The notes under the pieces were generated by a model. The model was not told the DNA's origin and did no database searches. It was given only the letters and a program-made list of their open reading frames with translations. 64,000 nt of DNA from Gautieria morchelliformis (lineage: Eukaryota > Basidiomycota > Agaricomycetes > Gomphales > Gomphaceae): assembly GCA_015179125.1 (NCBI GenBank), contig WHVA01000222.1, positions 108,346 through 172,345 of the forward strand, written 5' to 3'. Within the stretch, counting starts at the first letter, position 1; every line of letters begins with the position of its first letter. Positions 1 to 64,000 of this stretch are shown in pieces. The position numbers and the translations under genes are program-made.

Positions 1-2170
1 GAAGATTTGGCACATCACGTGACATAGGCGCCCGCTTACATAAAGGTGTCGCATTTAAGTGACTTCTATCTTACTTTGAAAGTCATTTTGTTTACTACAC
101 ATCAGTGCGCACCTTCCAACTTTGCCACAGCTTCATTGAAGCCACTGCAGACCAGTATCCGAGCACTGGTCCATAGTGGTTTCGACATTATCAGTCCCTC
201 TGGAACTTATGACAAGTGCCTTTCTTCCTGCAGTGGTCTGAGGTTTCCTGGGTGCCACCGCTGGATTCCCTGGCATGGATTGTTTCCCCCTGTGAGGCAT
301 GATGGGTAGAAACGTGAACATGTACCGATATCCGCTGTTTATTAGCGGCGGGTAGTACTCACTACTGGCCACGTGTTGCGGGTCTGCCCTGTGTCGGTGT
401 TCGAGGCCATGAGGTACAGGTTGGCCGTGGACAGCATCAGTCAGCACGGCCGAGTACCATTGCGTGGTGGTGCATGCTGGTGGCCAGCACTGCGTACCAG
501 CGATTACCACCGTTTAGCACCACGTGGCGCTAACCCCTGTGAACTGTGTATAACTCTCATCTACCAGGTGAAGTTGCAACTCAGGCTCCGCACCCCTTCC
601 CGTCTGGAAGCCACGGATAGCCGCCAGACGCCCACGGTATCAAATGCGTACTGCCCGTTGTAAAATGGATGTACAGCCCACCCAAGCAATTTCCTTTTTG
701 AGCGACACCCCAAAATAGCAATTAGCGCCAGGATACTTCCGCAATTACTCTTCTATTAAGCATACGACATGTGAAAGTTTGCCGCCATTTGTCCATGTTT
801 CACACAGCTTTCTGTCCCTTTCAGGATGTTTGTGACTGTTTTTTGGCCATGAGACAACCTTTGTCTCACTGTTGTTTCCTCCCATGTGTTCCGTTCTGCA
901 CTCTGTCCTCCTTGAAACATTCGTGTCGTTTTCCCATGCGTTCAGCTTTCCGTCCTTCACTTGAAACATTCGTATCGCTCCCCACTCCATCACTGAGGTG
1001 TATTGTTGCCATTTTCATTCATTTTACGCGTATCGGCGTTTATAAATTGACGCGTGAGTCAGACCGTTCTTTCCCCACGCCGGCAACGCAAGGTGTCGCT
1101 TATGTTGAAGATGAGCAAGTTGCGCGTTTATGCGCGACGTCACTTACCTACAGATCCCAGGTCACTCATCCAGCCTGACACCTAGGACGGCTTGCAACCC
1201 GTCGAGATGTCCCAACCGACAATTCATGGACATCTTGAGCGGCAGGCGGGCCCAACAGCACATGTATGAAAAAGTACAAAACATTCTAAGTGTCCTACCA
1301 TGGGTCTGATCCCACATCCCTCTGACACACCTGTTGTTTCGCGTTTCTATAGTACAGGACGTTGCCGAGTCCAGGGCCAGGCGGGACAAACTTACTGAGA
1401 CCCCGAAGCGCAAGGCTCTTACCCAGGATGACAACGCAGACGACATGCCAAGCAGACGTCGGACCCGGATACACAGGCTTCATTCTGACGATAGCAGGGC
1501 CGCCTATTGTGTGAGGCCTGGAAGCTCGCCTGCTCTGAACATGGCATGCAGGTCAGAGCCAGTGATGATGTGTTCAATATGGTATGCATGTCCTGACATC
1601 TCATACCCTACTCACCTGTTTTCACAGATCAAGCAGCGCGGCAGCCAGGTGTGGGGGGAGCTCAAGTGTACACCCGTCCTGTCATGACAAGTTTGACGCA
1701 AGGGAGGAGGAGACTATGGTGTGGAGTGTGCTGGGAAGAGCAAGCTACTAGGTGGGCTTTTTTCCGGAGATTACTCATCCGTTGATGATGTTTGTCTGAT
1801 TAATCGCGATCGTCACACCCACTGTCGTATGGCATCATCCTGTAATCCTCGTCCACGGAGACCGCTGTGAGTAATCCTGTCTGTCGCTGTCATTCCGTAT
1901 GACTGGACTCGCAGTAAACAACGTCGAATGTTTTCCAGCCCCCTGGATAAGAAGTAAGCAGTGTTAAAATAATGAAGGGTGTTATTCAAAACAAGAAGTA
2001 ATCTTTCGTTACCATTGTCTGGAAGGAAGGGCACAAGGCTCAGAAAGAGGACGGTCACGCGTAAAAACAGAAACTTCTCCCGTAGAATGCGAAGATTAGG
2101 CAGACCCGTCACCGGTTACTAATGCTGTGAGACAACAGGGTATAAGCAGCAACCCCTTCTTTAAGACATA
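1..2170. other. No supportable gene; anonymous intergenic or repeat-derived DNA
   Basis: Open frames here are short, overlap each other on both strands and have no recognisable domain or coherent exon structure. The only structure I can tie to the rest of the window is a fragment near position 35-110 that recurs near 22,910. The right edge is set by the 3' terminus of a minus-strand Helitron at 2,171. Confidence 0.5.
33..112. repeat. Dispersed repeat fragment, copy 1 (second copy near 22,909-22,985)
   Basis: The stretch containing GCATTTAAGTGACTTCTATC closely matches the segment at 22,928-22,950 (GCATTTAAACGACTTCTATC), and an upstream CTTAC(A/G)TAAAG(G/A)TG and a downstream CATCAGTG are also shared in order. 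Both copies are preceded by CACGTGA sequence, at 17-23 here and at 22,652-22,672 in the other copy. This suggests two decayed copies of one interspersed element. Family unknown. Confidence 0.5.
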
Positions 2171-2201
2171 CTAGCCAATAGACCCGTGCTTCGCACCGGG
2201 T
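2171..2201 (-). mobile_element. Helitron 3' terminus, minus strand (hairpin plus CTAG)
   Basis: Read on the minus strand the sequence is CCCGGTGC-GAA-GCACGGG, a GC-rich hairpin with one bulged base, followed after about 8 nt by CTAG (2,174-2,171) and then T at 2,170. A GC-rich hairpin a few bases before CTRR, with insertion next to T, is the established Helitron 3' end. It uses the same GAA loop as the intact Helitron end at 11,894-11,922. It lies about 80 bp downstream of a helicase C-terminal relic on the same strand, so the two belong together. Confidence 0.75.
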
Positions 2202-2279
2202 GAGTTAAGGTTAACATTGCACATGAGTAGTTAATAGAATTAAAGAATTATTTGGTTAAATGAAACTACATATTTAATC

Positions 2280-2378
2280 AGGCTTTAGCAGCACCTCTTT
2301 GTATACAATATTAGATGTTGTATTCCCCTCCCCTAAAGCCTAAAGAACATGGACTCTGTTCCAATTAGTGCAATGCAA
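2280..2378 (-). pseudogene. Helitron RepHel helicase, C-terminal relic
   Basis: On the minus strand two frames give TNWNRVHVL and then TTSNIVYKEVLL, separated by a stop and a short deletion. These correspond to the last 35 or so residues of the intact Helitron protein at 6,778-11,772, which carries TNWNRVKVL and TTNIVYKDVLL in the same order. The rest of the helicase upstream has been replaced by unrelated minisatellite-rich DNA. This is the tail of an old, inactive Helitron whose 3' end is at 2,171. Confidence 0.75.
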
Positions 2379-2514
2379 ATCTGCCCATGGGAAAATACTG
2401 CATATCGCAAGTCTATTCCTGTGCTGCATACCAGGATATGCCTGGATGTGGCACACCACTGGGTAAGGACCATCTGGGACCTGTGGTATAAGCCTGGATG
2501 CGCTGGGACCACTG

Positions 2515-2545
2515 CTAGGGTGGGGACCCGTGCTTTGCCCAGGGT
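2515..2545 (-). mobile_element. Second, degraded Helitron 3' terminus on the minus strand
   Basis: The minus strand reads an imperfect hairpin (CCCTGGGC-AAA-GCACGGG) and then, 8 nt later, CTAG at 2,518-2,515. The arrangement copies the end at 2,171, and the DNA upstream on the minus strand also keeps a GTTTCATTTA-like segment found upstream of the first end. The base after CTAG is C rather than T and the stem has mismatches, so this is either a decayed terminus or a chance resemblance. Confidence 0.4.
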
Positions 2546-2825
2546 TTAGGCCAAACACATTGGGTAAATGAAACTTGGGATAAGTAAAATGCATCTTATC
2601 ACAATTGAATGTAGCTCCAAGTAACACATCTGGGTAGGTAATGTCTCCACACATTTCTCCCATGTCTGCGTGCCCCTCATGTGTAGCATGTCCCCATGTA
2701 TGGCATGCATTACCTGAGTGTAGTGTGTCTTGATATTGCATACCATTCTGCATAAGCACTCAAGTATTGTGTGCGCAGCATGTCCCCCAAAGTATATCAC
2801 GTATAGCATGTCCCTTGTTTGTGGT

Positions 2826-2969
2826 GTGTCCCGGATGTGTAGTGTGTCCCGGATGTGTAGTGTGTCCCGGATGTGTAGTGTGTCCCGGATGTGTAGTGTG
2901 TCCCAGATGTGTAGTGTGTCCCGGATGTGTAGTGTGTCCCGGATGTGTAGTGTGTCCCGGATGTGTAGT
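2826..2969. repeat. 18-bp minisatellite, eight units
   Basis: Eight head-to-tail copies of an 18-bp unit (GTGTCCCGGATGTGTAGT), one of them with an A for G change, run from 2,826 to 2,969. Degenerate relatives flank them from about 2,640 to 2,998. Because the period is a multiple of three, all frames stay open and produce false Cys-Ser-Val or His-Thr repeat peptides; there is no sign that any is a gene. Confidence 0.9.
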
Positions 2970-3605
2970 GTGTCCCCATTGTAGCGTGTCCCTGTTACGA
3001 CCATGCAGTTCTGACTTCCGACACTCAGTTCCACTCACATTCCACCCCTCCAATAATCCCAACATTCCCGCCCCTTGTGATATCCTTTGTTCTTTCGACT
3101 CTATTACTCCAACCCACCAGACTCGCCTCGCAGCACAGCAAGACCATATGTCCAGCCCCCTTTGGAGTCTTGTTGTTTTGTTATGTCAGATATACTTTCT
3201 AACCCCTTGTTCTTTTGCCATTGTTCTTTACCCTACCCTGCACCCCCTTGTAGTCCTTTGTTCCCAATTAGTTGTTTACCCTGTATGTCTATCCAACTGC
3301 CGCTCCCTCCGGAATTTGCTTAGTACTACCCTATTACATGTTGTCTCAGCTCTTTGTATAACAACCCCTCATGCATGCTCATTATTCTGCAATCAGATAA
3401 TCGCCTTCAATATGTGATTTCCTTCGCTCTATCTCCTGTCCTTAGCACAGTGAGTTTTGCAAGACCTCTGTCTCTCCCCCTTCCGCCTTCCGACCCAACT
3501 TCTGACTCGCGATCCGAAATACCTAGGATAATAGTTCATTGGGGGCGCAACATATAAGTTGAAGCCGTTGTCCTTTCTAGTTCTGACTTGTGGAAATCTT
3601 GCTAT

Positions 3606-3785
3606 GTAACAGTCCCTGTGTATAGCCTGCGTTCCCCAATGTGCAGTGTGTCCCCATGAGTAGCATGCCCCTGTGTATAGCCTGCATTCCCCAATGTATA
3701 GTGTGTCCCTGTGTATAGCCTGCCTTGACCAAGTGTAGCATGTCCCTTGTCTGTAATATGTCCTCATACATGGCATATCCCCAAG
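3606..3785. repeat. Degenerate minisatellite related to the 18-bp array
   Basis: Alternating motifs of the type GTGTCCCTGTGTATAGCCTGC and CCCCAATGTATAGT recur every 18-40 bp. They share the GTGTCCC and TGTAGT/TATAGT cores with the array at 2,826-2,969 and look like an older, unhomogenised arm of the same repeat. The 600 bp between the two blocks holds no supportable gene. Confidence 0.6.
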
Positions 3786-3976
3786 AGCCTAAAAGTGAAA
3801 TTATTGTAGGGGCAAGAGGAAATAAATAAATGTCAGAGAGTTTACTGCAAGCAGCTGTTGTCATCAATTTTTAGCAAAGTCAAGGAAATTTTTCAATATT
3901 TGATTTTACAACTCTACAGTACACATATATACACAAAAATTTAAAAAATTAAATAACAATTAAAAAAAGAGGCAGT

Positions 3977-4685
3977 GATCCTAATAATTATCACAACAAC
4001 ACAAATATGATAGAAGACATGCACCAGATGCAGCAATGGCAGACAGGCTGTGAGACACTAAGAGGAGGAACCTGGGCAGAAAATAAAAATAAAAATAAAC
4101 CAAAAGAGAATAAAAAAGAGAATATTATTGGAAATGATAAGGAAAAAACACATCAGAGCCAGTAATGATACCCATGAAAGGTGGGCGGCAATGAGAGGAG
4201 CAACATAGGCTGAAAAGCAGTCAAAAAGAGGGTAAAAAAGCGAAAATTAGTGCAAGAAATACCATGGATAGAAGCTGATCCTAATAAATATCAAAACAAC
4301 ATAAATATGATAGCAAGAAACACACCAGATGCAGCAATGGCAGACAGGCAAGGTGGGAGGCACTGAGAGGAAGCTGGGCTGAAAAGAAGGCCAAAAGAGA
4401 ATAAAAAAGCGAAAATTATTGGAAGAAATGACAGATATGATAAGGAAAAAACACACCAGAGGCAGTAATAGTGGCCAAGAAAGGTGGGAGGCAATGAGAG
4501 GAGCAACATAGGCAAAAAGAGATTAAAAAAGCGAAAATTATAGCAAGAAATAGCAATACTTACCATGGAGAGAAGCTAATCCTAATAAATACCAAAACAA
4601 CACAAATATGATAGCAACACACACCAGATGCAGCCATGACTGACAGGAATGGTGGGTGCACTGAGAGGAGGAACCTGGGCTGAAG

Positions 4686-4717
<32 letters not shown>

Positions 4718-5500
4718 AAAGAAAAGAGGATAAAAAAGCGAAAATTATTGCAGGAAATGACAGATATGAGATGTAGAAAACACACCAGAGGCATAAGGAA
4801 AGTTGTGAGGCAATGAAAGGAGCAACCTAGGTTGAAAAAAAGTCAAAAAGTGGTTAAAAAAGCGACAATGTTGGAAGAAATACCATGGAGAGAAGGTGAT
4901 CCTAGTAAATATAAAAAAAAAACACAAAAATATGATAGCAAGACACACACCAGATGCAGAAATAACAGACAGGAAAGGTGGGGGGCATAGAGAGGAGGAA
5001 CCTGGGCTGAAAAGATGGCAAAAAGAGGATAAAAAAGCGAAAATTATTGGAAGAAATGACAGAAAAAACACAACAGGGACTGTAATGATGGCCAAGAAAG
5101 GTGGGAGGCAATGAGAGGAGAAACATAGGCAAAAAGAGATTAAAAAAGCGAAAATTATGGCAAGAAATAGCAATACTTACCATGGAGAGAAGCTGATCCT
5201 AATAAATATCAAAACAACACAAATATGGTAGCAACACACACACCAGATGCAGCCATGACTGACAGGAAAAGTGGGAGCACTGAGAGGAGGAACCTGGGCT
5301 GAAGAAAAAAAAAAAAAAAAAAAAAAAAAGAAAAGAAAAGAGGATAAAAAAGCGAAAATTATTGCAGGAAATGACAGATATGAGAAGTAGAAAACACACC
5401 AGAGGCATCAGGAAAGATGGGAGGCAATGAGAGGAGCACCCTAGGCTGAAAAGAAGTAAAAAAAGAGTTAAAAAAGCGAAAATATTGGAAGAAATACCTG
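3977..5500. repeat. Satellite-like array: five ~300-bp units, each of two ~150-bp halves
   Basis: The landmark GATCCTAATAAATA(T/C)C recurs at about 3,977, 4,277, 4,578, 4,898 and 5,195, giving unit lengths of 300, 301, 320 and 297 bp. Inside each unit a half-length motif recurs: GGAGGCAATGAGAGGAG, then a purine-rich run ending in AAAAAAGCGAAAATTATT. The period is thus about 150 bp with alternating halves. Two units carry A-homopolymers (4,686-4,714 and 5,304-5,329) at the same internal position, which explains part of the length variation. Open frames on the minus strand are low-complexity artefacts. Confidence 0.85.
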
Positions 5501-6777
5501 AGGGGACTGTAGAGAAATAAAAGTTACCAGCAGTGACAGACAGACCCACCAGCAGAGAAAGAGAGAGCCAGAAACAGACACAGAGAGCCAGACACAGAGA
5601 GCCAGACAGAGATCCAGATGCAGAGAGCCAGCAGCAGACAGACAGATCCAGCGGGCACAGAGACAGTGGGCAGGAGAGCCAGAGGTTGCCAGTTGAACCA
5701 GAGGAAATGGCAGCAGGAGGGTTGAGGGAAGGTGGGTGCGCGCGCAGCAGCGTTGGACGCGAACTGGTCACGTGACCAGGAGCGCTCACTGCACCGCGCG
5801 TTGTCAGTAGAAAGTTGGATGCGTGGTTTGTTTGCGTCTTAGTCAGGATTACGTAAAACGCAAACACCCCCACAACCACCCACGCACCCATCTAAGAGTT
5901 AAACGCGGGGGGTGGGTGGTTGTGGGCCCGCTGACCAATGCTTGGTCATTAGTTTGTCAGCGGAGCGCGCGAGCGGCGCAGCCGCGAGCCCTACGCCCTA
6001 CCCGCGGTTCACGCCGGTCTGCCGGCTCCAGCGCTCGAGGCTGCGCAGCGTTCTGGTGGCTCAAGCGCTCAAAGCCGCGCTGCGCTGGCAGAACACTGCG
6101 CAGCCGCTTTTGCGCACTCCACCACCACCCTCCTCTCCTCTCTGCCCTCTAGATAGAATAAAATTGCGTGAGAGTGAATTAATAGATAGCCTATATAGTG
6201 TAGACTACAAAAGATCTCTTCCCAGGGAGATCTCTGCTGTGAACTATTGGGGTTGACCCCTTCATTGGGGCAGCTTTTTCTCTGCTAAGGAGCCAGGTAA
6301 TCATCCCAGGCTGCCTTAGAGGGAGCCACAATTGCATTGCAGTTCTTTCAGTGTTGACTTGCACTACTGGTGGCTGAAGAAGACATCTCCCCAGGACCAG
6401 GACCAGGACCAGGACCTTTTACTGGAATTATTCCAGTTGGATAGCCGAAGAAGACTTGGATATTTTCATCAAAAAAATTCCCCATCCCTTCCTTGGTACA
6501 TATATTTCTCTGTGGTCTGGTGTGAGCCATCTGACATTTTTTTTTTTTTTTTTTTAAATAGAAATTAATAAATTCCCTTGACTTTGCCTAACAAACAAAC
6601 TCCCTGTCCCTTCCTTGGTATGTATGTATTTCTCTGTGGTCTGGTGTGAGCTGTCTGACTTTTATTTAATTAGAAATTAATAAATTCCCCTGACTTTGCC
6701 CAAGGAAAATTAACAACAACAGCATCTGCTTGCAAATGTAAGTTGAAGTGGGGTAGCTTGATTGTTCCTCTAAGCTT
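5501..6777 (+). other. Region upstream of the Helitron gene: short repeats and candidate 5' sequence
   Basis: In order this holds a GAGAGCCAGACACA-type short tandem repeat (about 5,560-5,660), a 16-bp perfect palindrome around CACGTG (5,764-5,779), a 14-bp inverted repeat with a 30-nt loop (5,869-5,882 and 5,913-5,926), a GC-rich block (5,960-6,130), a CCAGGA hexanucleotide run (6,391-6,416), and a tandem duplication of roughly 110-120 bp (about 6,476-6,591 and 6,598-6,701). I could not fix the Helitron 5' end (expected TC after A) within it. Confidence 0.5.
5764..5779. promoter_or_regulatory. Perfect 16-bp palindrome centred on CACGTG
   Basis: CTGGTCACGTGACCAG is fully self-complementary and contains an E-box-like CACGTG core. 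It lies about 1 kb upstream of the Helitron RepHel start and 90 bp before another inverted repeat. A regulatory role is only a guess. Confidence 0.4.
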
Positions 6778-9700
6778 ATGCCTACATTTCTCAGGGATCC
6801 TTCTACTCCAGAGAGAAATCGTCAGCAGGAGCGTGAAAGGGCAAGGGAGGAGCAAGAGGGTCATATGACGTCGCCCACTGATCGGAGAGCGCGTGCACTT
6901 GCTGCTGCTGCTGTCAGAGCTCAGGACCAGCCTCCCCCTCCACCACAGCCTTTTGCCATCCCTCGCCCTCCTCCTAGAAGCAATGTCGCTGATCCTTTTC
7001 AACAACCTGTGGCTGGGCCATCACGTCCTCCTATCCTTGCAGGGCCACCACGTCCTCCTATGCCTGCAGGGCCGTCACGTCCTCCGGATCCCAGTCCTGG
7101 ACAGCAGGTGGCAGCCCTGCGTGCTCAGTTAGCAGCAATCCCAGCAGCACAGCCTGTGAGAAGATACAGGCAGGAGCCTATACGGCCACCTCCCAATCTT
7201 CCTGTGGTTGGTTCTGCAGGAATTGCACAGTTGCGTGCTCAGGCTGCTGAGCAGTCTGCTATATTGCAGCAATTGGGAAGAGGTAGACAGGCAGCTAATC
7301 CTTCTGTAGTAGGTTCTGCAGGAGTGGCAGCATTGCCGGCTCAGGCCAATGCAATAAGACCAATGCCTCGGCTACTCCCTGCGCTTCTGCAGCCTCTTCA
7401 GCGACTCCCTGCACCTCCTCAGCCTCCTCAGCAACTCCCTGCACCTCCTCAGCCACCTCAGCCACTCCCTGCACCTCCACAGCGTCTTCTGCCACTCCCT
7501 GCACCTCCTCAGCATCTTCTGCCACTCCCTGCACCTCCTCAGCCTCCTCAGCCACTCCCTGCACCTCGGCAGCGTCCTCAGCAACCTCCTCCTCCTATTC
7601 CACTTGGTCGCTCTAGAATAATCGAGGCAGATGTGCAGCGTCATGATTTGGGTCCCATGGTTATTTCCTGCCCTGACTGTAAAGCATTGCACTGGATGGC
7701 AGAACGCCTGCAGAAATCCTCAAATGTGCGGCCCAGGTTTGGTGATTGCTGTATACAAGGAAAGGTGCAGCTTCCAGAGCTGCCAGTGCTCCCTCAGCCA
7801 TTGAGACGGCTCTTAGAGGGCCAGGACCCTGAGGCCAAACAGTTTCGCCAGAACATCAGGCAGTACAATGCTGCATTTGCATTCACTTCCTTGGGAGCCG
7901 AGTTTGATCTAGATTTGCTTCGGGAGGGTCGTGGTCCATATGTCCTCAAGCTGCAGGGCGAACTGTATCATATTCATGGCTCTCTCATCCCTAACCCTGG
8001 GAGGCGGATACAGTATGCCCAACTTTATATATATGATCCAGCATTGGCTTTGGAACAGAGGAACACGCGTAACCCAGGTCTGTCTCCAACTATCATGGGA
8101 GACTTGCAGGAAATGCTCCTCTTATGCAATCCTCATGTTCCCATATATAGACAAGCGGCTGAGAGGCTCAGAGCTCAGGGACAGAATGGTGAGATCCGGG
8201 CTAGGCTCACATACAGGGAACACAGGGATCCTAGGAGGTATAATATCCCTACTGCGGATGAGATTGCGGTGGTTCTTCCTGGAGATGGCATCAACCCTGA
8301 ACCTAGGGATGTTATTGTCCAGCTCAAAGGTGGACGCTTTCAAAGGGTATCCGATATGAATCCAAACTATGCCTCTCTTCACTATGTCTTGCTCTTTCCC
8401 AGGGGAGAGTTGGGGTGGCAACCTGGTATTCGCTATCGCCAATTACCAGGCGGGCGTGAGCGAAGTGGGCATGTCACCCAAATTCAGTTCCATTCCTATC
8501 GTCTCTTCCAGAGAACAGAAGAACCTACAACACTCCTGCGCGCTGGCAAATTATTCCAGCAGTACATTGTAGACTCTTGGGCCGCTGCAGAGCAAAGCAG
8601 GCTGTGGTGGATCAGGACAAATCAACACACTCTCCGTGCTGAGATGTATAACCAGATGATGGATGCCTTTCATCGCAATGACAATGACAGAGATCCAAAC
8701 AACTTGGGTGCAAGATCCATTCTGCCTGCCACATTCCAGGGGGGGACACGGGACATGCAGGAAAACCTGCAGAACTCTCTGGCCATTTCAAGGAAGCATG
8801 GTGTGGCTGATCTCTTTATTACCATGACTGCCAATCCCAACTGGCAGGAGGTATTGGATGCATTGTTGCCCGGACAAACTCCTCAGGACAGGCCTGACCT
8901 GGTGTCGCGGGTGTTCCAGCTCAAAAAGAAATACCTCATTGACTTGATCGTCAAGGAAAAGATTTTTGGGGAAACCGTCGCTCGCGTCCACACCATTGAA
9001 TTCCAGAAAAGGGGACTCCCACACATGCATATTCTTATCTGGTTTGAAAGAGATTCCAAGATCAGACATCCACATGAGGTGGATTCAATGATTTCAGCAG
9101 AGTTCCCTGATCCAGAGACTCATCCTGTCCTCTACCGGTTGGTCTGTGAGCTGATGACACATGGTCCCTGTGGACAAATGAAACCAAACGCACCCTGCAT
9201 GGAAAATGGCAAGTGCAAGAAAGGCTTCCCAAAGCCTTTCTGTGAGGAAACCAGTCTGAATGAGGATGGCTATCCAAAATATCGTCGTCGCAATGATGGA
9301 AGGCTGCACAATGTCAGAGGTGACATGCTGGACAACAGATGGGTTGTGCCATACTCTGCCCTGCTCTTGCTCAAATTCTGGTGTCACATCAACCCTGAAC
9401 TCACCATCAATGTGAGGTGTATCAAGTATATCCACAAGTATCTCTACAAGGGTCATGATCGGACCACCATGGAGTTTGGTCGCACCCAGGATGAAATTAA
9501 GCAGTACCTGGACGCTCGCTATGTCAGTGCTCATGAGGCCTGTTGGAGGTTGCTGGAGCGGGAAATCCACACCCAGGTGCCTGCAGTCATGGCACTGCCA
9601 GTCCATGAAAAGGACCACCACACAATCATCTTTGATCCCAACCAGGATGTGGACAACATCCTGGAAAGGGCTGAGGCGAAAAAGACACCGCTCATGGCTT

Positions 9701-11772
9701 ACTTTGAGGCCAATGATATCTACCCTGAAGCACGTGATCTGCTCTATGTGGAGTTTCCTGAGCATTTTACCTGGCACTCACAGGACAAGGTATGGACACC
9801 ACGCCAAGGAGGTTATAGCATCGGTCGCCTTCACTTTGCAAACCCTAGATCAGGAGAGAGGTTTTTTGTGCGCACTCTCCTCACAGTGGTCAAGGGGGCT
9901 AGATCCTTTGAGGAGCTTAGGTCGGTGGATGGCATACAATATGCTACTTACAAGGAGGCCTGTCGTGCAAGGGGACTTCTGGATGACGATCAGGAGCTGA
10001 GGTTGTGTCTCCAGGAAGCCAGTGGCATGAAAACAGGTGCTCAGCTCAGACATCTCTTTGCCACCATCCTTGGCCATTGCAATCCATCAGGTCCTGGCAG
10101 ACTATGGGATGGCTTCAGGGAGCACATCTGTGATGATCTCAGACATCAGCTCCAAATCAGACATGGTATGCAGGATCCACAGGACGATCAGGTTTATGAT
10201 TTTGGCCTCTTTCTCTTGGAAAAAATCCTCCAGCAGGGTGGAATGTCCTTGAGCAGCTTTGATGATATGCCTCGGGTGGCAGGCGAGTGGGAGGCCCTCA
10301 TTGGAAACAGGTTCATAGCTGAGCAGAGGGACTATGACCGTGTTGAAGAGAGGAACATAGCTGATGAGGAGGTTCCCAGGCTGAATGAGGGGCAAAGGTC
10401 CACGCATGATCAGATATTACGGTCGGCACTGACCAGAGATGCTCATGGGAAACCTGATGGACAAATGTTTTTTGTCACTGGCTCAGGTGGCGCCGGGAAA
10501 TCATTCACATGGAACACTCTAATCCACTCCTGTAGAGCGGAGAGCCTCATTGTGATTGCAGTAGCCTCATCTGCAATGGCTGCACTTATCCTCACTAAGG
10601 GTACAACCTCTCATAGCATGCTTGGAATTCCCATTCCTGTCCATGAGCGCTCTTTCTCCTCCATCAAAAAGAACTCTGACAAGGCTGACATGCTGAGACA
10701 GGCCAGTCTCCTCATCTGGGATGAGGCTGCAATGCAGCATCGCCATGCCATAGAGGCCATTGACAGGACACTGAGGGATTTCCTTGACCAGCCTGACAGA
10801 CCCTTTGGTGGCATCACGGTCGCCTTTGGAGGTGACTTTCAGCAGACTCTCCCAATTGTCCCTAAAGGCTCCAAGGAGGATATCGTGGGAGCTACCCTTC
10901 AGAAGTCATATCTGTGGCCAAAGATCAATGTCCTCCATCTGACAGAGAACATGCGGGTGAGAAATGACCCTGACAGAGCCAGGTTTGCAGAATGGCTGCA
11001 GAATGTGGGCCAGGGAAAGGATCTCCCACTAGATCATACGTTCTCACTCCCTCCTCACATGGTTTGTGGCCCTGGAATTGAAGATCTGATCCAGGAAATA
11101 TACCCTGGCATTGGCAATCATGTCCCTGCCCAGGACAATTACTTTTTGGAGCGTGCCATCCTCTGTGCCAGAAACACTGAGGTCAATGAGATCAATTCCA
11201 TGGTGTTTAGGGAGTTTCCAGGTGATGCTCAGGTCTTGCACTGCGCAAATTCCATTGAAGAATCCGATGATGCAGATCGGTATCCTGTGGAGTATCTGAA
11301 TTCCATAGAGATGGGCTGTCTTCCTCCTGCTCGCTTGCAAGTCAAGCCTGGAGTGCCTCTGATGCTGTTGCGCAATTTGGATCAGAAGCAAGGACTATGC
11401 AATGGGACAAGGTTGCGGTTGGTGAGGATAAGCATTAGAGTGTTGGAGGTCAGGATCATCTCAGGTCCATGTGCAGGCAATATTGCTTTCATCCCCAGGA
11501 TCATCATTAAGCCATCAGAGGGAGAGTTGCCATTTGTGCTGCAAAGGAGGCAGTTTCCAGTGCGTTTGGCATTTGCAATGACTATCAACAAGTCTCAAGG
11601 ACAGTCTTTGGGTACGGTTGGGCTGGACCTGAGATATCCAGTGTTTGGACATGGTCAGTTGTATGTTGGTGTATCAAGAGGGACCAATTGGAACAGAGTG
11701 AAGGTCTTGCTTGAGGAGGGTTTGGACACAACCAACATTGTATATAAAGATGTATTACTTAGAGCTCCTTGA
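6778..11772 (+). CDS. Helitron RepHel protein (rolling-circle Rep plus PIF1-like helicase)
   Basis: A single uninterrupted frame of 1,664 codons encodes the transposase of a Helitron. It nicks and joins DNA by a rolling-circle mechanism and unwinds it with a SF1/PIF1 helicase. Residues ~40-280 are rich in Pro, Gln and Ala, with tandem PAPPQPP-type repeats. The Rep domain shows the HUH-type motif HMH at residues 749-751 and the Y2 motif with Tyr 884 and Tyr 888 four residues apart. The helicase shows Walker A GSGGAGKS at 1235-1242, Walker B WDEAA from 1314, GGDFQQTLP shortly after, and the C-terminal INKSQGQS and YVGVSRG motifs. The length is typical of fungal Helitrons and no key residue is missing, so it may be active. 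The 3' terminus follows at 11,894-11,922. Start chosen at the first ATG of the frame. Confidence 0.95.
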   Translation: MPTFLRDPSTPERNRQQERERAREEQEGHMTSPTDRRARALAAAAVRAQDQPPPPPQPFAIPRPPPRSNVADPFQQPVAGPSRPPILAGPPRPPMPAGPSRPPDPSPGQQVAALRAQLAAIPAAQPVRRYRQEPIRPPPNLPVVGSAGIAQLRAQAAEQSAILQQLGRGRQAANPSVVGSAGVAALPAQANAIRPMPRLLPALLQPLQRLPAPPQPPQQLPAPPQPPQPLPAPPQRLLPLPAPPQHLLPLPAPPQPPQPLPAPRQRPQQPPPPIPLGRSRIIEADVQRHDLGPMVISCPDCKALHWMAERLQKSSNVRPRFGDCCIQGKVQLPELPVLPQPLRRLLEGQDPEAKQFRQNIRQYNAAFAFTSLGAEFDLDLLREGRGPYVLKLQGELYHIHGSLIPNPGRRIQYAQLYIYDPALALEQRNTRNPGLSPTIMGDLQEMLLLCNPHVPIYRQAAERLRAQGQNGEIRARLTYREHRDPRRYNIPTADEIAVVLPGDGINPEPRDVIVQLKGGRFQRVSDMNPNYASLHYVLLFPRGELGWQPGIRYRQLPGGRERSGHVTQIQFHSYRLFQRTEEPTTLLRAGKLFQQYIVDSWAAAEQSRLWWIRTNQHTLRAEMYNQMMDAFHRNDNDRDPNNLGARSILPATFQGGTRDMQENLQNSLAISRKHGVADLFITMTANPNWQEVLDALLPGQTPQDRPDLVSRVFQLKKKYLIDLIVKEKIFGETVARVHTIEFQKRGLPHMHILIWFERDSKIRHPHEVDSMISAEFPDPETHPVLYRLVCELMTHGPCGQMKPNAPCMENGKCKKGFPKPFCEETSLNEDGYPKYRRRNDGRLHNVRGDMLDNRWVVPYSALLLLKFWCHINPELTINVRCIKYIHKYLYKGHDRTTMEFGRTQDEIKQYLDARYVSAHEACWRLLEREIHTQVPAVMALPVHEKDHHTIIFDPNQDVDNILERAEAKKTPLMAYFEANDIYPEARDLLYVEFPEHFTWHSQDKVWTPRQGGYSIGRLHFANPRSGERFFVRTLLTVVKGARSFEELRSVDGIQYATYKEACRARGLLDDDQELRLCLQEASGMKTGAQLRHLFATILGHCNPSGPGRLWDGFREHICDDLRHQLQIRHGMQDPQDDQVYDFGLFLLEKILQQGGMSLSSFDDMPRVAGEWEALIGNRFIAEQRDYDRVEERNIADEEVPRLNEGQRSTHDQILRSALTRDAHGKPDGQMFFVTGSGGAGKSFTWNTLIHSCRAESLIVIAVASSAMAALILTKGTTSHSMLGIPIPVHERSFSSIKKNSDKADMLRQASLLIWDEAAMQHRHAIEAIDRTLRDFLDQPDRPFGGITVAFGGDFQQTLPIVPKGSKEDIVGATLQKSYLWPKINVLHLTENMRVRNDPDRARFAEWLQNVGQGKDLPLDHTFSLPPHMVCGPGIEDLIQEIYPGIGNHVPAQDNYFLERAILCARNTEVNEINSMVFREFPGDAQVLHCANSIEESDDADRYPVEYLNSIEMGCLPPARLQVKPGVPLMLLRNLDQKQGLCNGTRLRLVRISIRVLEVRIISGPCAGNIAFIPRIIIKPSEGELPFVLQRRQFPVRLAFAMTINKSQGQSLGTVGLDLRYPVFGHGQLYVGVSRGTNWNRVKVLLEEGLDTTNIVYKDVLLRAP

Positions 11773-11893
11773 TTTTATTATATCCACTTCTCTTGATATG
11801 GTTTATGTGTGTTACTTGATTTTACTTGATGCAAATTGGTTACTTTTATTTTCCCCAATGCACTTGACCTTACCGATGCGTTTGACCTACACC

Positions 11894-11922
11894 CCCGCGC
11901 GAAGCGCGGGTACCCACCTAGT
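11894..11922 (+). mobile_element. Helitron 3' terminus (hairpin, CTAG, target T)
   Basis: CCCGCGC (11,894-11,900), loop GAA, GCGCGGG (11,904-11,910) form a perfect 7-bp stem. Seven nucleotides later comes CTAG (11,918-11,921) followed by T (11,922). This is the canonical Helitron 3' end and lies 122 bp after the RepHel stop codon, so it closes the element encoded at 6,778-11,772. Confidence 0.92.
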
Positions 11923-12379
11923 CTTTATACTATTGATGATCCTTACCCTCGGACTTTATCGGAGAGTCGATGTTGTCCCATCCCAAGGTAGAGGCGCGAC
12001 CTCTGGCAACTTTTAGTTGATGAACCTTATCTTTGACATCGTTTGCAGAGACATTTGTCTGTATGGCTTTGATAGATGAGTAATCGATATGGGGCCATGT
12101 CAACTGCCTGCAGATTTTATATAATGTTCGAGTTCCCATTAGCACTTCACAATCTTAAATACTTCATGACCATTGAAATACACACCGAATCCCAACGGAG
12201 AGGTTCCATTCATGTACGTGTTCTTCCAGCCAATGATGTTTACCTAACCTTCTCGTGTAGCTTCATGTGTTCTTCCTTGACCGGGGGAGATTCATTACAC
12301 ATTTACTTCTATTCTCCACACACCCTGATGAAGATGGGGTCTTTGTCTATAACTACAACAAAGAATCTCTTTACTCAGA

Positions 12380-13452
12380 TTGCATCCAACTCCTACGTGC
12401 AATTTGTTATATGATGGCTTTCTAGTCTCTCAAGCCCCTCATCAAAATTGGTTTCATTCCTTACCACTTGTCTGGACAATTGCAATGCGTGATGCATTGC
12501 TATGGGTTAATCCATTTGTTCATGCATTACACCAACTGTTGTCCATTCAACCATGTATTTATCCTGAAGCATCCATCATCCTGAAAGAATCATCGCCTTC
12601 AAATGAGGTGACTGCTTCTAAGACACATGTCATACTTATCCTTACAGGAGTTTAGATTGCTGCTATTATGTCATTTTGCAATACTACCCAATCAGATGTA
12701 CATACATGCTCTCTCACAGTTTCCAAGACCGATGGACACAATCTATCTATCCCCACCAAAAACCCTTCTGGCAATGTTTCCTTGGACATGATTCAACATA
12801 TCACATCTACTACAGATGCTGTTGATTTTGTATTTCCACCCCCAAGGTTTTCCCAGACCCCAGTCAATGGCTCACCCAATCAATTCTTGCACCAACAAAC
12901 TCTCAATGTGACATGTATAACTCCATATGCCTTCACAGGCTGAATACTTTGCAAAAAACCTATGCTGCAGCAGACTCTATCAAAGAGACTGATGACGCTA
13001 ACCTCCTCTCACCTCAAGGCATCCTTGACTATGTAGCCCGCCAAACACTGCCTGGACTGCCTTCTCATACACTATCCATCAGACTTGGAGGAATTTATCG
13101 CTTAATGCGTAATTTGTCAATTGCCCATGGCTTGGTAAAACACTGCAGAGTTGTTGTCACACAATTGGGAACGAAGCTCATTACTGTTAACATCCTGCGT
13201 GTCCATGCTGGACTTAATTGTATTGATAAGGAGAGCATCCTCCTTCCCCATATCACCTTCTCTTTTTTATTGCCCTCCACTGGCCACACACTTCTTCACA
13301 AGCAATTTCCTTTATGTGCAGCATATGAGACCACTTTCAACAGCTGTCAAGGTCTTACCCTGGATCGTGTTGCCATAGACCCTTTACATGAACTACAGAC
13401 ACAAAACATAGTCTACAAAGAAATTGTCCTCTCACTCTCACGCGTCCACTAA
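12380..13452 (+). pseudogene. Helitron-type helicase relic of a second family, internally deleted
   Basis: Three broken frames in series resemble parts of a Helitron protein. The frame at 12,913-13,452 ends with features of a PIF1-like helicase C-terminus: FPLCAAYETTFNSCQGLTL aligns with the FPVRLAF-TINKSQGQSL motif of the intact protein, and QNIVYKEIVL with its NIVYKDVLL tail. The frames at 12,380-12,943 have the look of the region preceding the Rep domain, but this part is weaker. The HUH motif, Walker A and Walker B are all absent, so Rep and helicase core have been lost. It begins about 460 bp after the end of the intact Helitron and differs too much from it to be a copy of the same family. 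Confidence 0.55.
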
Positions 13453-13562
13453 AGACTTGCCGAAGTGAAGCGCAGGCGAGGCTTGTTCCCCTTTAGGGTT
13501 TCGACGAGATATTTTCTCTAAGTCCTTCCATAGGAGTTGGGGTGGCATGGCGTGAGGTAAGA

Positions 13563-13640
13563 ATCAAAACATGAAATATAGAACATAAAACATAAAATAT
13601 AAAACATAACACATAACACATAACACATAACACATAAAAC
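13563..13640. repeat. Short tandem repeat (ACATAA/ACACATA-rich)
   Basis: Runs of CATAAAACATAAAATATAAAACATAACACATAACAC make a degenerate 8-10 bp tandem repeat. No gene is associated. The surrounding 13,453-13,870 has no supportable coding sequence. Confidence 0.7.
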
Positions 13641-13869
13641 AAAAATAAGAAAAAAGAAAAAAAGGGTACTTTCACTTTGGTTGAGGTTTTATTGTGTCTG
13701 CCAGGCACATGAAGAGGGCCAACCATTCACCGACCCAACCCTCCCTTGCTGCGCTTGGGGGGTCCCCCAAACTGGGTCAGTTCAGGTTGGCACGCTAAAG
13801 CCTCGTTTATGCATTCCAAATAGTATGAGTGCTTTGTGAATTTAACCGCTCCATGATATAATCAATGCA

Positions 13870-13990
13870 AAAGTGAATTAACTAGTGGCAAATTTTATTA
13901 ATCAAAATCTGCAAAGCAAAAGCCTACTACAAGAATCAAACCAATGCCCACAAATACCCAGGCTACCATTCAAACCACTAAGCTACAATA
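13870..13990 (-). mobile_element. tRNA-derived SINE head, minus strand
   Basis: On the minus strand a near-consensus RNA polymerase III A box, TAGCTTAGTGGTT (13,985-13,973), is followed 30 nt after its end by a B-box-like GGTTTGATTCT (13,942-13,932). Order and spacing match a tRNA-type internal promoter, but the flanking sequence does not close a tRNA acceptor stem. After the B box the sequence continues into an AT-rich body. This is best read as the 5' part of a tRNA-derived SINE. The 3' end is not defined. Confidence 0.55.
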
Positions 13991-14590
13991 CACATCGTGC
14001 AGAGAAGGCAAACAATGGTATTCCTCTAGCACAGGCTTTCCTGGAAACATCTTTCATAAGACGAAAGCCGCAAGCTTTGTGGTTTCATGGTCTTCAAAAT
14101 ATTTGACGCTCTTTAGAGTTCCATAGGTCGATCTTTCATGCACATTTGTAGTGAGCGTGGCTGCTGGGATTAATTAAGGCACAGTTGTCTGTATTGTCGT
14201 GGACAATGCCAAAGGAATCAGAGGGAAAATATCTTGTTGAAGCCCTAAAGGGGAATCGCCGAAGTATCCTGGCACTAATTGCTATTTTTGCATGTCTCTC
14301 GAAAAGGAAATCACTTGGGTGGGCCTTAAATTCTTGTAAAATACATGTAGCAGCCCGTCGTAAATACACATACATGTATGTATATACAACTATACGGTTC
14401 ACATGCACCGTAAGCCTACTCCAAGTACAGTGCACAAGAACCATATGTCCTCTCCACATACACCACCATTTAAAATTGAGGTTTTGACGGCCTGTTACTG
14501 AGTGTCTTTGGAGGGAGTCAACACTGGTCTGTAGGAGCCGCATGTAGAACCTCTCAGTAAGGTTTGTAATAAAGTTAGCTGGGCCTTTTC
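13991..14590. other. No supportable gene
   Basis: Short overlapping frames only. Local ATGTATGTATATAC-type sequence near 14,370-14,390 is simple repeat. I see no domain, promoter or intron structure. Confidence 0.5.
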
Positions 14591-15212
14591 AAATGCACTG
14601 CCTTTTTTAAACCTGTCGCACACAGTGTCTCAGGATGCTCCTCACCAAGGTCCCTCTTGCTTGCCTCCATGACTTGAACCTCCAGTTCTTCAGCATCCTT
14701 CCACTGGCCCAGACTCTGGTAGGTTCCAGCAAGGTTGGCCATGGCCCTCAGTGTGTCAGGATGCTCCTCACCACAGACCCTCTTCCTTGCCTCCATGACT
14801 TGAACCTCAGGCTCTTCAGCATCCTTCCACTTGCCCAGACTCCGATAGGTTGCAGGAAGGTCAGCAATGGCAGCCAGTGTGTCAGGATGCTCCTCACCAC
14901 AGACCCTCTTCCTTGCCTCCATGACTTGAACTGCCAGCTCTTCAGCATCCTTCCACCAGCCCAGACTCCAATAGGTTCCAGCAAGGTTGGCCATGGCAGT
15001 CAGTGTCTCGGGGTGCTCCTCACCAAGGTCCCTCTTGCTTGCCTCCATGACTTGAACCTCCAGCTCTTCAGCATCCTTCCACTGGCCTAGACTCTGATAG
15101 GTTGTAGCAAGGTTGGCCATGGACCTCAGTGTGTCAGGATGCTCCTCACCAAGGACCCTCTTGCTTGCCTCCATGACTTGAACCTCCAGCTCTTCAGCAT
15201 CCTTCCACTTGA
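14590..15212 (-). pseudogene. Fragment of a TPR-repeat protein (kinesin-light-chain-like repeats)
   Basis: On the minus strand about four and a half 42-residue tetratricopeptide repeats follow each other, with the recurring cores GEEHPDTL, MANLA-TY-SLG-W and DAEELEVQVMEA. This repeat type forms the C-terminal half of many fungal NB-ARC or hydrolase-TPR proteins, where it binds protein partners. Both ends are abrupt: the first repeat begins inside its helix at about 15,212, and the last breaks after GEEHPETL into an unrelated tail with a stop at 14,575-14,577. No start codon or N-terminal effector domain is seen. Repeats are very similar at DNA level, suggesting recent internal amplification. 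It looks like a captured or broken gene piece. Confidence 0.7.
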
Positions 15213-17071
15213 TGCTTTGAACGTTTGAACACTATGCGACCACAGTGTCTGTGACGTCTGCGATTCATTCAGGTTGTGTATAATGCTGTGGTGCAAGGGA
15301 CAGCGATGTATACACCTATCACGCCGCTTCTTGCAAGTACTACACTGTGATATAGAGAAATTGCTGGGAACAGCGCACAATGCATCTCTGGGAAAGATTG
15401 GACTGGGGCAGCGTGCAGCGAACAAACCAGAAACCTGAAAATGAGAAAACATAAGTCTCCACTTATCATCTTCGACGACAACTAGCATCCCCAGAATTGT
15501 ACCACCCCGCCTCGTCTCCCGGAAGAACATGTAAGCTGACTCACATTCAAACCTACCCTACGCCTCTTTGCATCCCAGTGTCATTCAAAGAAAAAATGCG
15601 ACGCATACCGAATTCAAGTACCTTACCATCCATGTGAGTCATTCCACTGCTTGAACTGGTTGAGTTTTGCTCCTTCCTTGGTTGTTTTGAACCCGCTTCA
15701 CGCTCTGCAACTCCTTTCGTGCCATGGTAACTAGAATCTGAGACAGTGTTGATGTATCGTTGTGTTTGGCATGATTTGTGGATCCAAACAAACATGATGC
15801 TTAGTCCCTTCACGACAGGACCTACACGGACCACTCCCATCCACGCCATAGACATCACCAAGGTGCCTCGCCTCGGGGTGCGAGGCTTCAGATTATACTT
15901 GCTACGAAAGTTAAACTGTCCTTGGAAGAGGAGGAAATGATACGACATGATCCCACATGGGTAATTGAAGGCCAGCTCTCACTTGAAACCGTGCACACTT
16001 GGCATAGGACCAGAACGATGTAACTGAAGCCCTAGGGCCCCACAACCCGCAGGTCAACACTACCACCATGCATCGCGGTCGCTAGGATAAGATACGTATC
16101 CGAAGTAGAGGCGAGATGAGGCCCGTCGATGATTGGTTCCTTTTAGGGACTACATGCCATGCGATGCCATGGAGGTGTGGAGGCATGGAGACGGCAATGG
16201 TGGGGAAGGCGGAGAAGGAGCAGAGTGAGAAGTGAAGCAGAGTTAGGAGTCAGGCCGCCCTGTACTCGGACAATAGTGTCTGTGTCGTGAGCCTGCACGA
16301 GCTTGAATTAGTCTTTCTTGTCTTTGACTGCTCTTCTCACGACCTTGGGCTTCAAGGCTACGGGCGTCGTGTTTCCTTGGTACCTTATGATGGGGCTCGA
16401 CTTAGGTATGCTGTATAGAACATGCAGGGTGGCAGACGTAAGTTTCAAGCAACATCCTGTGAAAGGGCATCATCACCTCTAACCCCATTCTCAGCATTCC
16501 CCATGCCCGGACCGATTGACCCCCCTGTACGTCTTTCAAGGTGCCAAGGGTTGACACCTATACATGCGCTGTATCATTGTAACTCGAGTTTCTTTTATTT
16601 CTCACTTCTGTAAGGCCACCTGTTTATTCCTTCTCCCAGCATGTGTGTTCCCATGGGGTTTATTATCAATCCTTGGTCTTAACCATTTCACAGTAAAAAT
16701 GGACCACTTTCCCCCATCGCCCTGGAACTAATTTATGATGCTTCCATAGTTGGCCTAATCATGGCCAAGAGTTGGAAAGACAGGTCTCTCAATGGAATGA
16801 GGGGTCGGGGCCAAAACTTGCGGACCATTACAGTAAGGACGGTAAGTCATCTACTTCAAGTCCTGTAAGTCATGGGCCAGTCTTCAATAATGTGCTGCGA
16901 ACACATTTTAGTGTTATATTTTCCACTATGTTCACCTGGTTATGTCAGGGCCTTTTTGCACCGGTGAGTGTTAACGTATGGATGGGTGTAGAATTATAAT
17001 ATGAACTTTGAAGATCAGCTGGCACTCAAGCTGGTAAATGCCCAGTAAGTCCCTCTAGTCACTGTCTGGTC
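15213..17071. other. No confidently supportable gene
   Basis: A minus-strand frame of 131 codons (15,553-15,948) and shorter frames downstream could be exons of a host gene, since GGTAAG- and CAG-type splice sites are scattered among them, but I recognise no domain and cannot build a continuous frame. From 16,000 to 17,071 no long frame exists. The right limit is the target duplication CAAGG (17,072-17,076) of the next insertion. Confidence 0.4.
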
Positions 17072-17076
17072 CAAGG

Positions 17077-18342
17077 TGTCATGACGTGTTTATTCCTCAT
17101 ACTCAGGTGCTCTGTCCTGCCATTTCTCACCCCATTTCCATGTTCGTTCCGATCGCGATTGTCATGTTCGGCAACCGATGTTCGCTGATTCACGCCCATT
17201 ACCATCGCCACGCCGTTAAACGCATGACCGACGGCCTTGGACTGACTTGACAAGTCATCACTGGGTCTACCACCTCCTCTGCTCGACCCTCTCCTGATGG
17301 TGTTCTGATAGTTGGATTGTCATGACCTGTGTATTTCCTGCACCTTGGTATCCCCATTTTCCCTTTCGCTACTCCTTCTCAGTATTCGCTCCACTTCGCC
17401 CTCGACCTCGACCCTATGTCACCTCTGTTCGCCCTTCCTTGCATTTCGCTGAACGGCTATTCGCTGCTCACATCATTCGCCAGCAGGCACACCATCAAAT
17501 ACGATCGATACCATTCACCCGGCATGATGGTTCATCATTAACCCCATCGTCTTCTTAATCCAACCCCATTGGGCGTTTGTATGGTCAAAGTGTGTTCGCA
17601 GGGCATCTCTTCCATAGGTCGTGCGGAATCAACCCAGTAGACCAAGAGTCTGTGCAGGGTAGCATGTATGCAGGTCCCAAGACATGGTTTTGTCCATAAG
17701 TGCCTTCGCCACCTTTACTCTCCGTCGTTTCATGGCCTCCCTCTTCTCACATTCTATTGTATGTTTATTTCATCTATACTGTATCATGACTGCGCACCCC
17801 TATCCAACCCTGACTTGTGACGGCCTCTTTCCTATTCGCTGATACCTTACGAGCATTCGATATAAGTAGTTTACATTCGCATGTATATTCCCCAGTTCAA
17901 TTATCATACGTCGTTCATCTTGTGCAGCTTTGACCTCGCCGTGGTCATCATCCTAAGCCTTCTCTTGGAGATTCCCATCTTCGACTAGCATAGGACTTAG
18001 GCATCACTGGTGAGTTCTCATACTTCATCTTCGTTACCTTAGCCTTCGAACCATTTTCTGTGCTGTTGGTGAAGGGCTCCGAAGGAGCACCTTCGCCAGC
18101 GAAGGGATTGTTGAGACTTAGACAACCCTTCCGTGAGACCTTGCACGTTATATCGTCAAGAGCCACGGGCTATTTCGCTACGACTGTAGATAGGGCGAGC
18201 CCCGTTTAGGCAAACCCTCTTACCTTGTGAACATTCATTGGTTCACCTATTCGCTGAACGGCATACTTATTCACGCAAGTTATTCGGGCATTCGCTGTGT
18301 TCACTAATACACGATATTAACGCCTGAAAACCAATCTTGACA
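17077..18342 (-). mobile_element. Solo-LTR-like insertion, copy 1 (TGTCA...TGACA, 5-bp duplication CAAGG)
   Basis: The element starts TGTCATGACG and ends CAATCTTGACA, so it has TG...CA ends within 5-bp inverted termini. It is flanked by the perfect duplication CAAGG at 17,072-17,076 and 18,343-18,347. A second copy in opposite orientation lies at 59,296-60,917 with its own duplication. Length is 1,266 bp, about 350 bp less than copy 2. A minus-strand frame at 17,948-18,166 (72 codons) is conserved in copy 2 and may be a remnant of protein-coding sequence. TTCGCT/AGCGAA hexamers are strikingly frequent. It may be a solo LTR or a non-autonomous LTR-like element. Confidence 0.8.
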
Positions 18343-18347
18343 CAAGG

Positions 18348-19138
18348 ATGTTATTTTCTTCTCACACGTCACATTCAACTACAGCCCATCAACCGTGTAG
18401 GCTCCTCAATATTCGGCTTCCTCTCCTCTGACTGATGGCTCTGCTAATAGTCTGATTGCAATTATGATCAATAGCCTGACGATAAACCTGCATCGCTCGG
18501 TGAAGAGTAATACTCAAACTTCCTTCACCCCTAGCGCAGTACCGCAAAACGCTGGCCCATTTCTCCCCACCTGGATGATCAACACCCAGGATTATAGCAG
18601 CGGCGACATTGATAAGGCGGTGATAAGTGATCTGGGAGACCTGGCTCCTTCTCATGAATCCAAAGGAATAGAGCTAGTAGAATTTCATCCTCGAGGTGAT
18701 GAGTTCAATTCGCAGGTCCGATTCCTTGTTTCTATCCTTTCGACATGAATATTTGTCAGACGACATTGTGTCTAGACTTGTGAAAAAAGTCAGTTTCCAT
18801 TTCATCCATAGTAATTGGGTGAAACAATGGGTATGAGTCATTGACAGTGCACCAGTCTGCAATTACCTGTGCATATTCAAAAGCGACCTTTCCCGTAGGC
18901 GTTTGTTTAAATACATAGGAGCTCTAATCTTGCTGTCTCCCACTGCGACACCTAGGTCAATAATAATTGCAAAGGTATAAATAAGACACGTACCGAATCC
19001 TGCCCCAGATGGACTATACTTTCTCGGTCAATCATTACTTCCCCATCCCTGCGTCTTCCCCTCACTATCAATTCATCCTGCCATGACAACAACGATGTGT
19101 CTAACACTAATTTCATCGAGGGTTTATTAGTGTACTGT
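18348..19138. other. No supportable gene
   Basis: Frames on both strands are short and unrelated to any family I know. The stretch may contain the downstream flank of the minus-strand gene remnant at 19,139. Confidence 0.4.
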
Positions 19139-19619
19139 TCAAAAATTAACCGGCTGAAACCCACGACATCGAAGTGCCAGCGGATTAAAGTCCAACATCC
19201 TGAGACGATATCGATCTGCGAACACAGAGTCTTTGTGCACAGGTACTACCTGTTGCTGTACGTACCGCATTCCATAAACATGGCAGTCTGCTCGGTAGTT
19301 GCATATAGGCATAATCCTAGTCTTCAGCGGTCCCCAGTTTTCCCATGGGACAGTTAGTTGTTCAGCATTCGAACGTGCGTCTACCTCCTCGAGAAGCGTT
19401 GAAGCATGTATGAAGAGTACATAGTCACACTCATCCCGGTCATCTTCCAGGAAATATGCAAAATGCATGCCAACCGTTAGCAGGCGCGAACATGAGGTAG
19501 GGTAGAAAGGCGTAGGAAGTTCTGAAGGTGGTTCAGAACCCAGTATAAACCATCTTGTTATTGTGAAGGCAACTTCTATTCGCAGTTCACAGACTTGTGC
19601 GGCGTCAGAGAAGGTCTGT
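19139..19619 (-). pseudogene. C-terminal exon of an agaricomycete F-box-type protein (tentative)
   Basis: A minus-strand frame of about 160 residues has a conserved look: LFIHASTLLEE, then VPWENWGP, a Cys/Tyr/His stretch (CHVYGMRYV) and MLDFNPLALR near the end before a stop. This order (FIH..., VPW.xWGP, G.R, ...DFNP) resembles the C-terminal region of the large F-box family in mushroom-forming fungi; I judge this from memory of the pattern. There is no ATG at its 5' end, where a CAG acceptor-like site (about 19,620) suggests an upstream exon that I cannot identify; no F-box is visible. It could be a live gene with an unseen first exon or a fragment. Confidence 0.4.
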
Positions 19620-19639
19620 AACACCGCTGTACAGTAGTT

Positions 19640-19966
19640 ACATAATGGAAAAGAAATTAAATCTTTTCATATTTCTGATTTTATTTTCAAATACTCCTAC
19701 AACTGGGACTATTATTAAACAAAAAATAATAAAAATAAAAAATAAAATGACACTATTTTTTCATAATACGAATGTTCAGGAATACTTTTTTTTTATAAAT
19801 TTAGAACAAATATTCAATAATAATAATAAAAATGCTTGAATATTTTTCAATTTAGTATTGATTTTACAATTCAAATTTTTTTGATCTACCCTAGGTAACC
19901 AAGAAAGGAAAGATCAGTCGTTGTAAAAGAATGGGTGTTAGTGAGGAGTCAATCGGTCCTTGGATT
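19640..19966. other. AT-rich spacer
   Basis: Very AT-rich (runs of AATAATAATAAAA and TTTTTTTTATAAATT), with no coding sequence. It ends where the Copia fragment on the minus strand has its stop codon. Confidence 0.6.
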
Positions 19967-20401
19967 TCAACACTCTCCCACGATTTGACAATCGCTAATC
20001 CCCATTTTTGAGGGCAGCTTCTGATGTTGTTCGCGGGGTAGAGACTTCGTCAGGATGTCGGCCGCGTTCTCCTTCGTTGGTACAGCAGATATCTCCACAA
20101 TTCCCTTCTTGATGCAGTCACGGATGTAGTGATACTTGTCATCTATATGCTTTGTTTGCTTGTGAAAAACAGTGTTTGTGGCGATAGCGCAAGCACCTAG
20201 CGAGTCTGAGAAGATGTCGAGGGGTAATTCAATTTCGAAGTCGAGTTGCTGGAGTAATGATATGGTCCATTGAGCGTTCTTCATGCATTCCATCAGGGCC
20301 ATGTATTCAGCTTCTGTTGAGGACAGGGTGACTGTCCGTTGTTTCTGCGTGGCCCATGCGATGGAGCCTCCTGCCAGGATGAAGACAGGGCTGTCCACAA
20401 G
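19967..20401 (-). pseudogene. Ty1/Copia polyprotein, RNase H domain fragment
   Basis: The minus strand encodes the C-terminal part of a Copia pol protein: SIAWATQKQ, TLSSTEAEYMAL (the catalytic-glutamate motif), a D-containing IFSDSLGA, HIDDKYHYIRD and the terminal VPTKENAADILTKSL. The stop at 19,967 is the natural end of pol. The upstream reverse transcriptase, integrase and gag are missing; the sequence breaks at about 20,402 into a GC-rich stretch with three AAGTCCAGGT motifs, after which a LINE copy begins. This family differs from the Copia at 57-59 kb. Confidence 0.9.
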
Positions 20402-20524
20402 TCCAGGTTCCTGCAGGTGACTCGCAGTTCAACCTGCGATTTTAACCTGCAGATCCAACTCCCACAAGTCCAGGTGACCCGGCGCCTAAAAACCTGGCAA
20501 GTCCAGGTTTGGCCTTTGGAATTT

Positions 20525-22107
20525 TCAAGGAACTGGAGCAGCAGCTGAGTGCAGCCCAGCTCCAAGTTACCCTGGTCCACGCTGCCTCAAAAAGGCCGCG
20601 ACATGACCCGGCCACAGACCCAGTGGCCGGGCCATCTTCACCTCGCGCGACGGCGCCGTTGCCGGCGCGCGCAACATCGGGGCTCGCGTCCCAATTGTCG
20701 GCGCCGACTCCGACCACGACAACAACGGAAGGGCAGAGCGCACCTTCCGACTCTGCGTACAGCGTCCCAGATGGATGGGAGTCAGACTCGTCCGTCTGGA
20801 AGACGTACGACCCCGAACGGGCACAGCGGCTGGCAGAGCAGCCAAAGAAAAAGCGCAAGAAATTGCGCGGCTCCCTCCACACCGTCAATGGGCTAGCCAT
20901 TGCAAAGGAAAGCGCAATCAGCGCTTACCTAGCGGCGTCATCGTCGCACACCATCAACGACCCCGCCCTTCAGCGGCGGGTAGCACAGGTCGAGGCCCAG
21001 TACATCGGGCCTGGCGTGGCCCTACATCCGCCGGCGGGGACAGTTGAGTCGGTTCATCCTCCATACCCGGGGGAGGGAAGGCTCATCCCACTCGGAGATC
21101 CACCGATCTCCGAGACGGGCCTCCTACCACGACCGGTAGGAAAGGCCCAACAACGTCGTACCCAATGGTACGACGTCTGCCCGCTCGACGAACCCCACTT
21201 CGTCGAACTCATAGCGCGGGCAAAAGAAACGCCGCAGATCGCGCGTACGCGCGAGATGATCGGCGTGTTCAAAAGCATCGAGCGCGAATAACGCGCTCGC
21301 AATCCCAAAAGGGATTGTCTCGTGATAGCGGGCAGTACCCCGCACAACATCGCGGCCATTCTAAAGGGTTGGATACACAACCCTGAAGGCATCCCCTCCG
21401 CCATCCATGACAACGCGGATGGCACCTTCAACCTAGACGACATGGACGTCTGGATGTGGTTGAAGGCCCTTGCACCCCGGGTCAAAGGGGTCGCATCACC
21501 GCTCAGGGCGAGGCTACTCGACCTCTTCGGCTCGACGGACCAATGGTCGAGCCTCGTCGACGCCAGGGAAGTGCTGACGCCTCAGAGCACCACCCTGCGG
21601 CTCTCAATCACAGGCCCATTCCCTGTGGAGGGCCGGGCTGGCCCCGACATCCCACTCGCGGAGATCATGAGATGGTTGGCCCGCTACGCGGGAGTCACTC
21701 GTGAGCGAGCGGCGCGCATTGAACATTACGTTCAGCGCAGCATCACCGGCGCGGCATTCAGCGCCGCCGCCCGTGAGGGCCAACAAAAGGTCATCGAGAC
21801 CAGCCACATGAGGGCCGCAGTGCCGTGACCCCTCACTCACGCTCAGCTCGACCAAGAGCTGGCGCGCTTCCGGCCCCCTCCTCAAACGGAGGACCCGGCT
21901 GTTGAGGCCATGCTCCGCGAGGACGCGGGCCCCAGCGCCCAAGCGGAGACCGCCGCTAATGGTGAGGCCGACCAGCCTCACCCGATTGCCACCGATGACG
22001 CGGAGGTGCCCCCGGAGGAGTCACTTGCCCCTCCGGCCCCGTACGGCGACAACGTCATCATATCGGCCACTCTAGAGGACTCCCTCATGGACGACCTCTA
22101 TGAGTAG
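20525..22107 (+). pseudogene. LINE ORF1 (gag-like), copy 1, 5'-truncated with two stop codons
   Basis: The frame starts inside the family's coiled coil (KELEQQLSAAQLQ) and runs through a Ser/Thr/Pro-rich segment, a basic patch (PKKKRKKLRGS), and a conserved globular region with WYDVCPLDEPHF, GWIHNPEGIPSAI and DDMDVWMWLKAL, ending SLMDDLYE at 22,107. In-frame stops lie at 21,289-21,291 (TAA where copy 2 has CAA) and 21,826-21,828. The 5' end is truncated at about 20,525 compared with the copy at 61,600-63,845, as expected after target-primed reverse transcription. The product would be the RNA-binding ORF1 protein of a non-LTR retrotransposon; this role is inferred from the layout, since I do not recognise a named domain. 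Confidence 0.7.
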
Positions 22108-22358
22108 GCGTTAACCCCTATAGTTGTCTATAGAGGGGGAGGGTGTAAATAACCCGTGTATCTACATGTACATTAGTTATTACATAATCCCAGTGGGCCC
22201 CTTAGGGACCCACTGTATAGTTTATGCGTGGGAACCGGCTAGCGGTCCCGATCGCATCTTACTCTTACCTGTCACTACGTAGCATTCAGAATACCACTCA
22301 TTGGTCAAGTTCTGCAGTGCCCTTGTGATACAAGGTCCTAAGATCGACATCTTTACAG
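22108..22358 (+). mobile_element. LINE 3' untranslated tail, copy 1
   Basis: From the stop codon to ...ATCGACATCTTTACA this tail is nearly identical to the reverse complements of 61,612-61,854 and, more loosely, 37,955-38,200. Shared landmarks are TATAGTTGTCTATAGAGGGGGAGG, AGTGGGCCCCTTAGGGACCCACT and CCACTCATTGGTCAAGTTC. There is no poly(A) tail; all copies end close to CATCTTTACA. Confidence 0.85.
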
Positions 22359-25300
22359 GTTGCCCTTACAAAGTTGTCCAGAAGCAGCATCCCCTTCTTC
22401 AGCTGCAAGTGAAGTGTGCTCCTTAATGTAAAGTATGTACTCATCATCTGAATCCTCTGAATCATCTGCAACCGTGATGGCGGCCTTCACCCTTCGGTAT
22501 GCAGATTTGAGAGTGTGGAGTCGAGAAGCCTTATTTTTAGATTTTTGTCCCATGTCCATGGCTCAGACTGTTCAAATATACTATTATGATGGGTAGGCCT
22601 TGGAGTGGCAGTGCAATGTTTTTCCTTCGAGCCACAGCTGACAAATATGTCACGTGATCCATCACGTGACCACCAAATTCTGGCGGTCCAAATACTGACA
22701 TTGCGTAGAATCACTCTAGGACATCAAAAAAATAATTTGGAATTTTTCTTGTGTCACACTTAGAACATCATATATCTCGTCCAATAATATAGATATTTCC
22801 CAAGTCTCTCCTAGAAGTTGTAGCTATGCATAACCCAAAGAGACTCTAGGAGTTTGGCAAAAAAATTCTGCCTTCCAGTTTTATTGAGCTCACCGTCGGA
22901 TGGTCCTGTGCTTACGTAAAGATGCCGCATTTAAACGACTTCTATCTTACAATTAGGCACTGCTCATCAGTGTCCAATCACTACTTAGAAGTTCAAATTA
23001 TAAGTATATCAGTCACTGGTATCAAGTGCTAGTATACACTGCTGTAGGAGCTGAAAAAAGAACACATTCCAGGCAGCAGCTCATTGCTGCCCAGCTATAG
23101 ACAGTGTACCTACAATGATGGGAACAAGGGCAAAATTTGGTTGTACTCAAGGTAGCGAAAGGCATGAAGCAGATGGTAGGACGACGAGTACGCAGCCAAA
23201 CACTCGGACAAGGGGTACCGTAAGTCTGAGTGGAGACGTTTCAAAGCACGAGACTTACTTGTGAAAATGAGACAAGGGTGGAATAGCGGACATTGAGACG
23301 TGCTGTAGGATGATAAATACGAAGTGGCTTTGGCAAAGGTTGGTTCGTCTGAATTGCCAGTCCGTGAGCCGGGGATTTCAATCGTCGTGAATTGGTCAGT
23401 ATTAGTGAGAGATGCGCAGACTCAGCTTACAACAAACCATGCCGGGAATGGGGGAAGACACGCGCACCAAGTTAGTTTGGTCTTTGTTGGTGAGGGCAGC
23501 GTCGTGCTTACGATCAGACGCCACGGGACGGAGCACCAGTGGCCACGATTGGGTGCTGGGTGTGGATGAAACAGGGTGGGGCGCAGATGGACATGCGAGT
23601 GCACGGCGCATTGGGTGCGAGCGACGTCCGATGGGACGTGTTGAACCACGGTGCCACGCGTTGTGTGACAACGGGCAGCAGCGTGCGGTGCCGATCGAGG
23701 GTGGGTGCGAGAGGGCGCGAGTGCTGCAAAGGGTAATTGCCAGCGTGGACTGCCGAAAGTCAGCGGCGCGTTGATGCCGGCCGGCACAAGGCCCGGTGAA
23801 CCGTGTATTACTGGTAGATGACGCTGCAGGCGCCAGACGCTGTTCCAGAACGGATGGGCGCAGAGCGGCTGCTCACCTTTGTTCTCCCAGACTATATTCA
23901 TCGATGGACTGATGTCCGCGATAGGATATGCTTTGATTATCGATCTGGGCTCTGGCTGTGCTATCTGCAACGCACGGACCAACATACAATCATGCTACAT
24001 AAGGAACATCCGTCCTATCTCTCTCGTGTTGCGAGCCACGTCATCCCGGCGCCTGTCGCGAGCTCATCCTCTATATAAGCAGCCCCCCCCAAGCCTCTCT
24101 CTCACCGAGCAGCCCCAGCTACGACCGGTCGCATATCGCGCTTCTTGCAAGGATGCTAGCTGATTTCGTGCGGGGCCCGTCGTACGCTCGTCTCTCTCGT
24201 CGCTGACTGCCTTCTCATCGCAAGCATAGTCTCTCTCACCCTCAACCCCTCGCGAAGTCCCCTCTCACCCTTCAAGGATGCGCGGATCACGTCCGGTCGT
24301 AGATGGTTCCAACGTGCTGAGACGCTAGCCTCTATTCGAGGTCAGGTCTTCGCTTGTGGGTAGTCCCTCCCACCTTGGTAAGCCACCGTCTTCTTTGATG
24401 TCGAGTCTTACTGATTGCGGTCGGTCAGCTTCAAGGTGGATCGCTGTCCTCAATTGCGTTCTTCACCCAGACGCATTCTGTGGACCATCGAGGCCTCTCC
24501 GGTAGCCGTTGCCGCCCACTGACCTTCGTGTAGCTCCCTTTCACCTGTGTTCGTGCTGGCCATAGCCTCATTCGACGTTGTTGTCCACCACTCCTTTATG
24601 GATACATCCCTACGGCACGACGCCGTACTTCTTTATGTATTGCCATCTACTACCATGGCACGGTGCCGTACGTCTACACGTATGTATTTCGCCCTCTGTG
24701 TTGTCCTTGCTCTTCGACTGCTGAACATCCTGCAGCACGACGCTGAACACTGTCAACCATCTAGTTCGCCCATCGGGTTCTACGTGACTGTGGATTCTGC
24801 AAAGGGTACGTCGCCTCGTTAGATGTCGGGAGTTCTCAAGCTGACTTGCGCTGCAGATGACCCATGTTATGGAGATTCTCTATCATTGGAGTAGGGACGG
24901 TCACCACGTGGATGAGAGTGGTGTGCCCGGTGCCCTGGGGTAGTGTAAAAGGGATTGTTGATTGGCTTGGTCGTCTTCAGACGTATTCAAAGTACATAAC
25001 GTTGTGACGTGGCTATGCAATCATGAATCGGGACTCTTGGCGTGTGAGTTAAGCGTTCGCAAGGTACCGACGAGGTTGAGACGCTGCGCAGTAGGCTCAA
25101 ACACGTCGCGGCGTCTCCGGGGAGAGCGCCGTGACTATAGGATTGGTGCCGGAACACCGTACTGTAAAATACAAGGAAAATTGGGAAGGGAGAACGGGAG
25201 GGTAGATGAAAGAAACACAGCGGTGGTGAAAAGAACACTTGAGACAATACAATGACTTTTCCTTACTTATATCCGATAGAGAGACAAACAGGGGCAGGAT

Positions 25301-25524
25301 CGAGAGACACGCATTACTAATACAGCCGGTTCTGCTCTGCGGGCTGCCCTGAGGCTGTCAACGCACGAGCTGGTGCCTAGCCAACCGCGGACGGTTCACG
25401 AAGGCAAAGAGAGAAGGGAGCGCAGGCTGGCAGGTCCCTCGACGGTTAGATGCGTGAAAATCATAGATTTAAACCACAAACAATGGCTTGGCTACGGTTG
25501 AAAACTCAGAAGCACGACGCAATA
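22359..25524. other. No confidently supportable gene; repeat-derived and intergenic DNA
   Basis: Short frames only. A minus-strand frame (22,353-22,559) has an acidic DDSEDSDDEY stretch but no recognised domain. A dispersed repeat copy lies at about 22,909-22,985. At about 24,066-24,075 a TATATAAG box precedes a long pyrimidine-rich stretch (CTCTCTCAC, CCCTCTCACCC), the look of a fungal promoter or LTR, but I find no gene downstream. The right end is the AATA target duplication of the CACTA element. Confidence 0.4.
22909..22985. repeat. Dispersed repeat fragment, copy 2
   Basis: GATGCCGCATTTAAACGACT and its neighbours match the segment at 33-112 in the same orientation. CACGTGA pairs upstream (22,652-22,672) also match sequence upstream of copy 1. 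Family unknown. Confidence 0.5.
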
Positions 25525-25587
25525 CACTGTAGAAAACTCCGACATTAGATTTCGGTACCTTTTACACAAACGGTAATATTCAGTACC

Positions 25588-25669
25588 TTTGAGCACTGAC
25601 AAATCAGTGCTCAAAAATATCATTAAATGAGCACCAAAAATAAGTGCTTTGGAGCACTGAATTTCAGAT
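25588..25669. repeat. CACTA left subterminal repeats with a 12-bp palindrome
   Basis: TTTGAGCACTGA (25,588-25,599) and TCAGTGCTCAAA (25,604-25,615) form a perfect 12-bp stem with a 4-nt loop. GAGCACC, AAGTGCT and GAGCACTGA follow within 55 bp. The right subterminal region (about 31,815-32,055) has AAGTGCT, CACTGAAA and AAGTGCTCC. Such clustered motifs are the usual binding sites for a CACTA transposase or its partner protein. Confidence 0.7.
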
Positions 25670-26084
25670 ACTAAAAAACATGCAAGTATGTGAAAAAAAT
25701 TTTTTGAAACGCGATCGCCCTCTTCACTCGGCCGTCATAGCCCCACTTAGACATCCATCCACAGAGGTTGTATATCGTGCAAGCCGAGTGATTATGCGCC
25801 ATAGGGCCGATGAATCCGGAAAGTATTGGCCGTTGAACTGTTTGCTGGAATCGGATGGTGCGTGGACGGCGATGGAATTGACCATGGTGGAGAGATGCTC
25901 GCGGGTGAAGGTATCAATTTGAAATTGGAAAAGTCGCAGCCGTGGGTCAGTCGGGGGTGCCTCGGGGAGGAACTCAGCGTGCAGTTGGCTGGCCTTAGAT
26001 CGACAGGCTGCAGTGATTGTGCGTTGTAGGTTAGTGACGTACAAGTTAATGTACATAAATGCCAGATATACGCACCAGATTCCT

Positions 26085-29000
26085 CTATTGCTCCTCTTGC
26101 TGCACGGGATCCACGAAGACTGTGCGTGCATAGTCTCCACTCCTGTCCACGATTCCCCACTCGTTACCTCGCCTGACTCGTCCTACCACGCACTCAACTG
26201 TGCGTAAATCAATCACGATCGGCGCCGTGGTCAAAGAGTAAGTGGTTACAACTTTGGTTGCATCCCGACCGCCTGTCGAACAAGGCATCACCAGGGCGAG
26301 GAGGTGACGTTTCGGCATCGCGATGTTGATACATGGTGCGCGACGTAGGACAACATCGATGATGCTTTCTAGTTGTCCATAGAATATCTGACGTATTTGC
26401 TCTGGTTCCGAGTCGCGTCCACGACGGTGATTTTGCACAAGGAGCGTGTACTACTCACGAGATTAGCCACAGATATGGAAACTTAGCAGGGTGAGAAGTA
26501 ACACACGCGGACAAAGGAAGAGTCGCGTGTAGTTTCAGCTTGGGCCTGGCTGACGGCACATGCAGCGCATATCTTGTCGCCACCATTAGCTATTCTTACC
26601 TTACCCCATTGGGTCATTGTCTCTGGTAGTACAGCTCTGATGTCCTTAGCCTCACATGTGTAGAGCAATGTGAGGTATTGACAGAGTCGTCGTCGCATGT
26701 CCACATCTGGCTTGAAGTTGAACTTGCGAGGGGCTCGAAGGATAGAATTGGGGTCTATCCATTGGCGATCAACCCCAGTGAGCAGATAATAGTATATGAC
26801 GCACATTCAGGGTAAGTCACTTCTGTAGATTTCAGCGCTCCCTCCATCGCACCAGATGACAGGTGATCCCAAACCCGTTGGTAGCATACTTTCAGCTGAG
26901 AAAGTTGTGCTGACCGCTTCATGTACATTGCAAGTGTGGCGTATGGATGGAGGCGTGAGTTTATACGAGATGAAAGCTTGCCGCAATAGCGTTCCATTGG
27001 GAATGCCCATGTAGTCCACCCAGGGCCACAGCGTCGGATGTATTCAGGCACATGAAGCAATGCATGAATGTTGAACGTGCATGCGAGCAAATTGGCTTCT
27101 TTGTAGCCATAATACCACCTGAAAGGAGATGTGAACTCGCCAAAGTGCGATCGGATTGAACATTGCACATACTTTTCGTATTGAGTAACCCATTTAATAA
27201 TCTTCCCTTCAAGGTCATCTATCTCCCCATGAGTAATAGAGAACTGTAAAAGGATCTTGATGATAGCCACTAGATCACAAAAGTGTCGGTAATACTTGTC
27301 CTTGGGGAAGCGGCCCCGAAGAACGAAGGGTCCGACATATTGAACCCAGAACGACCAGAACTCCGCCTTGTACTTTGAGTTTGATATGTCAGGGAGTGCG
27401 CCGACAAATTCTGAAGGAAGTGTCTTGTGGGCTTCTGCGGTTTCGAGGCCAATCTGCTCCCAAACACTTTGGGCTAAACGGTAGCCGGCATCAGCTGGTT
27501 CGATACCTTTGAATTTCCCTGAGCCCGTCCATTGTTGTTGTAGTAATGGACATATATTTTCGAAAACCAAGTGCATTAGATCGTGAGGGAAAGAATCGGG
27601 GAAGGACAGGCCGGGAATCCGGAGGACCTTGGAAAGACGATTAACGCCGTAGTGGGTCGAGAGTCAATCCCGATGGCGTTGAGTGTCAGCCTGTGCGATC
27701 TCAATTAGCTGGTCTTGCAAGGTGGCTCGGGTGCGTAATGGCAGCTCGCAGGGATTCCAACCATCGTCCTGGTTTGGTCCAGGGTGCCGTGGGGCACGTA
27801 AAGCAGCGTAGTAAGTCACCTTGTTGTTCCGTTTCATCGGCGATCCTCTGATCATACAGAGCCTGCAGGGTGCGTAACCGTTGTGGCCTTTCAGGCACAG
27901 GAACTTGGACATGGCCGGCAGGTCACCAGAGAACAAAATTAGGTATGCATGGAGATCAAAACTTGCACCAAGTTGGGCATCATAGGTGCGTACTCCGTGT
28001 GCGAGCTTGTATAATTCTTCTCGCAGTGGGATGAAAAAGGAGTCGAGGAGTTTGGGAGAATGGGGGCCAGGGATAACAGCAATCGGGAATAAATTTTCGA
28101 GCCGAGTGCGTATTTCAGGGGGGAGGTTGAAGTTGATCAGAATAATGGGCCATGCAGAATTGCTCTTCTTCTTTCCCAAAGCAGGACGAACAGCAAAGAC
28201 CTAGTTCCATCGTTCAGTCATTCAGTTAGTGTAAGATATGTAGATGTGACGTACCTGGAACCCATCAGTGGAGCCACCAAGCGCTATGTCTCTGCTGTCG
28301 GAGAAATATTTGTGACCAAGCCGTGCACCCTCCACTTCAACGTAGGCGTGGAGTAGACTTTGATAATGTGACCCGTCGAACACATCACTTACTTCACCCT
28401 CGATCGATTCACGAGTGGCTCGGTACTTCAGCCGCTCAATCATCGGCAGTGACTCATACCAGGCTATAAGTCGAGGTATGATCGGGAGGTAGGGGAATCG
28501 TGCGATTGGTTTACCATTAGCATGGTAGCGAGGTCGGTGGCACTCGGGGCAATGCGTGTCATCCTTGTGTGAGTCCATGAATAGGCAGCATGACCGATCA
28601 CACATGTCATAAAAGATCGGGGTAACGCCTGATAGTAGTTCTATCCGTCGATACATAAGATATTCTGTGTCCATATTGAGCTTGTGCCGAAAGAAACGGC
28701 GGAGGTTGTTGTATGTTGACCGAGGGAGACCGGAGCCTTCCATGCGCAATGCGAATGCACTAATATGGTCCATATCATCATCAGTAAGTTCATGCTCGCC
28801 TAGATATCCCACTTAGTAAATATGTCACACAAGCTTCACACACTCACGTAATTCATGCAATTGAGCTTGCCATTCGTCACCATATCGTTCTTGAAGGACA
28901 CGAACAGATTGTCTTCGGTGATGTCATCATCGTATTCTTCTTCCTCTTCCTCCTCCCCCTCTGATTCATCTTCATCTTCCTCCTCAACCTCGATGTGGCC

Positions 29001-29294
29001 CCATGGGAATGGTTGGTCATCTTCAGACTGTCCCGTGTCCGAGTCCGAGTCTGAGGTCACTTGAGCAACAGTATCAGTGTGGTCTGAGATTGGATCTTGA
29101 TCAACTGTGTCATCGTCAGGTTTGTAGTTTGCAAAGTCTGGTTGACTGTGCCTGTCGGCTCCACCGTCTGATCCGGATTCTGAGGGGTCAAGCGCTCTAG
29201 CTTTTTTTAGAAGGTGTCGGTGTCGTCGACGTTGGCGACTGCTGATAGGTTTTGTGCATGTAGGAATACACAGACATGGGCGGGTGTCTGGCAT
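26085..29294 (-). pseudogene. CACTA Tnp2-type transposase, one premature stop codon
   Basis: Five exons on the minus strand give about 1,000 residues: 29,294-28,848, about 28,812-28,255, 28,200-26,805, 26,754-26,507 and 26,450-26,085. The N-terminus has a Cys-rich CLCIPTCTKP and a long Asp/Glu stretch. Then come CPECHRPRY, ALGGSTDGF (first acidic position), LINFNLPPE, GDLPAMSKFLCLKGHNG with a CRLC motif (second), and DLMHLVFEN (third), then FPMERYCGKL, all usual for Tnp2/Transposase_21 proteins. Introns 2-4 use GTACGT, GTGCGT and GTGTGT donors and keep the frame. Two problems: an in-frame TGA at 27,664-27,666, and a first intron whose standard GTGAGT donor leaves the frame off by one, so a GTGTGT donor 4 nt further on, or a lesion, is needed. 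It would bind and cut the element ends in the nucleus. Confidence 0.85.
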
Positions 29295-29454
29295 TATGCT
29301 ATGTGCGTAGTCCAAAATTTCTCCAAGTGATTGAATCTCCGATGCAATAGAAATTCTAACTCCATTCTCCCGACCTCCACCCCGACTAACAGAAAAGAGG
29401 CTTCAACACGTTTTCACCAATCTTAGTCGTGTCCATTCTCAATAACTTGGCATA
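29295..29454. promoter_or_regulatory. Divergent promoter region of the CACTA element
   Basis: The 160 bp between the ATG of the transposase (29,294, minus) and the ATG of the companion gene (29,455, plus) must serve both genes. I see no clear TATA box. The head-to-head layout suggests coupled expression. Confidence 0.55.
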
Positions 29455-31423
29455 ATGGAGCGTGCCACAAGGAAAATGCAAAGTGAGTCTCATATTTGTG
29501 ATGTTATCGCGCGATCAATCCCCGCTCAACACCCTTACACGCATGTGCCAAAGGGCTCATTGAACAGATGATATCTGAAGGATTGGACCCCAAGACAGTG
29601 TTTCATTCGATTCCTAATGGTATGTCTCATTTCAAGTGAATACGACTCGCATGTAATGCACTGATATTGATGCTATGTCATAGCCGCTACTTCTCCTCCT
29701 GTGGACAACGACCCTGAAGACAGCGACTCAGGCAGATCTGAACTTACACCCCCTCCCTCCCACTATGACCCAGAACACAGCCATCAACCTGAGTCCATGG
29801 ATATTGACAGCAATTCTGGGGACATGTCTGAGGACGAAGAGCCATCATTTATTCACCCAGGTGACGTTGCCAGCCCTGATCATGGAAATGACAGTGCCCG
29901 TAGCAATAGCGATGACTCAGAATCTGAGGATGATGAAGATGATAACGATGATCGCAGCAGCAGCGATGACAACAGCAACCGCATCAATCATGACCAGCCA
30001 CCGAAAAATGAGAAGGCACGCATGGAGCAGCATGCCGACTTCACCCTGCTGGAACTTGAGAATAGCACAGGGCACATCGAGAAAATTCCGAAACCGGCGG
30101 GCACTGGTGGCCGTGACTACAATATTCGTGAAATGATGGGACTTGGAGCTGAGACTTCAGCGAATGCAAATTGGTACAGGGACATCTCGGTGAGTTATAA
30201 TTGAGGTACAAATATAAATATAATGATTTGTTCTTCTAGCGTTCTGTTCGTGAGTTCGCCAATAAATATCTCGATATACATCAATGCATGCGCAAGCAAC
30301 AACGCCGCCATCAAATGCTTGTGGATGAGAATGTAAGTCCTTATCTATGTATAAGTAGTCACCTCGGGATTGATGTAATGTATATAAACCAGGTGTTGCG
30401 AGTCCACCCTGTGCTCAGGCACTTCGACAACACCTGGCCAATTTATGCGCTTACCCAACAGTATCTCAAGAATATGGTCGAGCAATCACGGCAAGCGAAG
30501 AAGCGCAATGACAAACGAGTGTCCCACGAAGAGCCTACATCTGGGAATGCCACCGAAATCACCTCGACCACCAGCGTTACCATGCCTGTGTCCAGTTCCA
30601 AATCCAAGACGAAGAAGAAGGCCCATACGATTGTGGAGGTTGCGTCACAAGATGGCATAGGTAAACACACTCCAAAGGTGGCGAAGCAATGCCAGCCTAC
30701 TGTCAAAGTACGTATTCACTGCTACTCATCTCACTGTGGTCTAACCACGTTGCATTCTTACTTCACAGGCTCCATCGAAGGACAACACCACCAAGGGGAA
30801 ATCGGGTCACAATACCTCCCAGGTGATTTCATCGATAGGCGGTGTAGATTTCTTTTAACGAGATCCATTCTATAAGGACAAGCCTTCGAAATCCAAGAAA
30901 ACAGTCCGCCCCAAGCCTAACTACAAACCACCTGACAACCACGACATCAATCTCGATCTCGAGACCCTAGGGGTTAAAAAAACGAAAGGTAAACAGAAGC
31001 AAGCACCTCTCCCTGTCCCTCCTGCCGTCAATGTCTCAAAGAAGAGTGCAACAAACTCTATCAAGAAAGCCAAGAGGAAAATCATCGAAGACAGTGTTGA
31101 GGATGGTGTTGGCCCGGTAAGTCTGTCATTCCTTCGATTACATATTTTGATGCATTTATATATAGTCCAAACGCTACAAAACAGTCGATTCAATCCCAAA
31201 GAAGACCATAGAAGTAAAGGTAGGCCTATTATTATGCTCCTGGATGTCAAACTATGCTGATATCGCACAGGTGGTTCCGCCGGCACCATCTACATCTGCA
31301 GCCACTGCTGATGGAGCCAGGAAGTCCCAGCGCAAGGTAAGTAAGTGTATTCGATGCCGTTGCGCTATGCTGATGGAGACATAGTCGATCCCGTCTGCTA
31401 GAGCTCGTGGTGCCAACCCATGA
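29455..31423 (+). CDS. CACTA companion protein, ten exons, unknown function
   Basis: Ten exons with canonical GT-AG introns join into one open frame of 486 residues: 29,455-29,482; 29,554-29,619; 29,684-30,189; 30,240-30,332; 30,393-30,707; 30,769-30,822; 30,877-31,116; 31,166-31,219; 31,271-31,336; 31,385-31,423. The start is MERATRKM. Residues ~35-115 are rich in Asp, Glu and Ser; a central part has NIREMMGLGAETSANANWYRDI and VLRVHPVLRHFDNTWPIYAL; the C-terminal third is Lys/Pro/Ser-rich with many KK pairs, as in nuclear or DNA-binding tails. No enzyme motif is visible. It lies divergently from the transposase inside the same terminal repeats, so it is probably an element-encoded accessory factor comparable in position to TnpA-like proteins, but I see no sequence basis for homology. 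The open frame across ten exons argues it is or was recently functional. Confidence 0.8.
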
Positions 31424-32067
31424 TGCTCTCGAACCCTCCCCCCTCTTCTATTACTTGGTACCTGCGTAGGCCATTTTTCATTGTATCTGCCCCACACTGA
31501 CTACGTAAAATACAGATAGACCCATGTTCTTGCGCAAGCCGCACCAGCTCTCACAATATGTCCCCTCGGCTGCCCTCACTCCCACAATAGACTGCTCCTG
31601 CCCTCACTCTGCTCGTGCTCAAACTCGATCTTGCTCTTACACTCAAGCTCTCGCTCTCGCAATATGTTCCCTCGGCTGCTCTCACTCTCCCAATATATCG
31701 CTTCCGCTCTCGCACCTGTCTCTACCGGCCATCAGCTCTCGTCTCTTCTATGATGGTTTGTAACTGCATGTGTCCATTTCATTGTTCACACTAGCTTTCA
31801 ATCAATGTATCTCTAAGTGCTTTTTCAGTAATAGAAAGTACTGTTTTATTGTGTTCTAGAGTACTATTTATAAGTAACTTAGGAGCGGAAAACCAGTGTT
31901 CTAGGACACTGAAAGCGGACATTCTAGCTACTAGATTTCGGTACGCAGCTTATCGAGAGGAAGCGTCAAAAATCCGCTCCCCGGTTACTTATTATCAGTA
32001 ACTTGGGCACTGAAAATTTGGTGCGTAATGTACTTATATTAAGTGCTCCGAGTTACTGCAGTGAATA

Positions 32068-33346
32068 GTAATTTACAAGGTACATTTAGAAGCCCTCAGT
32101 AGTATCGCAATCGATAGCAGCTGGCACTTATGCTAATACTCGGAGGAAGCTTGGTGGCATTGTTAAATTTGCTAACAATACATATCAGCGCGATTGTTGA
32201 TACTTTCAATTCAGTAAAACTCATTGCCCAGTGCTTTCGTGCTTCGTTTTGCTGTGGCGACGCCCTCGGTTGGAATCACCCATAGGACAAATGTAATAAT
32301 GCCATGCATGCAGCCATTATAACCCATGTGTTGATGTATTGAAGAGTATTGAAAAGTTCATGTCAGTTGCTCCCGTCTATGCACGTAGCCGACAGGATAC
32401 TCCTTAGGGTGTATGGCTTTTGTTCGCACGGCTTCTCTTTGTGTTCTCCCGGGTAGTATCCTGTTCGGATCTCTAGAGCCACAGAATGGACAACCCAATT
32501 AACCCTGCCGGTGGTTCAGGCTCTGCAGCAAGAGGAGGAGCAGCAGAGACAGCAGCAGCAGCCGCAGGGGCAGCGGCACTGGGGATAGTGCGAATACGGG
32601 GAAGGGTACCTAGAGGTGCAGGAGTAACCTGCGCCATTAATTGCGGCTGAAGGGCAAAGTCTGCAAATATACGATGTCTGACGGGCGCTGACAACACTGG
32701 CTCGCGCGGTCTACTTCACCCTGCCTCGTGCTTGGTGCCTTCTCCTGTAGATAAGTAACTATCATCACAACGACAACGTTCGCCGGTGGCGAGTGTGAGC
32801 CGCGGAGCCCAGGTTACAACTCCGCCCCAAGCTGCGTCCACTTTCATGCTCGACTTCGTGCGTGCCTTCCTCTCCAGCACCACGCCTTGGATCCAGATCC
32901 TGTAGCTATTGCTAATGGCCCAAATAGGAAACAAGCCGCCGCGCGCCAGGGCCCGGGAAAGGTTGGAAAGACGGATCCAAGTGTTGATCAAACCCGCGCC
33001 CGTAGGGTCGACTTAATCGACTAGCGCCTCGAGGCGCGCATGTTCCCGGTCTTGCTTTCGAGTCTTCGAATTCGGGAGCATATCTTCTGGGAGGTTCGGA
33101 TGATGACGAGTCACTGCAATAACCACCGGATTCCAGGCACCATCGTTCTCTCGATCAACAGACCATTGTTTTTCGTGTTTCACGGGAATCAATGGTGGTT
33201 CAGATTTGTTCAAATTGAAGGTTGATCATATATTGATATGCTGCCTGTAGTACCTTGTCTGAATTATACTGGGGTAACCTCCGCTGGTCTATCCTGGCAG
33301 CCACATTATATTGCCTAAACTCATAGCCGCATGCCAGCGGCGAATA
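32068..33346. other. No supportable gene
   Basis: A CAG/GCAGCA-rich patch (32,520-32,580) makes an Ala-rich frame on the minus strand and is probably low complexity. Other frames are short. The stretch leads up to the promoter of the peroxidase relic, where CATAAAAG (33,347-33,354) is a TATA-like box 62 bp before the ATG. Confidence 0.5.
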
Positions 33347-33415
33347 CATAAAAGTGCATCTTGCAGACATCGGTTTCTCCAGCCTTACTTCCTTTATCCC
33401 CTGACAGATCTTCTA

Positions 33416-34267
33416 ATGGCCTTCAAGTCTTTCGTTGCTTTCCTCTGCATTGCCCTTGCTGCTCACGCCACGACCACTGGCCGTGTCAAGTGTCCAGATG
33501 GCAATGTAGCTTCCCATTCTGCTTGCTGCCCGTTTTTCACCCTTCGCAATGACCTGCAAAATAACACGTAAGGTGTTGCTTCTGGGTTGCACAGCTCAGT
33601 TAGCTGATCAATTATTTAGTTTTTCATACCAGTGCGGTGAGGACACTCATGAGACAGTTCATCTCAGTTTCCGTTATTAGACCATTTCCAGATGACGGTG
33701 GTGTACATTTACTTACTCTAGCATTCTTCTCTTTCAGAAGATGCCATTGCATTCTCGCCAGCCCTAGAATATCAGGGGCTTCCAGCTGGTGGAGTTGCCG
33801 ACGGTTCTATGCTTACTTTCCCCAACTCAAGCTGAATTTCCACGCAAACCTCGGGATTTCTGACAGCGTTGAACTACTTACCCCCTTCCTCCACAACCAC
33901 ACCCAGGTCTCTGCAGGTGACCTCATTCAATTCGCTGCTGCCGTTGCTATTGGCAACTGTCCTGGTGCTCCCAAGTTGGAATTCATGGCCAGGCGTCCGA
34001 ATGCCACAGCCCCTGCCCCTGATGGTCTAATCCCTGAACCCCAGGACTCAGTCGATAAGATCTTTGCCCGTACAAAGGATGGTGGAAACTTCTCACCTGA
34101 TGAAGTGGTCGTCTTGCTAGCATCCCACTCCATTGCGAGAGCAGATCACGTTGACCCCTCAATCAAGGCTGTTCCCTTTGACTCGACGCCTTTCACCTTC
34201 AACACTCAAGCTTTCCTCGAGGTTTTGCTGAAGGGTACTGGATTCCCCGGAAGTCCAAACAACACTG
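33416..34267 (+). pseudogene. Class II manganese-peroxidase-like gene, decayed and truncated
   Basis: Exons 33,416-33,567, 33,620-33,672 and 33,738-~34,266 encode a secreted haem peroxidase of the fungal lignin-degrading class. The signal peptide is MAFKSFVAFLCIALAAHA, followed by a mature start with CPDG and a CC pair. The two Glu of the manganese site are kept (GEDTHE), as are the proximal-His motif [13 protein letters not shown], the segment DSTPFTF and [13 protein letters not shown]. Three lesions mark it as dead. The distal Arg and His of the usual R-x-x-F-H motif read H and Q (HLSFQDA). A one-base frameshift lies near 33,830 between DGSMLTFPN and LNFHANLG. Everything after NNTG at 34,267 is replaced by AT-rich DNA. 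The usual length is about 360-390 residues; only about 260 are represented. Confidence 0.85.
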
Positions 34268-34980
34268 GTCAGTTTACATCAGGAAAACCGAACAGCATGT
34301 ATATACCGTACATACGATATATATGTCTGAGACCACGGCTACATGAGCCCCGGTCTGAGACACTGCAGACCCCCCCTATTGTATGTACAGTATAACTGAT
34401 CTGGGATTGCTATATTGTACATACTGTATATACCGTATATACCATACATAGATGCCAAACCTTGTAAATTATTACTACAGTGTACATAGTGTATATATTG
34501 TATAGACAGCATACTACGGAGTAGGAATCTTAATAATAATATCACTTTAAATAATTCAAGTGAACATTTGACCAAGATATTGTTATTATTGCTAGCACTA
34601 GTAGTACTAGCAGTATCGGATTACCCTACTGGCTTATACTACCAAATGATTAATTCAAGCTCATGTACTAGTAGAGCTAGTAGCTGTCGTATGCACAGCC
34701 ACCATGGTGTGCGCGAAGTCTTCCAAACTTTCTTCATCATCAAAGGAAACATAGTTGTCATATGGACTTACCGACCCTTATCCCACAAACGTTCTGCAAT
34801 GCGATGCAGTCATCCAGATGACTCGATGAGAACACACGAAGGGACTCCATATATGTGGTGTAATGCGATCCATACGCCTTCACTTCAAGTGTTGGTGACT
34901 TGCCACAATTGGAAGGATCCAGGGTAGCAACTTCTACGTCGAGTGAATAATGTATCTATCGCAGTTCAACTTCAGTCACA
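34268..34980. other. AT-rich repeat-like DNA replacing the peroxidase 3' end
   Basis: TACATA, TATATACCGTA and TACAGTATA motifs recur in both orientations between 34,300 and 34,510, giving many short inverted repeats. No gene is visible, and no peroxidase C-terminus (the expected LQSD and ACFWQ motifs) appears. Confidence 0.5.
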
Positions 34981-36728
34981 AAATATAGATAAAATAAACA
35001 ACTTACTGCCACACAGGCAAAACCAATGACCGGAAGGGGTACAGGACAGAACGAACGAGGTGAAGCAGCAGCAAGCAATGTTGTTCCAGTGAACCCGATG
35101 TGGAGGACGGCCATCTCTAAAGAGGGGTGATTGAACCGACCAGTCCTGGCCGGTTTCTAGGAAAGTAATATTGAGCAGATAACATAGCGTGAAGATGGAG
35201 GCTTACCCCCATTTGCCCTGTTACTATCTCACCCTCTGCGCAGAATCCAACCTGTCCGTAGAGAAAATTGCCGTTCTTTGCCAGGTTCGCAGCGATGGTC
35301 TTCCTGAGCTGTAGGCTTGCATATTGTTCAAGGTGAAATGAAGGGATGATTTGGAGGCCAATCTTTCGCACATGTGCACTGTGCCCGCCCATTTCTGATA
35401 AACTGCATGTGAGATGACAAAAATCAGTAGATAACAAGTAAGAGATAAGACATTGACTTACATATTGCCGAACATGCTCATTAGCTGGTATAATCGTCAA
35501 GGTGTTGCAGATCTCCTGTGCGCAGGACCATGCGTCTGGCTGTCCATTGTGTTGTGATACCAGCTACCTCCGGAAACATGTGCTCGAGGACTAGGTTGGA
35601 CTTGAACATCACGTTGCCTGCTACAAGTTGACTCCTCATGGGGGGAGGGGCTGAACTCAACGTTTTGCCATCCCATGTAATGTTTTCATCAGGAGAATCA
35701 GTGATGATGGGTGCTGGACTGGCAGGGTAAGATGGAGGGGTGATACTGGAGATAGCTGGTGAGAACGAAGTGGTGGACGGAGCAGGGGAGAGAGTTCGTT
35801 GTGAAGGCTGAGGCGAAGCATTGAGCCTGGCATGAACCACTTTCAACTCGGTGGGAAGGTCACCACGACGCTTCATGGGTTTACTGCAAGTGACAGGGGC
35901 CGACTGCTGGGCTTCAGTGGGAACCGGTGGTCGAGCAGAAGGCTGGGGAGCCTAGCAGAAAAAAGGTCAGATAAAATAAATTAATTGTGCCATACATACC
36001 TCAGACTGGTGCCCGACAGTGAGTTCCTTGAGCTCGTGTTGGATGCTAGAGCTAACAGTGGCATGCCACACCGTAATCTGCGACTCACCAGCAGAAGGCG
36101 GGCATCGACTGTCATCGACAGTAATGTCGATATGGTCGGCCTTGGTGTTGTTACCTGTCACACCAGCATAGTTACTGGGGTGGCTATCGTCCAATGGAAA
36201 ACCTGGATGGTTGGAGAACATAGTGGGATCGAGGTTGGAGGAGAGGGGGAAATTATGGTCCAGTGAAAAGGTTTCGAGGTCACCGAAGGCCATTCCATTT
36301 AAAAGATTGTCGTCAATATCTGTGTCAAGTGTGTCATTAGGAACAGTAGAGCGGTAATTGCTTGGTGTTTGCTGGTTAAGAGGGTGCTGTGACTAAAAAA
36401 TAAAATCAATAACAGGCTTGACTGCATAAAAATAACATAGACTTGCCTGGAGTGTTTTCTGGATAAGAGGGCGCTGCAACTAAAAAATAAGATCAATAAG
36501 CTGCATAACTACATAAATATAAAATAGGACTTGCCTCAGGGGGTGTTTGCTGGTTAAGAGGGTGCTGCAACTAAAAAATAAAATCAATAAATGGAATAAC
36601 TACATAAAAATAACATGTGGACTTGCCTGGGGAATCCCTCCATGCCCATGATGCCCATGGCCTGGCACCGCTGAGACCTGCGAGGCTCTACCAGATAAGT
36701 TCCATGTGTTTGAACCGCTAGACCGAAG
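34981..36728 (-). CDS. Unrecognised multi-exon agaricomycete gene with repeated mini-exons (possibly DUF6532-like)
   Basis: On the minus strand exons 36,728-36,627, 36,570-36,535, 36,479-36,447, 36,392-36,000 and 35,951-35,462 join in one frame. The first three introns between them start with GCAAGT (GC-AG introns); the next has a normal GTATGT donor. The protein is His/Gly- then Gln/Pro-rich, then has LNGMAFGDLETFSLDHNF, a Ser/Pro-rich linker, and a conserved-looking part with MRSQLVAGNVMFKSNLVLEHMF. A stop at 35,481 interrupts, but an overlapping frame continues (IIPANEHVRQY, then LQLRKTIAANLAKNGNFLYG after an intron), so one base may be missing or an intron unseen. The AKNGNFLYG-type segment recalls DUF6532-like proteins linked to fungal transposons; this is weak. 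No start codon was found upstream of 36,728. Part of the gene exists as an inverted copy at 36,857-37,497. Confidence 0.45.
36393..36626 (-). repeat. Tandem exon-intron units with GC-AG introns
   Basis: Three ~90-bp units each consist of an exon of 33-36 nt (TTGCAGCRCCCTCTTA...CAG/GAG) and an intron of about 54 nt running from GCAAGTC to TTTTTTAG. Introns are 36,626-36,571, 36,534-36,480 and 36,446-36,393. All three donors are GC, and all exons keep phase 0, adding 11-12 Gln/Pro/Leu-rich residues each. The inverted copy at 36,857-37,140 has the same units. Confidence 0.75.
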
Positions 36729-36856
36729 CTGCATTAGAGTAGTAGGAGAAATGATTAAGTTGGAAGATTAAAAAGATAAAAGGAGTGTGGTAGAAGTGCG
36801 CCGATGAATGAAGGTGGTGAAAGTAGAGGGCAAAGGGCAAGAGAATTTGAGCCGGA
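36729..36856. other. Spacer between the inverted arms
   Basis: Purine-rich DNA with no coding sequence separates the minus-strand gene from its inverted partial copy. Confidence 0.5.
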
Positions 36857-37497
36857 TTTTATTTTTATATAGTTATGCAGCTTATTGATCTTATTTTTTA
36901 GTTGCAGCGCCCTCTTAACCAGCAAACACCCCTGAGGCAAGTCCTATTTTATTTTTATGTAGTTATGCAGCTTATTGATCTTATTTTTTAGTTGCAGCGC
37001 CCTCTTATCTAGCAAACACTCCAGGCAAGTCTATGTTATTTTTATGCAGTCAAGCCTGTTATTGATTTTATTTTTTAGTCGCAGCACCTTCTTATCCAGC
37101 AAACACTCCAGGCAAGTCCTATGTTATTTTTATGCAGTCAAGCCACCAGTCTGAGGTATGTACGGCACAGTTAATTTATATTATCTGACCTTTTTTCTGT
37201 GAGGCTCCCCAGCCTTCTGCTTGACCATCGGTTCCCACTGAAGCCCAGCAGTCAGCCCCCATCACTCACAGTACCCATGAAGCGTCGTGGCGACCTTGCC
37301 ACCGACTTGAAAGCAGTTCATGCCAGACTCAATCCTTCACCTCAGCCTTCACAATGAACTCTCTCCCCTGCTCCGTCCACCACTTCGTCCTCACCAGCTA
37401 TCTCCAGTATCACCCCTCCATCTTACCCTGCCAGTCCAGCACCCACCATCGCCGATTCTCCTGATGAAAACATTACATGGGATGGCAAAACGTTGAG
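36857..37497 (+). pseudogene. Inverted partial copy of the minus-strand gene
   Basis: The plus strand repeats the mini-exon array (exon cores at about 36,901, 36,991 and 37,080 with GCAAGT donors) and then the exon beginning GCTCCCCAGCC (about 37,202), matching the reverse complement of 36,535-35,650. The 393-nt exon in between is missing: the copy jumps from the end of an intron directly to CAGTCTGAG. It carries stops and frameshifts (for example TGA after CAGCCTTCACAA) and ends at about 37,497. The two arms form a large imperfect palindrome. Confidence 0.75.
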
Positions 37498-37935
37498 TTA
37501 TGTTGAGTATGTATGTCATTCCACTGTCTCCCTTTGGCATTAGCACAGTACTGACATATTTGCTTTTCTGATTGGTCTCTCTCTCCCGTCGCCGTCGCAT
37601 GTCATCACCACAATCGACGTCATGTCCCTACATGCATGCGCGTTTCGCTGATGTGATGAACACTACACCGCTCCACTCACCTACCTTGGCCGTTGCCCCT
37701 CCAGCCTGCTAACCTATATTGCCCATACCGACCCCCTCCCGCGCGCCACCGCTCACGCACCACCTCATCGGCGCCCTCACATATTTTGTGCCCACATCCC
37801 CCGTGGGGACAAGCCGTGTCGGGGGCAGGAGCAGCGGGAAGGCTGCCGCCGCCAATGCGGACGCGGATTCTATACTTGCAGCCATTCTCCTCATCATACT
37901 TTGATTTTGTTGCTATGCTTTGATGTAGTTATAAC
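37498..37935. other. No supportable gene
   Basis: A GC-rich patch (37,730-37,870) opens short frames on both strands, one ending in a hydrophobic tail, but no family is recognisable. The right edge is the target duplication CTAGCTC (37,936-37,942) of a LINE. Confidence 0.5.
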
Positions 37936-37942
37936 CTAGCTC

Positions 37943-40111
37943 AAAGGAAAATTGTAAAGATGTGGATCTTAAGCCTTGTGTCACAAGAACACAACAGAAC
38001 TTGACCAATGTGTGGTATTCTGAATGCTACGTAGTGACAGTGTAAGGTGAGATGCGATGGGAACCGCTGACCGGTTCCCATGCATAAACTATACAGTGGG
38101 TCCCTAAGGGGCCACTGGGATCAGGTAATAACTAGTATACATACATGGATACATAGGTTATTTACACCCTCCCCCTCTATAGACAACTATAGGGCACTGT
38201 CTAGGACTCATAGAGGTCATCCATAGGCTCTTTTGTAGCTCTCCTCTCTGCACCTTGTATTTCAGGCATACGAAGAGGAAGTGGTGTACAGTCTCTGCCG
38301 CTCTCCTACACGCCGGGTATAAAGGGGTGTCGACTTTCCCTATCTTATGCAGGTGTTTGTTCAGCGGTATGTGTCCCGTTCTGAGCTGTATGAGAAGCGT
38401 CGCCTGTCGTCTTGGGAGTCCAGCACTGAGTCTAGAGTACGCTGCAGAGGGCATGGACGGGTCAACTTTATGCGCAAATCTCGCTCTGGGGGACTTAGCA
38501 AACATCACTTTAGCCTCCTGCTTAAGCTCTTTGTGGTGTCTCTGAAGCTCCGCTGCTTTACTGGTCAGTAGTCTTCCTCTGCACTCGATTGGGATGCTCG
38601 TCTCTTCGGAGGATGCTCCTCTGGCGGCTTTTTTGGCTTCCTCATCCGCCCTCTCATTCCCTCTTATCCCCTTGTGTCCCGGTACCCACCGCATGTGTAC
38701 CTTTGTTCCCGTCTGCCAGTGTGTGACCCCCTCGATCTGTCGGTGCAGTGCGTTAACCAGGTACTGACCCGATATCTGCTTTTCCTGCCTCGTCGTCCGT
38801 ATGGCCACCTGATTGTCTAGACTTATGACGTAGCCGCTTTCCCTTTCCATGTTTAGGAGCTTCGCTCCTAGAGCCGCCCTGACCACTTCCGCCTTCGAAG
38901 ACCATGTGCTCCTGTCCTGTTCCTAGATAGAGTCTCACTGCCTTTGTCTCTATGCCGTCTCTGTAGAGTACTGCTGCCGCCCCGACTCCCGTGTCCACGC
39001 ACGACCCATCCGAGAATATCTGCACACTGGTCCGATCGGCTGCAAGCTCCGCGGTGGCTTGTTTCTCGTCCGGGGGTATTCGTATGTCGAAAGTGGGCAT
39101 CCACTTTGGGCGGTAGGTGACTGTCTGTATCTTTTCCATGTTGTTCGGCTCTATGTTGAAGGTTCGCATGATTTCGTGTAGGGGGCTTCGATGCTTCTTG
39201 ACGTAACGGCGCGCCGCCCTCTGGACTTTCGGTGCGAGTGGGTGTTTATCCGGGAGGCACGCTAGGCGTATGGCTGCTCGATGAACGATCTTTGACACGA
39301 GCAGTCGGAAAGGCAATAAATTGGCGTGTGCGTCTATGGTGTCCGTGGCGGTTGTCCTCATAGCCCCTGTTATCGTCAGCCCAGCCTGTCGTTGGATTCT
39401 AGAGAGCTTGTTGATGTGTCCCTTTGACCCTTTGCTACGTGCTGTGCTCGGTATGAGGAAGATATCCGCTGCATACAACATCCTTGGTACCGCAACGGCC
39501 AAATAGAACTGGCGCATGTGTCTTGCTGCGGTCCCCTTGGTCGGCTTAGCTTGTCTCCTGTATTGCCCCACGAATTTCTCTCCTTTCGCCAGAGCGTAAT
39601 TGACGTGTTCTTTGTAGCGCAGTTCCTGATCCACTATGATGCCTAAGAATTTGTGGGAGGTGGAGGGGTTTATTGTATGATGGCCAATTTTTATCGTGGG
39701 GCGTGTCAAGGGCCTAGTCTTCCTGGTGTGTGACGGGTCCGTTTCTCGTCTCCTGGTAAAACCGATCAGTGCAAACTTCTCCACTGCAAAGTGGCACTCA
39801 TGGGTGTCTGCCCAACTCATTGCGCCGCCTCTCCTCATCATCGTGTCTTCTAGCTTGCTGAAGGCTTCGATGAAGTCTCTACCATCTGCGATCAGCGTAG
39901 TGTCGTCCACAAATCCTACGCAGTCTTCGCCATTCTTGCGGTTCGCAGTTTCGATTAAGTCGGCGTTGTAGTACTGATAGGCGATGGCTGAGAGCGGGCA
40001 GCCTTGATCCATGCCTCGTCCTATCTCCCACATGTGCGTGTTGTAATCGTCAAAGCTTACCGTCGTTCGGCGGCCCTGTACCTTCCGTTTGATCCACTCA
40101 AGGGGATCCGG
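37943..40111 (-). mobile_element. 5'-truncated LINE with ORF2 remnant, flanked by CTAGCTC duplications
   Basis: CTAGCTC occurs at 37,936-37,942 and again at 40,112-40,118, directly outside the LINE sequence, and is taken as a 7-bp target duplication. The 3' tail (low coordinates) is the same family tail found after the ORF1-only copies at 22,108-22,358 and 61,600-61,854. The 5' end is truncated inside the reverse transcriptase and abuts a Plavaka-like fragment. Confidence 0.8.
38158..40103 (-). pseudogene. LINE ORF2: reverse transcriptase C-terminal part and RNase H, frameshifted
   Basis: The minus strand begins inside the reverse transcriptase (LEWIKRKVQGRRTTVSFDDY), then GMDQGCPLSAIAYQYYNADL and the catalytic GFVDDTTLI (near 39,915), thumb-like sequence, and an RNase H domain starting VQIFSDGSCVDTG. 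An extra base near 38,899 shifts the frame; the RNase H continues in the next frame with ISLDNQVAI and HMRWVPGHKGIRGNERADEEA. A final Cys-containing segment (PACRRAAETVHHFLFVC) follows. Order RT then RNase H is that of Tad-like fungal LINEs. The endonuclease and N-terminal RT are lost. In another frame the end reads EPMDDLYES, matching the LMDDLYE end of ORF1 in the other copies. Confidence 0.9.
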
Positions 40112-40118
40112 CTAGCTC

Positions 40119-41200
40119 TCATCGGCGTCGAAAGGGGGACGGCTGGCTCTCCCAAACGCACCTCCTCGGGCATACTCTCACGTCTGGCCCGCTTTCTTTT
40201 GCGCTTCCGAGACTTCGTCATCCCTGTAGGTACCATGATCGGCACGCTGCACCGCTTCCAGCCATCGGATGGGGCCACAAAATCCGGGAGTTTCTTCATC
40301 TTCGTACTGCCAATTTTTCATCCCATGACACCCCAGCCAACTCTTGCGGAATAAAATCTTCCGCCAAGATCACGTCGTCCACCAGTTGCTTCAGACTCAC
40401 TCTCGACTTTGTATTCCCCGCACCCCAGAACCAGTCTCCGAGCCGCCAGGCACTGATGTTCGGATACGGCCAGTGATACTCGGCCAGTGACAGCTTCCTC
40501 TGAGATGACTGCGAACATGGCAGTTGTTCCCCAGTTGAGGCCTTGTCACCGGCCACCCGATGTTCATCTGGAATCCTTGCAGGCCAGCCATGGTACACGC
40601 GCGACAACCCGAAGGCATTTGCACTGGTCCTGACAGCCTGCGTTAGCCTCAAACGCACCCCTTGTGCAAGTTGAATGAACGTGCGAGTCACAGCAACCGA
40701 GTCCCCCTCCACAGGGGCTCAGGCTCCCGCTCGGGGCCAGCAGGGGCGCGGGTCCCTCAGGTAACATATCCAGGATTTTGCGAGTGGGCCGACGTGTCCG
40801 GTGACCAGGGCCCAGCCGTTCTTGACTCACGGACTCGCGTACCGGACTCGGAGGTGAGGGCCCGCCGGCATCGTGATGACATGAGATGGCGTCCCCCGGG
40901 TCGTGATTACTCTGAGGGGATTGGCCCCATGGCCCCTATAAATCTCCTAGTGCCGCCCCATCCTCATGTGGTGGTAGTGGCCTTCCTGAACCTGATTTGG
41001 CCTTGTCCGACTGGAAGGGCCCGGGGCAGCGGCGGTCCGCTCAGGCTGACGGTGCACACGCTTCCGCTTTCGAGGACGCACTTGTTCGGCTGCCGCCTGT
41101 GCGCGTTCATTAGCCTCAATGTGCGCCGGACAATGCATCAGGTGTTTGGTGAATGTATTGTCGCGCTTGAATTGTTATCCACACAGGCATTCCAGAGGCA
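40119..41200 (-). pseudogene. Plavaka-like (CMC) transposase, N-terminal fragment
   Basis: On the minus strand a broken zinc-finger-like motif (CLCG, a stop, then FKRDNTFTKHLMHC) is followed by a basic, Pro-rich linker, SANAFGLSRVYHGWPARIPDE, YPNISAWRLGDWFWGAG and KQLVDDVILAEDFIPQEL. Near 40,300 the frame shifts, and DGWKRCSVPIMVPTG follows with a basic tail. This order (N-terminal finger, FGL-RVY, G-W-W, D-F.P.d, V-I-VPTG) is what I recall of Plavaka elements in mushroom fungi. The catalytic region is absent, cut by the LINE insertion at 40,112. Stops and the frameshift make it non-functional. Confidence 0.6.
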
Positions 41201-41967
41201 TCGCGAGTGGTCAAGGCAGTTAGTACGCACAGGGAATAAACGGCAACTACGGGCATGTCTCGACGGTGCCCCACGCCGTGTCCGAGTCAGCTAGTACAAG
41301 GAGGCATTAGTACTGGAGGGGGCGCGTGGCGGCCGCGCTGCGACCATGATCGGGTCACGGGCTCAAGGGACCGGGCCCTGCTTTAACACAGGCGCCCCTA
41401 TCTATAATGAAGGCCAGTCAACTTGAAGTTGACTGGTTTAGCACGTCTGGACCGTGTCTGGCAAATATGTGATGTTGTTGGGCCATGATGCCGACCAGGC
41501 GGCCTTAAGAGGGCAATCCACACCCGGGATGACGGCGGGATTGCGATCGCACGGTCATCCTGATTGTGGGTGGCCCTGCGGCCCCATCATGGGGTCGGAC
41601 GGAGCGCGAGGGATGACAGCCATTCGAGAGTCTGCGCGTGCTGGTGAAACACCGCTTTTAGTGATGAATATGATCACATAAGCACGTCGAGATCAAGATT
41701 AAACATTCCTAAAACGTAAATTTGGCGAGATTTAGCCCTTATACCTTCGATGGAAGATTGCAATATTCCCTAGACTCCCATGCGCTGATCACTGCCATGG
41801 AGTTTCTAGCCAATCGAGTCGATTGGCTAATGCAGGGTCCGTGGTATGCTCGGGAAGCTTCGTAACCTGGCCGCGCATGGCAGTGACCAGTCGATTCAAT
41901 TCAATATCGGTACTTAATAGCTTTGCTGCTCGTCTTTCACCCCCGCAACTGCCTCCATCTCTGCGCA
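41201..41967. other. No gene; two odd-length palindromes
   Basis: No coding sequence is supported. CCAGTCAACTT-G-AAGTTGACTGG (41,414-41,436) and TAGCCAATCGA-G-TCGATTGGCTA (41,817-41,839) are perfect 11-bp inverted repeats around one central G. ATCACTGCCATG (41,789-41,800) and CATGGCAGTGA (about 41,876-41,887) are a further outer inverted pair around the second. The stretch ends at the methyltransferase start. Confidence 0.7.
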
Positions 41968-43191
41968 ATGGGAAGTCGTTCCTTCCACAAAACTGAAGAG
42001 CCCTACCCTCTTGCTGTATGTTTTGACTTTATGCAGCTCCGAGCTATAGAACTCTATCTAAAGACTAACACCGGCATCTATAGAACGACACACCTGAATG
42101 GCAAAGGTGAATAGCGGGATTGAGCATCAACTCCAAGGGCTTTGTCTCACTTTCCCCATATTATAGGCTAGATGACATGCATAATGGCATTAACGATTTT
42201 CTTGGGAAGAAGTTATCCTTCGCACAGATCGCGACTCCTCCCAAGAGAATACTCGAGATAGGGTAGACAACTCCATAGAAATTCAGTTGTTATTTGTGGC
42301 TCACTCACCTCTTCAGCGCAGGTAGTGGCGCATGGTATACCGAGCACCTCCCCGTGCGATTTCTGAATACGATGCTAATTATTGTGTTGCAGGGCGATCC
42401 AAGCAGCTCAGACGTACCCAGACGCTGAAGTTTTGGCCATTGATATTTCTCCGCTGCCTCCACGGTCAGCAGCCAATATCTGTGCTGATGGACACGCCTC
42501 ATCTGTCATGCAGGCCGCTTCCTGAGAACGTCAAGTTTCAGAACGTCAATGTGACCCAGTCTCTCCCTTTCGAGCCTGAATCTTTCGATGTCGTGCATGC
42601 TCGCCTTCTGCTGATCCATGTATGTCCACTCTGGTGCATTGTCAACTTTTGCTTTCATACCGTTCAATCTGGTTGTCTACGGTCTAGCTTCCCAACTTTC
42701 GTGAGGTGTTGGGCCGGTTCATCGAACTTGTCAGACCTGGCGGTTGGCTTTTAATCGACGACGTCGAGCACAATTTGTCCGGTGATATTGGTCCCGGTAT
42801 CAAGAAGTTTTACGAGGTTTATCACGACTATATGAAGCCTCGCAACGTGGACCCGATGGCAGGTCCGTTGATTGAACCCATCCTAAAGGAATCCGGCAAA
42901 TTCAGCGAGGTCCACATGCGGAAGGCGGTGGCTTCATTTTGGGGAAAGACCGGCGGCATGTCCGATCATCTGCTTGATGTTAACGATATTGACAAATTTG
43001 TAGACCCAACGTTGGATCACTTGGGCGAAGTGATGAGGATTTCCGGCGTTCGCGCTTACCAGGCCTTCGATCCCAAGTTGGTTGCGTACGGAATGACGGA
43101 CGAAGTGAAAGATGGATGGTTTCAGGAAGCGTCTGACCCTAAGAGGAACGTTGCTTGTAATTTCTACTTTACATGGGCTCGCAAAGCGTAG
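41968..43191 (+). CDS. SAM-dependent methyltransferase, UMTA/LaeA-like type, multi-exon
   Basis: Exons 41,968-42,106, 42,172-42,262, a very small exon near 42,325-42,334, 42,393-42,464, 42,514-42,619 and 42,688-43,191 give a protein of roughly 315 residues. The frame reads KDDMHNGINDFLGKKLSFAQIA, then PKRILEIG as the start of the Gly-rich SAM loop, AEVLAIDISPLPPRP with the acidic end of strand 2, SFDVVHARLLLIH-LPNFREVLGRFIELVRPGGWLLIDD as motifs III-IV, and ends FTWARKA. The junction around the Gly-rich loop is uncertain: acceptor choices give EIGGGAWAIQ or a shorter loop. Such enzymes transfer methyl groups from SAM; the fungal group includes secondary-metabolism regulators and small-molecule methyltransferases. 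I see no biosynthetic cluster partner nearby, so substrate is unknown. It looks like an intact host gene between transposon blocks. Confidence 0.75.
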
Positions 43192-44745
43192 ATCTAGACG
43201 CTGCATATCGATCTCAGAACAGGGCTGCATAATGTCTCTACAACGTAATGCAATGTGCCGTGCTTTTGACCGTGTGCGCCTCATTGATCATGTTGACTAT
43301 ACCATTACAATAAAAGCAGGACTGATATACATTCCATGCTGAGGCCTCTTAGCTTTGATATGGGCATGTGCCATATTTGAAAACATTGACAATAATAATG
43401 CGCAGCGACTACAACCAAGGAATTTAGCACGCCTCGGGAACTGAAAATCACATAGGGATATGATGCAGCATACATCGGTGAAGTGGCAGTAGCGCTGTCT
43501 AAGCATAGATGAGTAAGTATAAGATCTTTAGGAGTTGCTATGCTTACTGTAAATAGACGACACTCGTCAACGGATTTCATAGGCTCGAAGGTGTGAACAG
43601 GGATAAGGCAATTTCAGGCCCGAACTTGGGTAGGTAAGCCACCGGTAGTACAGAACATTCCGCCTGTTTATATAGGGAACAGTCAAGCATAAACCGCGGC
43701 TTTGGCACTGGCTCCTGTGTATACCAAGGTAGTGAGCCCGAGATTGCAAGTACACATACCTATCATGGTACTCTGCCAGGGATCGTCAATGCTTTCCCCG
43801 CGGCTGTGTGCCTCTCTCTGGCAGAGAGGCACACAGCCTATACGTGTCACGGGCGAAAAGGAGCCCATCGATGCTAGTAATACAAAAGATGACGCTGATT
43901 CACACCACGTAATGAGGGATACAATATAGCAGGTGTGGATCCTCTCTGCATCAACAATTCACGTACCACCCTATTCCAGCTAGGAAGACGAGTCACGGAC
44001 ACTTATCCTGGTCGCTTCAGCTTTATCTCAGTTTGCACAACTTGAAGAAGTGGGGCACTACACAGACTGACTCAGCTGCTGTCAGCCTGCCTGTGCCTTC
44101 TCTAAGGTTTAGAGGGAAGGCATGGAAGACGCGTAACAGAACAGAGTTTGTTGGGAATATTATGATCCTTAGCACGCCCACTATCCGGTAGTACCGGTGC
44201 ACAGTACTTAGCCCCGGAAGTCTAAAAGAAATTCGAGAACAATTATTGTGCAGGACTTTGTAGTCTTATTTATTGCTTGAGAGGTAAAAGAATAAGTAGA
44301 TAACTTACATTTGGGGGTTGGGGGTTAAAATATGCGCGATTGTCTGAGCCATAACCAGTCTTAGCGACTAACGCGTGGGGATGGTCAATGAGGCGTCCAC
44401 CTTTCAGAGAACCATGACTCCTAAAGAGATATCAGTTGCCCTTGTCCGAGGCATTATCCTTGACCAGGTTCGGTGTGTCTGTCCCCCCACCTGTAACCCA
44501 CCTCTTTACATAACCTTTGTATGAAAGTACACGGCGTATGAGCGTTGAACATGTCACATGATGTTTAAAAAGTTGCGTATAGAGGCCGTACGATTACGAT
44601 AAATTGAACCGTCCATTCCTGTGTTTTCCCTTGTCTCCCGCTTTCCAGGCCCCCACCTCGAACAACCTTGGGGCCTGGCCGATTTACCGGCTTCTAGTAT
44701 ACTGGGGTATCGACCACGATAACGTCACGCGTGACAAGGCGCAAA
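43192..44745. other. No supportable gene; 16-bp hairpin at 43,802-43,838
   Basis: GGCTGTGTGCCTCTCT (43,802-43,817) and its exact complement (43,823-43,838) enclose a 5-nt loop. Apart from this I see only short frames. The sequence serves as the 3' flank of both the methyltransferase (plus) and the thioesterase (minus), which converge. Confidence 0.55.
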
Positions 44746-45651
44746 TTACTCGGGAATCCCTTGACCTGCATTCATCCGTCCTTCCAGCGTTGCCCTCATC
44801 GTCTCTGGAGGAGGCGCCTTCTTCAACGCATCATAGTCATACCACACTAGCACGGACTCGGATGTGGCCACCACTGCCCGCTGGGCATACGAGTAGACTA
44901 AGGCGTCGTTGTTGAAATGTGTTGGAGACGGCGGATTGGTGGGGCGTGGTCGGTGTGAGACGAGCAGCTGCGTGGAACGTACAGATTAAAGTGCAGGTAC
45001 CATGCCAGAGAAGACGTACGGTGTCGGGGTAGACGACAGGGCGTTTGAAATTGACGGCGATGCTCTTGAGGATTAGACCAATGCCGCGTCCTGAGAGCAT
45101 TTCCGCGGCTGCATTGGGGCCACCTGCTGCTTCGGCCAGATGCATCATCCATTGTATCCGACTCTGACATTGTGTCAGCTTTGAGAATACAATATGTACC
45201 TGTGTGAACCCACTGATTCCAAGAACCGAACTTTTAGATAAGATGTGTCAATAAAGACGTAACATTAATCCCCCAGGAAATGAGCAAGATCATATGAGCT
45301 GACCGTATCGTGTGTTATTAACGTGTCTATCACGACCACAACCGTCACCGTATCCATAAGGTCCTTCAGAAATTCCACGCACCTAAAGCTATCCAGGTCA
45401 CCCCAGACGACCTTCAGCTCGAAGAAGGAATCGGGATCGTGCCCTTGACTTAGAGCATACTCTCGCGCCTCGGCAGCAGCCTCTGAAAAGTCCGATTGGT
45501 TGGAACCGAGGGTGGAGGAGACGGCGGAGAAAGAGGGTGTTGCAGCGGACTGGGTGTGGGCACGAGGGAGCTCGTCGGGGGATGCCGGGCCAATTTCTCC
45601 TTCACGAAGATGAAACGGCGACGTAGGATCAAGGAAAGCGCGCTGAAGCGA
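44746..45651 (-). CDS. Hot-dog fold thioesterase (4HBT/YbgC-FadM-like); first exon not located
   Basis: On the minus strand exons 45,651-45,383, 45,326-45,304, 45,230-45,200, 45,161-45,020 and 44,967-44,746 join in frame to 228 residues and a TAA stop. The motif WGDLDSFRHVNNTRY, split over two exons, is the signature of acyl-CoA thioesterases of the hot-dog superfamily (catalytic Asp followed by HVNN). Further on are IGLILKSIAVNFKRPVVYPDT and ATSESVLVWYDYDALKKAPPP, the strand that carries the usual VVVSYD sequence. The role is hydrolysis of an acyl-CoA or other thioester, in cytosol or mitochondrion. The frame runs back to a CAG acceptor at about 45,652, so a short first exon with the start codon lies upstream, perhaps coding a mitochondrial presequence; I could not fix it. 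No lesion seen. Confidence 0.82.
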
Positions 45652-46622
45652 CTGCCAGAGAGAAGTTATTTAGCGTCATGGTGAGGCATGTTCATCAAGG
45701 AGGCGGACTTCTATAGAGGAACCGGATATCATTCTACCTCGAGGGCACTAGATTAATTAGTTCGTGAACAGTGAGAAAGAGACGGCTTTACAGAGAAGCC
45801 GAAACCGACGTTGCGCTGCCTTGTGATAGTGACCTTGCGGGCGTTTATGAGGGAATGGAAAAGACGCGAGCTCGTCATCGAGTGGAACAGTATCAAGACC
45901 GTGCGAAGTCGCGCGAAGTGAGGCCTAACCGACGTTCTCCCAGGCCAGGCAGCTTCACGTCACCTTGGGAAGGCGTTGACTCCAGTTGTATTCACAACTG
46001 CAAGTGCTCGATTCAAGATCTCTGTACCCAAGCAGTGACTTGCGGCTTTCCACCACTGTAATTTGGATCCAGGCTCCAACACTTGCTTTTCAAGGACCAA
46101 CACGCAGTATTAGCTGGCATGGATCGTGTGTGGCAACGGTCACGGTGGTTTGCTCCAAGTTTGCTCGCAGTGATGTGCGTGGATAGATATGCTCTAGTAT
46201 ATATAGAGACGATCAGCGGCCGCCTGCCTGCCTGCCGGTGCTGCTCTGCTAGTGGCCCTGCTTTCTACTAGCTGCGCCGTAAATCGCGACCAATTTTCTA
46301 GTTGCCCCGACTGGAGGTTGTATTTCCCTATTCGGCTATATTACACCGACGATCCTTCTGGTTTGTCTGAGCGCCAATCCGAAGTATATAGTCCTCGAAT
46401 CCCAACGGTTTCCCAGTTCCTCCCCTTTCTTCACCCCTCGAGCTAGTCTCGAAAGTTACAGCTTCTCCCAGGTCCTGGTGATCTTTATACCACGTAAGCA
46501 CTACGTTTTCCTTCCTCGTCCTCGTTAACGCCTCAACGACAACTTTAAGTATCTGTCACCACTTTCACGGCTCGTCCACCCCAATCCCCACTCTTTCTTT
46601 AAAGTCTATCCTCGCTTTCAGC
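45652..46622. other. Intergenic region between divergent thioesterase and His-rich protein genes
   Basis: The first exon of the thioesterase should lie in the left part. The right part (46,480-46,622) is C/T-rich (CTTTCTTTAAAG, CCACTCTTTC), as is usual just upstream of fungal start codons. Short plus-strand frames at 45,771-46,446 are not supported as genes. Confidence 0.5.
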
Positions 46623-48107
46623 ATGATTGTTTTCACTCCTCAATTCCCCACGCTTCTTCTCCTCGTCGCCGCCTCCCGAGCCGCGTCCCTCCCACAGCGC
46701 CCGGCATCTGCGCCCCAGATATCTCGCTCTACACCCGCCGATCTCTCCGCCCTCGAGTATGTCCGCACATATAACACCTTTCGGAACATGATCTTCGGTC
46801 GCCGCTCCACTCCCTCACCGTCCAACCCTGATTTTCCCGCCGAACATTCCGCTGGCAGGAACCCGATGTCCAAGGGTAATGTAACAGGTATATTCGGAGC
46901 TACCAGCATTCCTGCCCCGATTCCGGATTCCGCCAAGCCCGCTTCCGAAATGGTTTCCCGCAACGGAACCGTAGTTGGCCACAAGCCCTCTGTAGCCCCC
47001 CCCGCCGAGTTTTCTGAGTCCTCTGAGAGGCATTCCGATCGCCAGCACGACCACGATGGCTACGGCGGCCCGTTCAACGGCCATAAAGGCAAGCAGTATA
47101 GCGGCAGTTACGACGGCCACTTTAGGGGCTTGAACACCGAAAGGTACGGTGGCGAGGAATTCACGAGCGGCCGCAGAGAGGAATTCAAGGACGGCCACAG
47201 CAGACACGAGGACAAGAGGGTAAGCAACCTTCTTGAGTCGAGCGCATATATTCATGTGTAACCACGTATGATTTGAAGGATATAATCAACGCAACGGTCT
47301 CCCTCAATCACAGCTCTCATGACTCGCAAAACCTTCCAGCGCAGCCCCGCGTCAATAGTCGTTTGTTTGCGCGCATTGGAATTGACGATCTTCCTACGCG
47401 ATTGTATGTAAAGAAGGTTCGTCCATGGCATCTGCCTTTTACTTTCTGCATACTCATTAGTGCATTTGATTTTCAATCAACGTCATGTTTTCTCTGCCGG
47501 CATGGTGGGTTATCGTCATACTCCACGTAGGCTGTCCACGACCACGACCATGGTCGTCGTGACCTTGTCGACCATGTCTTGGGAGATGGGTTCGAAGGTT
47601 CTGATACCGTCCAAACAAGAGGGATTGCCGGAAATGGTCGTCATCACGCTCGTGTAAGCTTAGTTGTCGCACTACGTTTGCCTCCATGTCCACAAGTATT
47701 TGATACAGCATTGGGAAGATGGTCCCGACGTCGATGCAGAGCTCTTAGTCGAACGTTCGCATAAAGTGAGTGCGATTTTCAGTTGTGCGTGGTTGGTTAT
47801 CTTCACTGGGTTGTCCGTAGGCTGCTCGTCTTCTCCGTGATCAGACCAAGGCCCTTTTACAGACTCGCGTATGTCTTCCCTGTCATTCCTCGTCGTCTGG
47901 TCATTCATCGCTGTATAGAAACAACATCCTTTGATTACACATGACGTCGATCACCACCAATGCCACAAGCACACCACGGACCATGTACCTGGTAAGAGGG
48001 ATCACCGTCAGAACCACGAGCATGAGCCGGATCACAATCACATCCACGAGCACGTCCACAAGCACGTCCACGGTCGTCGCGACTCTGTTACGGGCGCACA
48101 GAATTAA
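46623..48107 (+). CDS. Secreted His/Asp/Gly-rich protein, multi-exon, unknown function
   Basis: Exon 1 (46,623-47,219) begins MIVFTPQFPTLLLLVAASRAA, a clear signal peptide, and continues as a hydrophilic Ser/Pro-rich then His/Gly/Arg-rich chain (RQHDHDGYGGPFNGHKG, SYDGHFRGLNTERYGG) to a GTAAGC donor. A second exon (about 47,280-47,417) reads INATVSLNHSSHDSQNLP. Later frames read HDHDHGRRDLVDHVLGDGFEG (from 47,541), HVHKYLIQHWEDGPDVDAELL (about 47,688) and, in the last exon from about 47,940, a His-dense tail including HNHIHEHVHKHVHGRRD, with a TAA at 48,105-48,107. Exact joins for the middle exons are not settled. Repeated His-x-His pairs suggest divalent-metal binding, which is inference. 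No family recognised. The intron-rich layout and the signal peptide support a real gene. Confidence 0.55.
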
Positions 48108-49088
48108 GTGTGATTTCGAGGGATTGGACGGTTTCGTGCTGTGTTGGCTACTCTTGTGCTGTACTGAGTAACTAGAGCTTCGAGAACAAGACTTAGGTTG
48201 AAACGATCATAATTGCATATGTGTACACATCACTCGACCGTGTGGAACGAGAAATTGCATTTACGAAACGCCTAGTGTGAAATACCTTACTCTAAAGGTA
48301 CTCGATCGGGGAACGAGAGACAACGCATGCAATTAGCTGACGTCTCGGGTCGTCGTGCTTTTTGATCGCGCTCTGCAGGCACAGCGATCCCCGACAATCT
48401 CTTTAGCACGATTGCTCATGATCTGGCAAATCTGGATAGCGGCCAGAACGAAGAGCATCGGTGCTGAAAGTCGTGGGGGAGTAGAAAGCACTTCGCCAAG
48501 GGCGAGGATCACACAGATCGTACATATATGATCAACAGTCATAACCACAGCACTGCATGCGGGCGGCCCCCGACTCCCGGTTTATGCTGTCACAAGTGAC
48601 AGACTCACTCGCAACGCCGGCAATGATTCGCCCACCATCTCGCCCAGCCTGCCATCTAGCCAAGGCGAAGAACCTGGACGGTTTTAGGACTTCTTGTCAT
48701 CGCCCAATTCCCGCCCGCTGCCAGTCTCTCGCTGGGGATTGCAAGCAAGCTTGCAAGCCAGGACGACATGGCGCAGTGTCCAACATCTAATCATCCGCCT
48801 TTTCTGCTTTGTGGATTTGGCGTACTTGTGGCAGGGGCAAGCCTTCAATGTGTTGGTATGGCACGGCTAAGTTACTAAACTGTTACCGCTCGCACCAGCC
48901 CTGCATTTCTTCTGAGCATCTCTGGCGAGCACGACCGTCATGATATCCTGTCGTTTCATGACCCCGTGTCTGGCACTTCCGTCGTTCCTTATTGCTATTC
49001 CTAGAAAGGCTTCGCGTACCCTTGCCTATAAGTACATCCTCTGTACTATCATTCTTGGGTGACCCCTGGGTGTAAAGTCAATCCACGC
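48108..49088. promoter_or_regulatory. Upstream region of the PriA-like gene, duplicated at 54,990-56,010
   Basis: From about 48,410 to the start codon, blocks match the region upstream of copy B, for example GACGACATGGCGCAGTGTC (48,758-48,780 and 55,650-55,670) and TTCCTTATTGCTATTCCTAG. A TATAAG box at 49,027-49,032 lies 57 bp before the ATG and is kept in copy B (55,928-55,933). Conservation of the box with coding sequence points to the core promoter. Confidence 0.7.
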
Positions 49089-50058
49089 ATGCGTTTCCAG
49101 AGTCTAGTTCTAGTGCTATCTGCCCTCGCAGCTTCTACGACCGTCAGCGGGGGTTCCCTCCATCAATATCAGCCGCACTTCATGGTCGACACATGTGCCA
49201 ACGTCAATTCTGAAATCGAAATATTGGGCCTCGTGCTCGGAAGACTCGCCCTCTGTCTTTGCGCCTCCGCTATTCCAAGCCTTCTGTCCACCAACCTAGA
49301 CCTCCAGGCTGCCGTCCGGGCTCATGGACAATCCGCCGTCGTTACTGCCGTCACTGCGATGGTATGTCTCCAGAAACAAAAGGGTGATCGATTGATTCCT
49401 TACTTACTCTATCTACAGATTAATAGTGCTGCCGACCACAAGTCGTGCCATTACCCCGAGCACGCCGTACCACATTGCGACTCTAACCCTTGCAACTTCA
49501 CATGCACAGACGGGTTCACAGTTGATCGGCCAAGCAACCCCTCCTCCTGCGTCTGCGATGCCCCCTATACCACCTGCAATGGCGTATGCGGAATTTTCCC
49601 ACATTGCAGCTCTCAACCAGCCAAGCGTAACGCTAAGCGGAGAGACGCCACTTGCCCGCGTGGTTGGCGCATGTGTGGAATATGGGGTCGTTCCATATTT
49701 GACTACGAGTGTGTCGATGTCACTAAAGACCTGTGGAGCTGTGCGTGTTACACCACTCCTTACGCGCTTTTTGTCGCCTTTGCCGTTCTCAAACGGGTTA
49801 CTGACAACTGATGGCGTGTTAGGTGGCGGTTGTGAAATTCCTTTGATTCCAGGAGATCCCGCTGGTATCGACTGCACAGCCATCCCGGGAGTTCTTGATG
49901 TGTCTTGCTGGGCCGGCCGCTGCATCGTAGATGCCTGTGAGGATGGTTTCCAGGTCAGTGCCGACAGATCCACGTGCATCCCCTTCCCATGCACAGGCCC
50001 CAACGCTCCTGTATTCGTCGACAACGGAGCAGGCCCAATCAAATCCCGACAGGCTTAA
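49089..50058 (+). CDS. PriA/CPL1-like secreted cysteine-rich protein, copy A (intact)
   Basis: Exons 49,089-49,361, 49,419-49,740 and 49,823-50,058 give 276 residues. The start is MRFQSLVLVLSALAASTTVSG, a signal peptide; the first in-frame ATG is used. Mature features are CANVNSEIEILG, LCLCASAIPSLL, CHYPEHAVPHC, CNFTCTDGFT, CNGVCGIF, and after exon joining LWSCGGCEIP, DCTAIPGVLDVSCWAGRCIVDACEDGF. This spacing of cysteine pairs is that of the PriA family first known from shiitake primordia and the related CPL1 domain. These proteins are secreted and often expressed in fruiting or at surfaces; the biochemical role is unknown. Introns have GTATGT and GTGCGT donors and keep the frame across cysteine pairs. 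A second, broken copy lies 7 kb downstream. Confidence 0.82.
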
Positions 50059-51312
50059 TGGGATCAAAATTTGGCATAATTAACGTTCGTAGACCTATGA
50101 GGACGTCTCTCCGTGCGCTTTCCCCTGTTTCTCATGTCGAAGAGGATCATGAATCCTAATATCTTCCTAGCTGTCGTTCCAAGTCATCTTCATACTGACT
50201 CTTTTATATAGAATAAATATATATATCGGAATTGGATGCTGAGGGTACTACTGAGCGAATGTATCCTTCCACTTACACGTCATCCGTCGTCGTATCCCAT
50301 TCGTGTCGGTTGCTGTAAGACGTCTTGTCGCCCATTCGCCAGTCCGTCACCTGTTGCTCGGGATGGTCTCCTCATACTTCGTCAGAAATCGTCATAGGCA
50401 ACCTGCAGCTGCTAGGACGAGGGCAAAAGTGTAAAACTACAAGGATAAATCGGGCTATATAATGAGGCACCAAAGCGATGCGAGCTGAAAGAGGACCAGG
50501 GAGGACCAGGCAGCCACATCGATGCCTGGGTACCCGGCCATAAGAACGCTAAAAACTCTGTCCGGTGCTGTCATTACTTTACTCTAGCTCCTTTTTACGT
50601 CGAAGGCACACCACATGCATCCGAGTCCGGCACAATGTCATTATACACTAGTTTGAAGGGTTTCCTTCTGAAGGGAAAAAAGGCACCCTAGTACGCAGTC
50701 GTACGCTACTAGGAGCCTACATAGGTGCCGAGGTCAACGATTCCCAATGCTCTCGCATGTCGAAATTTTTACGACTATAAGGATCGACTGAGATGGGACC
50801 TACATCGGATTTGAGCGGCCCCGCATCCGTCACAGCATGGCATTGCACAGACAATTATTCAGAATTAAAAGCTGCCAGTGCCTCGTCTGAAGGCAAAAGG
50901 CTGTTGCCGATAAGGACAGATAATTAGGCAGCTGATACGACTAGCAGAAAGTAGACTTACATGGGCAGCATCATAGTATATAGAATTCAAATACTAGTTT
51001 TGATGGATCAAAACCGTCAATCATTGAATGAGAGCCAGGCTTGCCTGGAGCTAGAAAGTAAATAGCAAGATGGAGAGCGATAGAATTTCACTCAAATAGA
51101 GCGAAATATATATACAGTAGGAATGAATAATCAAAATCAATTTAGCACATGTCCTGTCACGCCTTGACAACAACTCTGCCACGGAAGCATGCATAATGAT
51201 GACGACAACACAGCACTATGCTGTGGACTCGCATGTAAATGGAAGGTTAGCATGCATAATATCCGGTACTTGCTGCTGTGCGGTATCAATGGCTGGAAAT
51301 TCGGTATTGAGG
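50059..51312. other. PriA copy A 3' flank (duplicated) and unannotated DNA
   Basis: The first ~230 bp (50,087-50,320) recur at 61,329-61,590 with about 85-90% similarity by eye. An AATAAATATATATA stretch (50,211-50,224) is a plausible polyadenylation region. From 50,320 to 51,312 I see nothing coding. Confidence 0.55.
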
Positions 51313-51996
51313 CTAAGTCTTGCTACCGTGATGGACCTCCAGGAGCGTAGCTTTTGTGGAATGTCCTTTGGAAACTGCTGCTTCCAGCGCAGTTCCATAC
51401 GGCCCGGCTTCTGCGGCTACGTCAGCCCCCTCTTCCAGCAGTAGTTGAACAACAGCATCATGCCCAGCATACGACGCTGCCTGCAGCGCACTTCCATGCT
51501 CACAACCTCGTGCGTTCATGCTCGCGCCCCTCTCCAGGAGTAGTTGAACCATCTCATAATGACCATTAAACGCAGCTGTCTGCAGTGCACTGCCATATTC
51601 TGCTCCCTGAAAGTCCACTTCCGCGCCCTCCTCTAGAAGTAGTTGAACGGTCCTATGGTGGCCTTCCGCTGCTGCCGCCTGCAGCAGACCTTCACATATT
51701 TCTGTGTGCAAATTCACATCTGCACCCCTCTCCAGGAGGAGTCTGACAATCCCATCATGGCCATTAAATGCAGCTGCCCACAATGGACAGCCATACTCCC
51801 CTCCCAGGTTTGCATCTGCACCCTTCTCCAGGAGTAATTGAACCATCTCATAATAACCATTAAATGCAGCTATCAGCAGTGCACTGCCATATTCTTCTCC
51901 CTGCAAGTTCACATCTGCGCCCTTCTCTAGAAGTAGTTGAATGGTTCTATAGTGGCCTTCTAATGCTGCTGCGTGCAGCACACCGTGCAAATTCTG
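51313..51996 (-). CDS. Ankyrin-repeat protein, C-terminal part
   Basis: The minus strand encodes about six and a half consecutive 33-34-residue ankyrin repeats with the core G-x-ALQAAAFNGHYEMVQLLLEKGADVN. The last repeat reads ALEAAVSKGHSTKATLLEV and is followed by a short tail HHGSKT and a stop. Ankyrin repeats bind proteins; in Agaricomycetes such repeats often follow a NACHT domain. None is visible here. The frame has no ATG at its 5' end and starts behind a CATAACAG acceptor-like site (about 51,998), so an upstream exon is likely, but the next 1 kb is AT-rich and non-coding. It may be an intact 3' exon or an orphan fragment. Confidence 0.75.
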   Translation of the reverse strand, partial: QNLHGVLHAAALEGHYRTIQLLLEKGADVNLQGEEYGSALLIAAFNGYYEMVQLLLEKGADANLGGEYGCPLWAAAFNGHDGIVRLLLERGADVNLHTEICEGLLQAAAAEGHHRTVQLLLEEGAEVDFQGAEYGSALQTAAFNGHYEMVQLLLERGASMNARGCEHGSALQAASYAGHDAVVQLLLEEGADVAAEAGPYGTALEAAVSKGHSTKATLLEVHHGSKT

Positions 51997-53040
51997 TTAT
52001 GATAGATGCAACTACTTCATCTCAAGTTATCTATGTACAAAAAGAACTAATAAAAGAAAATAAAGAAAAAGATCAAAAGAAACAGAAACGACACTTATGA
52101 CGGACGTCGGCATAGACGACAGACACACGACATTATGAATGGCTATATTATCTACAGATTAGATAAGATACAGGGATACGGGCGTCGACCACATGCGGCC
52201 GATCAGAGACAGCGTGCCTATCAAGTGATGGCATTGGCCATGACATCGACAGGCGCCAGGCCACAGGCACCGAGGAGGTGCGGGCACCAAACGCCGCAGA
52301 GAGGTACAGACTGCGCAGGAACACCAGGTATTGTGGAGTGACTTGAGAATGTCATCCACAATACATGTACTCAATGAGCTGCCCCACAGAAAAGGCACAG
52401 AGACAGCAGCCCCATCACCAAGCCTAGCATTTATGCTAGGCAGGGCAGATTTGATTTCCATTTTCTATTGAACTCCATGACACGACCAGCTGATTATTAT
52501 CTTGACACCATGTGGACAGGGGCTTTGTATGCTAAATACAGAACTCTATTCCAAAGTCTAAATAACCCTGATACTATCTCCATCATCCCATGATTTTATG
52601 ACTATAATTAGTCACCCCTTTAGTTACAAGTAGTTTTTTGACCCATCTGCTCACTATCTCGAACACCAGTAGTTACCACTAATATAGTATAAATAGCTAC
52701 TAATGTATGAATGAAATCATCCAGAATCAACTGTTTCACCCCCTGAAATCACTGTAGTCTTGTTTGATAGCTACAGGACTTAAATCTCGATAGTTTACTC
52801 CAATTATTGATTGAGGGTTCACTATTACTGTTTACTCTATACTACCTCAAAAGCGAACACTTTTGATTTGATTATCCCTTAGATCGACACCATTTTCCTG
52901 TCGACGCGGTCACGTGACCTTCATCCATCAGTGCCGGACGCGTCTCGAGGGGCTTAGTCAGCACACAGAGGAAGGACGAACATAGCGGTCCCAACCGCTA
53001 AGCAATAGAATTTATTTGTTAAAGGCACTACTTAACATCT
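51997..53040. other. AT-rich region separating two ankyrin segments
   Basis: No gene is visible. Small hairpins occur, such as GCCTAGCAT-TT-ATGCTAGGC (52,422-52,441) and a GTATTGTGGA inverted pair (about 52,326-52,359). The sequence may be an insertion into the ankyrin locus, but I found no clean ends. Confidence 0.45.
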
Positions 53041-53042
53041 TA

Positions 53043-53150
53043 ATCCAAAAAATTCACCTCTGCACCCCTCTCCAGGAGGAGTCTGACAATGCCATCATGG
53101 CCATTAGATGCAGCTGCTGACAATGGACTGCCATGCTCCCCTCCCAGGGT
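53043..53150 (-). pseudogene. Isolated single ankyrin repeat
   Basis: The minus strand reads LGGEHGSPLSAAASNGHDGIVRLLLERGAEVNF and then stops. At DNA level it is more than 90% similar by eye to 51,725-51,830, one repeat of the neighbouring ankyrin gene. No coding sequence continues on either side. Confidence 0.7.
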
Positions 53151-53367
53151 TTGGTGGAGAGAGTAGGTAGAGTCCAAGGCTGTTCTGTGGGAATATACAC
53201 CTCTCTTGGCGCTTGTAAGATAGCTGACAGCTGGTTTCAATTGTGCCCGAGGAGTCTGGTCCGCCACTGGCACAGGGGACTCCCCAACTGTCACCAATAA
53301 TACCACCTCGAAACAACAGTGTGTCCATCCCTACAGCCCCGGTCGTATGTTCGGCCAACGTTACCAC

Positions 53368-53410
53368 AAAGAACGACGCGCTGCACTTGAAGTGCAGCGC
53401 GTCGTTCTTT
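53368..53410. repeat. Perfect 43-nt palindrome (21-bp arms, single central G)
   Basis: AAAGAACGACGCGCTGCACTT (split as 53,368-53,388) and its exact reverse complement (53,390-53,410) are separated by one G. A perfect hairpin of this length is unlikely by chance. Confidence 0.95.
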
Positions 53411-54989
53411 TATTCGTTTGCTGGAGGAAGGTTACGTGTTGTCACTCAATGTTGTGCAGATGCAGGTCAAACAATCCAAATTGTCCAGGTGGCCGAGCAC
53501 GAGAACAATTCGTATAGCAACTGTTTGACTGTTGTGCGAATGTTACTTATGGATCTCCAGGGTCTGGTGGATACTGTAAGCTCTATGAAACAATTGTCCT
53601 GTCCTTCCAAAGCGCCTCGGTCCCTCCTGTTTTTACGCAAAGACGTAACTTGAAGGTTCACTTAAGTTGGTTAGGGCTGAGAAACAGGGTATATAACTGA
53701 AGTACTTTGTATGATGTCGTCTGTGAATTGTCCGGCATTCTATATCATTGGCATGTCTGCCGCTGCCAGTGCAGGAACGCCATGAGACGGTGAGCTTCGA
53801 ATGGATGGCTCAATAGCGTGTCGCAAGTGGAAGGCCTGGCATCAGCCTAAGCGCTGATAAGCTAGGGTGAGGAACGAGTGAACACAGGAACTCATCACCG
53901 AGGAGCGTGTCCACGTTGGAGGAGGTAGCCAACGTAGGTTGATACGAAAATAAGAGAGTTTCTGGGAAGTAGTGACGACCACCATACGAAGAACATCCCG
54001 AGAGCCTATTCTCACAAGGGGATGTCCTACATGTCCTTATCGACATTGTTTCGGCGAGGGTGGTGATGCTGGCACCGTACTCTGAGGTGGTGTCCTCCTC
54101 CTCCGTACTATAATAAGTCTAGACTCCTGTATTGTTAATATGGGCTCCACCTCGCAGTGCCACACGATAATGTAAGTAGAACACGCCCTAGTTTTTTTTT
54201 TTTCAGGACAGCAGATGTGGACAAGGGAGGCCCACGGCCTTACATGAACCATGGTGAGTGATTACGTACTGCCGGGGCTTTGCAGCCCTTTTATCCAAAT
54301 CGTCCCTGACATGCTGAGGCATTGGGGACACCACCACTCTAATATTCCCACCTCCTCGCGCTGCAGCCAAGCACCGCATCGTATGGCCTCCTCAACCGCG
54401 CCAGCACCACACACACACCCCTTGCACACCGCCGCCTCACCTCCCGCTTGCCCTCAAGCCCATCCACGCCGCCCTCTCCCCCTCCCCCACCAGACCGCAG
54501 CTGTCGCCATCTGGGCACTGGTGATGCCAATCACGTTTGCTGTCTTCTTTGTCTTGTGGCGAGGGCCGGTCGCGTACTTTACAAGCTGTAAATAAAATTT
54601 CCTAGATATATGCGAAGCTGCCACATCGCGACTCTCATACAATAAGGCTTAGGGCAGAAACATTAGCAAGTGAAATAATCAAGTTTCTCTAAGTCATAAC
54701 CACCTGCTCCTGGCTACCCCAGGCCATAACAGGTCGGAAGATCGACATCCTAGCGAGGTTGACTATTCAAATACAAGATTAGTATAGTCCACATTGGAAC
54801 GCTTATAGGTCTGCCCGGGAATACAGATTCCGGGATTGCTCGTAAAGTTGAAAACGGGTGTACGTATGTATCCTCTACTCGGGTATTCTAAGGTCGCAAT
54901 AGACTGTCGCCCGAGTAGGCGTGCCGCAGGCAACATTCCGTTTCAGATATTACCGCTCTAAACGCAGTGATTGACCCAAGGGCCGGCAG
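53411..54989. other. No supportable gene
   Basis: Frames are short or low-complexity, such as the Pro/His-rich plus-strand frame at 54,251-54,595. An oligo(T) run lies at 54,190-54,203. I see no domain. Confidence 0.5.
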
Positions 54990-55338
54990 CTGAGGATCAC
55001 ACGGATCGTGACAAGTATATATAGTAGCATATAATCAGAACAGTCATAACCACAGAATCACACCTTCTGGTAACTTAAATGCCATGTACCACTGCAGTGG
55101 CACTTCCCTGCTTTCGTCTTCCCCGAAGTCCCCACTGCAGACCACTGCATGCGACCCCCAGTCTATGGATGACCCGCGAGTACATTTTTGTTTCTGATGT
55201 GGCCGGTGAGCTCATATGTACACGTTCTGGTGAACCAAGCCTCATTGAGCGTGTTAGTCACCGGTCAACGCCACCATAATTCGCCCCACTCGCCCAGCCC
55301 GCTATCTAGCCAACGCGAACAACCTGGACAGTGTTAAG

Positions 55339-55563
55339 TGTTAGTAATCGGGACGATGGCATCGCCGAGGCAGAGCCGGCACGCACTTAGCCGGAAGTTC
55401 GAGAACGCTCTCGACTCCGGGTTGCTGGTGCACCGGCATCGCATCGGCACAGCAGCTCGAAGATATTATTAGTAATGTAACGGACATCATATTTTGTATA
55501 TAAAGGCAGACGATCTCAAGTAGATCGTGATAGAACAGATTATTATTACTCCTTCGTTCCACA
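55339..55563. mobile_element. Solo LTR, 225 bp, with TTAAG target duplication
   Basis: The insertion starts TGTTAGTAATCGGG and ends CTTCGTTCCACA (TG...CA). TTAAG precedes it (55,334-55,338) and follows it (55,564-55,568). It interrupts sequence that is continuous in copy A of the PriA locus (around 48,690), giving an empty-site comparison. A TATATAAAGG box (about 55,497-55,506) fits an LTR promoter, so transcription would run left to right. Confidence 0.88.
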
Positions 55564-56010
55564 TTAAGGACTAATTCGCGCCTGTTGCCAGTCTAATATG
55601 GGTATTGTCAAACGAGCTAGACGAGCTAGACGAGCTTGCGAGCCCAGGACGACATGGCGCAGTGTCTAAAGATCTAATCATCTGCCGTTTCTGCTCTGTG
55701 GATTCGGCGTACTTGTGGCGGCAGTCTGAAGGGCAAGCCCTCGATGTGTTGGTTAGTATGCATGGCACGGCGGCTAAGTTACTAACCTGTTAACTTAGCG
55801 CTCGCACTAGCCCTCTTCCGAGTATCTCTGCCGCCCGGGTCCATGGTATCCTCGTTTCATGATCCGGTGTCCAGCACTTCCGTCGTTCCTTATTGCTATT
55901 CCTAGAAATGCTTCGCGTACCCTTGCCTATAAGTACTTGCTCTATACTTTCATTCTTGAGCATGCAATATGCATCCCCCAAGTTGACCCTGCGTGTACAA
56001 TCAATCCACG

Positions 56011-57115
56011 CATGCATTTCCGAAGTCTATTTCTAGCGTTATCTACCCTCGCGGCTCCACGACCGTCAGTGGGGGTTCCCTCCATCGATATCAGCCAAGC
56101 TCCTTAATCGACACATGCGCCAACGTCAATTCTGAAATCAAAGTATTGGGCCTCGTGTCCGGAAGACTGGGTATCTGTCTTTGCGTCTCAGATATTCCAA
56201 GCCTTCTCTCCACCAACCTAAATCTCCAGGCTGCCGTACGGGCTCGTTGCTGCCGTCACTGCGATGGTATGTCTCCAGAAACAAGAGGATGATCGATTGA
56301 TCCCTTACTGATTCTATGTTCTACAGATTAATAGTGCTGCCGACAACAAGTCGTGCCATTACCCCGAGCACGCCGTACCGCATTGCGACTCTAACCCTTG
56401 CAACTTCACATGCACAGACGGGTTCGCAGTTGATCTGCCAAGCAACCCTTGCTCCTGCGTCTGCGATCCCCCCTATACCACGTGCAACGGCGTATGCGGG
56501 ATTTTCCCATATTACAGCTCTCAACCAGCCAAGCATAACGCTATCAATTTCGAAAACTCACGTTGTCTGTAAACTGTAACCTTGCTGGTAGTTGGAAGGA
56601 CCTGCGTACGGATCCTTCCAACTACCAGCAAGGTTACAGTCTACAGACAACGTATGTCCAGCTCGTGCGGTAGCGGAGGGACGCCGCTTGCCCACGTGGT
56701 TGGCGCATGTGTGGAATATGGGGTTGTTCCACATTTGACTACGAGTGTGTCGATGTCACTAAAGACTTGTGGAGCTGTGCGTGTTACACCACTCCTTACG
56801 CGCTTTTTTTCGCCTTTGCCGTTTTCAAACGGGTTACTGACGACTGATGGCGTGTTAGATGGCGGTTGTGAAATCCCTTTGCATCCAGGAGATCCTGCTG
56901 GTATCGACTGCACAGCCATCCCGGGAGTTCTTGATGTGTCTTGCTGGGCCGGCCGCTGCGTTGTAGATGCCTGTGAGGATGGTTTCCAGGTCAGTGCCGA
57001 CAAATCCACGTGCATCCGCACGCCATGTACAGGCCCCAATGCTCCTGTATTCGTCGACAACGGAGCAGGCCCAATCAAATCCCGACAGGCTTATGGGATC
57101 AAAATTTGGTACAAT
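56011..57115 (+). pseudogene. PriA/CPL1-like protein, copy B (broken)
   Basis: The copy keeps the three-exon layout of copy A: MHFRSLFLALSTLAAP start, VNSEIKVLGLVSG, CHYPEHAVPHC, CNGVCGIFPY, and CEIPLHPGDPAGIDCTAIPGVLDVSC. One base is missing in the signal peptide region (near 56,060) and shifts the frame to an early stop. A second lesion is a ~130-bp insertion with a fold-back core between ...AKHNA and the expected downstream exon (about 56,534-56,664). The region coding ALCLCASAIP is altered to GICLCVSDIP and a piece is deleted after QAAVRA. It cannot make the full protein. Confidence 0.85.
56560..56653. repeat. 94-bp fold-back insertion inside PriA copy B
   Basis: Arms of 41 bp (56,560-56,600 and 56,613-56,653) are complementary with one mismatch and enclose a 12-nt loop. 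The sequence is absent from copy A, where exon 2 continues directly. It sits inside a slightly larger insertion of about 130 bp. No target duplication is clear. Confidence 0.9.
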
Positions 57116-57150
57116 TAACGTTCGTAAACCTATTAGGACGTCTCCGTGCG

Positions 57151-57671
57151 TGGCATATCCTTCGTTGGCACGTATCCGACTTGGATGGCTCTCTGGGCAA
57201 CTTTCTCCCGCAACCAGAAGTATCAGAGATCCAGATGCTTCATTCGCCCGTCATGCTCTGGATTTTTGGCGACGGTGAGTGCGGATTGGTTATCGATGTA
57301 GAGATGAGTCCTCAACCCTCGAACCGAGTTTGTCGAATAGACTTCGTAGCCAGATGATTTCAGTACCGGCGAGAGTTGCTGCCACGAATTGGGCTTCTGT
57401 CGTGGATAGGGTAACTATGTTTTGCAATTTGCTGGCCCAGCTAACCGTTCCGGTCCCGCTCTTGATGAGGAAACCAGACATTGAGCGACCCTTGTCTGGA
57501 TTTCCTCCGTGATCGGCGTCCCTCCATGTCCGAAAGGTTTCGCCTGTGTTATTTGGTGCGAATGTGAGTGCTAGGTCAACCGTCCCCTTCAAATAACGTA
57601 GGAGATGTTTTACGGCTGCCCAGTGTGCCGGGCCCGGATTTGAGTTGAATCGAGCGAGGCATCCAACGGCA
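57151..57671 (-). pseudogene. Copia polyprotein, RNase H end (element interrupted)
   Basis: On the minus strand: TFRTWRDADHGGNPDKGRSM with the first catalytic Asp, GTVSWASKLQNIVTLSTTEAQF with the Glu, then IDNQSALTVAKNPEH and HLDLRYFWLREKV, ending VGYVPTKDMP where the sequence breaks at 57,150 at the PriA duplication boundary. The frame upstream is interrupted by the insert at 57,685-57,949. Confidence 0.88.
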
Positions 57672-57684
57672 TAGGCGATGTCAT

Positions 57685-57949
57685 TATAAAGCTAGACCAC
57701 CCACACAATAGAACAACCAACAGGGGAACGGGAGTACTTACCTCAAGAGAGGGGGGCGAGAAACGGCTCGAGGAGCCGGGCTGGCGGGGGGCATGGAGCT
57801 CGTCGTCAGTGCACTCGCCCACTTGAGGACGCAGAGGGATGGGAGCCCTAGGGAGAGAGAGGGAAGGCCCACCCAATTTTAGTACAATGCGTGTAGTGAC
57901 CAACATAGGCCTAGCCTGGGTCGATTAAAATGATATATATAAAAAAAAA
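57685..57949 (+). mobile_element. Poly(A)-tailed retroposed insert in Copia with 13-bp target duplication
   Basis: ATAGGCGATGTCA occurs at 57,672-57,684 and again at 57,950-57,962. The 265 bp between them ends in TATATAT followed by an A-run that merges with the second duplication. Long duplications plus an A-tail are the signature of LINE-mediated retroposition. The insert is not obviously tRNA-derived. On the opposite strand it contains an exon-like block (GECTDDELHAPRQPGSSSRF) bordered by CCCTAG and GAGGTAAGTA, i.e. acceptor- and donor-like sites. Confidence 0.8.
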
Positions 57950-57962
57950 ATAGGCGATGTCA

Positions 57963-58486
57963 GGGTGAGTAGCAATGGCCACGTAGTTGAGTGCTCCAAC
58001 TGCATTCAAGTAAGGTAGGTTTTGCATTTCTGCTATCTCCTCTGGTGTGGATGGTCCCATCGCTGAGCTTAGGTTTAATCCAGAGCTCATAGGTGTGAAT
58101 ACGGGCCGGCAGTCGGACATGTGGAATCGATTGAGTAGTTCCTCGATGTATTGTTTTTGTGAGAGTTTTAGCGTCTTCTGCAGGCGATCGTACTGTGCTT
58201 CCACACCTAGCAATGATCTTGTTTCTCCTAAATCCTTCAATTTGAAGACTTCAGCTAGACGGCCTTTGACTCTATCAAGATCGTGTCTTGAATTTGATAC
58301 CAGGGTGAGGTCATCAACGAAGACTGGTATAACGCTCTTGACAGTCTCGCTTGTCCAGATATAGACACTTGGGTCGGATTGAAGACATGTGAATCCCATG
58401 TTCTCAAGTGCTGATCCGAGCAGCTCATACCACAGCCTTCCACTTTGCTTTAGTCCATAGAGTCCCAGGCCCTGGAATTCATACAT
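57963..58486 (-). pseudogene. Copia reverse transcriptase, C-terminal half
   Basis: The minus strand reads YGLKQSGRLWYELL, then VIPVFVDDLTLVSNS with the catalytic FVDD, LKDLGETRSLLGVE and YLNAVGALNYVAIATHPDIAYF up to the retroposed insert. The order is standard for Copia RT. At 58,487 the strand of homology flips: the preceding part of the RT lies on the plus strand. Confidence 0.9.
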
Positions 58487-58492
58487 GATGGA

Positions 58493-59041
58493 TTGGACGT
58501 CACCAGAGCAAAATTAATCTCACCTGACACCATTGAGATGGCATTCAATGCAACCATCAAAGATGATCATGTCCCGAAAATGTTCGCTGAGGCAATGTGG
58601 TGCTCTGATGCACCGTTATGGATGGATTCCACAGACGCAGAAATCCAAGCGCTCTTGGACAACGGGACATGGGAATTGGTGAGACTGCCACCTGGAGAAA
58701 AGGCCATTGGTTCACGATGGGTATTCCGGATTAAACTCAACTCAGATGGTTCCCTGGACAAATACAAAAGTCGTCTGGTGGCAAAAGGCTATACCCAGCG
58801 ACCAGGCATTGACTACGACGAGGTGTTCACTCCTACCATGAGATGGGCAGCCCTGCGGACAATACTGGCGCAAGGGGCACTTCAGGGAGTGTACATCGAG
58901 TCCATAGACATTTCGAACGCATACCTAAATGGGACCCTAGGTGATGACAACCAAATCTATATGGAACAACCAGAAGGATATCATCAAGGGGGTGCTGACT
59001 GGGTGTGCAAGCTGAAGCTATGTGGGTCTGTTAACAGATGA
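58493..59041 (+). pseudogene. Copia reverse transcriptase, N-terminal half, in inverted orientation
   Basis: The plus strand reads WCSDAPLWMDSTDAEIQAL, GTWELVRLPPGEKAIGSRWV, KSRLVAKGYTQRPGIDYDEV, FTPTMRWAALRTILAQGAL and IDISNAYLNGTL, ending GGADWVCKLKL at about 59,020. This is exactly the part missing in front of YGLKQSG on the minus strand. Inverting about 58,487-59,025 would restore a normal Copia RT order. An in-place inversion is therefore the simplest explanation. Confidence 0.88.
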
Positions 59042-59290
59042 TGGGTTCTACGATGGATGATGGCCCCAAAACCTGGCATCCTGGCAGGAATGATGCGAAT
59101 AGCGACTGTGAAAGCAGTATGGTGACGAATATTTTGGCAAGATATTCGCTGGTTCAGGAAGTCGTTCGCTGGTTCAGGAGGTCATTCGCTGTGTGTTGAG
59201 GGATGATTCACAGAATAAACGAATCATGACAATGTTGCAGGAAGTTCCAACAGGTGGAACTGGTGCAGCTTAATACCTGGTTATCACAAG
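59042..59290. other. Short spacer with TTCGCT motifs and a LINE tail end
   Basis: TATTCGCTGGTTCAGG, GTTCGCTGGTTCAGG and CATTCGCTGTG follow within 60 bp (59,139-59,195). GTTATCACAAGGGCAT at the right edge matches the end part of the LINE 3' tail and is interrupted by the LTR-like element. Confidence 0.5.
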
Positions 59291-59295
59291 GGCAT

Positions 59296-60917
59296 TGTCA
59301 AGATTGGTTTTTAGGTGTTAATATCGTGTATTAGTGAACACAGCGAATGCCCGAATGACTTGTGTGAATAAGTATGCCGTTCGGCGAATAGGTGAACCAA
59401 CGAATGTTCACAAGGTAAGAGGGTTGCCCGAACGGGGCTCACCCTATCTACAGTCGTAGCGAAATAGCCCGTGGCACTTGACGATGTAACGTGCAAGGTC
59501 TCACGGAAGGGCTGTCTAAGTCTCAACAATCCCTTCGCTGGCGAAGGTGCTCCTTCGGAGCCCTTCGCCAACAGCACAGAAAATGGTTCAAAGGTTAAGG
59601 TAACGAAGATGAAGTATGAGAACTCACCAGTGGCGCCTAAGTCCTCTGCTAGTTGAAGATGGAAATCTCCAAGAGAAGGCTTAAGACGATGACCACAGTG
59701 AGGTCAAATTTGCTGGGCCGACCACTTTCAACCACTGCAGCACTGACCCTCGCATGAAGTCGGCCTTCAAAATGTTCTTATACATGGATATCATAACCAC
59801 ACCATCCCCACCCAACTTGTCGCCATGGTCAAAGCTCACACATACATCCCTCTCTCCTTCTTCCTGAGAGAAAGCATAGACTGAATCAGGCTCGAACTCG
59901 ACCTGAAAATGACCAAATCTGTGACGAAATCAATACGCCTGATCGACCCATCCAACTTCATCGATGAAAAACAACTGGACTTCGCCTTATTCAGCAAAGC
60001 CTATCACAACTTTATCAGGTGTCTTGAACTGTGCATGGCCCCAGGCTCCAAACTCCCACTCACCAAGATGAACGACGTATGATAATTGAACTGGGGAATA
60101 TACATGCGAATGTAAACTACTTATATCAAATGCTCGTAAGGTATCAGCGAATAGGAAAGAGGCCGTCATGAGTCAGGGTTGGATAGGGGTGCGCAGTCAT
60201 GATACAACATAGATGGAATAAACATACAATAGAATGAGAGAAGAGGGAGAACATGAAATGACGGAGAGTGAAGGTGGCGAAGACACCTGTGTACGAAATC
60301 ATGTCTTGGGGCCCACATATATACTGCCCTGCATGGGTTCTTCATCTACTGGGTTGATCCCACACGACCTACGGGTAGGACGTCCCACGAACACACCCTG
60401 CTCATATGAACACCAAAAGGGGGTTGGATCGAGAAGCTGATGGAGTTACTGACGAGCCATCATGCCGGATAGGGATGTCGATCGTGATTTGATGGTGTGC
60501 CTGTTGGCGAATGATGCGAGCAGCGAATGGTCGTTCAGCAAAATGCGAGGAAGGGCGAACAGAGGTCACATAGAGGAGGAGAGGTCGAGGTGGAGGGCGA
60601 AGCCGAGCGAACACTGGGGAGGAGTAGCGAATGGGGAAATGGGGATAACAAGGTGCAGGAAATACACAGGTCATGACAATCCAATTACCAGAACACCATC
60701 GGAAGAGGGTCGAGCAGAGGAGGTGGTAGACCCAGCGATGACTGCCAAGTCAGTCCAAAGACGTCGATCGTGTGTTTGACGGCGTGGCTATGGTAATTGG
60801 CGCGAACAGCAAGAATTGGTTGCCAAACACGACAATGGCGATCGGAACGAACACGGAAATGGGGTGAGAAATGGCAGGACAGAGCACCTGAGTATGAGAA
60901 ATAAACACGTCATGACA
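59296..60917 (+). mobile_element. Solo-LTR-like insertion, copy 2 (duplication GGCAT)
   Basis: The element starts TGTCAAGATTGG and ends CATGACA, and is flanked by GGCAT at 59,291-59,295 and 60,918-60,922. It is the reverse complement of the element at 17,077-18,342 over most of its length, with an extra segment of about 350 bp (59,710-60,065). A frame at 59,471-59,656 starting MALDDVTCKVSRKGC is conserved in copy 1. The extra segment contains a gag-like reading RLIDPSNFIDEKQLDFALF on the plus strand near 59,930-60,000. TTCGCT/AGCGAA motifs are abundant. Confidence 0.8.
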
Positions 60918-60922
60918 GGCAT

Positions 60923-61042
60923 ACTGAATTTGACCAGTTTGTGGTAATTCAGATGCTACATAGTGACGGCAACATGTAAAGATTAAGCTGGGGGACTGCT
61001 GGCCAGTTCCCATGCACTAACTATACAGTGGGGTCTTGTGGA
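60923..61042 (-). mobile_element. LINE 3' tail fragment, copy 4, split by the LTR-like element
   Basis: ACTGAATTTGACCAGTTTGTGG, ATGCTACATAGTGACGG and CCCATGCACTAACTATACAGTGGG match the LINE tail of 61,630-61,760. Its continuation lies on the other side of the LTR-like insertion (about 59,280-59,295). The left-over ends at the C-run at 61,043. Confidence 0.7.
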
Positions 61043-61064
61043 CCCCCCCCCCCCCCCCCCCCCC
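61043..61064. repeat. C homopolymer (22 nt)
   Basis: An uninterrupted run of C replaces the expected CTAAGGGGCCCACTGGG of the LINE tail. It could be biological slippage or a sequencing/assembly artefact at a junction. Confidence 0.9.
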
Positions 61065-61328
61065 TTCTCAGACTCTACTTCTTTACAGCTTATGCCATAT
61101 TGGTAGCATAATGGTGCATATAAGCCTATTTTTTCGAATATCAGAATCTTCATAATAAGCCATAGTTTTTGTACTGAATGGTAGATACTATATCATATAT
61201 AATTCTTAAAAAATATCAAGTCTTATTCTCAACTAGTTATTGAGATATACATGTTTCTTTCTGAACGGCTGTCACGGAGTCAAAATTCAGACTCCACCTT
61301 ATGTACCTGGAACAGCTGTAATGTTTTG
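61065..61328. other. AT-rich spacer
   Basis: No coding sequence. It separates the LINE tail fragment from the third copy of the PriA 3' flank. Confidence 0.5.
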
Positions 61329-61595
61329 TAGACCTTTGAGGATGTCTCTTCATGTGCTTTTCCCCTGCTTCTCATGTTGAAGAGGATCATGGATCCTAAT
61401 ACCCTCCTATCTGTGGTTCCAAGTCATCCTCTTACCTGTACACTCGCCGTTATTTGGAGTACTGACTCTTTTATGTAGAATAAATATATATAGGAATTGG
61501 ATGCTAATGGTACTGCTGAGCAAATGTATCCCTCCACTTACACGCCATCCATCATTGCTTCATGTATCACATTTGTGTCGGTCACTGGATGCATA
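61329..61595 (+). repeat. PriA locus 3' flank only (copy C)
   Basis: GTAGACCT(T/A)TGAGGA(T/C)GTCTCT..., GAAGAGGATCATG(A/G)ATCCTAATA and GAATTGGATGCT(A/G)A match 50,087-50,290 in order, with one 27-bp extra segment near 61,437. No exon of the gene is present. The right edge is cut by the LINE at about 61,597. Confidence 0.8.
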
Positions 61596-61596
61596 T

Positions 61597-63845
61597 AAGA
61601 AATTTGTAAAGATGTCGATCTTAGGACCTTGTATCACAAGGGCACTGCAGAACTTGACCAATGAGTGGTATTCTGAATGCTACATAGTGACAGGTAAGAG
61701 TAAGATGCGATGGGGACCGCTAGCCGGTTCCCACGCATAAACTATACAGTGGGTCCCTAAGGGGCCCACTGGGATTATGTAATAACTAATGTACATGTAG
61801 ATACACGGGTTATTTACACCCTCCCCCTCTATAGACAACTATAGGGGTTAACGCCTACTCATAGAGGTCGTCCATGAGGGAGTACTCTAGAGTGGCCGAT
61901 ACGACGACGACGACGTCGTACGGGGCCGGAGGGGCACGTGACTCCTCCGGGGGCACCTCCGCGTCATCGGTGGCGATCGGGTGAGGCTGGTCGGCCTCAC
62001 CATTAGCGGCAGTCTCCGCTTGGGCGCTGGGGCCCACGTCCTCGCGGAGCATGGCCTCAACAGCCGGGTCCTCTGTTTGAGGAGGTGGCCGGAAGCGCGC
62101 CAGCTCTTGGTCGAGCTGAGCGTGAGTGAGGGGTCGTGGCACTGCGGCCCTCACGTGGCTGGTCTCGATGACCTTTTGTTGGCCCTCACAGGCGGCGGCG
62201 CTGAATGCCACGCCGGTGATGCTGCGCTGAACGTAATGTTCAATGCGCGCCGCTCGCTCACGAGTGACTCCCGCGTAGTGGGCCAACCATCTCGCGATCT
62301 CCGCGAGTGGGATGTCGGGGCCGGCCCGGCCCTCCACAGGGAATGGGCCCGTGATTGAGAGCTGCAGGGTGGTGCTCTGAGGCGTCAGCACTTCCCTGGC
62401 GTCGACGAGGGTCGACCATTGGTCCGTCAAGCCGAAGAGGTCGAGTAGCCTCGCCCTGAGCGGTGATGCGACCCCTTTGACCCGGGGTGCAAGGGCCTTC
62501 AACCACATCCAGACGTCCATGTCGTCTAGGTTGAAGGTGCCATCCGCGTTGTCATGGATGGCGGAGGGGATTCCTTCAGGGTTGTGTATCCAACCCTTTA
62601 GAATGGCCACGATGTCGTGCGGGGTACGGCCCGCTATCACGAGACAATCCCTTTTGGGATTGCGAGCGCGTTGTTCGCACTCGATGCGTTTGAACACGCC
62701 GATCATCTCGCACGTACGCGCGATCTGCGGCGTTTCTTTTGCCCGCGCTATGAGTTCGACGAAGCGGGGTTCGTCGAGTGGGCAGACGTCGTACCATTGG
62801 GTACGATGTTGTTGGGCCTTTCCTACTGGTCGTGGTAGGAGGCCCGTCTCGGAGATCGGTGGATCTCCGAGTGGGATGAGCCTTCCCTCCCCGGGTATGG
62901 AGGATGAACTGACTCAACTGTCCCCACCGGCGGATGTAGGGCCACGCCAGGCCCGATGTACTGGGCCTCGACCTGTGCTACCCGCCGCTGAAGGGCGGGG
63001 TCGTTGATGGTGCGCGACGATGACGCCGCTAGGTAAGCGCTGATTGCGGTTTCCTTCGCAATGGCTAGCCCATTGACGGTGTGGAGGGAGCCGCGCAATT
63101 TCTTGCGCTTTTTCTTTGGCTGCTCTGCCAGCCACTGTGCCCGTTCGGGGTCGTACGTCTTCCAGATGGACGAGTCTGACTCCCATCCATCTGGGACGCC
63201 GTACGCAGAGTCGGAAGGTGCGCTCTGCCCTTCCGTTGTTGTCGTGGTCGGAGTCGGCGCCGACAATTGGGACGCGAGCCCCGATGTTGCGCGTGCCGGC
63301 AACGGCGCCGTCACGCGAGGTGAAGATGGCCCGGCCACTGGGTCTGTGGCCGGGTCATGTCGTGGCCTTTTTGAGGCAGCGTGGACCAGGGTAACCTGGA
63401 GCTGGGCTGCGCTCAGCTGCTGCTCCAGTTCCTTGATCCTGGCGCGCTCGGTTACGAGTGCGTCGTCGTGGTCCTCGACCGCGCATTCTAGCTGCTTGAC
63501 CTCTTTCTTGAGGTCGTGGACGTCCCAGAAGGGCTCTTCTCACGCGTCATGCGCGATGCCCCTTGGGAGCCATCCCAAAGCTGCATCGACGCCGTCGCCG
63601 ATGTCTTCATCCCGCAACTTGACCTTGCGGGTGCCGGTCGCGGCCCTAAGGTGCACGGCGTAGTCCGCGCATGTTGCGCAATCGTCCGGGTGGACGATGG
63701 CGAGGGCGTCCTCCCATCCCACGATCGTCCAGTGCTCCTGGTCTATCGGAGCACGGAGAATGTCTGCGGCCCCTTGTCTCGGGGCCGTTGTTCGCGTTGT
63801 GGACGTTGACGGGTCAACGTCCATCCCATCTTTGGGGGGCATCAT
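61597..63845 (-). mobile_element. LINE, ORF1-only copy 2, nearly full-length ORF1 plus 3' tail
   Basis: The tail (61,597-61,854) and ORF1 (61,855-63,845) match copy 1 at 20,525-22,358 very closely in reverse orientation. After the ORF1 stop the sequence goes straight to the tail, with no ORF2. The remaining bases to 64,000 would be 5' untranslated sequence. Confidence 0.8.
61855..63845 (-). pseudogene. LINE ORF1 (gag-like), copy 2, one stop and one frameshift
   Basis: Starting at MMPPKDGMDVDPSTSTT (63,845), the frame reads EHWTIVGWEDALAIVHPDD, meets a TGA at 63,540-63,542 (probably an old CGA), and continues with a coiled coil (VHDLKKEVKQLE...ARIKELEQQLSAAQ), a basic patch (PKKKRKKLRG) and the conserved globular region (WIHNPEGIPSAI, MDVWMWLKAL), ending LMDDLYE. 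A missing G near 62,890 (GGGGAG versus GGGGGAG in copy 1) shifts the frame. Without these the product would have about 660 residues. Coiled coil plus basic patch fits an RNA-binding, self-associating ORF1 protein. The two lesions differ from those in copy 1, so the source gene was intact. Confidence 0.75.
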
Positions 63846-64000
63846 CTTCGTGGGTAGATGATGGTGGTGGTTGCTTCCAAGAAGCGATGCGCCCTCGGAA
63901 AGATCCGAGGTGAAAATTTAACCGCGCCGTGGCCGGCGCGTCATGTGGCCTGCACGTGACGGACACGTCTAGCGGCGTCTGGGGAGGTCGTGTGCTTGCC

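Follow-up and report, generated by a model that had tools for sequence, protein, structure and literature searches.

A two-gene CACTA-like transposon of Gautieria morchelliformis with a conserved, divergently transcribed companion gene

The interval 25525-32063 of the window, by which we mean the whole 64,000-nucleotide stretch of Gautieria morchelliformis DNA analysed here, is confirmed as a genuine Tnp2-type transposon, CACTG-ended and AATA-flanked. It is probably a two-gene CACTA-like element in which the companion gene, judging from its arrangement, conservation and charge, encodes a TnpA-like end-binding partner of the transposase. Because related elements keep the back-to-back gene arrangement, the companion is probably part of the jumping machinery.

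The ends that the initial annotation had placed at 25525 and 32063, with AATA on either side, are borne out on a second reading, and the further copies and the empty site that it had proposed to look for are present in the genome. The assembly searched comprises 122 Mb in 1113 contigs, and all counts given here come from this one genome. The limits of the element are as follows.

25521-25524, no strand: target-site duplication AATA, left (flanks and an empty site with a single AATA)
25525-32063, no strand: whole element, 6539 bp, CACTGTAG...CTGCAGTG (end comparison of copies)
25525-25532, no strand: 5' terminal repeat CACTGTAG (end comparison)
32056-32063, no strand: 3' terminal repeat CTGCAGTG (end comparison)
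32064-32067, no strand: target-site duplication AATA, right (flanks and empty site)

Copies are numerous, with at least 41 matches to the 5' 601 bases and at least 41 to the 3' 601 bases. Thirty fetched copies retain both ends. An exact 4-bp duplication flanks 25 of them, and no copy has more than 4 bp; of the remaining five, two have 3 bp, two have 4 bp that differ at one position, and one has no duplication. One more copy, which lacks the 5' end, was kept out of the count. The C592 and C162 copies share flanks, and when they are counted once the figure becomes 24/29. These two (L027 and L029) represent the same insertion, with identical flanks on two contigs and 99.3% identity, so that some contigs of the assembly are probably allelic or duplicated. 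When the two flanks of the window copy are joined, they match a continuous stretch at C938 with one AATA. A second empty site is found at C595, where the joined flanks of the C970 copy match a stretch with a single ACGG. The duplications and the empty sites thus show that the element inserts by transposition, with a stagger of 4 bp. The ends CACTGTAG and CTGCAGTG recur in a distant element at C196, whose 4-bp duplication is CTTA.

In the C176 copy both genes are open, and its minus strand encodes a transposase of 1000 amino acids in five exons separated by GT-AG introns of 48-56 nt. Mapped on the window, the gene reads as follows.

28848-29294, minus strand: transposase exon 1; the window copy alone lacks 1 nt near 28904 (copy comparison)
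28255-28799, minus strand: exon 2, ending at STDGFQ, the first D (C176 gene model)
26805-28200, minus strand: exon 3, with SGDLPAM (second D), CRLC and HDLMH, and a premature stop at 27664-27666 (C176 model, copy comparison)
26507-26754, minus strand: exon 4 (C176 model)
26085-26450, minus strand: exon 5, with the stop codon (C176 model)

A frameshift near 26805 common to the copies was considered and rejected, since a 50-nt GT-AG intron restores the frame. The motifs of the C176 model follow each other in the order STDGFQ, SGDLPAM, CRLC and HDLMH, which correspond to both D residues of a presumptive catalytic DDE triad, to C(2)C and to H(3)H. The Tnp2-type assignment made initially rests now on a match to the Pfam family PF02992, for which the C176 model has an E-value of 1.1e-20 and 74.2 bits against a cut-off of 28.6, and the window transposase fragment 65.2 bits. 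An AlphaFold model of the transposase core, built from three sequences, had a mean pLDDT of 33.6 and was not interpreted.

The companion gene is read in the opposite direction from the other side of a short spacer.

29295-29454, no strand: 160-bp spacer between the divergent start codons, presumed shared promoter (coordinates)
29455-29482, plus strand: companion exon 1 (spliced frame; 28 nt also in C196)
29554-29619, plus strand: exon 2 (spliced frame)
29684-30189, plus strand: exon 3, with the acidic part and the beginning of the conserved core (spliced frame, core alignment)
30240-30332, plus strand: exon 4, core (spliced frame, core alignment)
30393-30707, plus strand: exon 5, core end WPIYALTQQYLKN, then basic part (spliced frame, core alignment)
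30769-30822, plus strand: exon 6 (spliced frame)
30877-31116, plus strand: exon 7 (spliced frame)
31166-31219, plus strand: exon 8, SKRYKT (spliced frame, C196 alignment)
31271-31336, plus strand: exon 9 (spliced frame)
31385-31423, plus strand: exon 10, PSARARG, with the stop codon (spliced frame, C196 alignment)

Re-splicing of 29455-31423 reproduces exactly the continuous ten-exon frame of 486 codons that had been described: 1461 nt, including the stop codon, with nine GT-AG introns of 48-71 nt. The GT and AG of all nine introns are kept in five other copies compared. The predicted protein has an acidic stretch (residues 41-140, pI 4.05, 32 D/E per 100), a conserved core of 130 residues (141-270) and a basic tail (271-486, pI 10.2). 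The core follows the pattern GTGGRDY-IREMMGL...LRHF--WPIYALTQQYLKN.

That the companion has no known domain, as first suggested, agrees with the profile searches, in which nothing convincing was found in Pfam or the PDB. No Pfam family reaches its curated cut-off, and the lack of a recognisable DNA-binding domain among these families counts against a role as partner; no PDB chain is convincing, and the core has no match among plasmid records. Two PDB matches to a profile of the core (best E 0.41), as well as four weak Pfam families for the C196 companion (E 0.23-1.2, all below cut-off), are taken as chance.

The genomic distribution of the two genes ties the companion to the transposase. Companion loci were collected by protein searches with the window companion and the C679 core, and Tnp2 loci with both a protein query and the Pfam model. 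Members of the window element's family and a diverged C548 copy were dropped, small fragment rows at companion loci already entered were not recounted, and the companion counts are lower bounds. Among the matches listed, 30 of the 50 distant companion loci have a Tnp2 match no more than 15 kb away, against about 2% expected at random places, and 28 of the 30 are in divergent orientation. The initial annotation had suggested searching for such co-occurrence, and it is found as divergent pairing at 28/50 listed distant loci, with one Tnp2 type. A first count, with the window companion alone as query, had placed at least 21/25 loci within 10 kb of Tnp2 and at least 20/25 in divergent orientation.

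The search for Tnp2 yielded 79 rows, and 74 were used after removal of four own-family rows and one overlapping row. They were divided into types by the start of the Pfam match, a proxy for the window-element intron rather than a tree, and four fit neither type. Among the companion matches listed, a divergent companion accompanies at least 27 of the 38 rows of the window type, none of the 32 rows of the other type, and one of the four unclear rows. The companion therefore appears to belong to one Tnp2 type, although a companion of the other type may have diverged beyond detection. Several counts weigh against a partnership with the transposase: 20 of the 50 listed distant companion loci have no Tnp2 match in 15 kb, two of the near ones are not divergent, and 11 of the 38 window-like Tnp2 rows have no companion among the matches listed. 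Loci on C723, C83, C782 and C751 are among the 20 without a Tnp2 match within 15 kb; such loci are possibly decayed elements, solo copies or even host-adopted genes. Judged from its linkage to Tnp2, the companion is a conserved gene of the element.

An element-encoded and selected protein need not be part of the transposition complex. The companion could instead be an anti-silencing factor or a transcription activator, like the TET/JBP genes found in other transposons of fungi. The acidic residues 41-140, with 32 D/E of 100, resemble an activation region, and silencing-related genes are carried by known fungal transposons according to the available portion of PMC12730594. Nevertheless, linkage to one Tnp2 type (27/38 vs 0/32) better fits a transposase-matched partner, and no enzymatic domain was found in the companion with Pfam, so we regard this alternative as unlikely.

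A TnpA-like partner would act at the subterminal regions, where the following features are found.

25546-25558, plus strand: TAGATTTCGGTAC, which repeats part of the 3' 25-mer in direct orientation (sequence comparison)
25591-25658, no strand: subterminal cluster at the 5' end, GAGCAC/AGTGCT repeats of either orientation (word count)
31917-31941, plus strand: GGACATTCTNNCTACTAGATTTCGG, a 25-bp candidate binding site for a protein, at 122 bp from the 3' end (genome motif search)

The subterminal GAGCACT-type repeats reported earlier are indeed enriched over shuffled ends. Counting GAGCAC, AGCACT and their complements, with overlapping words counted separately, there are eight such words in the 5' 200 bases, three in the 3' 330 and two in the 6009-base interior, and in 2000 shuffles of both ends the mean was 0.65 and the highest count 6. 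The signal is much weaker at the 3' end than at the 5' end, which speaks against an end-binding partner.

The 3' end is marked by the 25-bp site GGACATTCTNNCTACTAGATTTCGG, which occurs at 136 sites in the genome (at most two mismatches), while a reversed-pattern control has none. It lies 121 bp from the 3' end of the C196 element as compared with 122 bp in the window element, and these two 3' ends otherwise have only short words in common. The site is located downstream of the companion at no fewer than 5 of the 25 loci checked; 18 sites, among the 100 of 136 listed, were compared with these loci, and they include every listed site that shares a contig with one of the 25. By position subtraction, it is also found about 3.2 kb beyond the companion matches C176:64511 and C341:79555. 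Among the fetched loci L013-L069, TAGATTTCGGTAC is found in the first 60 bases of 38/41 5' ends (at most two mismatches) and the 25-mer part at 41/46 fetched 3' ends, counts which show retention within that set only, as the loci were fetched for matching ends.

There are several types of internally deleted copies, which keep both ends, have lost most of the transposase and, in most cases, have duplications of their own. Such deletion derivatives are as expected for copies moved in trans. In L050, L051 and L053, elements of about 2.17 kb, the sequence shared with the window element is limited to about 204 bp at the 5' end and 276 bp at the 3' end; the interiors are mostly unrelated, and the retained end parts hold the subterminal repeats. 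At L015/L016 (C847), L018/L019 (C515) and L024/L025 (C315) the matched ends are about 10-13 kb apart, and these copies presumably contain other inserted sequence.

Subterminal repeats kept in copies with other interiors would also suit a companion that binds the ends purely as a repressor, for self-regulation, and is dispensable for movement. TnpA of En/Spm represses its active promoter, besides being essential for transposition, as stated in the accessible text of PMC1636069. A pure repressor would be expected to be lost often, yet the companion stands beside 27/38 transposases of the window type, which makes a purely repressive role quite improbable.

In the reading that we favour, a companion acting with the transposase, one promoter in the 160-bp spacer would serve both genes. 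The transposase would cut at the CACTG ends and insert the element with a 4-bp stagger. The companion, with its acidic middle, conserved core and basic tail, would enter the nucleus, bind the subterminal sites and, with the transposase, bring the ends together like TnpA in maize En/Spm; like TnpA, it would perhaps also regulate the promoter. A broader proposal can be put forward only tentatively: the companion might be a new family of transposition proteins, a non-homologous counterpart of plant TnpA and an obligate partner of one fungal Tnp2 type. It would recognise the near-invariant 25-bp 3' site, and partner and transposase together might define a lineage of CACTA-like elements whose ends are CACTG and whose duplications are 4 bp.

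The window copy itself was first called complete, which holds for its structure but not for its coding capacity, as the transposase has a private stop and a private frameshift. The stop at 27664-27666 is a base substitution without counterpart in the three other copies that cover it (C176, C970 and C545), and the 1-nt deletion near 28904 is absent in 15/15 fetched loci covering the position. Because its transposase carries these two lesions, the window copy is not autonomous. It now groups functionally with the deletion derivatives, though its companion frame is open, and if still mobile it would use a transposase supplied by another copy. The C545 transposase, compared with that of C176, has single-base gaps in exons 1 and 3, and its exon 5 is without a match. 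The loss could be an assembly error in a fully autonomous copy, since one lesion alters the length by 1 nt, a change that assemblies often introduce by mistake and that is missing in all 15 covering loci, and the window copy differs little from C176 otherwise (a total of eight differences, with both lesions counted). The second lesion, however, is a substitution that creates a stop and is absent in C176, C970 and C545, and we consider an assembly error very doubtful.

Conservation of the companion extends well beyond this family. In a spliced alignment of the window companion to C196, the first exon is also 28 nt and the junctions on both sides of exon 4 are kept. The alignment scores 692. Eight shuffles reach 75-157, the reverse complement 95 and seven unrelated parts of the window 89-205, and the loci on C788 and C679 score 552 and 500. 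The core is 47% identical to C196 and 49% to C679. The C196 companion has a short last exon ending in SARARG-HP, and its model consists of 11 pieces with two stops, so this copy looks decayed.

The initial annotation took the open ten-exon frame as a sign of selection. This part of its argument stands between families, where selection is well supported by the divergent linkage and by the shared core, and has modest support inside the family. When the window, C176 and C970 copies are compared with C545, C592 and C162, the dN/dS of the companion by NG86 is 0.27-0.36, a value set aside as proof of selection because a context-matched neutral expectation gives a weaker signal. This expectation places the observed types of change at random in matching context, and thereby allows for transition bias. 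Fixed differences include 8/21 nonsynonymous changes against 13.5 expected (P = 0.010), and six pairwise tests give P of 0.028-0.187, a range counted against the companion as a partner. Frameshifts in four of the six near-complete companion copies (C970, C545, C592 and C162) are likewise counted against it; that of C970 is a 1-nt frameshift in exon 3. Recent decay and older constraint are both visible in the companion copies. That the frame is a matter of chance, or a captured host gene without function in the element, is barely credible: the four frameshifted copies of six and the lack of a domain match would fit, but neither chance nor a one-off capture would account for distant homologs that share most of the exon layout, nor for the divergent placement seen in many elements.

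Several other features are found in the window. A gene start at 33413-33571, 1.35 kb past the element, resembles manganese and related class II fungal peroxidases (PDB 1mnp, E 2.9e-4); a longer frame at this place has no match in Pfam. A peroxidase gene of this kind might point to a mushroom-forming fungus that decays wood or litter. An open Helitron protein of 1671 amino acids, with Helitron_like_N and PIF1 helicase domains and without a stop, occupies 6757-11769. Overlapping open frames at 38161-40111 (minus strand), with an RNase H match and a reverse transcriptase match just under the curated cut-off, are perhaps a LINE. A reverse transcriptase fragment at 57914-58513 (minus strand) belongs to the RVT_2 family, the type found in copia-type elements. 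Tetratricopeptide-repeat and ankyrin-repeat reading frames are located at 14578-15231 and 51316-51996 (minus strand).

The usual target-site duplication of CACTA elements is 3 bp. In the present family the duplication is 4 bp in 25/30 copies and 3 bp in 2/30, and C196 has 4 bp; the element is therefore named CACTA-like rather than standard CACTA. By its PF02992 match it possesses the Tnp2 (Transposase_21) transposase that characterises EnSpm/CACTA. Its termini are CACTG rather than CACTA, as are those of CNIRT6, which its authors class as CACTA in the available text of PMC12810828. The CMC/CMCT group is defined, in the portion of PMC12730594 available, by 5'-CA..TG-3' ends in most cases and duplications of 2-5 bp. 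The ends (CACTG..CAGTG, with 4 bp in 25/30) agree with this definition, and the group's C(2)C and H(3-4)H motifs follow the second D in the C176 model.

The plant CACTA system En/Spm, with TnpD (Tnp2) and TnpA, is alike, as far as the available accounts go, in its Tnp2 transposase, CACT- ends, subterminal repeats, second protein (TnpA, available parts of PMC2613891 and PMC1636069) and many internally deleted copies. It differs in having 3-bp instead of 4-bp duplications and CACTA instead of CACTG ends. The companion has its own divergent gene, whereas the second protein of En/Spm arises by alternative splicing of one transcription unit; the companion is also without a known domain match. CNIRT6, a CACTA-type element of the fungus Cryptococcus neoformans, likewise ends in CACTG and has a CMC transposase. 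It differs by its 3-bp duplications, and the text of PMC12810828 that was available names one transposase gene and does not mention a companion. The fungal EnSpm, Plavaka and ESTA families (CMCT), as far as PMC12730594 was available, have mostly CA..TG ends, C(2)C and H(3-4)H motifs and duplications in the 2-5 bp range of the group. They differ in that duplications are 2 or 3 bp and the added gene discussed for them is TET/JBP, and Plavaka further in its ends, TGT or CATCA.

Outside plants, Transposase_21 transposons also include SmTRC1 and fungal TRC sequences. The schistosome element SmTRC1 differs in its repeats, which start with CCC, and in its 2-bp duplications in 7/14 copies. In the accessible part of the same source (PMC1636069), the authors expected a TnpA-like role for the second schistosome protein and report no match to it in fungal elements. 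Our search, which covered published papers and was judged largely from the starts of abstracts, met with no fungal companion of this kind. Among CACTA elements, second proteins are known from a few plant systems and are mutually little alike where compared, for example TnpA and TNP1 in the available text of PMC2613891. As one genome here holds two-gene elements, Tnp2 elements without a detected companion, and a candidate binding site, the need for a partner and the co-evolution of partner and ends become directly testable.
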